In this document: piece after piece, positions 1-64,000 of the stretch
Position numbering within the stretch: the first letter of the stretch is position 1
Layout of the letters: each line of letters opens with the position of its first letter
DNA from: Heliopora coerulea
Taxonomy: Eukaryota > Cnidaria > Anthozoa > Scleralcyonacea > Helioporidae
Length of the DNA: 64,000 bases
Assembly: GCA_030142905.1 (NCBI GenBank)
Contig: JASJOG010000019.1
Location: 1,710,501-1,774,500 of the forward strand
Direction: 5' to 3'
The notes under the pieces: generated by a model
Told to the model about the DNA's origin: nothing
Database searches by the model: none
What the model saw: the letters and a program-made list of their open reading frames with translations, nothing else
Position numbers and translations under genes: made by a program

Positions 1-1159
1 ACAATATTTCGACCACAAATATTCCACGTAATTTCCCCTAAAAACAACTGAAATCATTGCAAAACTAGTTTCTATGCAATAAACTTTCATATTTTCACCT
101 TATTTCGAAAGTTGGAAATTGGTCGAAAAATCGTCAAAAACCAAAGGTTAACCCCTTTACTTTTTGGTGAAATTTTTCCACCTCAAATATTCAACGTAAT
201 TTCGCCTAAAAACCACTCAAATCACTGCAAAACTACTTTCTATGCAATAAACTTTCATATTCTTCACTTATTCCGAAAGTTGCAAATTGGTCGAAAAATC
301 GTCAAAAACCAAAGGTTAACCCCTTTACTTTTTGGTCAAATTTTTCCACCTAAAATATTCAACGTAATTTCACCGAAAAACCACTGAAATCACTGCAAAA
401 CTAATTTCTAAGCAATAAACGTTCATACTTTGACCTTATTTCGAAAGTTGGAAATTGATCGAAAAATCGTCAAAAATCAAAGGTTAACCCCTTTACTTTT
501 TGTTCAAATTTTTCCACCTCAAATATTCCACGTAATTTCCCCTAAAAACCACTCAAATCACTGCAAAACTAGTTTCTATGCAATAAACTTTCATATTTTT
601 ACCTTATTTAAAAAGTTGGAAATTGGTCGAAAAATCGTCAAAAACCAAAGGTTAACCCCTTTACTTTTTGGTCAAATTTTTCCACCTCAAATATTCAACG
701 TAATTTCCCCTTAAAACCACTCAAATCACTGCAAAACTTGTTTCTATGCAAGAAACGTTCATATTTTTACCTTATTTCGAAAGTTGAAAATTGGTCGAAA
801 AATCGTCGAAAACCAAAGGTTAACCCCTTTACGTTTTGATCAAATTTTTCGACCTCAAATATTCAACGTAATTTCCCCTAAAAACCACTCAAATCACTTC
901 AAAACTAGTTTCTATGCAATAAACTTTCATATTTTCACCTTATTTCGAAAGTTGGAAATTGGTCAAAAAATCGTCAAAAACCAAAGGTTAACCCCTTTAC
1001 TTTTTGGTCAAATTTTTCCACCTCAAATATTCAACGTAATTTCGCCTAAAAACCACTCAAATCACTGCAAAACTACTTTCTATGCAATAAACTTTCATAT
1101 TCTTCACTTATTCCGAAAGTTTCAAATTGGTCGAAAAATCGTCAAAAACCAAAGGTTAA
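1..1159 (+). repeat. Satellite array, left part (about 168-bp monomer)
   Basis: Head-to-tail copies of a monomer of about 168 bp, recognisable by the recurring block AAAGGTTAACCCCTTTAC and by ATGCAATAAACTTTCATATT. The array runs off the left edge and is cut at 1,159 by a retroelement. Since 168 is divisible by 3, a single frame can stay open across several monomers, so apparent ORFs of 90-200 residues here are best read as satellite translation. Copies at 1-1,147 closely match those starting at 9,371, so they belong to one homogenised array. Confidence 0.95.
1148..1159. repeat. Target-site duplication, left copy
   Basis: The 12-bp word ACCAAAGGTTAA ends here and is repeated at 2,955-2,966. 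It flanks the Penelope-like element exactly, and both copies are normal satellite sequence, so it marks the insertion site. Confidence 0.9.
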
Positions 1160-1184
1160 TTGCGGGAACCACTGAGTATTTTGA

Positions 1185-1365
1185 TAAAATACACAACAAC
1201 GGTAACTCCAAAAATCGATAACATATTTAATTTATTCGACGTTTCGACTAGGCTTTAGTCATCTTCAGGAATGCTGCTGGCTAACAGGTGGGGTCTACTT
1301 ATATACAAATGACAATCACGTGAAAACTATTAATAGAAAATGATGAGTTCTCGGGATGCTTTATG
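1185..1365 (-). repeat. Left inverted terminal repeat of the Penelope-like element
   Basis: This segment is the reverse complement of 2,774-2,954 with few differences. The inversion reaches into the start of the ORF: the GAGTTCTCGGGATGCTTTA region at the left pairs with TAAAGCATCCCGAGAACTC at the right. The inverted copy therefore replaces the missing N-terminal coding sequence. Confidence 0.9.
1235..1268 (-). ncRNA. Hammerhead-like core in the left PLE repeat
   Basis: On the minus strand this reads CTGAAGA, one T, a GACTA/TAGTC hairpin, then GAAAC. This is close to the hammerhead ribozyme core (CUGANGA, helix II, GAAA), which is known to occur in Penelope-like elements. One extra nucleotide sits before helix II, and helices I and III are not obvious, so self-cleavage is unproven. 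Confidence 0.4.
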
Positions 1366-2810
1366 GCACCGCATACCAACCTGTTGCAAAATATCTCTCC
1401 CGACTGCTTAACCCACTCACCCTTAACGACTTCAGCCTGCAAGACAGTTTCGACGCTATAACACGTATAGAGAACATCCCACAGAATCTATTCGCCGAAG
1501 GTTACAGATTTGTCTCCTTTGATGTCAAGTCGCTGTTTACGAACATCCCTCTCAAGAAAACAGTCGACATCATCCTACACAGAATTTACAACGACAAACA
1601 ACTAACTACTGCACTCAAGAAAAGAACACTGAAAAAGCTATTGTTAGATTCCTGTACGAAAACACCTTTTTCTTTAAATGGAGATCTGTATAAACAAATT
1701 GATGGCGTCGCCATGGGCTCTCCGCTCGGTCCAACTCTTGCAAACATAACAATGACTGCATTAGAAGAAGATATTGTTAAGAAACTAATAGACGCCAATA
1801 TAATTAAATTTTATGTTCGTTATGTTGACGACACGTTAGTTCTCACGAAACCAACCGACATACCCATCATCCTGGAACAACTCAACAGTTACCATCCCCA
1901 AATTCAATTTACACATGAAGAATTCGTGGACAATAATGATGTTCACTTCTTAGACACTAAAATAACTTCGTCTGGTACTACAATTTTCCGCAAATGTACC
2001 CATACCGGCCAGTACATCCATCAATCCAGTTTTACACCCTGGTCCCGAAAAACCGCCTGGATCAGATCGTTAATCCATCGTGCCCACAAGATTTGCAGCA
2101 ACACAGCTCTACTCACGGATGAAATACAAAACATTCGAAAGCTTATGTCATGGAACGGGTTCACCAAACGTATGTCCACACAACTCATCAAAACGTTCAG
2201 CACAGACCGGACCCCACCTAACCCTAACGATCTTACTCAGACCACAGAAGAAACTTCGCAGCCCCCCAAAATATGGCTCCGTCTACCATATATTGGCAAA
2301 CGTGGCACTACATTACTCCGTAAATTCAAGAAAAATCTCCTCCGCCTGATAAAACGTCCCTGTCGATTAATTGTCAACTGGAAGACCACCACCACAAACT
2401 GTTTTTTGTCGTGCAAGGACAAAACACCAAAAGAATACCAAAGTTCTGTGGTATATAGCTTTTCTTGCCCAGGTTGTCAACAATCATACATCGGAAAAAC
2501 AGACAGATGCTTTTTTACCAGAATAAAAGAACACACGACTTGCCCTGACTCTGAAATTCACAACCACATCAATTCTTGTGAACAATTTCAGCACATCAAA
2601 TCTCTGTTTCAAATTTCGCTAGACGAACAAAACCCGGACGATATCTTACAAATCAGTTTATGTGACTTTATACTTAACAACTGTATAATTATTGACAAAG
2701 CCGACCACTGGTCGACATTGCTTTATAAGGAAGCGCTCGCAATCCGCCGCCTGAAACCGCAGCTCAACCACGGGACTAAAGCATCCCGAGAACTCATCAT
2801 TTTCTATTAA
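1356..2810 (+). CDS. Penelope-like reverse transcriptase with GIY-YIG endonuclease, N-terminally truncated
   Basis: A 484-residue ORF. The reverse transcriptase region spans roughly residues 1-250: FVSFDVKSLFTNIPL carries the first catalytic Asp, MGSPLGPTLANI is the next conserved block, and YVRYVDDTLVL holds the YVDD catalytic pair. Near residues 365-405 follow VVYSFSCPGCQQSYIGKT and an Arg-containing TRIKEH block, the GIY-YIG nuclease typical of endonuclease-bearing Penelope elements, with a His/Cys-containing tail (NHINSCEQF). The frame opens at GTAYQPVAKYLSRLLNPL, inside the early RT blocks, so I infer that the N-terminal extension and first RT motifs are lost. The ATG lies in the inverted repeat and may not be a real start. 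No internal stop is present, which suggests a young insertion. Confidence 0.93.
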   Translation: MLYGTAYQPVAKYLSRLLNPLTLNDFSLQDSFDAITRIENIPQNLFAEGYRFVSFDVKSLFTNIPLKKTVDIILHRIYNDKQLTTALKKRTLKKLLLDSCTKTPFSLNGDLYKQIDGVAMGSPLGPTLANITMTALEEDIVKKLIDANIIKFYVRYVDDTLVLTKPTDIPIILEQLNSYHPQIQFTHEEFVDNNDVHFLDTKITSSGTTIFRKCTHTGQYIHQSSFTPWSRKTAWIRSLIHRAHKICSNTALLTDEIQNIRKLMSWNGFTKRMSTQLIKTFSTDRTPPNPNDLTQTTEETSQPPKIWLRLPYIGKRGTTLLRKFKKNLLRLIKRPCRLIVNWKTTTTNCFLSCKDKTPKEYQSSVVYSFSCPGCQQSYIGKTDRCFFTRIKEHTTCPDSEIHNHINSCEQFQHIKSLFQISLDEQNPDDILQISLCDFILNNCIIIDKADHWSTLLYKEALAIRRLKPQLNHGTKASRELIIFY

Positions 2811-2954
2811 TAGTTTTCACGTGATTGTCATTTGTATATAAGTAGACCCCACCTGTTAGCCAGCAGCATTCCTGAAGATGGCTAAAGCCTAGTCGAAACG
2901 TCGAATAAATTAAATATGTTATCGATTTTTGGAGTTACCGTTGTTGTGTATTTT
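2774..2954 (+). repeat. Right inverted terminal repeat of the Penelope-like element
   Basis: This carries the end of the ORF, the stop codon, and the 3' terminal region, ending just before the right copy of the target duplication. It is mirrored at 1,185-1,365. Confidence 0.9.
2872..2905 (+). ncRNA. Hammerhead-like core in the right PLE repeat
   Basis: CTGAAGA is followed by a short hairpin with GGCT/AGCC and then GTCGAAACGTCG. Same motif and same reservations as the mirrored copy at 1,235-1,268. Confidence 0.4.
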
Positions 2955-4419
2955 ACCAAAGGTTAACCCCTTAACTTTTGGTCAAATTTTTCCACCTAAA
3001 ATATTCAACGTAATTTCACCGAAAAAGAACTCCAATCACTGCAAAACTAGTTTCTATGCAATAAACTTTCATACTTTGACCTTATTTCGAAAGTTGAAAA
3101 TTGGTCGAAAAATCATCAAAAATCAAAGGTTAACCCCTTTACTTTTTGTTCAAATTTTTCCACCTGAAATATTCCACGTAATTTCCCCTAAAAACCACTC
3201 AAATCACTGCAAAACTACTTTCTATGCAATAAACTTTCATATTTTTACCTTATTTCGAAAGTTGGAAATTGGTCAAAAAATCGTCAAAAACCAAATGTTA
3301 ACCCCTTTACTTTTTGATCAAATTTTTCAACCTAAAATATTCAACGCAATTTCACAGAAAAACCACTGAAATCACTGCAAAACTAGTTTCTAAGCAATAA
3401 ACGTTCATATTTTCACCTTATTTCGAAAGTTGGAAATTGGTCGAAAAATCGTCAAAAACCAAAGGTTAACCCCTTTACTTTTTGGTGAAATTTTTCCACC
3501 TCAAATATTCAACGTAATTTCGCCTAAAAACCACTCAAATCACTGCAAAACTACTTTCCATGCAATAAACTTTCATATTCTTCACTTATTCCGAAAGTTG
3601 CAAATTGGTCGAAAAATCGTCAAAAACCAAAGGTTAACCCCTTTACTTTTTGTTCAAATTTTTCCACCTAAAATATTCAACGTAATTTCACCGAAAAAGA
3701 ACTCCAATCACTGCAAAACTAGTTTCTATGCAATAAACTTTCATACTTTGACCCTATTTCGAAAGTTGAAAATTGGTCGAAAAATCATCAAAAACCAAAG
3801 GTTAACCCCTTTACGTTTTGATCAAATTTTTCGACCTCAAATATTCAACGCAATTTCCCCTAAAAACCACTCAAATCACTGCAAAACTACTTTCTATGCA
3901 ATAAACTTTCATATTTTCACCTTATTTCGAAAGTTGGAAAGTCGTCGAAAAATCGTCGAAAACCAAAGGTTAACCCCTTTACTTTTTGGTCAAATTTTTC
4001 CACCTCAAATATTCCACGTAATTTCCCCTTAAAACCACTCAAATCACTGCAAAACTAGTTTCTAAGCAATAAACGTTCATATTTTCACCTTATTTCGAAA
4101 GTTGGAAATTGGTCGAAAAATCGTCAAAAACCAAAGGTTAACCCCTTTACTTTTTGGTGAAATTTTTCCACCTAAAATATTCAACGTAATTTCGCCGAAA
4201 AACCACTAAAATCACTGCAAAACTAGTTTCTATGTAGTAAACTTTCATATTTTGACCTTATTTCGAAAGTTTCAAATTGGTCGAAAAATCGTCAAAAACC
4301 AAAGGTTAACCCCTTTACTTTTTGGTGAAATTTTTCCACCTAAAATATTCAACGTAATTTCGCCGAAAAACCACTAAAATCACTGCAAAACTAGTTTCTA
4401 TATAATAAACTTTCATATT

Positions 4420-7111
4420 TTGACCTTATTTCGAATTTTTCAAATTGGTCGAAAAATCGTCAAAAACCAAAGGTTAACCCCTTTACTTTTTGGTCAAATT
4501 TTACGACCTAAAATACTCTACGTAATTTCACCGAAAAGCCACCCAAATCACTGCAAAACTAGTTTCTATGCAATAAACTTTCATATTTTGACCTTATTTC
4601 GAATTTTTCAAATTGGTCGAAAAATCGTCAAAAACCAAAGGTTAACCCCTTTACTTTTTGGTCAAATTTTACGACCTAAAATACTCTACGTAATTTCACC
4701 GAAAAGCCACCCAAATCACTGCAAAACTAGTTTCTATGGAATAAACTTTCATATTTTGACCTTATTTCGAAAGTTGGAAATTGGTCGAAAAATCGTCAAA
4801 AACCAAAGGTTAACCCCTTTACTTTTTGGTCAAGTTTTTCGACGTAAAATATTCAACGTAATTTCACCGAAAAAGCACTGAAATCACTGCAAAACTAGTT
4901 TCTATGTAGTAAACTTTCATATTTTGACCTTATTTCGAAAGTTTCAAATTGGTCGAAAAATCGTCAAAAACCAAAGGTTAACACCTTTACGTTTTGGTCA
5001 AATTTTACGACCTAAAATACTCTACCTAATTTCACCGAAAAGCCACTCAAATCACTGCAAAACTAGTTTCTATGCAATAAACTTTCATATTTTGACCTTA
5101 CTTCGAAAGTTTCAAATTGGTCGAAAAATCGTCAAAAACCAAAGGTTAACCCCTTTACTTTTTGGTCAAAATTTTTCAACCTAAAATACTCAACGTAATT
5201 TCAGCGAAAAATCACTGAAATCACTGCAAAACTAGTTCCTATGCAAAAAACTTTCATATTTTGACCTTATTTCGAAAGTTGGAAATTGGTCGAAAAATCG
5301 TCGAAAACCAAAGCTTAACCCCTTTACTTTTTGGTGAAATTTTTCCACCTAAAATATTCAACGTAATTTCACCGAAAAACCACTAAAATCACTGCAAAAC
5401 TAGTTTCTATGGAATAAACTTTCATATTTTGACCTTATTTCGAAAGTTGGAAATTGGTCGAAAAATCGTCAAAAACCAAAGGTTAACCCCTTTACGTTTT
5501 TGGTGAAATTTTTCCACCTAAAATACTCAACGTAATTTCAGCGAAAAACCACTCAAATCACTGCAAAACTAGTTCCTATGCAAAAAACTTTCATATTTTG
5601 ACCTTATTTCGAAAGTTGGAAATTGGTCGAAAAATCGTCAAAAACCAAAGGTTAACCCCTTTACTTTTTGGTCAAATTTTTCCACCTAAAATATTCAACG
5701 TAATTTCGCCGAAAAACCACTAAAATCACTGCAAAACTAGTTTCTATGTAATAAACTTTCATATTTTGACCTTATTTCGAATTTTTCAAATTGGTCGAAA
5801 AATCGTCAAAAACCAAAGGTTAACCCCTTTACTTTTTGGTCAAATTTTACGACCTAAAATACTCTACGTAATTTCACCGAAAAGCCACCCAAATCACTGC
5901 AAAACTAGTTTCTATGCAATAAACTTTCATATTTTGACCTTATTTCGAATTTTTCAAATTGGTCGAAAAATCGTCAAAAACCAAAGGTTAACCCCTTTAC
6001 TTTTTGGTCAAATTTTACGACCTAAAATACTCTACGTAATTTCACCGAAAAGCCACCCAAATCACTGCAAAACTAGTTTCTATGGAATAAACTTTCATAT
6101 TTTGACCTTATTTCGAAAGTTGGAAATTGGTCGAAAAATCGTCAAAAACCAAAGGTTAACCCCTTTACTTTTTGGTCAAGTTTTTCGACGTAAAATATTC
6201 AACGTAATTTCACCGAAAAAGCACTGAAATCACTGCAAAACTAGTTTCTATGTAGTAAACTTTCATATTTTGACCTTATTTCGAAAGTTTCAAATTGGTC
6301 GAAAAATCGTCAAAAACCAAAGGTTAACACCTTTACGTTTTGGTCAAATTTTACGACCTAAAATACTCTACCTAATTTCACCGAAAAGCCACTCAAATCA
6401 CTGCAAAACTAGTTTCTATGCAATAAACTTTCATATTTTGACCTTACTTCGAAAGTTTCAAATTGGTCGAAAAATCGTCAAAAACCAAAGGTTAACCCCT
6501 TTACTTTTTGGTCAAAATTTTTCAACCTAAAATACTCAACGTAATTTCAGCGAAAAATCACTGAAATCACTGCAAAACTAGTTCCTATGCAAAAAACTTT
6601 CATATTTTGACCTTATTTCGAAAGTTGGAAATTGGTCGAAAAATCGTCGAAAACCAAAGCTTAACCCCTTTACTTTTTGGTGAAATTTTTCCACCTAAAA
6701 TATTCAACGTAATTTCACCGAAAAACCACTAAAATCACTGCAAAACTAGTTTCTATGGAATAAACTTTCATATTTTGACCTTATTTCGAAAGTTGGAAAT
6801 TGGTCGAAAAATCGTCAAAAACCAAAGGTTAACCCCTTTACGTTTTTGGTGAAATTTTTCCACCTAAAATACTCAACGTAATTTCAGCTAAAAACCACTC
6901 AAATCACTGCAAAACTAGTTCCTATGCAAAAAACTTTCATATTTTGACCTTATTTCGAAAGTTGGAAATTGGTCGAAAAATCGTCAAAAACCAAAGGTTA
7001 ACCCCTTAACTTTTTGGTGAAATTTTTCCACCTAAAATATTCAACGTAATTTCGCCGAAAAACCACTAAAATCACTGCAAAACTAGTTTCTATGTAATAA
7101 ACTTTCATATT
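4420..7111 (+). repeat. Tandem duplication of a 1,346-bp higher-order unit
   Basis: 4,420-5,765 and 5,766-7,111 match nearly base for base, including private variants such as AAATTTTACGACC and TCTACGTAATTTCACCG. The two predicted frames of 153 and 86 residues are reproduced exactly. This points to a recent duplication inside the array. Confidence 0.9.
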
Positions 7112-7261
7112 TTGACCTTATTTCGAAAGTTTCAAATTGGTCGAAAAATCGTCAAAAACCAAAGGTTAACCCCTTTACTTTTTGGTCAAATTTTTCCACC
7201 TAAAATATTCAACGTAATTTCACCGAAAAACCACTGAAATCACTGCAAAACTAGTTTCTAA

Positions 7262-8690
7262 GCAATAAACGTTCATACTTTGACCTTATTTCGAAAGTTG
7301 GAAATTGATCGAAAAATCGTCAAAAACCAAAGGTTAACCCCTTAACTTTTTGGTCCAATATTTCCCACCTAAAATATTCAACGTAATTTCACCGAAAAAG
7401 AACTCCAATCACTGCAAAACTAGTTTCTATGCAATAAACTTTCATATTTTCACCTTATTTCGAAAGTTGGAAAGTCGTCGAAAAATCGTCAAAACCCAAA
7501 GGGTAACCCCTTTACTTTTGGTACAATATTTCGACCACAAATATTCCACGTAATTTCCCCTAAAAACAACTGAAATCATTGCAAAACTAGTTTCTATGCA
7601 ATAAACTTTCATATTTTCACCTTATTTCGAAAGTTGGAAATTGGTCGAAAAATCGTCAAAAACCAAAGGTTAACCCCTTTACTTTTTGGTGAAATTTTTC
7701 CACCTCAAATATTCAACGTAATTTCGCCTAAAAACCACTCAAATCACTGCAAAACTACTTTCTATGCAATAAACTTTCATATTCTTCACTTATTCCGAAA
7801 GTTTCAAATTGGTCGAAAAATCGTCAAAAACCAAAGGTTAACCCCTTTACTTTTTAGTGAAATTTTTCCACCTAAAATATTCAACGTAATTTCACCGAAA
7901 AACCACTGAAATCACTGCAAAACTAGTTTCTAAGCAATAAACGTTCATACTTTGACCTTATTTCGAAAGTTGGAAATTGATCGAAAAATCGTCAAAAACC
8001 AAAGGTTAACCCCTTAACTTTTTGGTCCAATATTTCCCACCTAAAATATTCAACGTAATTTCACCGAAAAAGAACTCCAATCACTGCAAAACTAGTTTCT
8101 ATGCAATAAACTTTCATATTTTCACCTTATTTCGAAAGTTGGAAAGTCGTCGAAAAATCGTCAAAACCCAAAGGGTAACCCCTTTACTTTTGGTACAATA
8201 TTTCGACCACAAATATTCCCCGTAATTTCCCCTAAAAACAACTGAAATCATTGCAAAACTAGTTTCTATGCAATAAACTTTCATATTTTCACCTTATTTC
8301 GAAAGTTGGAAATTTGTCGAAAAATCGTCAAAAACCAAAGGTTAACCCCTTTACTTTTTGGTGAAATTTTTCCACCTCAAATATTCAACGTAATTTCGCC
8401 TAAAAACCACTCAAATCACTGCAAAACTACTTTCTATGCAATAAACTTTCATATTCTTCACTTATTCCGAAAGTTGCAAATTGGTCGAAAAATCGTCAAA
8501 AACCAAAGGTTAACCCCTTTACTTTTTGGTCAAATTTTTCCACCTAAAATATTCAACGTAATTTCACCGAAAAACCACTGAAATCACTGCAAAACTAGTT
8601 TCTAAGCAATAAACGTTCATATTTTCACCTTATTTCGAAAGTTGGAAATTGATCGAAAAATCGTCAAAAACCAAAGGTTAACCCCTTTAC
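7262..8690 (+). repeat. 672-bp (four-monomer) higher-order repeat
   Basis: Diagnostic words such as TTTTGGTCCAATATTTCCCA recur at 672-bp steps. This is a second higher-order register, beside the 1,346-bp one, in the same array. Confidence 0.85.
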
Positions 8691-11600
8691 TTTTTGGTCC
8701 AATATTTCCCACCTAAAATATTCAACATAATTTCACCGAAAAAGAACTCCAATCACTGCAAAACTAGTTTCTATGCAATAAACTTTCATACTTTGACCTT
8801 ATTTCGAAAGTTGAAAATTGGTCGAAAAATCGTCAAAAACCAAAGGTTAACCCCTTTACTTTTTGGTGAAATTTTTCCACCTCAAATATTCAACGTAATT
8901 TCACCGAAAAAGAACTCCAATCACTGCAAAACTAGTTTCTATGCAATAAACTTTCATACTTTGACCCTATTTCGAAAGTTGAAAATTGGTCGAAAAATCA
9001 TCAAAAACCAAAGGTTAACCCCTTTACGTTTTGATCAAATTTTTCGACCTCAAATATTCAACGCAATTTCCCCTAAAAACCACTCAAATCACTGCAAAAC
9101 TAGATTCTATGCAATAAACTTTCGTATTTTCACCTTATTTCGAAAGTTGGAAAGTCGTCGAAAAATCGTCGAAAACCAAAGGTTAACCACTTAACTTTTT
9201 GGGCAAATTTTTCCACCTAAAATATTCCACGTAATTTCCCCTTAAAACCACTCAAATCACTGCAAAACTAGTTTCTATACAATAAACTTTCATATTTTCA
9301 CCTTATTTCGAAAGTTGGAAATTGGTCGAAAAATCGTTAAAACCCAAAGGGTAACCCCTTTACTTTTGGTACAATATTTCGACCACAAATATTCCACGTA
9401 ATTTCCCCTAAAAACAACTGAAATCATTGCAAAACTAGTTTCTATGCAATAAACTTTCATATTTTCACCTTATTTCGAAAGTTGGAAATTGGTCGAAAAA
9501 TCGTCAAAAACCAAAGGTTAACCCCTTTACTTTTTGGTGAAATTTTTCCACCTCAAATATTCAACGTAATTTCGCCTAAAAACCACTCAAATCACTGCAA
9601 AACTACTTTCTATGCAATAAACTTTCATATTCTTCACTTATTCCGAAAGTTGCAAATTGGTCGAAAAATCGTCAAAAACCAAAGGTTAACCCCTTTACTT
9701 TTTGGTCAAATTTTTCCACCTAAAATATTCAACGTAATTTCACCGAAAAACCACTGAAATCACTGCAAAACTAGTTTCTAAGCAATAAACGTTCATACTT
9801 TGACCTTATTTCGAAAGTTGGAAATTGATCGAAAAATCGTCAAAAATCAAAGGTTAACCCCTTTACTTTTTGTTCAAATTTTTCCACCTAAAATATTCCA
9901 CGTAATTTCCCCTAAAAACCACTCAAATCACTGCAAAACTAGTTTCTATGCAATAAACTTTCATATTTTTACCTTATTTAAAAAGTTGGAAATTGGTCGA
10001 AAAATCGTCAAAAACCAAAGGTTAACCCCTTTACTTTTTGGTCAAATTTTTCCACCTCAAATATTCAACGTAATTTCCCCTTAAAACCACTCAAATCACT
10101 GCAAAACTTGTTTCTATGCAATAAACTTTCATATTTTTACCTTATTTCGAAAGTTGAAAATTGGTCGAAAAATCGTCGAAAACCAAAGGTTAACCCCTTT
10201 ACGTTTTGATCAAATTTTTCGACCTCAAATATTCAACGTAATTTCCCCTAAAAACCACTCAAATCACTTCAAAACTAGTTTCTATGCAATAAACTTTCAT
10301 ATTTTCACCTTATTTCGAAAGTTGGAAATTGGTCGAAAAATCGTCAAAAACCAAAGGTTAACCCCTTTACTTTTTGGTGAAATTTTTCCACCTAAAATAT
10401 TCAACGCAATTTCACAGAAAAACCACTGAAATCACTGCAAAACTAGTTTCTAAGCAATAAACGTTCATATTTTCACCTTATTTCGAAAGTTGGAAATTGG
10501 TCGAAAAATCGTCAAAAACCAAAGGTTAACCCCTTTACTTTTTGGTGAAATTTTTCCACCTCAAATATTCAACGTAATTTCCTCTTAAAACCACTCAAAT
10601 CACTGCAAAACTTGTTTCTATGCAAGAAACTTTCATATTTTTACCTTATTTCGAAAGTTGAAAATTGATCAAATTTTTCGACCTCAAATATTCAACGTAA
10701 TTTCCCCTAAAAACCACTCAAATCACTTCAAAACTAGTTTCTATGCAATAAACTTTCATATTTTCACCTTATTTCGAAAGTTGGAAATTCGTCGAAAAAT
10801 CGTCGAAAACCAAAGGTTAACCCCTTTACTTTTTGGTCAAATTTTTCCACCTCAAATATTCAACGTAATTTCACCGAAAAACAACTCAAATTACTGCAAA
10901 ACTAGTTTCTATGAAATAAACTTTCATATTTTCACCTTATTTAGAAAGTTGGAAATTGGTCGAAAAATCGTGAAAAACCAGTGGCTAACTCCTTTACTTT
11001 TTGGTCAAGTTTTCAACCTAAAATAGTGAAGGTAATTTCACCGAAAACCTACTCCAATCACTGCAAAAGTGACTTATATGGAATAACCTTTTATATTTAG
11101 ACCACCATTCGAAGGTTGAAAATTGGTCGAAAAATCGTCAAAAACCAAAGGTTAACTCCTTTAGTTTTTGGTGAAATTTTTCCACCTAAAATTGTCAAGA
11201 TAATTTCACCGAAAACCCATTTCAATCAGTGCAAAACTAACTTATATGCAATAAACTTTCATGTTTATACCTCAGTTCGAAAGTTTAAAATTGGTCGAAA
11301 AATCGTCAAAAAGCAAAGGTTCACCCCTTTACTTTTTGGTGAAATTTTTCCAATTAAAATAGTCAAGGTAATTTAACAAAAAAGCCACTCCAATCACTGC
11401 AAAACTAACTGATATTCAATAAACCTTCATATTAAGAACTCAATAGGAAAGTTTCAAATTGGTCGAAAAAGCATCAAAAACCAAAGGTCAACCCCTATAC
11501 TTTTTGGTGAAATTTTTCCATCTAAAATAGTGAACGTAAATTCACCTAAAAACTACTCCAATCACTGCAAAACTAACTTATATGGAATAAACTTTCATAT

Positions 11601-11930
11601 CTAGACCTCAATTGGAAAGTTTAAAATTGGTCGAAAAATCGTCAAAAACCAAAGATTAACCCCTTTACTTTTCGGTGAAATTTTTCCACCTAAAATAGTC
11701 AAGGTAATTTCACCGAAAAACCACTCCAATCACTGCAAAACTAACTTATATGGAAAAAACTTACATATTTAGACCTCAGTTCGAAAGTTTGAAATTGATC
11801 GAGAAATCGTCAAAAACCAAAGGTTAACAACTTTACTTTTTGGTGAAATTTTTCCACCTAAAATAGTCAAGGTAATTTCACCGAAAAACTTCTCCAATCA
11901 CTGGAAAAGTAACTTATATTCAATGAACAG

Positions 11931-13441
11931 AAAAGCGTGCAATGTTGCTTGGAGAAGTGAACTTGGGAAGTATCCACTTCTGATCTCAATCAAAAAGAAT
12001 AAACTATTTTAAACACAACTATAAATTAGACGACAACTCAATTGTAAAACAATCCTCATGACAATATCTTCCTACACTGCTACAATAAGATTAAACTCTA
12101 AAATTACTGGAACAATACCTACAAACTAATAGATTTTGAGGACAACATCAAGGCAGACATGAAAGTCAACATGCTGGTCACCCCAGTCCCCTATGTCATA
12201 AGACATGACCTATTGCCAAAAGCTTAGTAAACTAAAAGTTTGGTTTTTCTTTGAAAGTTTTCTTTTTAATCCCAAGAAAGTACAGTAGAGGACTCTGCCT
12301 ATAAGACCATATGTTTTTCAGAAGTTAACTGCCCATGAAAAACAATGGTTTAAAACAATTTTTTTCCAAGTGCCTGATAGTCCCACATGAGAAGAAATAT
12401 ACCGGTGTTTTGGATCTACTGTACACGACTGCCCCCACTTTGGCTTCTTTCAGCCATGAGGCCAGGTATAAGGAGATATAGTTCCGGTCTTTGGAGTCCA
12501 ATGCACCACTATCTTCAGGTTAAACTTGGTGTCAATCATAATTTACTAATAAATTTGCCAAAATGTACACGTAACATTCAATAAAAATTAAAGTCGAATG
12601 AAGATCCAAAGATATGTTCAAACGTTGAACAACACTGGCCATCACTAGCTTATTTAAAAATGTTGGTTGGATGAAAGTTTGACTTTGGTCAAACATTTTT
12701 TCTTGCAAAAGATAACGTGCAAGAAATGTTGGATTGTGTAGCTGCTTAACATCAAATGTACATACCACCATGATGCCCATTGGTATAAAGCGATATTATA
12801 TCGTTTATAACTGGCTTTAACGAATTTTATCAAGTGGGGGAGAAATAAACGTCAATACTTATTGTAAAATACCAACGGTACGTGTACCATTATACTTCAA
12901 CGGAACTCCTCTGAGTGCAATGACACAAACTTACTTACTTTGTTGATGAGGATCAAAGAAATTCTCCAAGGTCCAAGAGTTTGTACTGATTTTATGCGGG
13001 CGGTGGACAAGAAATGACTAACGAAACCTGTAACAGAACGAAAAAGGTTATTGTTTAGTTACTCATTTCACCAAAGCTGTGCACTATGTCAACCACGTGC
13101 TGGGTGGCAAACGCGATTGTTATCGGCTGGATAATTTTGCTTCTTCGCCCACTGCGAAGTAAGTGAAGGACAATAGGTCCTTTACCTAGAAATCCTTCGT
13201 TTTTCAACCGTTTTGAATTTGTTAGTGAACGTTCCGGGCCTAAAACTCTCAAGCGTTAATCAGGCTTGCATTGCCATCTTGTATTGCCATCTTGCCTGCT
13301 CTCTTTGAAGCAGACTAAACCAAGTATTCTCCGTGGTGAAACCGTTTGAACTCCCAAGAGAGCTAAAACAGTAAAACGATTAGCAAACTCAACAATTCGG
13401 CTGCTTACTGGCCTCATTGTTATCCAATGATAAAAAGCATA
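11931..13441. other. Intergenic stretch without recognised features
   Basis: The satellite stops abruptly near 11,930. I see no convincing exon, RNA gene or transposon up to the MITE at 13,445; short open frames of 60-80 residues look accidental. Confidence 0.5.
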
Positions 13442-13444
13442 TTA

Positions 13445-13662
13445 GACCCCATTCACACGATACCGGTACGAAACTGCACCGGCATCAAAATATCACGGTA
13501 CGAACCCGTTCACACGATTACGGTTTCACAGTACGGTTTCAAATCGTTACGGTTAGCATTACGGTTTCATGCTTTTTCATACCGGTACCGTGTGGACACA
13601 AGGCCTAACCGTGATAATTTCGTTACGGTTTCATTTCGTACCGGTATCGTGTGAACGGGGTC
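13445..13662. mobile_element. PIF/Harbinger-type MITE (218 bp)
   Basis: Terminal inverted repeats of about 29 bp, GACCCCATTCACACGATACC at the left and GGTATCGTGTGAACGGGGTC at the right, differ at one position in the outer 20. The element is flanked by the trinucleotide TTA on both sides (13,442-13,444 and 13,663-13,665), the usual 3-bp target duplication of PIF/Harbinger. The interior is made of CGGTACG and TTACGGTTTC words and cannot encode a transposase. Confidence 0.82.
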
Positions 13663-13665
13663 TTA

Positions 13666-15160
13666 ATTGCGCCTAAATACGAATTAAAAGCACTTACCTC
13701 CATCATGCCTCTACTTTGGTGAATAACTTACTTTACCTTAGGCCTCCTTGAGTTTATGACTTATGAATCGTTTAGAACCACAACATGAAGTGTTTCACAC
13801 CAACATATTAAACCAAACCAAAAATCGTTCATGCAGTGCGAAACTGTGAATCATCAATTTAGGTAACCTTCCCCTGACACCAAAATCAGAAAACCCATTC
13901 GAAGGTTCCTTCAAAACAAAGAACAGCACCGTCTTTCCGCCGAGTGAGAGTCTATTGGCACTGGATTGTCTTTACCATTCTATTATATTCCTTGAAAAAC
14001 TAAAGAGATATTAAATACTTACTAACCAAGAGCGAGGTCCATACGGGAAAGTATTTACCTGAGGTTTTCGGACAGAGCGAGTGGCGAAGGCGCTAGGTCT
14101 GTACGAAAAAACAGAAGGCAAATACTTTCAAGTACAAAACGAAAAAACGAGCTTCGTAAGGAATTTACTATATGGCTTTTGGTTGGTTTTCTTGCTCATT
14201 TTAAACTGAGTTTTCGTCGTAGGATGTCGCTGCTTACCGTACCTCGTTTCTTATTCGTCTTGCTCCTCGTTTCCACCAGCTATACATTTATTGGCCGTAC
14301 TTTTAGACAATTAGCTTGGAACTAAAGCAGTGATAGTGTTTCCCACATTTTATCATTCGGAATTTTCCATGTTAGATGATTCATTCTTCTTAAACTTCAT
14401 TGAAACCAGGTCGAAGATTTTCCCGCCTAAACTTACCGGTCAGGAATAAAAAGCGTACGGGAGTGATGGAACTGGTCGGTCCAATGTCGTAAAATGTCGG
14501 ACACTTCAGCAACCAATCAGCATGTGCAATTTTGCAAGCATACCGAGAAACATTACAAGTATTTGATTACTGTCCATCTGTCTGCAATCATGTTTTTATG
14601 TTGAATTCAAAATTGCTAAAAAAGAACGTGGAGTTTTAGCCTCCGTAGAAAGATGTCTTGATCGTGAAAGAAATTGCTTTGATAATTCATCTTGAGGGAA
14701 CTGTTAAGCATTCAAATTTTAATCAAGTAAAATAATGATTTAGGTATGATAATTTAAAACCCTATATTTTATTTGAATACCAGAAGGTTTATGATTTAGA
14801 TTTTTACTTTCAGTTATACGATTTCGCTCATAAACACCTTTGTTGTTTTTGCTCAAGAATGAAGTTGCCCACATGTCCCTTGAAACCAGCAGATTTTCAT
14901 GCAGAGTATGTCCATAAGTCATGGGTTCTTTCCAATTTCTAACTCAGCTGATTTGTATTTCAATCGGTAAGAACCTTTAATTCTGCTGGGTTGTAACTGA
15001 ACTGTTCTGGCTAGGGGTCCAGTAACGATCCCTCATGGGTAGTGTTACCACAGGATGAAACCAGGGGTACCCCGAAAAAGACTACGGTGCTTGGTACAGT
15101 TAATATAATCAAACTGGACAACACTTTTCTAACATGTGATCAAGACCAAGTTGTGAAAAC
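13666..15160. other. Stretch without recognised features
   Basis: Read on both strands; no conserved protein motif, RNA gene or repeat boundary is evident. Confidence 0.4.
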
Positions 15161-15162
15161 GC

Positions 15163-15234
15163 ACGTATCTGGAATCGAACTTTAATCTCCGAGGCCAGAG
15201 ACACAAGCGCTACCACCGTCATACGAATACCCGG
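15163..15234 (-). repeat. Possible tRNA-derived fragment
   Basis: On the minus strand, GGTGGTAGCGC resembles an A box and GTTCGATTCC is a good B box, separated by a spacing like that of a tRNA. Acceptor pairing is poor, so this is more likely a SINE head or tRNA relic than a working tRNA gene. Confidence 0.3.
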
Positions 15235-15239
15235 TTTGT

Positions 15240-16650
15240 GGTTTCAAAATATTTCACTAACCACAAGTGGTGTGGAAATGGTTTTGCCATTAAGTTGTGG
15301 GTTAGTGTGCATGGAATCAATTCTTTCTACATGCAAAACTTCTACATGCAGAACAGAATTTACGAAAGATGTTTTCAAATGATCTAAGGCTGCTGGCTCA
15401 ACGAGAAGAACATGAGAAGAGTTATGGAATGGTGAGAGGAACTGGAGTGGAAGGTTGAAAGTTAACGCGGTATTAACTGAAGCGATGGTGTGCACAAGAG
15501 AAGGAAGAGGGGATTAAGGCAAACAATAGAAAGAGCGTAAGGTTGAAACAAGGAGAGCTTCGAGTACCAAGAACATGTGATAAATGAATGGTGGATGCGA
15601 AGAATATGAACAAGCTTACGAGAAAATGGCATGGTGAAACGGGAGAAAGTTGTCAGGCTATCATTTGTGGTGGTATGGAGACGCCAGAAAGACCGAAGTG
15701 TACCAAGTTGTAAATAGAGCACCTAAAGCACTCGTTACAAAAGCTTTGCAATAAAGTCCAAATATTACCGTTATTTTTCATGATAATAATCTGATACTGC
15801 AGAAGTCAACTTAAAAATGTTGATTTGTTAGTAGTGTCAGATTATCATGAAAAAAAAATTCTGTTCATGTATCGCTGAGAATGATTCTGAAATAGTGAAA
15901 AATATAACCTAAACACTGCAAATTACCAAAACCAATTTGATTTTCCAAACGGATCCAATACAGGGAGAAAATAATTGTCATCACAACTGCTCAATATTTC
16001 AAGAATGCACAAAAATAGTAAATTCCTGTATCTGAATAGCAGCATTTCCTTTCATTAATTTCCCAAGTTGATAACCTCATTATTATAATTCATTCAAAAG
16101 TCAAAATGAGACTGAACACTCTCACGTACATACTTTACCTCAACTAACACTGAAACGCAACAAACAAGTTCGGTTTGAGAATCTGTATGGCCCGCATACG
16201 TCCCACACTAAGTTAGCCATAATTTAACAAACACTTATAGCCACATTAAACAGGCTAATTAAAATGTAGTACTCCCAAAGTTTAGCATCTGCAGTAGCCA
16301 ACTTGTGTTGAGCAGTTTTCATACATTACATACTATAAAAAGCCATGCTGGAAACATTTGGAGGATACGCCTGTGAATAGCTTTGCTTCGGATAAAGGGT
16401 TCACCAAGTAGTAACCACCATGGAAAAAATTTGACATCTCAAAAAAATAAAAAAAACTTTGACAGCACTAGTGAATGAGATGAACGTGGTTCGTCAATTT
16501 GTGTTTCCTTGAGTTCAAATTTTACAGACGTAAACAGCCACTTCATTGCATGCTAAGATGTCAAAAATTTCATTTAAATTACAAAATGAATCACACCATA
16601 GCAGGGATGAAAATGTGCATAATTTAAATAAGAACTTTGTCTACAATAAA
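15240..16650. other. Stretch without recognised features
   Basis: No coherent coding frame or repeat was recognised here. Confidence 0.4.
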
Positions 16651-16664
16651 CAATAGATCATAGC

Positions 16665-17400
16665 ATGGCAATGATAATGCAACTCGCAGAGTTGCAGAAA
16701 CCTCGGTTTGCAAAGCGAAAACCACGAGCCATGTGGGCCATCCTTTGCTACTCGGCAGAATTTCGACGTGTGGACATCTGCCAATCGAGATCCAAACAAT
16801 CGGAATCAACGCTAAACACTAGGATTTGGGAGCCTCTGGCCTTTGCTGACAAAATCAGGAAACTTTCCAAGAGTTGCAGAAAGCTCGATTTCCAAAGGAG
16901 GGACCACATGAGCCACGTGGTCCTCCCTTTGCTATTGGACCGAATTTTGACGTTTAGATATCTCCTGCCAATCGAGTGCCGAAGGCTCGCAATCAACGCC
17001 AAATAGCAGGGGAGACCACGTGGCCATATGTTCGCCTGATCCATTGGGCCAAATTTCGACGTGCGGATATCTCCTCCAAATCGAGTGGCAAACAATCGGA
17101 ATCAACGCCAAACAGTAGGTTTCGGTGGCCTCCGGCCATTGCTAACACGAGGAGGGAAATTCCGAAGAATTGCAGAATCCTCGTTTTGCAGGGGGTGGAC
17201 GACATGAGCCAGGTCGTCCCCCTCCCCTATTGGGGGCGAATTTAGACGTGCAGAAATCTCCTGCAAATCCAGCTACAATCGGTATCAACGCCAAACAGGA
17301 GGATCTGGGAACGTCTGGCCGTTGCTGACAAGATCAGCAAAATTTCCAAGGGCGGCAGAAACGTTGTTTTGCAAAGAAGCAAATACATGAGCCATGAGGT
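16665..17400 (+). repeat. Second tandem repeat (about 185 bp)
   Basis: Degenerate copies with GCAGAAA..CTCG, CATGAGCCACGTGG-like and GGAATCAACGCCAAACA words start near 16,690, 16,877, 17,170 and 17,355, with a partial unit near 17,020. The spacing is about 185 bp where intact. It is richer in G and C than its surroundings. Inverted copies occur at 37,300-37,620. Confidence 0.75.
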
Positions 17401-17930
17401 ATCCAAACTTTCATATTTTGAGCTTGTCGAAGGTTTGAAATTGCTCAAAATCGTCAAAAACCGTGGGTTAACCCCTTTACTTTTTGATGAAATTTTTTGA
17501 GCTCAAAAATTGCTTCAAGTACTACTCTAAAGTGCTCCAAATAACGACAAAACTATATTCGGCCCATATTTTGAGATTTTGGGTTTATTTCGAAAGTTTG
17601 AAATTAGTTCGAAAAATTCTCCAAAATCAAAGGTTTCAACTCTTTAACTCCTTACTTTTTGGTCAAATTTTTCGACGTAAAATGTTCAATGAAATTTCAC
17701 CCAAAAACCACTCATATTAATGCTAAACTAAATTCAATGCAATAAACTTTCATATTTTGAGCTTATGTCGAAGGTTTGAAATCGGACGAAAAATCGTCGA
17801 AAACCATGGGTTAACTCCTTTACTTTTTTTTTCCCGAAATTTTTCGGCCGAAAAATGGTCTTAATTACTCAAGTCCCTCAAATAAGGGCAAAATCATATC
17901 ACTTGGTCCAAATTTTCATATATTCATTAT
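17400..17930 (+). repeat. Decayed copies of the 168-bp satellite
   Basis: About three divergent monomers, recognised by GGGTTAACCCCTTTACTTTT, AAACTTTCATATTTTGAG and GAAATTTTTCG. They join the 185-bp repeat directly. The same pair of repeats recurs in inverted order at 37.2-38.5 kb. Confidence 0.75.
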
Positions 17931-18234
17931 TAAACTATTACAAGTTTTTATTGGTTATTCGTTTATCACGGAGAAGCAACAGGGTCGACAAGACGAATTC
18001 AGCAATCACTCCGATGTGAACAGAGCAGTATCGAGGTGTTAACGCGCCCTCTCAGCCCTCACTAACGCACACCAAGCTCTTCTGATTGCAATTTGTCCGC
18101 CAAAACAACCGATACACAATCGACGGCACTTCTGTGGAAACTTTATTCGGGTGCGGTGGGTGGGTTGTGCTGTTTATTCCTCAAAACGTAATTGAAAATT
18201 TAAAGCAGCCACTTCCAAGCCCTGACGGATGAGT
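17931..18234. other. Short unassigned stretch
   Basis: Nothing recognised between the satellite relic and the interspersed element. Confidence 0.4.
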
Positions 18235-19199
18235 AAGTCGAGACATTGAACATTTAGTTGAGTTTTGCAAAATATTTTTGAATCCAGAAAAAAGTTTGAA
18301 TTTTTCTTCCCGAAACAGTTGCCCCATAGAACTATAAATCCGGGGTAAGCGTCGCAGTGGACTCTCCTCCCTCCCTAAGTACAGCAGTAAACGTAAGCTT
18401 AAGTTAGGATGAGTCCAGCGCGGTTGATTTTGAGGGCAAAGGTAAACAGCGTGCGTTCAGTTTTCTGACACTGTGATAACGCTTCTCACCACGGCATCTG
18501 TTTCAGTGAACAAAGTATTAAATGTGGACCAGCAAGTTGTATTTCGTTCACCTTAGCAAAACTTCTACTCTCCTCCCAACTGCGGAAAGTAATACATCCG
18601 ACTCCTTCCAATATTCTTCCCCCGAGGTACTCTCGAAGCCCCAAGTGGAGTCAAGATGCAGCGAGGGGAACCACACCATGTCATCAGTGCAGTAGCGTAG
18701 GCACAACGTTTAAAATTCGCAGTCGTAATTTTTACTCGATGAAAAAAAGGAAAACGTAAACCCAAATTACGTATCAAGGAGCTCAGTGAATCCCCACGTT
18801 AACAAGGGACAGTTTGATGACAGATCGCCCGTCACAGTCCATGGTCAACCCATCCACCAATATATAGCAACCCTACACGGATATAAAATTCAATATATAG
18901 TTTTCTCATCAAATCATCCCACCAAGTTTACCATACCCGGGGCTGGTGGTTATAGCGCCACCAATCCGCTTCTCGGTAGTCGATTTTAGTAAGAACGGGG
19001 GGAACCACGTGAAGGTATCGACTTCCCTGGGACTACTCCTGGCACACTTGGGCTTTTTAAGCCGGCCAGTAGACCTCCTGCTGCAGGAGCGGTACACAAC
19101 CTGTTCGTCCCTTCTCCCTCCAAAAAATGTGTGCATTTTTTTACGTGAACGCACAAACACGTGTATACGTATACCTGCCTAACTACCTGACTGCCTGCC

Positions 19200-19440
19200 T
19201 AGCATTCTATCCATCTACAATCTACAAATATATACATCCACATATACATACATACACATCGGTATATATCTACATATATCTATATATATATCAAAATATA
19301 TATATATATTCCCTATATATATATCTATATCTATATATAAATCTATACATATCAATATATCTCTATGTATATATATATATACATCTGCATATATCTGTAA
19401 ATATCTACATGTATATCGACGTAGATTTATATTTATCTAT
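19200..19440. repeat. TA-rich microsatellite
   Basis: Runs of TATA, TATC and CATA. The matching position in the second copy of this element (42,100-42,700) is longer and carries an inserted palindrome. Confidence 0.9.
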
Positions 19441-19659
19441 AAATAACTGTACACCACATACCTGTTCTCCGTTCCACGCCAGTTTGTGTTTATCTGGCGA
19501 TTGTGAATCCTCTTGTTTGTGGCGCTCATGGCCAGGGCACTTAGGGTCAAGCTTAGTGGGACGCGCGTGCGATCTAGGGAAAGCGTCCGATACCTTCGAA
19601 GGCAAGGGCGAGGGTGCCGCGTTATAGCGAAAAGCGCAGAAGATCAGGCAGGACACATG

Positions 19660-19736
19660 TACTGCCAGCAAGCCTTTATGGCTTGCCGCAGTACAACGTG
19701 CTGTCAGAGCAAACCTTTATGGTTTGATGACAGCAC
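19660..19736 (+). other. Pair of adjacent stem-loops with identical TTTAT loops
   Basis: The first hairpin pairs ACTGC with GCAGT and GCAAGCC with GGCTTGC around TTTAT. The second pairs CTGTC with GACAG and CAAACC with GGTTTG around TTTAT. The two are separated by about 8 bp. The copy at 42,923-43,000 keeps the layout but has lost some pairs. Function unknown. Confidence 0.55.
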
Positions 19737-19950
19737 CATTTACACCATTTTATTTAAATCCTACTTATTTGAAAAAAATATTTAGTGGATATTGTTTGAA
19801 ATTCCGACCTCCTCAGGTGACCGTCTTCATTCTTGAGACAAAAACTTTTCGATATCAACTCCTGTTCAAAGAAATATGAGAAATAAATATTAGTACCCAG
19901 TACAAAACACGAAACAAAGCCATTGAGTAAGACAAAGGATTCACTAAACT

Positions 19951-19980
19951 AACGTTTCGTCCCATCTCGAACATCATCAG
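19951..19980 (-). ncRNA. Hammerhead-like core
   Basis: On the minus strand: CTGATGA, one T, GTTC/GGGAC hairpin, GAAACGTT. It sits near the end of the interspersed element, in the same relative place as in the second copy. Confidence 0.35.
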
Positions 19981-20025
19981 TGTGAAAGATTATTACAAAA
20001 CAGCGAATATACATAAATTAATGAA

Positions 20026-20746
20026 TAGGGGTGCACCGAATATTGTACCCGGCCGGATAGTAGGGTAATGGGACTATCCGGTATCCGGCCGGTTATTTTC
20101 TTATATCCGGCCGGATACCGGATAATTTGCTTTTCTGAAGACAATTGTCAATTTGTGTTACTTGTACCATACTAACAACAGACATTAATGGAAGAAACAA
20201 TGTAAACTCGTGTTCTGTTCTAACGTTATTTTTTAACAAATAAACAGAAGATAATCGTCTGTTACTTGATAACAATCTCAATAAGTGACACATTTTGATG
20301 CGCATAACAATCATTTTACACAAAGTTGTTTGTAGTCCCACTCTCGTTTGTTATATAGTGGCATTGTCAGAATTTTCGTGCATTGTGATGTATGAAAAGG
20401 AGTTTCATCTTCATGTTCATCTTCAGTTCTGTTGCATTTTTCCGCCATTTGCAAGTTGCAACTTGTAACTTGTCTAATTAATGCTTGTAATAATTATAAA
20501 CGCCAGTGAACAAGTAATGTTTTAAAGTAATTACTTGCAAAAAAAGACAAATCATATTTGAACTTCAGTGTAAAGTTATAATTTTTCTCCTCTCAATCCA
20601 AACCTAATTTGGGTAATAATTGATTGATTTGTGGCAAGTGCGAGCGTTTCATCCAAAATACCGGTATCCGGCCGGATTTTTTTTCAATTATTCGGTAATT
20701 CTGGTATCCGGCCGGCTATAAAAAAACACTATCCGGTGCACCCCTA
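20026..20746. mobile_element. Non-autonomous hAT-type element (721 bp)
   Basis: Terminal inverted repeats TAGGGGTGCACCG and CGGTGCACCCCTA are flanked by an exact 8-bp duplication, TTAATGAA (20,018-20,025 and 20,747-20,754). An 8-bp duplication is the rule for hAT. Subterminal regions at both ends are full of TATCCGGCCGG words in both orientations, plausible transposase-binding repeats. No transposase ORF remains. Confidence 0.85.
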
Positions 20747-21275
20747 TTAATGAAGGTACTAAACTACAAGCTATCTAGAAGCGGAATTACTGACAAAATT
20801 CAGAACAAAAACAAAGGAATGGAGCTGAGATTGCCATTCAAAGAGGCTTTAATTTTGGAAACTAAAGAGCTTTCTCTTGAGACAAGTTTGGAAGGCGAAG
20901 AACAAGAGGAAAGAATTTTAAAGTCGTCAAGAGATGTGGTATTGCCAGTTTCGGAAAGATGTGCTAAAATACTGGACGGGGTTAGAAGTAGCATTCCAAG
21001 GCGCGGAGGTCCAGTGTAGATAGCTTCGATAAAACAGAGGCGTTCTTGAGGTTATACACTATTAGAAGTAGCATGTTTTTTTACCCGTAAGGGTCGAGAC
21101 TCTCAAATCAGCTGAGACTCGTCTATGTAAATGACGAGCCGTTTGGCCCACATACAATGCGCTATGCAGTGTTGCCGATGGCTACGGTTTTACTGACTAG
21201 AGTGAGCGACGGATTTTGAATATACAGACCGACGAATAGGTAATTGTACCTCCGGCTCAGCAACTATATTTTTAC

Positions 21276-21322
21276 GATATCTATATCCATATCCATATCC
21301 ATATCTATATCTATATCTATAC
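21276..21322 (+). repeat. Hexanucleotide microsatellite
   Basis: Tandem ATATCC/ATATCT units, followed by AT-rich sequence to about 21,390. Confidence 0.9.
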
Positions 21323-21593
21323 ATAAAATATTTAATATAAAATATATAATATTTATATATAATATATAAAATTATATATATTATAATAGCAAAATTCTTG
21401 AAAACTATGACAATTTTATTATGTGCAAAGAAATATACAGATAATAAATATGCTGAATGTAACACGACAATATATAAAATACGTAAATAAATCAGAATTA
21501 CCTTCATTGCTTGATACTAAACATGCACAATATGTTTTATTACTTGATTCTAAACATCCACAGAAAGAAATTTCCAGTGTCCTGGCATCTTAC

Positions 21594-21673
21594 CTTTATT
21601 TCATTGCCTTGTACATGTACCAAAAATTTGTTCGCGTCACATTTTCCAAAAGACTGATACACCTCCCTTGTTC
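21594..21673 (-). CDS. Exon-like module 1 of the 21-34 kb family
   Basis: On the minus strand a pyrimidine-rich tract ending TTTCTGTTTAG precedes an 80-bp open segment that ends AATAAAG before GTAAGA. It encodes FGKCDANKFLVHVQGNEIK. This is the shortest member of a series repeated at 22.4, 23.4, 24.3, 26.6, 33.3 and 33.7 kb. The family is not recognised. Lengths and frames differ among the units, so several are probably decayed. Confidence 0.4.
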
Positions 21674-22198
21674 CTAAACAGAAATGAGTAAATGTTCTCA
21701 ACACTAATTCAACTACTGCAAACCTTCTTGCAGGCAGCGGCAGCTTCCAGATTCGGCGTAACTGATTAATTTAACTGATGATTTCAAAATAGGAGTTCAA
21801 CACGTTGCTAAATGGAAAGCCACAAGGAAAAACCCATGCCAAACACCCTGCACTTCTTTTATCAGTGAAAGGACATGTACGGCATTGATTTTACCATGGA
21901 CAAGGTACTTTTTAGCACTGTACGTCCCTGGTTATTTGTGAAAACATTCAAAACTCTGACTTTACTGTATTCCAGGTATGGCTGGTAGTCCACTTGGGAC
22001 GGAGGCCTTATTACTGAAGACCAGGAATACAAAAAGCGGTAAGATACGTCTACCATATCATGTACGAAAAGTCCTCTGTACTTTTCCTGCCACTCAAAGT
22101 ACGGGATTGACTTTACCTAGATCAAAATCGTCCTCAGGGTAACATGAACATAACATTTCATGAACTGACCAACAATGATAAAGTCAACAAGAAAAGTT

Positions 22199-22271
22199 GA
22201 CTAGAGCGGGATTCAAACTAGCATCCTTGGGTTACCGGACCGCTGCTCTACCTGAATTGAGCTATCGAGTC
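22199..22271 (-). repeat. tRNA-Thr-like segment (unit 1)
   Basis: On the minus strand an acceptor GACTCGA pairs with TCTAGTC except at one position, the D-arm is GCTC/GAGC, and the presumed anticodon loop CCGGTAA would give GGT (Thr). The B box is altered (GTTTGAATCCC) and the anticodon stem pairs badly. It lies inside a repeated unit, so it is likely a tRNA-derived relic, not a working gene. Confidence 0.5.
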
Positions 22272-22401
22272 AACTGGGAATAGTATGGTCACTTTATCCA
22301 ATTTAAGCGCGCATCCTCACATATATTAAGCGTTAAGTTGTCGTGAGAATCTCTCGTGCACTTCAATGTTGTATCGAATAACAAAAGTTGTGGCACCTCA
22401 C

Positions 22402-22742
22402 CTTATTTCATTGTCTTGTACATGTTCCAAAAATTTGTTCACGACACATTTTCCACAACGCTTTTGTCAAATACTTCATTTCACCATCTTCACATTTTGA
22501 TTTTTCAGTGGCTATATATGTTATGAATTTCTTCTACGTCACATTTTCCACACGCCTGATGATCCAAATACTGTATTCCACCATCTTTCACAACATGTCT
22601 TCTTTGTAGTCATATAGGTTATGAATTTCTTCTGTCACGTTTTCCACAGGCTTTATGTCTCAAATACTTTGCTTCATCATCTTTCACATCTTGTGTTTTC
22701 TGTAGCCATATTTGTTAATGTAGTGATATGCCTCCCTTGTTC
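22402..22742 (-). pseudogene. Exon-like module 2
   Basis: Bounded on the minus strand by TTTCTGTTTAG and by GTGAGG. It holds about three degenerate tandem copies of a unit of roughly 80 bp, each with a TGTGAAAGATG and a TGTGGAAAATGTG word. Single-base indels break the frame that is open in module 3, so this copy is probably dead. Confidence 0.45.
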
Positions 22743-23267
22743 CTAAACAGAAATGAGTTAATGCTTTCAAGACTAATTCAACAACTGCAAACCTTCTTGC
22801 AGGCAACGGCAAACTCTAGATTCCGCGAAACTCATTAGTTTAATTGATGTTTTGAAAATAGGAACCCAACACGTTGCTAAATGCAGAGCCACAAGGTAAA
22901 ACTCATGCCAAACACCTAGCACTTCTTTTATCAGTCAAAGGACATGTACGACATTGATTTTACCAAGGACAAGGCACCTTTTAGCACTGTACGTCTCTAA
23001 TATTTTGTGAAACATTGAAAATGCTGACTTCGCAGTATTCAAGGCATGTCTGATAGTCCACTCGGTTATGAGCCCTTATTATTGAAGACTAGGAATAAAA
23101 CAAGCGGTAAGAAACGTCTACCATGTCATCTACGAAAAAATCCTCTGTACTTTTTCTGCCATTCAAAGTACGGGATTGACCTCACCTAGATCAGAATCAT
23201 CCTCAGGATAACATGAACAGAACATTTCGTGAATTGACCTACACTGATAAAGTCAACTAGAAAAGTT

Positions 23268-23321
23268 GACTTGAGAGGGATTCGACCTTGCATCTTCAGG
23301 TTACCGGACCGCTGCTTTACC
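23268..23321 (-). repeat. Truncated tRNA-like segment (unit 2)
   Basis: Only the 3' half and the anticodon region match the other tRNA-like copies. The D-arm is lost where sequence jumps from CTTTACC to GTTAAGTTG. Confidence 0.4.
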
Positions 23322-23388
23322 GTTAAGTTGTAGCAAGAATCTCTCGTGCACTTCAATGTATCGAATATAAAAAGTTGTAGCGTCTCAC

Positions 23389-23539
23389 CTTTGTTTTAGT
23401 GTCTTGTACATAGGTTCCAAAAATTTCTTCACGTCAAATTTTCCACAAGGCTTTTGTCTCAAATACTTTATTTCACCATCTTTCACATTTTGTGTTCTGT
23501 AGCCATATTTGTTAATGTAGTGATATGCCTCCCTTGTCC
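23389..23539 (-). CDS. Exon-like module 3 (open frame)
   Basis: A 151-bp segment with good borders: TTTCTGTTTAG before GGACAAGG, and AAACAAAG before GTGAGA. The frame is open throughout and includes YINKYGYRTQNVKDGEIKYL and RQKPCGKFDVKKFLE. In sister modules the second block reads CGKCDMKKFLEHVQDNE, so a Cys pair is typical and the second Cys is Phe here. The protein family is unknown to me. The exon length is not a multiple of three, so it could not be inserted freely into a transcript. Confidence 0.45.
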
Positions 23540-24061
23540 CTAAACAGAAATGAGTAAATGCTCTCAAGACTAATTCAACAATTGCAAACCTTCTTGCAGG
23601 TAGCGGAAGTATCCAGATTCGACGCAACTAATTAATTTAATCGATGATTTCAAAATAGGAATTCAACACGTTGCTAAATGCAGACCCACAAGGCAAAACC
23701 CTTGCTGAACTCCTTGCACTTATTTTATCCCTCAAAGGACACGTACGGCATTGATTTTACCAAAAGGTACCTTTTAGTACCGTACGTCTCTAATTATTTT
23801 CTGAAAACATTCAAAATGCTGACTTTACAGTATTCAAGGTATGCCTGCTAGTCCACTTGGGACAGAAGCCTTATTACTGAAGACCAGGAATACGAAAAGC
23901 GGTAAGAAACGTCTACCATGTCATGTACGAAAAGTCCTCTGTACTTTTTCTGCCGCTCAAAGTACGGGATTCACTTCACCTAGTTCTGAATCATCCTCAA
24001 AGTAACATGAACATAAGCTTTCATGAATTGACGTACAATGATAAAGTCAACAAGAAAAGTT

Positions 24062-24133
24062 GACTAGAGCGGGATTCGAACTCGCATCTTCGGGTTACCA
24101 GACCGCCGCTCTACCTGAATTGAGCTATTGGTC
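24062..24133 (-). repeat. tRNA-Thr-like segment (unit 3)
   Basis: Carries a perfect B box (GTTCGAATCCCGC on the minus strand) and a recognisable D-arm, but the acceptor pairing is incomplete. Part of the same repeated unit as 22,199-22,271. Confidence 0.5.
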
Positions 24134-24263
24134 AATTGGGAACAGTATGCTCGTTTTATCCAATTTAAGTGCACATCCTCACAGATATCGAGCGTTAAGT
24201 TGTCGTGAGAATCTCTCGTGCACTTCAATGTTGTATCGAATATCAAAAGTTGTCGCATCTCAC

Positions 24264-24609
24264 CTTTATTTCATTGTCGTACACATGTTCCAAAAATTTG
24301 TTCACGTCACATTTTCCACAACGCTTTTGTCAAATACTTCATTTCACCATCTTCACATTTTGATTTTTCTGTAGCTATATATGTTATGAATTGTTTCTAT
24401 GTCACATTTTCCTCAGCTCTGATGTTTCAAGTACTGTATTCCACCATCTTTCACAACTTGTGTTTTTTGTAGCCATATATGTTATAAATTTCTTCCATGT
24501 CACATTTTCCATAGGCCTTACATGTCTCAAATACGTTATTTCACCATCTTTCACATCTTGAGTTTTCTGTAGCCGTATATGTTGATTTGGTGATATGCCT
24601 TCCTTGTTC
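24264..24609 (-). pseudogene. Exon-like module 4
   Basis: Same borders as the other modules (CTGTTTAG acceptor, GTGAGA donor) with three internal copies of the roughly 80-bp unit. Extra bases relative to module 3 cause frameshifts and stops. Closely similar to module 2. Confidence 0.45.
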
Positions 24610-24860
24610 CTAAACAGAAATGAGTGAATGCTTTCAAGACTAATTCAACAACTGCAAACCTTCTTGCAGGCAACGGCAGTCTCTAGATTCCGCGAAACTA
24701 ATTAATTTAATTGATGTTTTGAAAATAGGAATTCAACACGTTGCTAAATGTAGAGCCACAAGGCAAAACTCATGCCAAACACCCAGCACTTCTTTTATCA
24801 GTCAAAGGAAATGTACGACATTGATTTTACCAAGGACAAGGCACCTTTTAGCACTGTACG

Positions 24861-26093
24861 CAGTGGCGGATTAACCAATAGGCACTATAGGAACGTGCCT
24901 AGGACCCACGAAGGCCAGGGGCCCACGAAGATGTTTGTCGATGAGGCTTTTTTTATTTTTTATTTTAGAATGACATAACTAAGTACAGACACATTTATCC
25001 TTGAGGGATTCGTACTTGATAGGTTGCAAGTCTTCCATGCGCTTTGACAGGGGTAAACTACTACAAGTAAAGACTATAAGAGTATTCAAACAGGGCTCAA
25101 AGGAATCAAAGGATTCATAATGTATTTCCGAGAGAAATACAAAAAAAACACTGATTTCTGAATAACTAAACATTACCTTTTAGAATTTTTAAAACTTTGA
25201 CGAAAATGTTACTCTGGACTCGTTCTTGGTGGCTTTTCTTATTTATTTTTGTCTTTAAGTTCACATAAACACCTTTTACATCAACCTAACACCTTCGCTT
25301 GTTGTTCTTTTTCGCGCGAAGTCTCCCCTGTCACTAGGCAACGCTACTAGTGCCCAATCTATCACGAACACTCTAACACTCTCCCCTCCTTATGGAAAGT
25401 CTCTCCTGTCTAACGGATCCAGTCCTTTTCTTTGCTGACATCATGGCTATAGAATTAGTAATATCCTTTTTATGAGGATATCAGGGTTGGTTGATTAGGC
25501 ACAACCCTTTAATTCTTCGACAACTTACTCTTCTCACGCGCGCATACTCTTACATGAAGTAAACTTAGATCCATTTCCACTTAATCTAAATTACTTTTAG
25601 ACTACTGTATTACAAATACGTTGAAGATGTCAAGTGAATAAGAATTTAACAAGTTTAGAGTTCAACTATGGTTCACTCGCGTTTGTCGCCACCGTCACTT
25701 CTAGCTATAGAATCGGAGTTGATGTGTTCAATCCCAGTTAATGATATGATTAGTTATTTTGTTGTAAAGAAAATACATAGAGTAAAACTGTAAAATGAAC
25801 ATCATTGTGCTGTAATCCGACCTCCCAATAACATTACTAATATTCACGAATGTACGTGATACTAGGTGCAGACTACAACTGTAGTACTGTTTTGCTTGTT
25901 AAGACTGTTCTTCACTTCTTGTATAACTTTACCGATTCATACATGTAATAGCTGTTAACATTCAATATAGCTATAAAAATCTTATCGATGACATTTAAAA
26001 CTCAAGACCTAAAAAAAACGATCAAGCTGAGATCTATTGGGCCCACGAAATTGTACTGTGCCTAGGGCCCACGAATGTTTTAATCCGCCACTG
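24861..26093. mobile_element. hAT-type element, copy 1 (1,233 bp)
   Basis: Termini CAGTGGCGGATTAA and TTAATCCGCCACTG are inverted repeats. The flanks ACTGTACG and TCTGTACG match at 7 of 8 positions, as expected for a hAT 8-bp duplication. It splits one of the repeated units. An inverted homologue lies at 52,027-53,293. A shared open segment at 24,979-25,173 (minus) is described separately. Confidence 0.88.
24979..25173 (-). pseudogene. Conserved ORF remnant in hAT copy 1
   Basis: 64 codons including SLPLSKRMEDLQPIKYESLK. The homologous segment in copy 2 (52,968-53,162) keeps the frame over the same length with SLPRLKRMEDLQAIKYDSLK. The position near one terminus and the R-x-x-x-L pattern are compatible with the end of a hAT transposase, but the catalytic part is missing and I cannot confirm the family. 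Confidence 0.4.
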
Positions 26094-26371
26094 TCTGTAC
26101 GTCTCTAATTATTTGTGAAACATTAAAAATTCTGACTACACAGTATTCAAGGTACGGTTGCTAGTCCACTCGGGACTGAAGCCTTATTACTGAAGACCAG
26201 GAATACAAAGAGCGGTAAGTAACGTCTACCACGTCATGTACGAAAAATCCCCTGTACTTTTTCTGCCACTCAAAGTACGGGATTGACTTCACCTAGTTCA
26301 GAATCACCCTCAAGGTAACATGAACATAAGCTTTCATGAATTGACCTACAATAAGGTCAACTAGGAACGTT

Positions 26372-26442
26372 GACTAGAGCGGGATTCGAACTCGCATCCC
26401 CGAGTTACCGGACCACTGCTCTACCAGTTGAGCTATCGAGGG
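26372..26442 (-). repeat. tRNA-Thr-like segment (unit 4)
   Basis: The best preserved A and B boxes of the series (TAGCTCAACTGGTAGAGC and GTTCGAATCCCGC on the minus strand). The acceptor ends CCCTCGA and TCTAGTC pair poorly, so function as a tRNA is doubtful. Confidence 0.5.
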
Positions 26443-26549
26443 AACTGCAAACAGTATGCTTGTTTTATCCATGGATATCGAGCGTTAAGTTGTCGCGAGA
26501 ATCTCTCGTGCACTTAAATGTATCGAATATAAAAGCTGTCGCATCTCAC

Positions 26550-26798
26550 CTTTATTTCATTGTCTTTTACGTGTTTCAAAAATTTGTTCACGTCACATTT
26601 TCCACAAGGCTTTTGTCTCAAATACTTTATTTCACCATCTTTCACATTCTGATTTTTCTGTAGCCATACATGTTATGAATTTCTTCTATGTCACATTTTC
26701 TACACGCCTGATGTCTCAAATACTTTATTTCACCATCTTCCACATCTTGTATTTTCTGTAGCCATATTTGTTAATGTAGTGATACGCCTCCCTTGTTC
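26550..26798 (-). pseudogene. Exon-like module 5
   Basis: Same acceptor and donor contexts as modules 2-4, with two internal copies of the roughly 80-bp unit. The frame is disturbed after the first GGCTACAGAAAA word, as in modules 2 and 4. Confidence 0.45.
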
Positions 26799-26799
26799 C

Positions 26800-28327
26800 T
26801 AAACAGAAATAAGTAAATGCACTCAAGATTAACTTACATGTAATAGCTGTATCTCCCAGTTCTGCACAAACTATTAATTTGATCAATGATTTGAAAACCA
26901 GAATTCAACCTTCTTCCTAAATCCTGAACTACAAGGCAAACTTACACAAAAATCCTCTATACTTTTTCTGCTCATCAATGTACAGCGTTTAATTTACTTA
27001 GGAATAGGTACCATTGGGTATTGGATTTCATGTTTGCAAGTTTTCTTAAACGCTTCAATGCTTTTCTGACTACACAGTATTCAACATATGGCAGGAAGCC
27101 CACTCCAGATAGCGACACATATTAGCGGGGCGTTACTAGGATTAATTTATTGAGGGGGAGCAAAAATGCGGAATATATCCTGAGGTTTGCCACAATGGTA
27201 TGTCTTGTATACCCAGATGGTCAGCGGACTTGGTGCTCACAACTAAGTAACATCATTTGGGATCACGGTGTAAAGGGTGACGAGTGTTTGTTTGATATCG
27301 CACCAAGAATACCTTGGTGGCAGAAACGAATGTTGCGAGATCCAGAACACGAGGCAATAATTTAATTGTTTAACGACATCAATATACTGGTATGAAATGG
27401 GGGGCTAGGCCCCTAGGCCTGGGGAGACATACCCCTCCCCGCAACACCTACGCAAATTAGTGAATACCTGGAACTAAGAAAGGCATACATGGTGGTTATA
27501 TTGACTGAACTGTGATCTATCACAAGTGGAAAAAGAATCTCTCATAAAAGAGCAAACTTTGCGTTGCCATAGTCCATTTTGAAATATGTTTGTGAATATG
27601 TCATTTTACCTACCAAGCTTTCCATTTGATCTCATGCATGATTTTCCATGGTTTCCAGTCATATATCCAACTGAAACACATCTCTTTACATTCTCGATGG
27701 ACTTGCTGTAAACTGCTTTCTTTACTGTATATCTATTCGTTAGCTAATCAAGAATTTCAACGCTAGTTCAATGTCATGGGATCCCATGCTTCAATATAGC
27801 AGACTTGGTTGTTGATGGAGTCTGTGTTTATGGTGTATCAGGGAAGCTTATTATTCTCATACTTTTCTTTCACAATCCAGTTAATTGGTGTGTTTCTTGA
27901 CTCACACTGTATTCATTGCCATATTTCAAGGACATCTTATGCACATTTCATAGTATCAGTAAGTATTCTTTAATTCCCAAGGAGCTAGATAGCACAAGAA
28001 CAAAATAATACACGTGCATTTAATAATCATCAAATGTTAATTTGAGCATGTATTTAGAAAATTCATGAAATTTTCTATATTTTATTCTAATGAAAGAATT
28101 TATCTTTCATGCAACACTTCATGACATACAACTGAAGTAAGTCTATCATGCTTTGAAACCTCAATATTTATACCCAATCATCATTACCATTGCTGGTAAA
28201 TCAAAGTATCAAAAATTTGTGTAAAACCACATCTTTCTTTATACCCAATTCCAATCACTTAACAGAAACTTCACAACTACAACTTCTAAGAAAAAATTCA
28301 AGATGTGCTGTGAGGATTATTCATGAT
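26800..28327. other. Stretch without a recognised gene
   Basis: An open frame at 27,150-27,365 encodes 71 residues with no recognisable motif. G-rich text near 27,400-27,450 (GGGGGGCTAGGCCCCTAGGC) resembles transposon ends seen elsewhere, but no partner end was found. Confidence 0.35.
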
Positions 28328-28790
28328 AACAATTAAAGCATTCTCTGACCAAAATATTTTATTGATATGACCTTTCCATTGCCAGTCTGTAATCTTCAAC
28401 AGGTAAATTAACAATAATGAAGTTTGAAGATGGGCCCTATTATACTAGAGGTAAAAATAGAGTAGACGAAATGTGGGCATGTATGAATAATGAGCTGATG
28501 TTAAATGATAAGAATTTTAATGTTATGTTTAGCAGCATCACTTGTAAAGTAAGATGGCATATAGCATCTTACTTCAATAGTGATACCGCTAACCATAACA
28601 TTAAAATTCATATAATTTAACACCACCTCATTTATACATGCCCACATTTCATCAACTCTATTTTTACCTCCTATATAATAGGGCCCATCTTCAAACTTCA
28701 TCATTGTTAATTTACCTGTTGAAGATTGCAGACTGGCAATGGAAAGCTCATATCAATAAAATATTTTGGTCTGAGAACGCTTTAGTTGTT
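28328..28790. repeat. 463-bp near-perfect palindrome
   Basis: Two arms of about 230 bp meet near 28,559 with almost no spacer. AACAATTAAAGC at the left is answered by GCTTTAGTTGTT at the right. Each arm encodes the same short frame, on opposite strands, beginning KFEDGPYY and continuing GKNRVDEMWAC. No obvious target duplication was found. This could be a foldback transposon or an inverted duplication. Confidence 0.85.
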
Positions 28791-28837
28791 ACAACTTCTA
28801 AATCAATAACCAATGTTACCAAACAATATCTATTACT

Positions 28838-29050
28838 GGAGTTCTACCCTCAAACCAACATAAAATTCAAGGGTATTTTCAACAGCTTTCAAAGACTTTA
28901 AGTAAATTCAAACCCTGAAGCTGGTACATAATTTGCTTTTTAAGAAGACAAAAACAGTGAACTTTTTATTTCAGTAAGTACGGTAATATATGAATATCTA
29001 TAAAATAACCAAAATTTCTAAAATACAACATCAAAGTGTTAACACACACA
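28838..29050 (+). repeat. Dispersed repeat, copy A
   Basis: Resembles 37,010-37,200 (shared words include CTACCCTCAAA, TTCAAAGACTTT and GAAGCTGGTACA). The class is unknown. Confidence 0.5.
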
Positions 29051-29522
29051 AATAGCTTCATTATTTGAAGTTGGTAGACTAGGCAATGTTTAATTGTCGG
29101 TAGTACCACAAGCATAAAATTCAAGCACTTTTTGAGGACATTTATTGACATTCACAAACTTTGCAGGGCCTTGTTTTTGTTTTTTGGGGATTTTTTCCCA
29201 AATCCAAGTACTTTCAAGGATTTTCAAGGATTAAATGAACCCTGGAAAACCCTGAAAATCACATCTGCAGAATATCTATAATCCCAACTGCAATTAGTAC
29301 TACCATCAAACCAACAAGCCACAGCACCATTGCTACAATAAGTAATCCTATCACAACAAGTTTCACTGATGTTGTACACATCTTTAATGGACATTAACCT
29401 GGTTTACATCATGGAATCAGATGGAATGTCCACCATTTGACTTTAGTTTTCCACTATACTTGTGATTGAAAACCTCACCTGTGAAATCCCTGCTGATGGA
29501 GCTCCAACTGGATTGATGGAAT

Positions 29523-29576
29523 CACTTGGCTACGTGGTTGCACTTGGCTACATGGCTACACTTGGCTACATGGTTG
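29523..29576 (+). repeat. 18-bp tandem repeat, three copies
   Basis: CACTTGGCTACGTGGTTG, CACTTGGCTACATGGCTA and CACTTGGCTACATGGTTG lie head to tail. They border a segment at 29,577-30,000 that is visibly richer in G and C than its surroundings, in which I recognise nothing. Confidence 0.85.
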
Positions 29577-29999
29577 CACGAGGCCGGGTGCGGAAACCTG
29601 TGTGAATGGGATTGTGGTCTGGAGACTGGTAACCCCGCCCCTCCAATCCTCTGGCAGCTTTCGATCACGCGGCACCCATCATAGATGGTGCACCATCACC
29701 TTGCCAGCCGAGGTCTTCAGAGCGTTGGGTCCCGGTCGATGTATGTGAACTGGAAAGTCAAAGGGGATTTAAGGAAACGTTTATGAGGTGGTTCAGTTTG
29801 TCTGTGGCCGGCAGATGAGAGCTGCTCATTCGGATCCTTTTAGGTGGAAGTCTACGCGTCGTGAAACGCACCCGATCACCACCGGTAAGGTCTTTTGGCC
29901 ATAAGCTCTGTGTGTGTGCTACTCTGTGTCAGACACCGGTACGTGCTTGTATTGTATTTTGAGAGTGGGGTAGGGGCGCCTCAAGTGCAGGTTTGTGTG

Positions 30000-31440
30000 G
30001 GACATTATTCTCATGACTGACGACTTGAATGACATGAATAGTATAGTCCAGTATAGCTCAGCAAATCTGACTTCCAAATCATTTGGTGGAATATTCCCAT
30101 GTTTTTATCATACACAGCTATTGTTCTACAAAAAAAATCAAAGCCACATGGTCATTTCCTCTTGAAATCCATATTCTGAAAAAAGAATGCTATGTTGTAC
30201 ACCTGACCAGAATCCTAATAAACTCAAAATACATGCAATAGACTCTGCCTCAACAATATGACTGCTAGAATTTTAAGAGCCAAATTTTTCAGACACTTAA
30301 ATTAATACATACTTAAAAAGAAAAACCATAACCTGCTTACATTCAGGGTTGACTTTATTGTTGATGTTAGAACAATAGAAAGCAATCCCATTATCTCATT
30401 AGGGCATTCTTTTGTTTTTCATAACAAACCCATTAAGGGCACGGGCACACTTTACCACTTTACTCTGGCCAACACAAGATGATTTTACTCATAAAAGGGA
30501 TAAGCTATGGTTAACAAGTTAATATCCCAATATTTTCTTTCCACACCCTTTGTTCTTATAATGGACTTTGGCACTGATTTCAGATGTAAAATTAACTACC
30601 TAATTCACTCACTCAATTTGTTATTCCAGTATCTTGTATCCACAACAATTTTATCTGCAAAAGCAGATAAAATTCTTGTGTATACAGGATACTACAGTGC
30701 TTGATGACAGTGGTAGTCCACTAGTCCAGAACTAGTAAAAATTGGGTTTTGGCTACTGACATTTGAAACCTGCTAGTCAATGGACTAGTCCTACTAGAAG
30801 AGGCCTTGGGAAGATAAGTAAAGAAACAAATAAACATACTCCCTTGATCACTAACTGAGCTATGCACATCCAATCCATTAATAAACTGTCACCCTTCCCA
30901 TCATTATAGGTTCTTTATTTGCTTAATCTTTTGTATCATTTTATTTTCCCACTATCACTCAATGTATACTTTTACTTTCAGCTCCTTACTGAATATCTTC
31001 TTTTACTGTCATGACTCATTGACAGTCTACATGCTACAGTGGTGCTGTACCAAGAGGGGGGCCACTGGGTGTTTGCCCAGGGAGCAAATTCTATGGGGTG
31101 ACATTTTCAGGAACAAAAATTCGACTTTTTTGACAGGCTGATGCAGTATGTCTAATGTTCACTTAATGGCCACATAAAGACACAAGACATTCAGGAGAAT
31201 CTATGGACATTCTTCTTTATAGTAAAAAATTCATTGTTGGGGGCGATGAGTGAGTTATATCTTATTTTTCGAAAAAAAAGACAATTTGCAAAGCTGTTTT
31301 GGATGGCTAATTTGGACCCTGTCAATATACCAATAAATATCAGAGGTTTTTAATCTTAGTTAATTGATTTTTTAATTTGCAAAATATCAACATCCTGAAA
31401 TCTGCAGCATTATTGATATTGCACGTATGCCACAACCAAT
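30000..31440. other. Stretch without recognised features
   Basis: No protein motif or repeat boundary was recognised on either strand. Confidence 0.4.
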
Positions 31441-31442
31441 TA

Positions 31443-32082
31443 CTGTATTTCACAGCATATAAGTCAATTTTCTAGGACCCAAGATTGATCTCTAAAAGTC
31501 CACCTCGACTTATACAAAGGCTCATGAAATTGAGTGAAATCATAGACCAGATACACTAGTACCAGTCCTCTGTATGAGTTAAGAACTGGACCAATCAGCT
31601 CATTGCTAGTGAATGGGCACATCAACATGGTCAACGTATTTTATTATAAACCTCATTCTTATGGTGTAAAGACTTCAACATGCCTCCAAAACAACACAGA
31701 TACAAAGCATGATTCGTGTCTTGAAATATATGTTCGTATCTTCAACAAAGTTGAAGATTGTTGATTTGGCTGAAAAGTCAAACAACTATGCTGCCGGCTG
31801 CAAGTTTGGTGCTAGCAAGAAGCTTGTTCAAGATTGGCAGAAACAATCCAACAAAATAAGATCTACCATTAAAATAAACTCTAAAAGATTTTAAAAATGT
31901 GCTGTAAAAGATTTGCCATGTTTAATGTTATTAAAGTTTCTTCGAGCACTATTCTGTGTCTGGTAACTATTTAATTTGAGGACTCAACTTATACTCAGGG
32001 TATCATAAAAATCATGATGTTTTGGTAAAAAAATGAGGGGTGTACTTATATGCCAGGTTGACTTATACGCCATGAAGTACAG
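31443..32082 (+). mobile_element. Pogo/Tc1-mariner-type deletion derivative (640 bp)
   Basis: The ends CTGTATTTCACAGCATATAA and TTATACGCCATGAAGTACAG form imperfect inverted repeats of about 25 bp. TA precedes the left end, fitting the TA target of this superfamily, but the right flank is AA. Inside, 31,745-31,894 encodes KIVDLAEKSNNYAAGCKFGA followed by SKKLVQDWQKQ, which resembles the N-terminal helix-turn-helix of pogo/Tigger-type transposases. The catalytic domain is absent. Confidence 0.72.
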
Positions 32083-33060
32083 AAATTATCGGTGTTTTTG
32101 TCACTTGTTTACATTTGCTATTTGACCAAGATTTGACCAAGAACTGTGAAATTGATGACAAAGACTGTCTGCTAAACATTCCCACTGAAAGTAAAGAAAA
32201 GAATATAGCAAATTTGCCAACTTAAGTTTCAAATAATCAAAATTTGCATCTATATCAAATTAAAGCTAGATTCACAATTTCTTTAGTACATGTAAAACAT
32301 TTTTCTTGTGATATTTATGCACTTTGTTAAAAAATTGGACTTAACATTCAATAAACTTCAATTGTGGCAAAATATCAATATTATTAGTATTTTTTTCAAG
32401 TATCACTATCCATTTTTTGTTTTGTTTTTTTGTTTTGTCCTTTTTTAAATACTTCATCAGCCAGATGAAGTCAGTTTTCCTCGATTCAAAAACATTTTGC
32501 AAATTTCAACAAAATGTTAAATCAATGTCTCCACATCTCATCATTAGTTATCGATGACTTTGCAACCATCAAGGCTCAGAAGAAGATTTTAAATTTTCAA
32601 TAACATTTTAAGTGATAAAATATATAAAATATTGTTTCTACACAAGCACCTCATTTAGTTCTATAACACAAAGAGCTTGGAGTGCACAAGAGAGGGCTGA
32701 GAAGGGTATCTTCAGTAGAATTTGCCCCTGGCAAATTAGCACCTAAGTATGGCTCTGTGCTAAAGACAACCTTCATTCCATTGTTTAAATCACACCAATA
32801 AATTCAATTATACAGAAGCAAAAAACTACAGCATAACAACATTGTAATGTTTATGTTTGTTTGCAAATAAAGATAAAACAACAAAAAATAAAAACTAAAA
32901 ATAAAACATCTCCTGTCATAATGCTAACACAATTCAAGGATTGGCTGCCAGCTCATGTTTTTTAGCAAGTAAATTTTAAACCTCACTGGCCCAGGGACTA
33001 GTTAGTGAAACAGTTAAGGCCAAGTGGGGTAGTAGTACCCTGCTATTGAATAACCTCTAA
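32083..33060. other. Stretch without recognised features
   Basis: AT-rich, with homopolymer runs; no supported feature. Confidence 0.4.
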
Positions 33061-33263
33061 CATGGTTACATTTCTTCTCATTATTCTGAAGTGTTCACTT
33101 CTGTAAAAATAATTTCAAAATCTAATTTATATGACAAAACGTTTGTTCATTTTTAAAATTTAACAGCTAAGTCCAACTACTCACCACAACTTCACCAGAG
33201 ACAAAAAATGCTCTAAATTTAAAAAAAAAATTGCATTACGTTAAAATGGTAAATGCTACTTAC

Positions 33264-33509
33264 TTTCTGGACATTGATTTCACTTCCTCTCACAAGTATT
33301 GCTGAAAGAATTTAAGTACATCTCCATTTTTACTTTTGTTGATGCAACTTTCAGTGACTTGGTATCTCAGCCTTTTTTCATCATCTTGTATATCTTTTAC
33401 AAATTTCTTCATGTCACATTTCCAGCACGTCTTTTGTCTCAAAGACTTCATTTTGCTGTCTCTTATTTCTTTGGTTAAATTCCTTCTCATTATCCTGAAG
33501 TGTTGACTT
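33264..33509 (-). CDS. Exon-like module 6 (open frame to a stop)
   Basis: TTTACAG precedes AAGTCAACACTTCAGG on the minus strand. The frame runs through MKSLRQKTCWKCDMKKFVKD and RLRYQVTESCINKSKNGD to QQYL and a stop, with a GTAAGT after CAGAAA further on. Module 7 shares the RLRxQVTESCIN block and a QQYC end, so the C-terminus seems real for the family. A similar acceptor region near 33,060-33,110 suggests a further relic. The family is not recognised. Confidence 0.45.
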
Positions 33510-33682
33510 CTGTAAATATAATTTCAAATATTATTTTACTCTTAGATGTATGACAAAACATTTGCTAATTTGTTAAAATTTGGCACTAAGCCCAGCTATT
33601 CACAACAACATAACCAGAGACAAAAAATCCTCTAAACTTGAAGGCAAAATTGCAGTAGGTTAAAATGGAAAATGCAACTTAC

Positions 33683-34024
33683 TTTCTGGATATAGTTAGA
33701 TTTGATTTTCTTCTTAACAGTATTGTTGACAGGATTTAAGTATGTCGTCAGCCTTTTCATTTTCATTAATGCAACTTTCAGTGACTTGGCATCTCAGCCT
33801 TTTTTCATTGTCTTGTACATGTTCCAAGAATTTCTTCATGTCACATTTCCCACAAGCCTTTTGTCTCAAATACTTCATTTAGCTGTCTTATATTTATTCC
33901 AAGACTTTGTCCTAGGTCATGTTTCAACAAGCCTTTTGCCACAAATACTTTATTTTGTCCTCTTTTACATTCTGTGTTTTCTGCAGCCATATTATGTCAA
34001 CGTGATGATATACATTCCTCATTT
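33683..34024 (-). pseudogene. Exon-like module 7
   Basis: Starts after CTGTTTAG on the minus strand and includes MKYLRQKACGKCDMKKFLEH and RLRCQVTESCIN before a QQYC end and GTAAGT. Two internal units are visible and the upstream unit has stops, so the copy is at least partly degraded. It links the 21-27 kb modules with module 6. Confidence 0.45.
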
Positions 34025-34299
34025 CTAAACAGAAATGAATTAATACTCCGAGATTAGTTTACATGTACTGTAAAAACTGCAAATCATTTTGCAAGCAATG
34101 GCAGTGTTCCACTTCTGCCCAAATAATTTGATTGATGATCCCAAAACTGGAGTTCAACATGGTTGCTAAGGGCTGAAACACGAAATGCTTTCTCACTACA
34201 CAGCACTGGTATTCAAGATATAGCTGCTAGATCACTAAAATTACAAAATAAATGTTAAAAAATGCTACATAAACACACTACACTTAAATACTTAAAAGT

Positions 34300-34941
34300 T
34301 AAAGAATCACATAAATTACACTCTATTCCACATTGGTCATCCACAAGTTCTGCCAACTTCATTTTCCTAATGTTCTTCTTAAAACTTTTCAGTTCCTATA
34401 ATGATCTTATCTTTATAGGTAATTTTTGCTGTAGCTATGGTCCTCGATATTTGATTGAATGTTTGCCATAAGTACCATTGTTGTATCTTGGACTAACAAA
34501 ATCTGAATTACGTAAGTTATAATTAGCATTCGATGTTTGCAATTGCTCTGAAATGTACCATGGTGACATCCCATTTTTCACCTTAAACATCAGATTTGCC
34601 AAATCTTGCAATCTTCTGTTGTATAAAGTGGGCATATTTGCTGTTTGTAACAAACTCTCATAAGTTGAGGTATTATCATTATACACAGTTCTTAGCCCTT
34701 TTTCTTGCATTCTCTCCAGTTTACACTTATCAGATGCTCTAACAAACAGCCATACAAGTGAACAGTAATTTAATTTGGGAAGAATGACAGACTTTAACAG
34801 TTGCAACTTAGTCCTTTCAGTAATCACATTCTTCATTCTTGACAGGACACCAATCTTGCTACTGACTTTAGAGAAAACTAAATTAATGTGTTCACTAAAA
34901 TTAAGTTTGTGATCTATGAGAACTCCCAACAGCTTCAGCAA
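34300..34941 (-). pseudogene. CR1/L2-like LINE reverse transcriptase fragment, 5'-truncated
   Basis: The open part (34,435-34,941) begins KLLGVLIDHKLNFSEHIN and continues with LLKSVILPKLNYCSLVW and a C-terminal YNLRNSDF block. This is the post-catalytic part of the reverse transcriptase of CR1/L2-type non-LTR elements, including the conserved G-[VI]-x-[IL]-D and LxYCSxVW-like motifs. The catalytic palm and the endonuclease are missing, as usual for 5'-truncated copies. After a stop at 34,435 the same frame resumes with LKSFKKNIRKMKLAELVD, so at least two nonsense changes are present. Confidence 0.85.
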
Positions 34942-34979
34942 ACTTGTGCATTTGATTTCTCCATAACTGATGACAACAC

Positions 34980-35110
34980 AGTGCCTCTGGTGCTGATGCA
35001 GTTTCGTACCTCAACCATATAAATGCAAGTAATGTAAGTAAATCACATATCAGTTGACAGCTTCTTACCTGGGGATTACAGTGATACAGTAACATCAAGA
35101 ATTCACTCCG
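34980..35110 (-). repeat. Dispersed repeat (three copies in the window)
   Basis: Similar to 36,055-36,200 and 46,970-47,110 in the opposite orientation. A shared block reads ACCTCAACCATATAAATGC on this minus-strand copy. Its conserved frame (LLTLLAFIWLR against LLTLLVFIWLR) may simply follow from nucleotide similarity. Confidence 0.55.
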
Positions 35111-35314
35111 AACATAAGGCATTATGGACAAACAAACAGACACATTGAAGTTCCTGAGTGTCAACAATGAACCAAGCTCTCAAGACCATAAAGTTTATGG
35201 ATACATCTACAATTTAAGGAGTCCCTCTCCAATGTTTCTTAGCTCTTTAAAAACCCCAAAAATGTGCCTAAACCCTAACCTAACCTTTGGGTTTATACAG
35301 CATCCAGTTGTTTC

Positions 35315-35390
35315 ACCTTAGGTCATTTTGCCCCAATTCCTAGGTCGTTTCACCCCAAATCCGAAGTCGTTTCACCCCAACTCAAGTTAT
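35315..35390 (+). repeat. Short tandem repeat
   Basis: Three to four degenerate copies of a unit around AGGTCGTTTCACCCCAA. Confidence 0.7.
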
Positions 35391-35559
35391 TATTTATAGG
35401 CTTAGTTTAAATTTTGAAATTTCAATTCCTTTCAATCCTGCACTAATGCAAGCTCACACCTGCCACACCTAGCATGATTAGCATACTCTTAGGGTTATTA
35501 GATTAACCATTCAAAACAGTTTCAGTCACAAGTAAACAGTTTTAATTATAGTATACAAT

Positions 35560-36840
35560 AAGAGATACACTACCTTTGGTAGTGGATGAAAATGTGAACA
35601 GTTGACGTGGGCTTGTCTAAAAGTCCCAGTTTTCGAGCATTGGACAGTCAGGAGTTGACAACATACAGATTTGGTGATGGTGGATACATTACTGTGAAAT
35701 GGATTGATGAGGTTATGCAACTGCTGGTCCTTGGACTCCAGAAGATAATGTAGAGCACCCACAACCAGGTATGTAAAGAACAGGATTGTAAAGGTGTAAA
35801 GAGTGGGCAAAAAAAAATTCTATCTAATCTGTGCATATTTTTATCGGCAAAACAACCTTAAGCAAGCAGATGAGAGAACGTTAAACATTTTTCAGCAGGA
35901 AAGCTGTACAATTAATGGTGTGGTACATGTATGACACTAGTAGTCATGGAACATATCAAGGTTTCTTTCAATTCAAAGGTTAAGTGTATATTAAATGTTT
36001 CATTGCAGTTGAAGAACTTCACAAACATGGCGCGAAGTAACAGGGATGTTCTTTAAGGCTAAAATGCATTATGTTTGCAGTGAATGGTTGGTATCGTGGT
36101 ATCACTGTAATTTCCAGGCAATAAACTGTCGAATGATATACAATTTACTTACATTACTTGTATTTATATGGTTGAGGTGGGAAACTGTATTAGCGCCCTT
36201 GCCTCCAATATGTCCTTTGTTTTATTGGTCGGAAACATTGCTTGAAACTTATCTTTATTTGCCAATCACATTACCTTTCATTCTTTTTTTTCACTCCAAG
36301 ACATAAACACAATCATTTCTTTTGCGAATTTCGTCAACCAAAACTTTACTGCGGTCATTTCAGCGACATCAGTGATCAGATTTTGAACGTTACTGCATCG
36401 ACCTTGAAACCAACTTCTGCTTCAAAAGAACTGGTATTGCCTCTCGCTCCTCGTTATTCTCCAAACATCTTCACTGCCCATTTAGTTACGTGTATTTACT
36501 TTACCTATTTTTTTGTAATAATCATATATATTTGGTGTTAAACCATTGACTATCTTATACTTCTCCTCAGTTGTTTGAACTTCGCTAAAGATCAGCTTCG
36601 TAACTCACGTGTACGACAAAATTCAAAATACCCAGATCCTCTCCTGATCCCCTATTGTTCAAAACAGTCCTCATTTTCCTGGATTTTCCGAATTTATGAA
36701 AAGTCCTTATTGTGCCTCATTTGTCCTACCATGTACCCGTAAAACTTGTCGAGACACTGTCCCGGCATTTTATTTGAAAACTAGCTGACATTTCTTATTT
36801 TTTAAGTTCGTCAAAGACATCAAGTTCAACGATTTTATAT
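35560..36840. repeat. Segmental duplication A, copy 1
   Basis: Matches 46,463-47,697 followed by 48,457-48,540 along its length, for example GTGGATGAAAAT, AGCAAGCAGATGAGAGAACG and GAACCCAGGAATAAACT. Copy 2 is interrupted by a 759-bp insertion at the point corresponding to about 36,775 here. No coding exon was identified with confidence. Confidence 0.8.
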
Positions 36841-37009
36841 CTCAATGCATTTGAACCCAGGAATAAACTTTATTACTCAACAAATAAGTAAACGTGACAT
36901 AAATATGGGATTTTTTGTAAGGGACTGGGCTGAACAATTTCACATTTCCACTACGCGAGTTTCTTTTCTTCATCCTAACTTTAACGCGACTCGAATGTTG
37001 CCATACCAA

Positions 37010-37200
37010 TATGGTTATCCTACCCTCAAATCAATGTGACATTCAAAGACTTTCTCTAGTAAATTCCAAGACTGAGAAGCTGGTGCAGTGTATATAATTT
37101 ACTTTTTGAAATGACAAACCAGGTAAATTATTTCAATCCCACTACAAAATCAGTACCTACAAAATTAACTACAATTTCTAAATACTACATAAACTGCACT
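37010..37200 (+). repeat. Dispersed repeat, copy B
   Basis: Counterpart of 28,838-29,050. Confidence 0.5.
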
Positions 37201-37224
37201 ATTTTTTTCTGTAAGTCAATAGTC

Positions 37225-37620
37225 TGATTCTTTTTACGAAAGTTTCACAGTGCTTCAAAATTCATTATGAAACCATGAGTTAACCCCTTTACGTTTTGGC
37301 AAAACTGCTCCATTCTTTTATACTGCCAGAAATACGAGGGCTTTCCTTGAAATTTCCTGCTGTTTGCCGTTGATTCCCATTGTTTTGCACTCGATTGCCA
37401 GAAGATATTGACACGTCGAAATTCGGTCCAATAGGAAAAGAGGCTACCACATGGCTCATGTGGTACCCCCTTTGCAAAATGAGGTTTCTGCAACTGTTCG
37501 AAACTTCCCTGATCTTGTCAGCAAAGGCCAGAGGCTCCCAAATACTGCTGTTTGGCGTTCATTCCGATTGTTTGGCACTCGATTTGTAGATATCAACATG
37601 TCGAAATGCGGCCCAATAGC
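37225..37620 (-). repeat. Inverted composite of satellite relic and 185-bp repeat
   Basis: ATGAGTTAACCCCTTTACGT marks a satellite remnant. It is followed by text such as ACATGGCTCATGTGGTACC, CTGACAAGATCAGGGAAG-like and CCAAACAGCAGTATTTGGG-like on the minus strand, the same 185-bp repeat as at 16.7-17.4 kb. Confidence 0.7.
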
Positions 37621-37744
37621 CTCTTTGAATACCAACAGTGTCCAGGGTTTGGCTTTGTCTATTATTTTACAGTTACTAAGAATGAATTGTGAGAGTACAG
37701 TAGGTTCATTAAGATCATTGAAACTAGTAATTCTAAAAACGTAC

Positions 37745-38350
37745 TGAACGAATTTAGTCCAAAATTTATCAGATTAAAGTAATCCCTTTACTCTAAAAAC
37801 TGATAATTTTTCAATTCCAGACTTTTTCGAAATGAAGAGAATAAGCGACTTCAATATCTGATGTCTTCTCACAAACATACAGTTAATCTCCAAAACCACT
37901 CAACGAATTTAGCCAAAAATTTATCACATTAAAGTAATCACTATACTCTACAAACTGATAAATTTTCACTTCCAAACTCTTACAAAATCAGAATAACAGA
38001 CTTCAATATCTGATGTCTTCGAAAAGATATACAGTTAATCTCTACCACTACTTAACCAATTTACTGCAAAATTTATCACATTAAAGTACTCACTTTACTC
38101 TACAAACTGATAAGTTTTCATTTCTAAACTCTTTCGAAATCAGAAGAATAACCAACTTCAAAATATCATGTCCTCCAACAATAAACAAGTTAATCTCGAA
38201 AAGTACTCAACGAATTTTGTCCAAAATTTATCACATTTAACTACTCAAAATCTGATGTCCCCTCACAAAAATCAAATTAATATCCAAGACTAATGCACGA
38301 ATTCAGGCAGTAAGTTATCAGTTTAAAGCACTTACTTTACAATACGAAGT
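37745..38350 (+). repeat. Third tandem repeat (about 153 bp)
   Basis: CAAAATTTATCACATTAAAG-type words begin near 37,760, 37,913, 38,067 and 38,221, giving steps of 153-154 bp, with a shorter degenerate unit at the end. Each unit also carries TACAAACTGATAA and ATCTGATGTC. It is unrelated by eye to the 168-bp satellite. Confidence 0.85.
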
Positions 38351-38369
38351 GATAAGTTTTCACTTCAAA

Positions 38370-38520
38370 AAAAGCCTAAAATATGAAAGTTTGGACCGAA
38401 TGATGTAGTTTTGCCTTATTTGAGGGACTTTAGACTAAAATTAAAGGTAAATTTTGAGGGCGAAAAATCTCATCAAAAAGAAAAGGGATTAACTTCACTT
38501 TTTGAAAGATCAATCAATTA
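38370..38520 (-). repeat. Satellite relic, inverted
   Basis: AAATATGAAAGTTTG and AAAAGGGATTAACTTCACTTT are reverse-complement matches to degenerate 168-bp satellite text at 17.4-17.9 kb. Confidence 0.5.
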
Positions 38521-38799
38521 ACTATACACAAAAAATTTAAAACAAAAATCTTGAAATCTGAATCTTTGGTGACTTTTTACAAATTTCAAGTCAAATCTCT
38601 CTTAAAAAAGTTGGTAGTTTCAGGGATAACTTTGTTTTGGATATGCACTGTTGGAAAGTTACATGGGTGTGTTCTTCGGGAGATAGTTGTATAGAGGTTA
38701 ATCCTCTAGTTTCTTTAACTTCGTCAAAAATCCTCATGTATGATCAGGTTCTTTGCGCCACATACAAATGGGATGCTGCGTAGGCAGTATAAAACAGCA

Positions 38800-38965
38800 C
38801 AAAAAGTTAAAAGCTTGGTAGACTGCCGAATTTATGATAAAGAACCAACGTTTCGAGCTATGGCCCTTCGTCAGAAGAGAACTCGTTTCACTCTCTGACG
38901 AAGGGCCATAGCTCGAAACGTTAGCATTCTTTATCATATATTCGGCAGTCTACAAACCTTTTATG
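38800..38965. mobile_element. Foldback carrying two hammerhead-like cores
   Basis: The left arm (AAAGCTTGGTAGACTGCCGA) and the right arm (TCGGCAGTCTACAAACCTTT) are inverted around about 20 bp near 38,880. Each arm has a core: minus 38,847-38,874 and plus 38,895-38,922, reading CTGACGA, A, GGGC/GCTC hairpin, GAAACGTT. It looks like paired Penelope-type terminal repeats with no coding part. Confidence 0.6.
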
Positions 38966-39259
38966 AGATGCAAAAGTCGTTCGTCCCTGCATCTGACGAA
39001 ATAGGGGTACAATTAGAGCTCATGTGATGTGCATAATTTACATGATGTTATTTTAATGTCTCACTTGGTACTTTTGACAAAAAAATCTGGAACTTATCAA
39101 ACAATTGATGATCAATATGAATAAAATATAGTGTTAACTGTTGTCAATTACATAAGACATCCGAAACCTCGTTTTCCACGTGCTGTATCAGTCAAACTCG
39201 CATTTCGTATGTGCAAAAGGTGTTCACACTTTTTACTCGAGATTGATGCGTGCATGTTA

Positions 39260-39724
39260 TTATTTAATTTCAAACCCTTCCATGATCAACTTTGTTTTTA
39301 ACCAGTTGATAGAGAATGAATCTCCCGTGAACTCATATTCACAAGGTATTTCTAAACCATAGCCACCGCCTCTATTCACACGCTTGCCCTTGATCACTGC
39401 TTTACCGGAGTTTGATGCTCGTTTCAAAAATTTGGTTAGCCACAACGCCATGAGTTTAGGAACGTGTCCAATAATTTCAAGATCCCTCATCATTCCGTTA
39501 GGATGCTGGTGGGGTTTTAAAACAAGCTTTTCACGCAAGCTCTCACGTCGAGTGGGACGAACATTTGGTTGTTTCTTCCGAACAACTGCGAAAGCATTTG
39601 AGTCTTCCTTGTTGTTTGGTTCTCGCTTAAGTGAATATTCTTCACCAACGTTTGGCAACCAGATGTCCATGTGATCATGGTAGCCTCTGATAAAAGAAAC
39701 CACTGCAATTATTTCCGTTGACAT
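39260..39724 (-). CDS. HIRAN-like domain protein, 154 residues
   Basis: A complete single-exon frame from ATG to TAA. The pattern GYHDHMDIWLPNVGEEYSL, then REPNNKEDSNAFAVV and IGHVPKLMALWLTKFL, fits a HIRAN-like fold: a small glycine/GE block, the EPNN..D..A..V signature and a GHVP block. In HLTF and Rad5 the HIRAN domain binds 3' ends of single-stranded DNA. Stand-alone proteins of this kind may be transposon-associated, which is inference. There is an insertion of about 20 residues (QPNVRPTRRESLREKL) between the EPNN and GHVP blocks. Nothing nearby shows an operon-like partner; the Tigger relic starts 230 bp away on the other strand. Confidence 0.6.
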   Translation of the reverse strand: MSTEIIAVVSFIRGYHDHMDIWLPNVGEEYSLKREPNNKEDSNAFAVVRKKQPNVRPTRRESLREKLVLKPHQHPNGMMRDLEIIGHVPKLMALWLTKFLKRASNSGKAVIKGKRVNRGGGYGLEIPCEYEFTGDSFSINWLKTKLIMEGFEIK

Positions 39725-39953
39725 TTTTTATTGCAGTTTACTATCGGCACGATAAAACTGTACTGTTTGATGTTTGCCTGTCAGAAGAAGTGTTTTAGGT
39801 GTGATCAACCGCTCCAATTAAACCTGTATTTTAGTATGGCACGTGTTGAAGAATTTCCAGTAAGGAAGAGCGCAAGCAGCACAAAAAATACTTTATTTCT
39901 TCTGCCACCCGCCCCCCATCGGCGAACGTAATACATACATACGTTGTTTTGCG

Positions 39954-40948
39954 ATGTCTACATTGCCAGGCATATCGTCTTGTCAAACGTGCGGGAAAGA
40001 AACAAATTATCGATGTTTGATTTGCGAGAAAGCAATATGCAACAGATAAACTAACTGCTCCGTGGTTGCGCCAGAGGAGACGCAAGGTTGGAAGGCGGGC
40101 CCAAAGGTATCTTTTTGCGCTTCATGTAAAACAGAGGCGACGGCTGCAGAATTTGTTAGTAAGAGTAACGCATCTTCTAGCGTCACGGAACGAGAGGACC
40201 AAAATACAAGTAAGAGTGTAAAGAAATCGACGACTACCAGTCAAACAGTACGCCGTGATCACTCTAATATGTTGGGTCAAAAGCGCAAATGTCTTGACTT
40301 TTCAACAAAGATTGCAGTCATCAATTTCGCGAAAGATCACCCAAGTTTTGGGAGCAGTAAAATAGCAGAAGAATTTAGGACTGGAAAAGCACAGATCCAA
40401 GCAATTATAAGAAATAAGGAATCTATATTTGTTTTGTACGAAAGTAATGTCGGTCAAAGTCAGCGAAAGAGAAGTCGCACTGGGAAATATTCAAACGTCA
40501 ATATAGCACTTTGGGACTGGTATACCATGTGTAGAAACTCGAACATATCAGTTTCAGGGACAATGCTACAAGAACTGAAGAAGCAACAATTATCGCTGAA
40601 AAATTAGGCATAACGGGCTTCGCTGCATCAAATGGCTGGCTTGAGTCTTTCAAAACATAACATAACATCGGCAACATGAAAGTCTCAGGAGAAGCAGGTA
40701 TGCGTCAAGGCACTGTTGAAAGTTGGAGTGAGAGGGCGAGGGAAATCACCCTAGGGTGGAAGCCAGAATATGTGTGGAAGCCAGAAAATGTGTGGAATAT
40801 GGACGAGACGGGAAGCTTTTGGTGTGCACTTCCTGAAAGAGCTTTAGTGAAAAAGGGAAGCGTTGCAGTGGTGGAAAAAAAAAAAGCAAAACAGCGAAAT
40901 ACATGGGTTTTCTTTGTTAATGCTGCAGGCGAAATGTTAATGCTATAG
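39954..40948 (+). pseudogene. Tigger/pogo-type transposase, broken and truncated
   Basis: From ATG at 39,954 the frame has a CxxC...CxxC segment (CQTCGKETNYRCLICEKAIC), then an in-frame TAA at 40,047. It continues past 40,062 to the N-terminal helix-turn-helix (KRKCLDFSTKIAVINFAKDH) and a second DNA-binding region (LWDWYTMCRNSNISVSGTML). A frameshift near 40,575 moves the continuation (TIIAEKLGITGFAASNGWLE) to another frame, and a further stop follows. The last open part contains VWNMDETGSFWCALPERAL, with the first catalytic Asp of the DDE domain. The remaining catalytic residues are missing. A 15-bp direct repeat (TGTGGAAGCCAGAA near 40,772 and 40,787) is also seen. Confidence 0.85.
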
Positions 40949-42182
40949 TGATATTCTTAAGCGTCATAACACAGTTCTTTTATAATCTTATGTTAACTTA
41001 AAAAAGGAAAAGAAAATATTTAGAGAAATATGAAAGTCAATTAAAAGTCGAGACATTTGATGAATGATTGAACATTTAGTTGAGCTTTGCAAAATATTTT
41101 TGAATGCAGAAAAGAAGACCAAAAAACAAAGCCCAATTTTTTGTTTCCGAAACAGTTGCCCCACAAAACCTTAAACCCGGGGATAAGTGTCCCAGTAGAC
41201 CCTCCCCTCCCCTCTCTCCCTTGGTGCAGCACCAGACGTAAGCTTCAGTTAGGATTAGAGTTTAGCGCGATTGATTCTGAGGGCAAAGGTAAACAGCGTG
41301 CGTTCAGTTTTCCGACTTCGTGATAACGCTTCTTACCAAGGCACCTGTTTCAGTGAGCAAACTATTAAATGTAGACCAGCAAGTTGTTTTTCGTTCACCT
41401 TAGGAAAACTTCCACTCTCCTCCCAACTGCGCAGAGCAATGTATCCGACTCCTTCCAATATTCTTCACCCGAGTACTCCCAAAGCGCCAAGTGAGTGGAG
41501 TCAAGATGAAGCGAGGGGAACCACACCATGTCATCAGTGCAGTGGCGTAGGCACAACATTTAAAATTCGCAGTCGTAATTTTTACTCGATGAAAAAAAAA
41601 AGGAAAACGTAAACCCAAATTACGTATCAAGGAGCTCAGTGAATCCCCACGTTAACAAGGGACAGTTTGATGACAGATCGCCTGTCACAGTCCATGGTCA
41701 ACCCATCCACCAATATAGCAACCCTACACGGATATAAAATTCAATATATAGTTTTCTCATCAAATCATCCCACCAAGTTTACCATTCACGCCACTGCCAT
41801 TCAAACCATACCCGGGGCTGGTGGTTATAGCGCCACCAATCCGCTTCTCGGTAGTCGATTTTAGTAAGAACGGGGGGAACCACGTGAAGGTATCGACTTC
41901 CCTGGGACTACTCCTGGCACGCTTGGGCTTTTTAAGCCGGCCAGTAGACATCCTGCTGCAGGAGCGGTACACAACCTGTTCGTCCCTTCTCCCTCCAAAA
42001 AATGTGTGCATTTTTTTACGTGAACGCACAAACACGTGTATACGTATACCTGCCTAATTACCTGACTGCCTGCCTTGCATTCTATCCATCTACAATCTAC
42101 AAATATATACATCCACATATACATACACACATATCGGGATATATCTACATATATCTATATATATATATATATATCAATATAT

Positions 42183-42530
42183 AGTCTATGATCGTTTTGT
42201 AGAGCTTCTGAGGTGGCAAAGGGATGTTTTTCATTGAGTAGCTGAATGTACGTTGCTCCATGGCAGACCATAACGTGTGGCTCTGTCCAGAGGTTGAGAG
42301 TGCTCGACGTTAGGAGCTATGTAAATGTAGCTGTTTGGTCTCTGAAGAGAAGAGTGCTCAATACAACCTTTGTATTGAGCACTCTTCTCTTCAGAGACCA
42401 AACAGCTACATTTACATAGCTCCTAACGTCGAGCACTCTCAGCCTCTGGACAGAGCCACACGTTATGGTCTGCCATGGCTACACCTTTGTATTGAGCACT
42501 CTTCTCTTCAGAGACTAAACAGCTACATTT
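42183..42530. mobile_element. Palindromic insertion in the TA microsatellite of copy 2
   Basis: Absent from the matching place in copy 1 (about 19,290). Its core 42,258-42,478 is an inverted repeat with arms of about 107 bp, from CCATGGCAGACCATAACG to its reverse complement, centred near 42,368. Part of one arm (TTGTATTGAGCACTCTTC) is repeated directly at 42,486. Both ends lie in TATA repeats, so the target duplication cannot be defined. Confidence 0.75.
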
Positions 42531-42536
42531 ATATCA

Positions 42537-42607
<71 letters not shown>

Positions 42608-43216
42608 CTATACATATCAATATATCTCTATGTATATATATATACATCTGCATATATCTGTAAATATCTACATGTATATCGACGTATATTTATATTTATC
42701 TATAAATAACTGTACACCACATACCTGTTCTCCGTTCCACGCCAGTTTGTGTCTATCTGGCGATTGTGAATCCTCTTGTTTGTGGCGCTCATGGCCAGGG
42801 CACTTAGGGTCAAGCTTAGTGGGACCCGCGTGCGATCTAGGGTAAGCGTCCGATACCTTCGAAGGCAAGGGCGAGGGTGCTGCGTTATAGCGAAAAGCGC
42901 AGAAGATCAGGCAGGACACATGTACTGCCAGCAAGCCTTTATGGCTTGCCGCAATACAACGTGCTGTCAGAGCAAACCTTTATGCTTTGATGACAGCATT
43001 ATTTACACCTTTTTATTTGAATCTAACTTATTTGTAAAAATATTTAGTGGATAAATAAATATAATCCTCCTCAGATGACTGCCTTCATTCTTGAGACCAA
43101 AGGTTTGCTGCATCAACTCCTGTTCAAAGATATAAATATTAAAAATAAATATTAGTACCCAGTACAAAACCAGAAATAAAGCCAATGAATAAGACAAAGG
43201 ATTTACTGAACTAACT

Positions 43217-43247
43217 AACGTTTCGTCGCATATCGCAACATCATCAG
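43217..43247 (-). ncRNA. Hammerhead-like core
   Basis: On the minus strand: CTGATGA, T, GTTGC/GCGAC hairpin, GAAACGTT. The hairpin differs from the counterpart at 19,951-19,980 while the pairing is kept, which hints at selection on structure. Confidence 0.38.
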
Positions 43248-43498
43248 TGTGAAAGATTATTACTTGAAAAAGGAAACTTGAAAAAGGAAAAGAAAATATT
43301 TAGAGAAATATGAATCAAAGATGTTTGATTTTTCAAAAAATGTTCTTAGATACAAAGCCCTGTGAAGCCTAGAATGTTCTTAACTTGTTCTAAATTTTTG
43401 GACTATCAAAGCCTTATGTTTTTATATCGTTTGTTCTTACAAAAAAAAACGTGTGCACATAAGACACAAACTGTTAAACATACCAAACCATCTCGTGA

Positions 43499-43690
43499 AA
43501 TGCTGCACTAACGCCTCAGAAATTTCGTCAACAACCTTCAACTGCAAGCACGAGGATGCAAAGTCGAAGATTCCGAGGAATTCATCAACTTTATTATACC
43601 TTATTGTCACTAATTTTTGTGGACAATGTGTTGGTCTTCTGAAGGATTGTCCACAATTAGACCGGTGTCATTTCAATGAACCATGGTAAA
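43499..43690 (-). CDS. Possible exon shared by duplication B copies
   Basis: On the minus strand an open stretch reads CGQSFRRPTHCPQKL, then VTIRYNKVDEFLG and ISEALVQHFTRWF before GTATGT. In the other copy (51,245-51,430) the same frame is open with a 3-bp length difference. The plus strand is also open in both copies (GLLKDCPQLDRCHFNEPW), so the coding strand is undecided. No family is recognised. Confidence 0.3.
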
Positions 43691-44021
43691 AATAAAATAG
43701 AGTTATCCGGCATTTTTTCGGTTAACATGTTTCGTAGATAAAAATTTAAAGTATATTTGAAAGATCTCAGAACTAACCTTCATGTACATGATGTAGGTAC
43801 AGTAACAGTGACTTAAGTAGTATTCTCTTCTTTAGTTGGCGAAATGAGTGGAGGATTTGTTCTTGCGGCCAGATATTCATCATTTCACGGCTGTCACTTA
43901 ATTGTGTGGGTCACAAAAAAAGTAATTGCCTATTGAGTCATTTCTAAATCAGCTAAATAGAAAATACATTAGAATTTAAAGGCCAAAAATACGCCATGTA
44001 ATAGTTTAATCCTTTCCTGGC

Positions 44022-44105
44022 CAAGAGGTCTCTCCTTGACGATTAAAATCGTCTCGCGTTAGCCAGAGTAAAATACCAAAGTCGGATATGGACCTGAAAG
44101 GGTTA
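44022..44105 (+). repeat. Dispersed short repeat around TTGACGATTAAAATCGTC
   Basis: The block with GACGATTAAAATCGTCTCGC, GTTAGCCAGAGTAAAAT and a trailing GGGTTAA recurs at 51,764-51,857 and, more degenerate, at 52,770-52,833 and 62,965-63,020. It is a short interspersed family of unknown class; the core includes a small palindrome. Confidence 0.6.
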
Positions 44106-44284
44106 AAAGTTCAATAACCTTACCACCAACCTTAGTTCACATCTTTTCACAGTGAAAGAACTAGTTCTTGGAACATCTGGAGTTTCGGGAACCGTCCAAA
44201 TCTCACTTTCAACTGAGTATGTAATGATATACTAAATTATATCCCTTGAATAAGAATATTGTACGGTTACGGACTGTAGTAATT

Positions 44285-44478
44285 ACATCTTCTGCTGTTC
44301 ATTAACAGAAAATATACTATCATTAACACCAACCTCAAGTTCATTAACGCAAAAATCCATTTTATTCAATCGACATTCATTAGCATAGATACACAACCAT
44401 TTGCATCAATGGTCATGCCATAGCGCCAACAGACGACCGTTAACACCCTTCCAGTATACATTAGGGGTAATAAAATTT
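44285..44478 (+). repeat. Single arm of a palindromic element
   Basis: Same text as the left arm of 44,515-44,955 (TTCATTAACAGAAAATATAC, CGCCAACAGACGACC), in direct orientation. Confidence 0.7.
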
Positions 44479-44514
44479 TAATTACGTAAGAGAAATATCT
44501 TGCCTAATTGAAAT

Positions 44515-44955
44515 TTTACACCTTTTGCTGTTCATTATCAGAAAATATACTATCATTAACGTCAACCTCAAACTCATTAACGAAAAAATACATTCATTTT
44601 ATTCAATCGATGTTCATTAGCGTAGATACGCAACCATTTACATCGAAGGTCTTTCCAAAACGCCAACAGACGACCACTAACACCACTCTACTATACACTA
44701 GGGATAATAAAATTTCAATTTGGCAAGATATTTCTCTTGCGTAATTGAAATTTTACTATTCCTAATATATAGTAGAATGGTGTTAATGGTCGTCTGTTGG
44801 CGCTATAGAATGTCCTTCGATGCAAATGGTTGCTTATCTACGCTAGCGAATGTAGATTGAACAAAAAAATGAATGTATTTTTGCGTTAATTAATTTGAGG
44901 CTGGCGTTAATGATAGTTTATTTTCTGGTAATGAACAGCAAAAGGTGTATTACCC
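44515..44955. mobile_element. Palindromic (foldback) element
   Basis: Arms of about 215 bp: ACACCTTTTGCTGTTCATTA at the left and its complement AATGAACAGCAAAAGGTGT at the right, centred in CTTGCGTAATTGAAATTTTA near 44,745. The arms include CGCCAACAGACGACCA and TGGTCGTCTGTTGGCG. Relatives: 44,285-44,478, 53,305-53,680 and 54,632-54,833. No ORF. Confidence 0.8.
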
Positions 44956-45014
44956 CTAATTTATAGTAGAATGCTGTGAATGGTCGTCTGTTGGCGCAAT
45001 GGAATGCCCTTCCT

Positions 45015-45227
45015 TCAGTGCCTTAAATATGTGGACACTATTTCTACAAGTTTGCTTTCGCAAAGTTTAATTGCGTTGTTGAATTTATTTAGCAGTTGTT
45101 TTGGTAGAGGATCATTTGGCTTGACTCTAATTTTCAGTGACTCCGGAGTTACTCCTTTTCTTAATTTTCGGAGGCAACGGACATGGTGTTTCCTTACCCC
45201 AAGCCAATATTGAATTCCTTTGGTCAT
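45015..45227 (-). CDS. Conserved terminal exon, paralogue 2
   Basis: After TTTATATTCAG on the minus strand, an open frame starts MTKGIQYWLGVRKHHVRCL, continues RKLRKGVTPESLKIRVKP and DPLPKQLLNKFNNAIKLCE, and stops after YLRH. The paralogue at 53,995-54,249 is about half identical in protein, with the frame, the HH-x-RCLRKLRKG block and the LPKQL block kept. That pattern is expected for a coding exon under selection, not for decayed repeat. It is strongly basic; family not recognised. Upstream exons for this copy were not found, so it may be a spare terminal exon or a pseudogene fragment. Confidence 0.55.
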   Translation of the reverse strand: MTKGIQYWLGVRKHHVRCLRKLRKGVTPESLKIRVKPNDPLPKQLLNKFNNAIKLCESKLVEIVSTYLRH

Positions 45228-45568
45228 CTGAATATAAATCAATAAAGATGGACGTTAATCATGAAGGAATAACTGATTGGCATTAGTGTAAGGATGAGGC
45301 AAAGAGAACAGAACTGTCGTCAATTGTAGGGGATTCTTACAAGTGTAAAACTAGGCTTTCTGATCATTGTAATTTTAACGATCAGGTTAATGTCCATCAA
45401 GGATGATGGTAAAACTATTCATACCTTCGGTGAGAATTAAGATAAACGATAACTGCAAAAATGCCCGATTTTGTGATTCTTTACAACTAGTGTGAACCAG
45501 GATCAACGAAGACAAGTCAATAAATGGATGCATGATTAAATTTGACTAATTATTAATTCGACTTTTCT

Positions 45569-45752
45569 ACACCAAGTGAAAAATCGAATTTTGGCCAGTT
45601 TTGACTTAGGAAAACAATTCCCTTGGGAATTATTACACCAAGTGAAAAAACGAATTTTGGCCTATTTTGACTTGGGAAAAGAATTCCCTTGAGAATTATT
45701 ACACCAAGCGAAAAATCGAATTTTTGCCAATTTTGACTTGGGAAAAGAATTC
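45569..45752 (+). repeat. 66-bp tandem repeat, about three copies
   Basis: ACACCAAGTGAAAAATCGAA starts at 45,569, 45,635 and 45,701. The repeat ends right where a satellite block begins. Confidence 0.88.
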
Positions 45753-46462
45753 TAAATAGTCAAGGTAATTTCACCAAAAAACCACTCCAATCACTGCAAA
45801 TCTACCTTATATACAATAAACTTTCACATTTAGACCTCAATTCGAAAGCTTGAAATTGGTCAAAAAATCATCAAAAACCAAATGTTAACCCATTTACTTT
45901 TTGGTGAAATTTTTCCACCTAAAATAGTCAAGGTAATTTCACTGAAAACCCACTCCAATCACTGCAAATCTACCTTATATGCAATACACTTTCACATTTA
46001 GACCTCAACTCAAAAGTTTGAAATTGGTCAAAAAATCTTCAAAAACCAAACTTTTAACCCCTTTACTTTTTGGTGAAATTTTTCCACCTAAAATAGTCAA
46101 GGTAATTTAACTGAAAAACCTTTCCAATCACTGCAAATGTACCTTAAATGAAGTGAACTTTTATATATTTACCTTAATTCGAAAGTTTGAAATTGGTCAA
46201 AGAATCATCAAAAACCAAAGGTTAACCCCTTTATTTTTTGGTGAAATTTTTCCACCTAAAATAGTCAAGGTAAGTTCACCTAAAAATCACTCCAATCACT
46301 GCAAAACTAACTTATATACAATAAACCTTCATATTGAGACCTCAATTCTAAAGTTTTAAATTGCTCGAAAACTCATCAAAAACCAAAGGTTAACCCCTTT
46401 ACTTTTTGGTGAAATTTTTCTACCTAAAATAGTCAAGGTAATTTCACTGTAAAACTAGTCCA
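45753..46462 (+). repeat. Detached block of the 168-bp satellite
   Basis: About four divergent monomers with AAATAGTCAAGGTAATTTCA near 45,753, 45,921, 46,089, 46,258 and 46,426. They match the edge subtype of the main array (10.98-11.93 kb), not its core. Confidence 0.9.
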
Positions 46463-47697
46463 GATAAATTACTTTTGATAGTGGATGAAAATATGAACAG
46501 TTGAAGTGTGCTTATTTAAAAGTCCCAGTTTTTGGGCATTGAACAGTCTGAAGTTGACAACATATAGATTTAGTGATGGTGGATACATTACTGAAATGGA
46601 AAGATGAGGTTATGCAACTGCTGGTCCTTGGACTCCACAAGTTAATGTAGAGCACCCCCACAAGCAAGTATGTAAAGAACAGGATTGTAAAGGTGTAAAG
46701 AGCGGGCAAAAAAACTTTTCTAGCTAATCTGTGCATATTCTTATCACCAAAATAGCCTTAAGCAAGCAGATGAGAGAACGTTAAACATTTTTCAGCAGGA
46801 AAGCTGTAGAATTAATGGTGTGGTACATGTATGACACTGGTAGCTATGGAATATATCAATGTTTCTTTCAATTCAAAGTTTAAGTGTATATTAAATGTTT
46901 CACTGGTGTTGAAGAACTTCACAAACTTCACAAACATGGCGCTAAGTAACAGGGGTGCTCTTTAAGGCTATAATGCACTATGTTTGAAGTAAATGGTTGG
47001 TATCATGGTATCACTGTAATTTCCAGGTAATAAACTGTCGACTGATATATATAATTTACTTACTTTACTAGCATTTATATGGTTGAGATGCGAAACTGTA
47101 CTAGCGCCCTTTGGCTCCAATATGTCCTTTGTTTTTTTAGTCAGAAACATTGCTTGAAGCTTATCTTTATTTGCAAAAGACGTTACCTTCCATGTTTATT
47201 TTGCACTCCAAAACATAAACACAATCATTTCTTATGCGAACTTCGTCGACCAAAACTTTACTGCAGTCATTTCAGCAACATCAGTGATCAGATCTTGAAC
47301 GTTACTGCATCGACCTAGAAACCAACTTTTGCTTCAAAACAACACGTATTGTCTCTCGCTCCTCGTTATTCTCCAAACATCTTGACTGCCCACTTAGTTA
47401 AGTGCATTTAGTTTAAGCATTTTTTTGTAATATTCGTGTGTATTTGGTGTTAAACCATTGACTATCTTATGCTCCGCTTCGGTTGCTTGAACTTCGCTAA
47501 ACATCAGCTTCGAAGCCCACCTGTACGACAAAATTCAAAATTCCCAGATCCTTTCCTGATCCCCTATTGTTCAAAAAAGTCCCCATTTTCGTAAGCTTCC
47601 GGAATTTATGAAAAGTCCTTATCGTGCCTCATTTGTCCTACCATGTACCTGTAAAACCTACCGGACACTGTCCTGCCATATTATTGGAAAACTTACT
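46463..47697. repeat. Segmental duplication A, copy 2 (left part)
   Basis: Homologue of 35,560-36,775. It resumes after an insertion, at 48,457-48,540. Its left edge abuts satellite. Confidence 0.8.
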
Positions 47698-47738
47698 ACG
47701 AATCAATGATGTAATTGTGGTAGCTTGCAGGGGCTCTT

Positions 47739-47758
47739 GCGGGTGTCCGGACACCCGC
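47739..47758. repeat. Perfect 20-bp palindrome
   Basis: GCGGGTGTCCGGACACCCGC equals its own reverse complement. It stands out in an otherwise AT-rich neighbourhood. Confidence 0.9.
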
Positions 47759-48133
47759 ACTTTCTGGACTGTGTTTGTCCTACACAAGAATATACACAAT
47801 ATTTTAGCAAATCTTAAGCAAATTGGTAATTGTTGTTGTTGACGCGAAGTACATCTTTTCGGTTTTTTATACATAAGTATTTTGCATAATTATTATAAGG
47901 TGACGCATTGACACCATTATCGTCCCGAAAACATTGACTGGTACAAACCTTGTTCCCAGATGTTTATCCGGCGCGGTCAATATGCCTTGTGACCAGGGCG
48001 TGGCCCTGCTGATGGCATTCTTAAGACACAGAACACCCACAACTTTGAAAACCTTCCATAGCCCCTGATAGCTTGGTAGTTATATAATGTTCTTTATACA
48101 CATGCTCTCAAGCTATTCTCTCAGAGAAAAGTC

Positions 48134-48393
48134 TGAGTCAGTGTAGCTCAATAGTTACGGTTACCACTGAGTAATTTTACAAAATACAAAGCAATGGACA
48201 CTCCGAAAAAAGTTAACATTTTTATTCAACATTTCGACTAGCTTGCAGTCATCATCAGCTTGTCAAAACGTTGAATAACCTTTTTTTGTTAACCTTTTTC
48301 GGAGTGTCCATTGTTTTACATTTTGTGTAGCTCAATGGTTAGAGCATCTCACCGGCGATCAGAAGGTTAAGGGTTCGATTCCCGTCAGGGACT
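48134..48393 (+). pseudogene. tRNA-Ala-like sequence split by a small insertion
   Basis: The 5' part (from 48,134) is GTCAGTG TAGCTCAATAGTTA. The 3' part (48,325-48,393) restarts at GTGTAGCTCAATGGTTAGAGC and ends CAGGGAC, with TTCGATTCC as B box. If the insert were absent, the presumed anticodon loop CCGGCGA would give GGC (Ala). The acceptor has two mismatches, U33 is replaced and one anticodon-stem pair is missing, so it was probably already a tRNA-derived repeat. Confidence 0.5.
48158..48324. mobile_element. Miniature Penelope-related insertion (167 bp)
   Basis: Flanked by 17-bp direct repeats with one mismatch (48,141-48,157 and 48,325-48,341). It begins CGGTTACCACTGAGTAATTT, like the left edge of the full element at 1,160 (ACCACTGAGTATTTT), contains inverted arms GGACACTCCGAAAAA and TTTTTCGGAGTGTCC, and carries a hammerhead-like core on the minus strand (48,225-48,258). 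It has no coding sequence. Confidence 0.7.
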
Positions 48394-48539
48394 CAGAAGG
48401 TTTTTCTGAGAGAATAGCTTGAGAGCATGCGTATAAAGTACATTGGAAAACTTACTGATGTCTCTTATTTTCTAAGTTTGTTAGAGAGATCTAGTTCAAC
48501 GATTTTATAGCTCAATGCCTTTGAACCCAGGAATAAACT

Positions 48540-49110
48540 GTAAAATGCTGATTTTCCTCATGTTGCTTAAACACAATGAAATAATTTCTTCAAACACTTT
48601 AAGTGTTCATTTAAAATGAATTTAGTGTCAAGAATCGCCTGGAATCTGAACTTTTGGCCCAAATTGCTGAAAAATTGATACCATAATTTATTAAATTAGA
48701 AAAGTCATTATGTGTGTGCAAGGAACTCTCACCTACCCACCTACCCCCACTATATCTCTTCAGAATTTGGGTAAGACAATATTTACAATATTTCAAAATT
48801 GTGAAGAAGCCTAAAATTTAACTTTTAATTTACAAATCGTCCTTACTATAACGGAGAGAGTGAAAGAAATTCGAAAAAAAAAAAAAAAACAAAAATGGCA
48901 ACTTACACAATTCAGTCACAAACTAACAACTTAGAGTTGAAAATTTTTTTGTATTTAAAATGTTGATTGTCATATTTAAGTTACAAATTTTTAATCTATT
49001 TTAAAACATTTGGTGAGGATGACATTTAACTGCTCAACAAACGCTAACAAATTCATTCTCACAATTTAAACAATGAATGGTGAATAGTCTTTTTTCGCTA
49101 CCAGGTGAAC
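48540..49110. other. Stretch without recognised features
   Basis: AT-rich, with a poly(A) run at about 48,875. No gene supported. Confidence 0.4.
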
Positions 49111-49113
49111 TAT

Positions 49114-49503
49114 AAGTCATATTTATAGGTAGTGCTACTCTGGTTTGGTGGCCAGCAAAAGGTAAATACAAGTTGCTAGAAGACATTTCTTAAGTGAAGA
49201 TTAAAATAGAGTCACCAGGTATTTCCCCTAGATTTAGGGGTCACCGGATATCTCCCTGATAAATAAAAATTAAAACAAGGTAACTGGGTATCTTCCTTGA
49301 TACCCAGAGATACCTTGAGAGGGAGATACCCAGTTACCTTGTTTTAATTTTTATTTATCAGGGAGATATCCGGTGATCCCTAAATCTAGGGGAAATACCT
49401 GGTGACTCTATTTTAATCTTCACTTAAGAAATGTCTTCTAGCAACTTGTATTTACCTTTTGCTGGCCACCAAACCAGAGTAGCACTACCTATAAATATGA
49501 CTT
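49114..49503. repeat. 390-bp long palindrome
   Basis: Arms of about 180 bp, from AAGTCATATTTATAGGTAGT at the left to its exact complement at the right, with a spacer of about 30 bp (49,294-49,323). Arm identity is very high, so it is young or maintained by conversion. It carries no ORF, and the class is unknown. Confidence 0.92.
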
Positions 49504-50210
49504 AAACAATGAATGTTTGGATAAAGACTGTATCAGATGCCAACTTGTGGCACTTTGTGTAGTTTTCTACTTTCATATCTGATTCAATTTGCCTTAAAGT
49601 AAGGTTTTTAATTACATGGCCAGACTGTCTGCCTTAAAATGGTTTCTTTTCATAAACCCTGTTTACACTGTCAACATTCTGAGCATGGCATGACTAAAAT
49701 GTTGGCACAGGTGTTGCTATTTTTGCGCACGGCACGAGTGATTTTCACAGTGTAAACTATGTGGACTTGCGTACAGTATCTGTACGTCTCGGCACGGCTA
49801 ATTATCTGTGCTGTGCCATGCCCAAAATGTTACAGTGTAAATGGGATTAAAGGTCACCAGTCACGTGGCAGCACTATGGACTGCTCACTATCGACCACTT
49901 GCACTCAAATGCAAAACAGCCCATCTGGAGGACAACTTCTGATGTTCGACAGATCGAATAATTCATGTAAATTCTTTCGTTTATAAATACTTTTCCTCCA
50001 ACAGGGAATAAATGCAAGTGGTCTATTCTAAATTTTCATCCGACTTCCAATTGCTCATGGTGTACTTGAGTGAACCGGAACCCTGAGGTTACGTTTATGT
50101 ACAGCCTCCTTGGTGTTCCACGCCAATCTTCACATTTTTAAGTTGTTTGTGGCATGGTTGATGGCGCCTTTTTGCCACAGATGGGAAGCTTATATTACAT
50201 CTAAACTAAA
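49504..50210. other. Stretch without recognised features
   Basis: No supported gene. GGCACG and CGTACAG-type words recur weakly. Confidence 0.35.
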
Positions 50211-50212
50211 CA

Positions 50213-50350
50213 TAAATCAATAAAGATAGAGGTTAATCACGACGAAATAACTGCTTGACATTAATGTGAGGATGGGGCAAATGGGAGGACAGAACTGTCG
50301 TGAATTGTTGGGGATTCTTACAACATGTGTAAACCAGGCTTTCTGATCAT
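50213..50350. repeat. Partial third copy of the region upstream of the terminal exon
   Basis: ATAAATCAATAAAGATAGAG followed by GGACAGAACTGTCGTGAATT matches 45,233 onward and 54,255 onward. The exon itself is absent. Confidence 0.7.
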
Positions 50351-50765
50351 TGTCCTGTTACATGTTCTCTGCCAGTCTTATATTCATAAAAGTATTTTCC
50401 TACATCTTAAAGGCATCGTTCAACTTATTGTGCTGGAAATTTCAACAGGGGCAACAGTTATCTATAACTCTTCTGGTGTTTGCCGTTCTCAGAAAAAATC
50501 TCTCGTTTTTTGGGAATGAATTTTTGCAGATTTTCTTTGCATTACTCCATTTAATTGAGCATTTGTTGTGGAAGTTTTTCTTTAGATTTTTTGGCAATTT
50601 CTACACATGTACAGCGACGGATTTTAGGGAAAATGGGGTTTTTAAAAATATTATATTGACATGTATTTAGTAAGGGTTGGGGTAAAGATTAGTATTGGTT
50701 GTACAATAGTATTGTAAAGTTTCTTTATTTTTTGTGAATTGAGTAATATCTTCGTTGACTAAGGC

Positions 50766-51091
50766 CATAGGCGGAGAGTTTTTCTATTCCCAGGGGGGAG
50801 CTGAAACCTAAAGCGGGCATGCCCGACTCATCGATTGGTGAATGATTTGTGGCCAAGATTTCAAATTTTGCTGTTGAATTTAGCTCATTTTCTCAAGGGG
50901 AATCATGGGTGCTATTGGCTTGAAGAAATAATAAGGCTTTGACGGTTACATTACCCCAACCAGCACGTCAGTAACCATACCATTCGTTAATTTTACCTAT
51001 CAATTAATGTAAAATTCCAGAAAGGCTGAGCCCCCAATGCTATTTCGGCAGGGGAGGACTTCCCTTAGCCCCCCTTTACTCTACGCCTATG
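50766..51091. mobile_element. Small hAT-type element (326 bp)
   Basis: Ends CATAGGCGGAGAG and CTCTACGCCTATG are inverted repeats with one mismatch. Flanks ACTAAGGC (50,758-50,765) and AGCAAGGC (51,092-51,099) match at 7 of 8 positions. Short G-rich and C-rich tracts lie near the ends. No ORF. Confidence 0.7.
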
Positions 51092-52026
51092 AGCAAGGCC
51101 AATTCACGTTCTAATGTTCTCGAGTCGATTGCAAAGGTCAGCGGCCAGGTGCGTCCCCGAAACTGCATCTGTACTCAAATTACCGACAAACAGGTGAGTA
51201 ACGAGCACTACACATAAAACACAAACTGTTAAACATACCAAACCGTCTCGTGAAATGCTGCACTAACGCTTCTGGAATTTCGGCAACAATTGTCTTTTGG
51301 GAGCATGAGCATGCACAGTCGAAGGTTCCAAGGAATTCACCAACTTTATTATACCTTATTGTCACTAACTTGTGGGAGTGTGTCGGTCTTCTGAAGGATT
51401 GTCCACAATTAGACCGGTGTCATTTTAATGAACCATGGTAAAAATGAAATAGAGTTACCCGGTATTTTTTCGGTTAACATATTTCGTAGATAAAAATTTA
51501 AAGGATATTTGAAAGATTTCAGAACTAACCTTCATGTACATGATGTAGGTACAGTAACAGTGACTTAAGTAGTATTCTCTTCTTTAGTTGGCGAAATGAG
51601 TGGAGGATTTGTTCTTGCGGCCAGATATTCATGATTTCACGACTGTCACTTAATTGTGTGGGTCACAAAAAAAGTAATAGTTAATTGAGTTTTCTAAATT
51701 AGCTAAATAGGAAATACATTAGATATTAAAGGCCAGAAATACGCCATGTAAAAGTTTAATCCTTTCCTGGCCAAGAGGTCTCTCCTTGACGATTAAAATC
51801 GTCTCGCGTTAGCCAGAGTAAAATACCAAAGTCGGATATGGACCTGAAAGGGTTAAAAGTTCAATAGCCTTACCACCAACCTTAGTTCACATCTTTTCAC
51901 AGTGAAAGAACTGGTTCTTGGAACATCTGGAGTTTCGAGAACCGTCTAAATCTCACTTTCAACTGATTATTTGATAATATACTGAATTATATCCCTTGAA
52001 TAAGAATATTTTACGGGACGGACTGC

Positions 52027-53293
52027 CAGTGGCGGATTAAAACACTCGTGGACCCTATAGATCCCAGCTAGATTCGCTCTCTTTTTAGCGCTTCAGCTTT
52101 AAATGTCATCGATGAGAATTTTGTAGCTATATTGAATGTGAACAGCAATTACATGAATGAATCGGTAAAGTTATACAAGAAGTCAAGAACAGTCTTAACA
52201 AGCAAAACAGTGCTACGGTACTAGTCTGCCCCTAGTAACACGTACATTAGCGAATATTAGTAATATTACGCATAGGGAAGTCCGATTGCAGCATAATGAT
52301 CTTCGTTCTACAGTTTTACTATGTGTATTTTCTTTATGACAAAAGAACTAATCATATCATTAACTGGGATTGAACGCATCAACTCCGATTCTATAGATAG
52401 GAATGAGGGTGGCAGCAAACATGACTGACCCATGGTTGAGCTCTACTAGTCCTTCATAGGTTTCAATACGGAGCAAGATAAGTGAAGGATGCATAATGCA
52501 TTTTCAGTCCATAATGCATTTTATGTCTTTATGGATCAATTTCACGGTAAGCCAAATAGCCAGTTCCTATCATCAAGTGGGGAAAAAAGAAGAAAGCCAA
52601 TATGGCCGCCAAATAAATCGATTAGTGTCAGTCATGGCTCACCTACACAGTTTTTTCAGTCTCATACCTTTTAATATGTTTTTGCATTTTTTTGTTGGGT
52701 TCTTTGTTTATAAACATTTACATAAATATATATATATACATTAGCACAATGATAGTGAAATACTTAACTCTTTCGAGGAGGAGAGCTCTCCCTTTGACGA
52801 CTAAAATCGTCTGGCGTTAGCCAAAGTAAAATAATAGAACAGAATTAATAATAATTAATAACAGAAAGAATAAAATTAAGAATTGATTTATTTGGACGAA
52901 TTATTTGACCGTCGATCAAAAGTACGTCGTCCTGTTTTAGTCAAAATTTGAAAAATCGCAAAAGGTAATGCTTAGTTATTCGGAAATCTGTCTTTCTTTT
53001 GTATTTCTCTCGGAAATCTATTATGAATCCTTTCATTCCTTTGAGCTCTGTTTGAATACTCTTGTAGTCTTTACTTGTCATAGTTTACCCCGGTTAAAAC
53101 GCATGGAAGACTTGCAAGCTATAAAGTACGATTCCCTCAAGAATAAATGTGTCGGTACTTAGTAAATAAAAAATTAAAAATAAAACATAGCCACATAGAC
53201 AAACATCTTCGTGGGCCCCTGGCCGTCGTGGGCCCCTGGCCTTCGATGGCCCTAGGCACGTGCTTATAGTGCCTATTGGTTAATCCGCCACTG
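52027..53293. mobile_element. hAT-type element, copy 2 (1,267 bp)
   Basis: Ends CAGTGGCGGATTAA and TTAATCCGCCACTG. Flanks CGGACTGC (52,019-52,026) and CGGACTGT (53,294-53,301). The paralogous empty site at 44,270-44,277 reads CGGACTGT once, which confirms an 8-bp duplication. It is in the opposite orientation to the copy at 24,861-26,093. The ORF remnant at 52,968-53,162 (+) matches that of the other copy. Confidence 0.93.
52968..53162 (+). pseudogene. Conserved ORF remnant in hAT copy 2
   Basis: 64 codons ending with LKRMEDLQAIKYDSLKNK; it aligns over its full length with 24,979-25,173 without indels. A hAT transposase C-terminal origin is possible but not proven. Confidence 0.4.
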
Positions 53294-53304
53294 CGGACTG
53301 TAGT

Positions 53305-53680
53305 AATTACATCTTTTGCTGATCATTACCAGAAAATATACTATCATTAACGCCAACCTCAAGTTCATTAACTCAAAAATCCATTCATTTTATTCAATCG
53401 GCATTAACAGCATTCTACTACACATTAGGGATAATAAAATTTCAATGAGGCAAGAGAAATATCTTGCCTAATTGAAATTTTATTATCCCTAATGTATAGT
53501 AGAATGCTGTTAATGGTCGTCTGTTGGCACTATGGAATGCCCTTTGATACAAATGGTTGTGTATCTATGCTAATGAATGTCGATTGAATAAAATGAACGT
53601 ATTTTTACGTTAATAAGTTTGAAGTTGGCGTTAATGATAGTATATTTTCTGGTAAAGAACAGCAAAAGGTGTAAATGAGC
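53305..53680. mobile_element. Palindromic (foldback) element, partly deleted
   Basis: The left arm (TTGCTGATCATTACCAGAAA) is shorter than the right arm, which ends AAGAACAGCAAAAGGTGTAA. Centre near 53,470 (CTTGCCTAATTGAAATTTTA). Same family as 44,515-44,955. Confidence 0.75.
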
Positions 53681-53994
53681 AATTAACATTAAGTTCAGCT
53701 GAAGCACATGAACCAGGGTGCATTCACAGAGATTTGAAGTGTATTCTTATTTCTTAGTGTAAAAATAAATAGTCATTGGTGTGTGTTTAGCAAGTGGTTA
53801 CGTGAGAATACTATACGGACGAGCTCACCTTATGTCGACAATATTTTCCGGGAGTCCATAAATTCGATAGTGATTGAGAATCTATGGCATTTCGGCAAAT
53901 GTCATAAAAGGTCAGCAGTTTGTCGGAGTCCACTGAACTGTATTCTAGACCAGTATTTAATTTGGATCCGTATATAAATTTATGAAAACTTTTT

Positions 53995-54249
53995 TTAATT
54001 TTGAAAATTTTTAATATTAAAATTTGCTATTTTCATTTGATCTTCATGGAACTCTTCTAGTATTTTTATAAACTGTTTTTCACAGGTCATGATGGCGTCT
54101 TGCCATTTATTTTTTAGTTGTTTTGGTAACGCCACTTTGGGCGTTACCTTTACTTTCAACCCTTTTGGCGTTGTTCCTTTCCGCAGCTTCCGGAGGCACC
54201 GTCTGTGATGCCTCACCGTTTCTCGCCAAAATTTTGTTTCTTTGGTCAT
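53995..54249 (-). CDS. Conserved terminal exon, paralogue 1
   Basis: TTTATATTCAG precedes the first codon on the minus strand. The frame encodes MTKETKFWRETVRHHRRCL, RKLRKGTTPKGLKVKVTP and VALPKQLKNKWQDAIMTCEK, and ends at a stop after 84 residues counted from this Met. It is basic and Lys/Arg rich. The paralogue at 45,015-45,227 keeps frame and motifs with about half the residues identical. It begins in phase 0, which matches the donor of the basic exon at 54,914-54,975, so it may be the last exon of the mini-exon gene. That link is inference. Confidence 0.55.
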   Translation of the reverse strand: MTKETKFWRETVRHHRRCLRKLRKGTTPKGLKVKVTPKVALPKQLKNKWQDAIMTCEKQFIKILEEFHEDQMKIANFNIKNFQN

Positions 54250-54631
54250 CTGAATATAAATCAATAAAGATGGAGTTTGCTCATAGGGAGTAACTGATGG
54301 ACATTAATGTAGGGATGGGGCAAAGGGAGGACAGAACTGTCGTCAATTGTGGAGCAATCTTACTTGTGTAAGACCAGGCTTTCTGATCATTGCGACTTTA
54401 ACGACCAGGTTGATGTGCATCAAGAACGGTGCTAAAACTGGTCGTACTTTCCGTAAGAATTAAGATAAACGATAAGTGGAAAAATGCCCGTTTTTGCGAT
54501 TCTTTACAAGTGAACCTTTTGTCAATAAAGACAAGTCAGTAATTGGATAAATGATTAAATTTGACTAATTATTCATTTTATCAAAAGAAACAATTATTGA
54601 CAGCTGTGGACTGGAGACCCAGTGAGGCGTA

Positions 54632-54833
54632 ATTGAAATTTTATCCCTAATGTATAATAGAATGGTGTTAATGGTAGTCTGTTGGCGTTGTGGAATGACC
54701 TTTGATGCAAATGGTTGTGTATATACGCTAATGAATATCGATTGAATAAAATGAATGTATTTTTACGTTAATGAGTTTGAGGTGGGCGTTAATGATAGCA
54801 TGTTTTCTGACAATGAACAGCAAAAGGTGTAGT
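54632..54833 (-). repeat. Single arm of the palindromic element
   Basis: TAATTGAAATTTTATCCCTA to ATGAACAGCAAAAGGTGTAG matches the right arm of 44,515-44,955. Confidence 0.7.
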
Positions 54834-54913
54834 ATTTATAACTATTGTTCCCAGCTAGCCATGCTTGCTTGGCAAGGAGTTAAATATGTTGACTGGATAA
54901 AAGTATCTCGTAC

Positions 54914-54975
54914 CCGAGAGGTCATGTTCCTCAATTTTCTTCTTCTTCTTTTATTTTTCTTTCTCAACTTACGGC
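54914..54975 (-). CDS. Candidate very basic exon
   Basis: On the minus strand, after CAATCATGTAG, a 62-bp segment in phase 1 encodes RKLRKKNKRRRRKLRNMTSR, then GTACGAG. It accepts the phase-1 donor of mini-exon 9 and leaves in phase 0, as the terminal exon needs. The acceptor has a weak pyrimidine tract, and composition alone could produce such a run, so support is moderate. Homologous sequence (CAATCATGTAGGTCATAAGTTGAG) recurs beside the duplicated units near 56,090 and 57,825. Confidence 0.35.
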
Positions 54976-55479
54976 CTACATGATTGTTTAAATCATACTG
55001 ATTAGAAATTTTAACTAAAAACTACTGAGCGTTTTATTTGCTCCCGACTAAGTGGGTGGAATACAGGGACGTAGCCGAACTACGTTCGTTTGTTTCGGAA
55101 AAAATCCGTGAATTGAGCCTTTAACACGAAGTTTAGTTTTCGATTGGAGCGCTCTAAGGATATCGTGTTAGGAAATTTTTTTCATGTTACAATTCCGAAG
55201 TAGTATTTTTAGCTTTTCGAATTCTCTGTTACTTCATAAATAAACAAAACGACTTTAACTAACATGTGCTTGAGCTGTATTCCGTTATTTTTAAGAAAAA
55301 TGATTATGCACTGCCAGGCTAAATGGCGGAAAAGACGCCAAAATTACGTTAATTTTACTCTTCCTCAAACCCAAGAAAAGGACTGCAAGGTGACCTGCGT
55401 GACTGGGTAACGTGCAACAGAACAAATGCATTAAAGCTAAAAAATATTTTATAATACACTGGTATTTTAACACACATAC

Positions 55480-55545
55480 TGTTAATACTGGCTGGAACTG
55501 CATTTGGTTCCCTAGATGGCCGTGCGGATGATGTACTTGGCATAT
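55480..55545 (-). CDS. Mini-exon 9 (66 bp)
   Basis: Borders TTTCTAG and GTATGT. Encodes MPSTSSARPS and REPNAVPASIN. The most divergent repeat, one codon shorter than the others. Confidence 0.65.
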
Positions 55546-58500
55546 CTAGAAATTCATAATTGTAATGTCCATGTTAATGGCACAGACATTTATACTGGCT
55601 ACAAAGGTTTTCCTGAAATATAAATATACATGTTTTAACTTTTTATTTATAGGTTTAGAAACGTTTAATATTTATTCTGGATATATGAACTGATTATCTC
55701 GATGTAATCGATGGTTTGTTGAGCTTGGATACTTAATTGATGTTAATATCACAAAGTCACTTTATTATGCACGTAAAATGTTCTGATAGGTGGTACGTAT
55801 AAGGTCAAATTTTTATTGATATGTTTAAGTTACGATATTGTTCTAGGCAAATAAATTTGACTTTATTAGTGTACTGCATTAATGTTATACGTGAGTGACA
55901 TAGGCGAGTATTTTAATTCACGTACTGGCATCTCGTGCTGGAGCTGCACTTGATCGTGCTCTAGAAGCCCCAGCTGATGATGTAGTTGGCATATCTAGAA
56001 ATTATGAGTAACATAAATGTTAATGGTACACACATTTATACTGGCTACAAAGGTTTTTCTGACATGTAAATATACATGCTCAACTTATGACCTACATGAT
56101 TGTTCATTAAAACATACTGATTAGTAATTTTAACTAAAAACTACTGAGGAATTTATTTGCCCCCGACTAAATGGATGGAATACAGGGACGAAGCCCAACT
56201 ACGTTAGTTTGTTTCGGACAAATCCGTGAATTGAGCTTTTAACACGAAATTTAGTTTTCGATTAGAGCGCTTCTAAGGATATCGTGTCAGGAAATTATTT
56301 TCATGTTACAATTCCGAAGTAGTATTTCCAGCATTTCGAATTCCCTGTTACTTCATAAATAAGCAAAAAGACTTCAACTGACATGTGCTTAATCTATATT
56401 CCGTTATTTTTAAGAAAAATGATTATGCGCGATTAAAAAAATACAAGAGAAGACGACTAAAAAACGTTACTTTTACTCAGCTACGTTATCCGCGCCCGAT
56501 CTACGTGACTGGATGTATGACTAGCAACAGAACAAAAACGTTACAACTAAATAATATTTTTAAATATAACAGTATTTTAATTCACTTACCGTTACTATTG
56601 GCTGGAGCTGCTCTGGGTGGCACGTTCGACGCCCCAGCAGAAGATGTGGTTGGCATATCTAGAAATTCAGAGTAACATAAATGTTAGTGGTACACACATT
56701 TATACTGGCTACAAAGGTTTTTCTGAAATGTAAATATGCATGTTTTAGCTTCTTATTTATATGTTTAGAAACGTTTAATATTTATTCTGGACATGTGAAC
56801 GGATTATCTCGATGTAATCATCTCCTATTAAATGGAATGAAATCGTAAGTGTGATGAATGGTTTATTAAACTTGGATACCCAATTGACATTTTAAGAAGT
56901 TTATGCGAGAAAGTAAAGTGATATTTTTATTACATAAATTTTTTAATATCACAACGTCACTTTATTATGCACGTAAAATGTTCTGATAGGTGGTACGTAT
57001 AAGGTCAAATTTTTATTGATATGTTTAAGTTACGATATATTGTTCAAGGGGAGTAAATTTGACTTTATTAGTGTACTGCATTAATGTTATACGTGAGCGA
57101 GATAGGCGAGTATTTTAATTCACGTACTGTCATTTCGTGCCGGAGCTGCACTTGATCGTGCTCTAGACGCCCCAGCTGATGATGTAGTTGGAATACCTAG
57201 AAATTCAGAGTAACATAAATGTTAATGGTATACACATTTATACTGGCTACAAAGGTTTTTCTGAAATGTAAATATGCATGTTCTAGCTTCTTATTTATGT
57301 TTAAAAACGTTCAATATTTATTCTGGACATGTAAACTGATTATCTCGATGTCATCATCTCCTATTAAATGGAAAGAGATCGTAAGTGTGATGAACGGTTT
57401 ATTGAGCTTGGATACAAAACTTGACAATTAAAAAGTTTATGCGAGAATGTAACGTGATATTTTTCACATAAATGTTTTAAAATCACAAAGTCACTTTATT
57501 ATGCACGTAAAATGTTCTGATAGGTGGTACGTATAAGGTCAAATTTTTATTGATATGTTTATGTTAAGATATATTGTTCTAGGCAAATAAATTTGACTTT
57601 ATTAGTGTACTGCATTAATGTTATACGTGAGTGAGATAGGCCAGTATTTTAATTCACGTACTGTTATTTAGTGCTGGAGCTGCACTTGATCGTGCTCTAG
57701 ACGCCCCAGCAGAAGATGTGGTTGACATATCTAGAAATTCAGAGTAACATAAATGTTAATGGTACACACATTTATACTGGCTACAAAGGTTTTTCTGACA
57801 TGTAAATATACATGCTCAACTTATGACCTACATGATTGTTCATTAAAACATACTGATTAGTAATTTTAACTAAAAACTACTGAGGGATTTATTTGCCCCC
57901 GACTAAATGGATGGAATACAGGGACGAAGCCCAACTACGTTTGTTTGTTTTGGACAAATCCATAAATTGAACTTTTAACACGAAATTTAGTTTTCGATTA
58001 GAGCGCTTCTAAGGATATCGTGTCAGGAAATTATTTTCATGTTACAATTCCGAAGTAGTATTTCCAGCATTTCGAATTCCCTGTTACTTCATAAATAAGC
58101 AAAAAGACTTCAACTGACATGTGCTTAATCTATATTCCGTTATTTTTAAGAAAAATGATTATGCGCGATTGAAAAAAAGTACAGGAGAAGACGACTAAAA
58201 AACGTTACTTTTACTCAGCTACGTTATCCGCGCCCGATCTACGTGACTGGATGTATGACTAGCAACAGAACAAAAACGTTACAACTAAATAATATTTTTA
58301 AATATAACAGTATTTTAATTCACTTACCGTTACTATTGGCTGGAGCTGCTCTGGGTGGCACGTTCGACGCCCAAGCAGAAGATGTGGTTGGCATATCTAG
58401 AAATTCAGAGTAACATAAATGTTAGTGGTACACACATTTATACTGGCTACAAAGGTTTTTCTGAAATGTAAATATGCATGTTTTAGCTTCTTATTTATAT

Positions 58501-61500
58501 GTTTAGAAACGTTTAATATTTATTCTGGACATGTGAACGGATTATCTCGATGTAATCATCTCCTATTAAATGGAATGAAATCGTAAGTGTGATGAATGGT
58601 TTATTAAACTTGGATACCCAATTGACATTTTAAGAAGTTTATGCGAGAAAGTAAAGTGATATTTTTATTACATAAATTTTTTAATATCACAAAGTCACTT
58701 TATTATGCACGTAAAATGTTCTGATAGGTGGTACGTATAAGGTCAAATTTTTATTGATATGTTTAAGTTACGATATATTGTTCAAGGGGAGTAAATTTGA
58801 CTTTATTAGTGTACTGCATTAATGTTATACGTGAGCGAGATAGGCGAGTATTTTAATTCACGTACTGGCATTTCGTGTCGGAGCTGCGCTTGATCGTGCT
58901 CTAGACGCCCCAGCAGAAGATGTGGTTGGCATATCTAGAAATTCAAAGTAACATAAATGTTAATGGTACACACATTTATACTGGCTACAAAGGTTTTTCT
59001 GAAATGTAAATATGCATGTTTTAGCTTCTTATTTATATGTTTAGAAACGTTCAATATTTATTCTGGACATGTAAACTGATTATCTCGATGTCATCATCTC
59101 CTATTAAATGGAAAGAGATCGTTAGTGTGATGAATGGTTTATTGAGCTTGGATACAAAACTTGTCAATTGAAAAGTTGGTGCGAGAAAGTAACGTGACAT
59201 TTTTCACATAAATTTTTTAATATCACAAAGTCACTTTATTATGCACGTAAAATGTTCTGATAGGTGGTACGTATAAGGTCAAATTTTTATTGATATGTTT
59301 AAGTTACGATATATTGTTCTAGTCAAATAAACTTGACTTTATTAGTGTACTGCATTAATGTTATACGCGAGATAGGTGAGTATTTTAATTCACGTACTGT
59401 CATTTCGTGTCGGAGCTGTACTTGCTCTCGCCCTAGACGCCCTAGCAGAAGATGTGGTTGGTATATCTAGAAATTCAGAGTAACATAAATGTTAATGGTA
59501 CACACATTTATACTGGCTACAAAGGTTTTTCTGAAATGTAAATATGCATGTTTTAGCTTCTTATGTATATGTTTAGAAACGTTTAATATTTATTCTGGAC
59601 ATGTAAACTGATTATCTCGATGTCATCATCTCCTATTAAATGGAAAGAGATCGTAAGTGTGATGAATGGTTTATTGAGCTTGGATACAAAACTTGTCAAT
59701 TGAGAAGTTGGTGCGAGAAGGTAACGTGACATTTTTCACATAAATGTTTTAAAATCACAAAGTCACTTTATTATGCACGTAAAATGTTCTGATAGGTGGT
59801 ACGTATAAGGTCAAATTTTTATTGATATGTTTAAGTTACGATATATTGTTCAAGGGGAGTAAATTTGACTTTATTAGCGTACTGCATTAATGTTATACGT
59901 GAGCGAGATAGGTGAGTATTTTAATTCACGTACTGTCATTCCGTGCTGGAGCTGCAGTTGATCTCGCCCGAGACGCCCCAGCAGAAGATGTGGTTGGCAT
60001 ATCTAGAAATTCAGAGTAACATAAATGTTAATGGTACACACATTTATACTGGCTACAAAGGTTTTTCTGAAATGTAAATATGCATGTCTTAGCCTCTTAT
60101 TTATATGTTTAGAAACGTTCAATATGTATTCTGGAGATATGAACTGATCGTTTTGATGAAATCATCTCCAATTAATGGAAAAATATGATAAATGCAATTG
60201 ATGGGTTTTTTGAGCTTAGATATTCAATTGACGTTTAAAAAAAATTTACGACAAAGTAACGTGATATCTTTATTACATAAATTTTTAATATCACCTCTTG
60301 GAATCGCATACAGTTTAGTGAGTCTGAACAACCCTCCTGGCATATTTGAAATATCTAAATGTGATCCACCTTTATATCCTAATTTTGTGCATATTATACT
60401 GGATTTGTACTCGTGAAAACCTGGGTGCGAAAGCCAGGTAGTGGGTGTGAAAGCCTGTGTAGGAAGGTCGCTACCCATTCGAAAACTTGGATCGCCTAAG
60501 ATTTTTGTTGAAAAATCTGACATGAACTATCAACTATCAAGAACTTAAAAATTCACAATATATTAAAGATGTTGTCTACGTACCAGAAACGTGGTGAATT
60601 AAGCTGGATATTCCAGCCAATTGTTTTTGAACCTCTCTCCTCAATCCTAAATAAAAATAAAGGCAGAACAGAAAGCATTGAACATCCCGCGTGTAATAAC
60701 AGGATTAATGGTAATTATTTTCGAGGTAACCTATATTTTACATATTTTTCGAATGTCTGCAGTACCTGTTCTTTACTAGGGGAACGACAATTTGTTTCAT
60801 GCATAGCATATTTACTGGTGGTGCACAACACAACAGTGCAACATTGTAATTAGTTGTTTTTGATCTGATTAACCAGTTATAGAATTGCTAAATACCAATG
60901 ATCATACTCCAAACAAAATACGCAAAAGGTTTAGAAATTATCTTTAGTTGAAGACATGTCTTTCCTCCAGATTCTCCCATATATCTTATACTGCTGAAAA
61001 GGTTGACAGGTCTTGAGTGGGAAAACTGATACTCAAACTATATCGCACATATATAATCATATACGATAGTGAGAACTTGGCCTGTTTGGAAACGTATGTC
61101 ATAATATATAACGAGTGAATTAACTCTGTTATCCCACTGTGAAAATCAAGATTTCAAACTAATAAATGTCTAGTTTTATCGAAAAAGTTACATTACGGAT
61201 ACTGACGTCGAAGTATCTTGGACAAGTGGCACTCGGAGACTGTATACATGATCCCGGCTGGCCGGGTCAACCTGGTCAATGCCGAGTTGCAAATCCTCTC
61301 ATATTAACACTCAAACCCGGCAAGTGGGAACAAATCTTGTTGAGAACGCGTGCGTGCTTCGATAATTACATGACAGGGCAATGAATAACATGTGAGCTAG
61401 TGTTGCAGACGACATTGTAGAACTCGAGCCTCGTGGCCAAAAGAAGAAATATAGAACGGAAAAGACTAAAGAGTGTGTTTTGTGTGAAGCGACGAAATGC

Positions 61501-63858
61501 AGTGTGTTGATCGAGTTTCTTGTTTACTTATAAGTCACGTGCAAGTTCAGGGACATTGACTTTGACGTTGACAAAACCGTGCACTATGAATGGTTATGAA
61601 AAAAAAAAAATGGCGGCAAGATGTTTCGCTGACAGGACAGATATCAGACTTAAGACGATAGCCTCATTCCTTTGACCCAAAACATTCTTAAGGCCGCGAA
61701 TATGGTGTACACTCCATAAAGAAGACAAATGCATGGCAATTGCTTCATATTGTTCAACAGAACTGATTTCTCGCTCAATTTTCCTGCGCAATGCGAAGTT
61801 TATGTCGGCAGAAGAAATTTTCGGTCCACAGAAACACATCATCCCGGCATGCTGAGTTTCCCTGTTAGGCGAGACAACCTGGACAGCCTGGATCATGTAA
61901 ACAAGTCCTGAATGTCCACCACAAATATTCATTCACCTACCACGTGATTTTCTTTTGATGTGCAGCGAACTGCCTTCGGGATTCGGTAATTCTGTGATCA
62001 GAAAGTAGGAGTGAATTACAGTTAGAGCGGTACTAATGTCAAAGGTTGTCATGGCTGGAAGTAGTTATGTATTCTAGTTAAATATATTATGCGAAGCAAG
62101 CAAATTACGAGGTAAGGCAAACAGCAACATCCGACGACAAAAACGTTGTTAGAAATGACAAAGAAAACCAATCAAAAACCAGTACGTTCTTTATCAACGT
62201 CGTCTGGTTGTTCCGTACTGGAAAGTAATTGCCTTTGTTTCCTGTTGCACAGACCTCGCTCCTTCGTCATGGGTAGCACGAGAGGGGGGCAGAGGGGCTC
62301 TAGTCACCCGGTCGGTGAACCTTAGCCCCCACTGTCGGAGAAAAATTAACAATTCGCCAGGGGATTTTCAATGATGATAACAGATTTATATGTTGTACAT
62401 ATTACCAGTTCTTGCTATTGATTTTGCCAAGAAAGATTATAAACTCTTCTGTTTATGTCAAATTTAAAAGTAAACTGTTTCCAGTCAGTTGCTGCGAAAA
62501 ATAACGTGATGTTTACTACCTTTAAATAAGGAAATTATAAATAGGGCGTGGTTCTGGCCTCTCTGGTTTAGTCCTCCATTGCGAAACGTTAGCCCTCGTG
62601 TCAGGAAATTTCTGCCGCCACATCTCGCTCGATCTGCACGAAAACCTGATCAGACAAATCTGACTTTCCTGTACGAACCTCGAGCGCTCTAACAGTGGCC
62701 GGTTCCCTTTATTACGTCAGCTGAATACATCTAGCAGAACACTTTGCGGTTTTTTCATTTTCATGCAAACATTTAATTCCCAAAACGGATGGAAAGACAA
62801 TTTCTCTGATTGACATTACAAACAAGATTTCGAAAGGCATTCTGGTAGTTGTATAAGTATTCAACAGATGTGTAAGGATCATTCAGTCCCAGTCGGAAAC
62901 CAAAATTTGAAATTCATTTGTGAGTCAGTTCATTCATCAGCAAAACCTTTTCAAGCTTTTCCTGTCCAAAACGTCTCCCCTTGATGAGTAAAATCTTCTG
63001 GCACTAGCCCGAGTAAAATTAAAAATTCGGCTACGAACGGCTGGGGGTTAGGGAGAATCATTATTACTGTAAGATGTCTGATACCTCAGATCAGTCAGAT
63101 GTTCATCTGCATGTAATATGATCACTCTGTTTCAACCTGAGGAGAATTGAAGTTACATCTAGTGTTGAGTTAAGCCTGCTGGATGGCCAGAGTAAATGTT
63201 TCGTGGAAGGTCTTTGACTGAAGATGGAGTAAACTAGATTTGACTAACAGGGATCTCCACAAATGATACGTATTTGAAGATTTTAACGGAACTTTTACGA
63301 AAAGCTTAATGCAGACAATCCGCATGATTAAAAACCATCACGATAAACAAACCAAGTGCAGAAGTACCGCTATGCATCATTTTAAATGCCTATACCACTA
63401 CTTCATCCTTTTTACTTCTATTGAACAAACATAATAGGTTGAAACAAAAGTTTAAAACTGAATAAACATTGACAAAGGGATGAAATTGAGGCTGTGCATT
63501 TATAATGATACATAAAAATATTTATACAACCGGCCATAATGCTTGCAAACATTCCAAGGGATCTACATCAGTTGTCGATGGTAGATCAAGGGGGCAATAA
63601 AACGAGGGTTTTAAAAAATCACTTGCCTTTAAGATCTTAATTTTTTCTCGGAGATTTGGTGTAGCGTTAGGGAGGACTGCACATGCAATTTCCTAGTGAA
63701 ATTTTATTTGAATATCCCCTTCTCCTTAATGGTATAGCTTTGTATCTCTGTAATGACTGTTTAGTAAATTTAGTCATGTATATTACACAGTAACCAAATT
63801 TTCATGGACGCTCACTTACCATCATCATGTTTTCTTTTTCTGCTTTTTTCAGCTTCCT
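55480..63858 (-). CDS. Mini-exon array gene (12 supported exons, incomplete at 5')
   Basis: A minus-strand gene. The 5'-most exons seen are 63,820-63,858 (39 bp), 61,941-61,991 (51 bp) and 60,584-60,646 (63 bp), followed by nine mini-exons of 66 or 69 bp. All twelve have AG and GT borders, lengths divisible by three, and phase-1 introns on both sides, so the whole series joins in one open frame. The product would carry an NLS-like KSRKRKHDD, then LPNPEGSSLHIKRKSR, a possibly helical LRREVQKQLAGISSLIHHVS, then tandem repeats of the type MPTTSSAGAS plus an Arg/Ala/Pro-rich tail. Synonymous differences (TCT/TCA, ACC/ACT) among repeats suggest selection on protein. The Ser/Thr/Ala/Pro repeat looks like a disordered linker. 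Function unknown; no homologue recognised. Confidence 0.68.
55926..55994 (-). CDS. Mini-exon 8 (69 bp)
   Basis: Borders TTTCTAG and GTACGT. Encodes MPTTSSAGASRARSSAAP and ARDA. Confidence 0.7.
56590..56658 (-). CDS. Mini-exon 7 (69 bp, second type)
   Basis: Borders TTTCTAG and GTAAGT. Encodes MPTTSSAGAS then NVPPRAAPANSN. Shares this second half with mini-exon 4. Confidence 0.7.
57128..57196 (-). CDS. Mini-exon 6 (69 bp)
   Basis: Borders TTTCTAG and GTACGT. Encodes IPTTSSAGASRARSSAAP and ARND; the first codon is ATT, not ATG, so Met is not a start here. Confidence 0.7.
57662..57730 (-). CDS. Mini-exon 5 (69 bp)
   Basis: Borders TTTCTAG and GTACGT. Encodes MSTTSSAGASRARSSAAP and ALNN. Confidence 0.7.
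58328..58396 (-). CDS. Mini-exon 4 (69 bp, second type)
   Basis: Borders TTTCTAG and GTAAGT. Identical in type to mini-exon 7 except for a Gly-to-Trp change (SSAWAS). Lies 1,738 bp from mini-exon 7, in step with the larger duplication. Confidence 0.7.
58866..58934 (-). CDS. Mini-exon 3 (69 bp)
   Basis: Borders TTTCTAG and GTACGT. Encodes MPTTSSAGASRARSSAAP and TRNA. Confidence 0.7.
59398..59466 (-). CDS. Mini-exon 2 (69 bp)
   Basis: Borders TTTCTAG and GTACGT. Encodes IPTTSSARASRARASTAP and TRND. Confidence 0.7.
59934..60002 (-). CDS. Mini-exon 1 (69 bp)
   Basis: Borders TTTCTAG and GTACGT. Encodes MPTTSSAGASRARSTAAP and ARND. First of the array in transcription order. Confidence 0.7.
60584..60646 (-). 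CDS. Upstream exon of the array gene (63 bp)
   Basis: A long pyrimidine-rich tract ending TTTTTATTTAG, then a 63-bp phase-1 exon encoding LRREVQKQLAGISSLIHHVS, then GTACGT. Its acceptor is the best of the set. Possibly amphipathic helix. Confidence 0.6.
61941..61991 (-). CDS. Upstream exon of the array gene (51 bp)
   Basis: Acceptor TTTCTGATCACAG, donor GTAGGTGA. Phase 1 at both ends. Encodes LPNPEGSSLHIKRKSR. The donor is weaker than the others. Confidence 0.5.
62000..63800. other. Presumed intron of the array gene
   Basis: No further phase-1 exon was found here. Near 62,965-63,020 lies a degenerate member of the dispersed TTGACGANTAAAATCNTC repeat. Confidence 0.4.
63820..63858 (-). CDS. 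Upstream exon of the array gene (39 bp)
   Basis: Acceptor TTTGTTTGTATGATTGCAG, donor GTAAGTGA, both good. Phase 1 at both ends. Encodes EAEKSRKRKHDD, a nuclear-localisation-like basic cluster. Phase-1 entry requires at least one more exon beyond the window's right edge. Confidence 0.6.
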
Positions 63859-64000
63859 CTGCAATCATACAAACAAAAGTGGGGAAGAAGTTAGAAATTG
63901 GAACTTCATAGCGAAGGTGGACTGTTCTGGTGGGTATTCAAGTTTAAATACTTGGATAAAATTACGAAGTATTGTTTTTGGCAAATTGATGATTTGACTT

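Follow-up and report, generated by a model that had tools for sequence, protein, structure and literature searches.

Nine tandem phase-1 mini-exons, probably coding, in a small gene family of Heliopora coerulea

The question raised by this locus is whether a row of near-copies of one short open segment can be the exons of a protein gene and, if so, how its repeats could be gained and lost. The window, by which we mean the whole stretch of 64,000 nucleotides from Heliopora coerulea that was analysed (C101:1710501-1774500), carries nine similar units at 55480-60002 of the minus strand, each with one short predicted exon (Table 1). The observation itself is real: the initial annotation, made from the letters alone, had described nine units with common borders, lengths of 66 or 69 bp and one phase, and all nine were found where it had placed them, on the minus strand and with these properties. 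The reading that we prefer, and consider likely with some reserve, is that the nine are phase-1 mini-exons spliced into a taxon-restricted animal gene, with repeats gained and lost via near-identical introns and exon pieces shuffled among cassettes. The array is thus probably coding, part of a taxon-restricted gene family and a variation on a known architecture.

The mini-exons and the predicted gene around them

The predicted exon is 69 bp long in eight of the nine units and 66 bp in the remaining one (e9). The acceptor side reads TTTCTAG in all nine, the donors are GTACGT (six), GTAAGT (two) and GTATGT (one), and the phase is 2+3n+1 (1-1, symmetric) in 9/9 predicted mini-exons, which bears out the claim of symmetric phase-1 exons. 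The sole length change among the nine is one of 3 bp, and the introns have indels of other lengths. The spacing from unit to unit is 449-666 bp, and the eight introns between the mini-exons measure 380-597 bp, with the five type-A introns at 463-469 bp. Six exons are of type A (with a RARSSAAPARND-like tail), two of type B (e4 and e7, NVPPRAAPANSN) and one of type C (e9); only the difference between types A and B alters the tail strongly. The predicted frame is open in 9/9 mini-exons and the other two frames in 8/9 and 0/9. Since the nine copies are related and the chance that six randomly mutated copies all stay open is 0.42, open frames are by themselves weak evidence of coding.

The repeat region is of low complexity (A 24%, S 21%, P 11%, R 11%, T 10%, N 9%; Leu 0.5%). 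With Ala, Ser, Pro, Arg, Thr and Asn so abundant, the array is likely to code for a flexible linker whose length can vary. An expandable disordered linker had been proposed by the initial annotation; the low complexity is compatible with it, and the disorder is a prediction from composition. Each exon would add 23 residues (22 for e9), rich in Ala/Ser/Pro/Arg/Thr, to a probably disordered linker that would join a basic N-terminal part to the conserved C-terminal domain with its two predicted helices, and the number of repeats would set the length of the linker. Because every exon is phase 1-1, the frame would survive both a crossover in an intron and the skipping of an exon.

Table 1. Positions of the predicted features in the window
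Feature	Position	Strand	Length (bp)	Class	Remarks
Candidate upstream exon 1	63820..63858	-	39	phase 1-1	EEAEKSRKRKHDD, basic cluster; AG before, GTAAGT after; predicted
Candidate upstream exon 2	61941..61991	-	51	phase 1-1	ELPNPEGSSLHIKRKSRG; predicted
Candidate upstream exon 3	60584..60646	-	63	phase 1-1	GLRREVQKQLAGISSLIHHVSD; predicted
Mini-exon e1	59934..60002	-	69	type A	predicted; groups with outside copy p72160 (support 90/88)
Mini-exon e2	59398..59466	-	69	type A	predicted; groups with outside copy p6247 (support 96/97)
Mini-exon e3	58866..58934	-	69	type A	predicted
Mini-exon e4	58328..58396	-	69	type B	predicted; 5' part A-like, 3' part and downstream intron different
Mini-exon e5	57662..57730	-	69	type A	predicted
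Mini-exon e6	57128..57196	-	69	type A	predicted
Mini-exon e7	56590..56658	-	69	type B	predicted; 1 difference from e4
Mini-exon e8	55926..55994	-	69	type A	predicted
Mini-exon e9	55480..55545	-	66	type C	predicted; acceptor lost in all three outside C copies
Linking exon	54364..54431	-	68	phase 1 in, phase 0 out	PFLMHINLVVKVAMIRKPGLTQ; predicted
C-terminal exon with stop	53995..54249	-			MTKETKFW...NFQN; conserved domain of ~84 residues, predicted helical
Second, diverged copy of the C-terminal domain exon	45030..45227	-			

Three upstream exons in the same phase had also been claimed, and the predicted segments of 39, 51 and 63 bp are indeed all 2+3n+1 with good borders. Splice borders and phase are the support for these three exons and for the linking exon; second copies of the three were searched for in the own genome and not found. 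Searches of the 10 kb upstream did not find the first exon or the 5' end of the gene: four open stretches there have no Pfam match near the cut-off, for five 5' candidates the cluster contains no convincing second copy (self matches aside, the best E is about 0.03), and the best match elsewhere of one candidate has E=0.019.

On the other side of the array, the acceptor ttcag at 54249 is followed by 84 codons and a stop. The mini-exons exit in phase 1 and this C-terminal exon needs phase 0, a change that the predicted linking exon of 68 bp makes. In 7/7 copies checked, the linking exon has AG before it, GT after it and an open frame; its donor is GTAAGA in six of them and GTCGAA in the seventh. 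A phase-1 reading of the C-terminal exon (DQRNKIL...) was dropped, having stops in most copies, and replaced by frame 0 with the predicted linking exon. The predicted gene order is accordingly 5' part, basic exons, nine repeats, linking exon and helical domain.

The C-terminal domain is matched 32 times in the genome, with 31 of the matches on the contig of the window (C101) and two in the window itself. In a large protein set it was found in 10 proteins, the window's own included. One of these, P0002, and a copy in the own genome are identical in the 80 residues that were compared, and the remaining protein matches may therefore derive from the same or a near species. Compared with two outside copies, the window exon has dS of 0.62 and 0.61, dN of 0.10 and 0.11 and dN/dS of 0.15 and 0.18 in frame 0, and the other frames carry stops. 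Judged by these substitutions, the window exon is coding and under purifying selection relative to the two copies. Among ten C-terminal pairs, dN/dS is 0.13-0.30 in six, above 1 in two (on 1 and 2 synonymous changes) and without a ratio in two that have no synonymous change. AlphaFold2 with 20 sequences of the domain predicts two helices, with a mean pLDDT of 90.4 in the best of five models (59.5-90.4), and a fold search with this two-helix model gave no match at E<=0.001.

Related cassettes on one contig

The own genome (429.8 Mb, 769 contigs), in which one exon of a GFP-like protein at another place is most similar to red fluorescent proteins of the DsRed type, known from anthozoans, and thus makes a cnidarian likely, was searched with a 601-base unit as query. 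All 19 matches lie on C101 and within cassettes, in a search that skips very common words, and the idea that the introns are copies of a dispersed mobile element that had entered an older repeat exon was rejected on this result. There are five cassettes on C101, namely that of the window and four more between 1613 and 1681 kb, with 9 (window), 3, 2, 2 and 3 mini-exon copies, broken ones included. The outside cassettes with 3, 2 and 2 copies are on the same strand as the window array and the other 3 copies are on the opposite strand. In 5/5 cassettes, copies of the mini-exons lie alongside copies of the C-terminal domain exon, some of them broken. The suggestion that copy number changes by germline duplication agrees with these counts, and with long reads from several individuals the locus would allow a direct measure of the turnover of repeat number in a protein linker.

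Divergence of exons and introns

Variable positions number 23/69 in the six type-A exons and 16/192 in their flanks (4/68 upstream, 12/124 downstream; Fisher p=4.8e-6). The mean p-distance of these exons, 0.142, is about threefold that of five whole type-A introns, 0.049 (the 380-bp e8-e9 intron left out). Mutable CpG as the cause was rejected, as the excess persists when CpG positions are dropped (15/55 variable in exons vs 11/180 in flanks, p=6e-5). Exons that evolve faster than introns are unexpected of a simple coding gene. The initial annotation had itself named exon segments evolving as fast as their introns as an outcome that would speak against its gene, and on this point the result went against it, the exons being the faster. 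The case for coding therefore rests on the type of substitution, the retention of splice sites and the linked C-terminal exon. We do not take the exon excess as refuting coding, because there is a lean towards synonymous changes, because exon lineages are common to other cassettes, and because the four-gamete conflicts described below fit shuffling.

Of the changes among the six type-A exons, 12 are synonymous and 11 non-synonymous, with 31% synonymous expected (dN/dS about 0.42, p=0.03), and addition of the four intact outside copies gives 13 and 13 (p=0.03). The excess of third-position changes (11/24) is not significant alone (p=0.14). The idea that positive selection alone accounts for the excess in exons was rejected, since dN/dS is below 1 for the mini-exons and for 6/10 C-terminal pairs; of the other pairs two exceed 1 on few changes and two have no ratio. 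The C-terminal exon shows an excess of its own when compared with the preceding 110 bp of intron: the exon distance is the larger in 27/28 pairs from eight copies, 1.5- to 3.6-fold where a ratio is possible, and this also holds between copies with stops. With dS of about 0.62 in this exon vs about 0.09 in the adjoining intron, the excess reaches synonymous sites.

A higher-order duplication is visible in the introns that follow e3 and e6, which differ at 1/469 bases; exons e3 and e6 themselves differ at 8/69. Within that same duplicate e4 and e7 differ at 1/69. The pair of type-B introns differs at 10/595. This young e3-e4/e6-e7 duplicate shows that unequal exchange has been recent. Inside the 69-bp exon, the six copies give four-gamete conflicts at 14 site pairs among 9 informative sites, and ten copies give 22 pairs among 13 sites, repeated mutation at one site being another possible source in both cases. 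In the simplest account, unequal exchange through introns that are nearly identical would add and remove repeats, and short-tract gene conversion would likely shuffle exon pieces among cassettes. Exchange and conversion together may keep the window introns uniform, while short pieces from an older stock of exon variants circulate.

Trees were built from the six type-A exons of the window and the four intact outside exons, with types B and C and the six broken outside copies left out. In the exon tree e1 and e2 group with outside copies and not with their array neighbours (supports in Table 1), and a window-only clade is rejected (AU p=0.006). The tree of the flanks agrees on e2, does not reject e1 with p72160 (p=0.20) and also rejects the window-only clade (p=0.02), with unsettled bootstrap values. 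Because the flank tree does not reject the pairing of e1 and does reject the window-only clade, the exon and intron topologies are not significantly different, and it is only in branch length that the trees show a difference between the two histories. The end branches in the window are 0.015-0.059 for exons vs 0-0.017 for flanks, and outside it 0-0.020 for exons vs 0.018-0.093 for flanks. The conserved C-terminal exon downstream, the paralogous cassettes and the mosaic exons are all additions to the initial annotation.

Purifying selection on the flanking introns, for splicing signals or another function, with exons that drift freely, would make shuffling and homogenisation unnecessary. Such constraint is in line with the finding that only ~65-68 bp before the first mini-exon still match in three outside cassettes (92.6-94.1%), with type-A and type-B introns that are alike in the first ~20 bp and different beyond, and with the longer end branches of the flanks in the partly broken outside cassettes. 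However, the low divergence spans the whole length of the 463-469 bp introns, one 469-bp pair having a single difference, which constraint is unlikely to achieve over an AT-rich intron. The four-gamete conflicts within the exons point moreover to exchange, and the C-terminal exon has the same excess with stop-bearing copies included, so that we regard intron constraint as unlikely, if still the most serious of the alternatives.

Somewhat more doubtful is an untranslated or dying tandem repeat, in which the "exons" would be parts of a duplicated block that happen to be open. The single origin of all nine means that their open frames count for little, as the chance of openness given above illustrates, and the exon divergence above that of the introns fits such a block. 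Outside the window, 4/10 mini-exon copies have retained the 69 bp with both AG and GT and are intact, and 6/10 are broken; the three outside C-type copies have all lost the acceptor and have a length shift in common. With 6/10 broken, much of the family is decaying, and the window array could be decaying too, only more slowly. Against a dying repeat stand the intact state of 9/9 copies in the window, the lean towards synonymous changes, the length fixed modulo 3, and the adjacent C-terminal exon under purifying selection with its in-frame predicted linking exon open in every copy checked.

We give very little credence to a renewal of exons only, in which the mini-exons and the C-terminal exon are overwritten apart from the introns, perhaps by conversion templated by spliced RNA; if true, a germline array would keep making exon mosaics while its spacers remained alike and open to unequal exchange. 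Its specific form, spliced transcripts copied back as cDNA that overwrites the exons alone in shifted register and leaves introns untouched, appears most improbable: exon mosaics, the excess in two exon kinds of one family and the divergence in 15-bp bins (15 window pairs pooled), 0.10-0.19 in five exon bins vs 0-0.07 in 7/8 adjoining intron bins, speak for it, but divergence is also high (0.111) in one intron bin, the one at 15-30 bp past the exon, and the mosaics are also explained by ordinary short-tract DNA conversion. That bin means that the splice sites do not strictly delimit the excess of divergence.

Comparison with known exon arrays

The preferred reading, a spliced array with exchange through its introns, has a close counterpart in the 90-bp-exon LRR genes of Tetrahymena. 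These are described, as far as the published account goes, as tandem exons of equal length in phase 2, with introns of about 257 bp in the youngest T. thermophila group, an exon number that varies strongly between paralogs, and exons often nearer to those of another paralog than to their array neighbours. The turnover is there ascribed to unequal crossing over, possibly with retrotransposition, and the account covers thousands of genes with RNA-seq support. The predicted exons of our array are similar in having one length (69 bp in 8/9), one phase (9/9), a variable copy number and exons scrambled between paralogs; exon number differs between paralogs as in the Tetrahymena architecture, with 4/10 outside copies intact. 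The array is unlike the Tetrahymena genes, so far as these are described, in its 66/69 bp exons, phase 1, Ala/Ser/Pro/Arg/Thr repeat, single small cluster and exons more divergent than introns. It is not an LRR gene: no Pfam family, leucine-rich repeats included, was found up to E=1 for a 303-residue joined product (with its tail in the since-dropped frame). A likely animal array with phase 1 and a repeat of the disordered type would show that the tandem equal-exon architecture arose more than once.

Small symmetric exons are known from other genes. In schistosome micro-exon genes the coding sequence is mostly in very small symmetrical exons, with alternative splicing into similar proteins (PMC4350168). 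In the part of the gene seen here, whose 5' end was not located, small symmetric predicted exons make up most of the coding sequence. The schistosome genes code for secreted parasite proteins with documented variants, and tandem copies of one exon are not among the features described in the portion of that source at hand (PMC4350168). Aphid bicycle genes have many small internal exons in one phase (phase 2) and fast-evolving, lineage-restricted proteins, and they differ, in the description available, in being putative gall effectors, many overexpressed in salivary glands, which were found by a gene-structure classifier and not as copies of one exon (PMC9168663).

The agreement of the introns can be compared with spider silk genes. 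Flag and Argiope MaSp2 are described as having repeat exons split by near-identical introns (94.3-99.7% in MaSp2), with types alternating in some genes, and recombination confined by introns is the proposed driver of homogenisation (PMC9779670, PMC1885213). Flag repeats have about 440 residues, and the repeat units within a MaSp2 gene are essentially identical in these accounts (PMC9779670, PMC1885213). The type-A introns here are similarly near-identical (mean p-distance 0.049), whereas the exons are tiny, not homogenised (0.142) and in excess of the introns in divergence, unlike those of spidroins as far as they are described.

The initial annotation knew of no described family with this repeat, and none was found by Pfam, by a protein search with five of the nine repeats or by a literature search. 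The 164-residue product of that protein search (upstream exons and five of the nine repeats) had no relative at E<=0.1 among 7996 scored candidates, a negative that is weak because the database probably has few spliced animal proteins. Among viral_contigs, none of 12 pattern matches was confirmed, and an intron word had no exact match. The literature search, cnidarian work included, gave no direct precedent for the array and none for the letters of the repeat motif.

A parallel to the divergence pattern is ASSET in snake three-finger toxins, where, according to the parts of the reports available, introns are highly similar, exon segments differ and look switched, and the mechanism is called unexplained (PMC2474615, PMC2711939). 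Here too the introns are conserved while exon segments appear to be exchanged, in view of the variable positions (23/69 vs 16/192) and the 14 four-gamete pairs, for which repeated mutation is possible. In contrast to ASSET as described there, the exons are those of one gene and not of separate genes, and about half of the changes are synonymous instead of radical changes of amino acid. An exon divergence above that of introns makes the locus a small and tractable case of how exons stay diverse while introns even out.

Duplication of C-terminal domain exons

Tandem duplication also affects the exons for the conserved C-terminal domain in the outside cassettes, the further groups of mini-exon and domain copies on the window's contig, C101 (own-genome stretches L014/L015, C101:1647.3-1651.7 kb, and L017). 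The copies in the joined stretch (Table) are near-identical and spaced by exactly 1382 bp, and a second array of these exons in the outside cassettes has two units with a spacing of 1390 bp. Off C101, the sole copy of the domain found is on another contig of the same genome (G000:C768:606068-606307), and it has one stop codon inside.

Features of the window and of L010, upstream of the array gene, and domain exon starts
Feature	Location	Strand	Evidence or remark
C-terminal domain exon starts	joined stretch 39559, 40941, 42323, 43705		
tRNA-like match with tandem ~98-bp units	window 22198-22717, 24061-24583, 26371-26773	- (tRNA-like match)	Rfam
Large 168-bp satellite arrays	window 3-1159, 2955-11928, 45754-46462		
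Reverse transcriptase ORF, 484 residues	window 1356-2810		Pfam RVT_1, E=7e-11
ORF matching the HIRAN domain	window 39260-39724	-	24.4 bits, slightly below curated cut-off 24.7
Two adjacent ORFs	window 40062-40948	+	first: weak Tc5/CENP-B-type DNA-binding matches, under cut-offs
1033-codon open stretch and short downstream ORF	L010 260-5011	-	upstream neighbour, array gene's strand
THAP9/P-element-like transposase, C-terminal part	L010 9023-9781	+	TNP-like_RNaseH_C, E=1.5e-18

Repeats and apparent mobile-element remnants

A short tandem array of a ~98-bp unit, in 2-3 copies, follows each of the three tRNA-like matches at a distance of up to about 200 bp, and the composites look as if one SINE-like composite element had spread. 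Two of the three tRNA-like matches are barely above the Rfam cut-off. The first two satellite arrays flank the reverse transcriptase ORF, for which RVT_1 is the only family listed in the Pfam scan and the C-terminal part of which we take to resemble a GIY-YIG (Penelope-like) element. The adjacent ORF pair looks like the remnants of a transposase gene.

Upstream neighbour

The short ORF downstream of the 1033-codon stretch shows a weak, sub-cut-off match (E=0.004) to Pfam K1377 (KIAA1377/CEP126), at the final 20 residues of that family.
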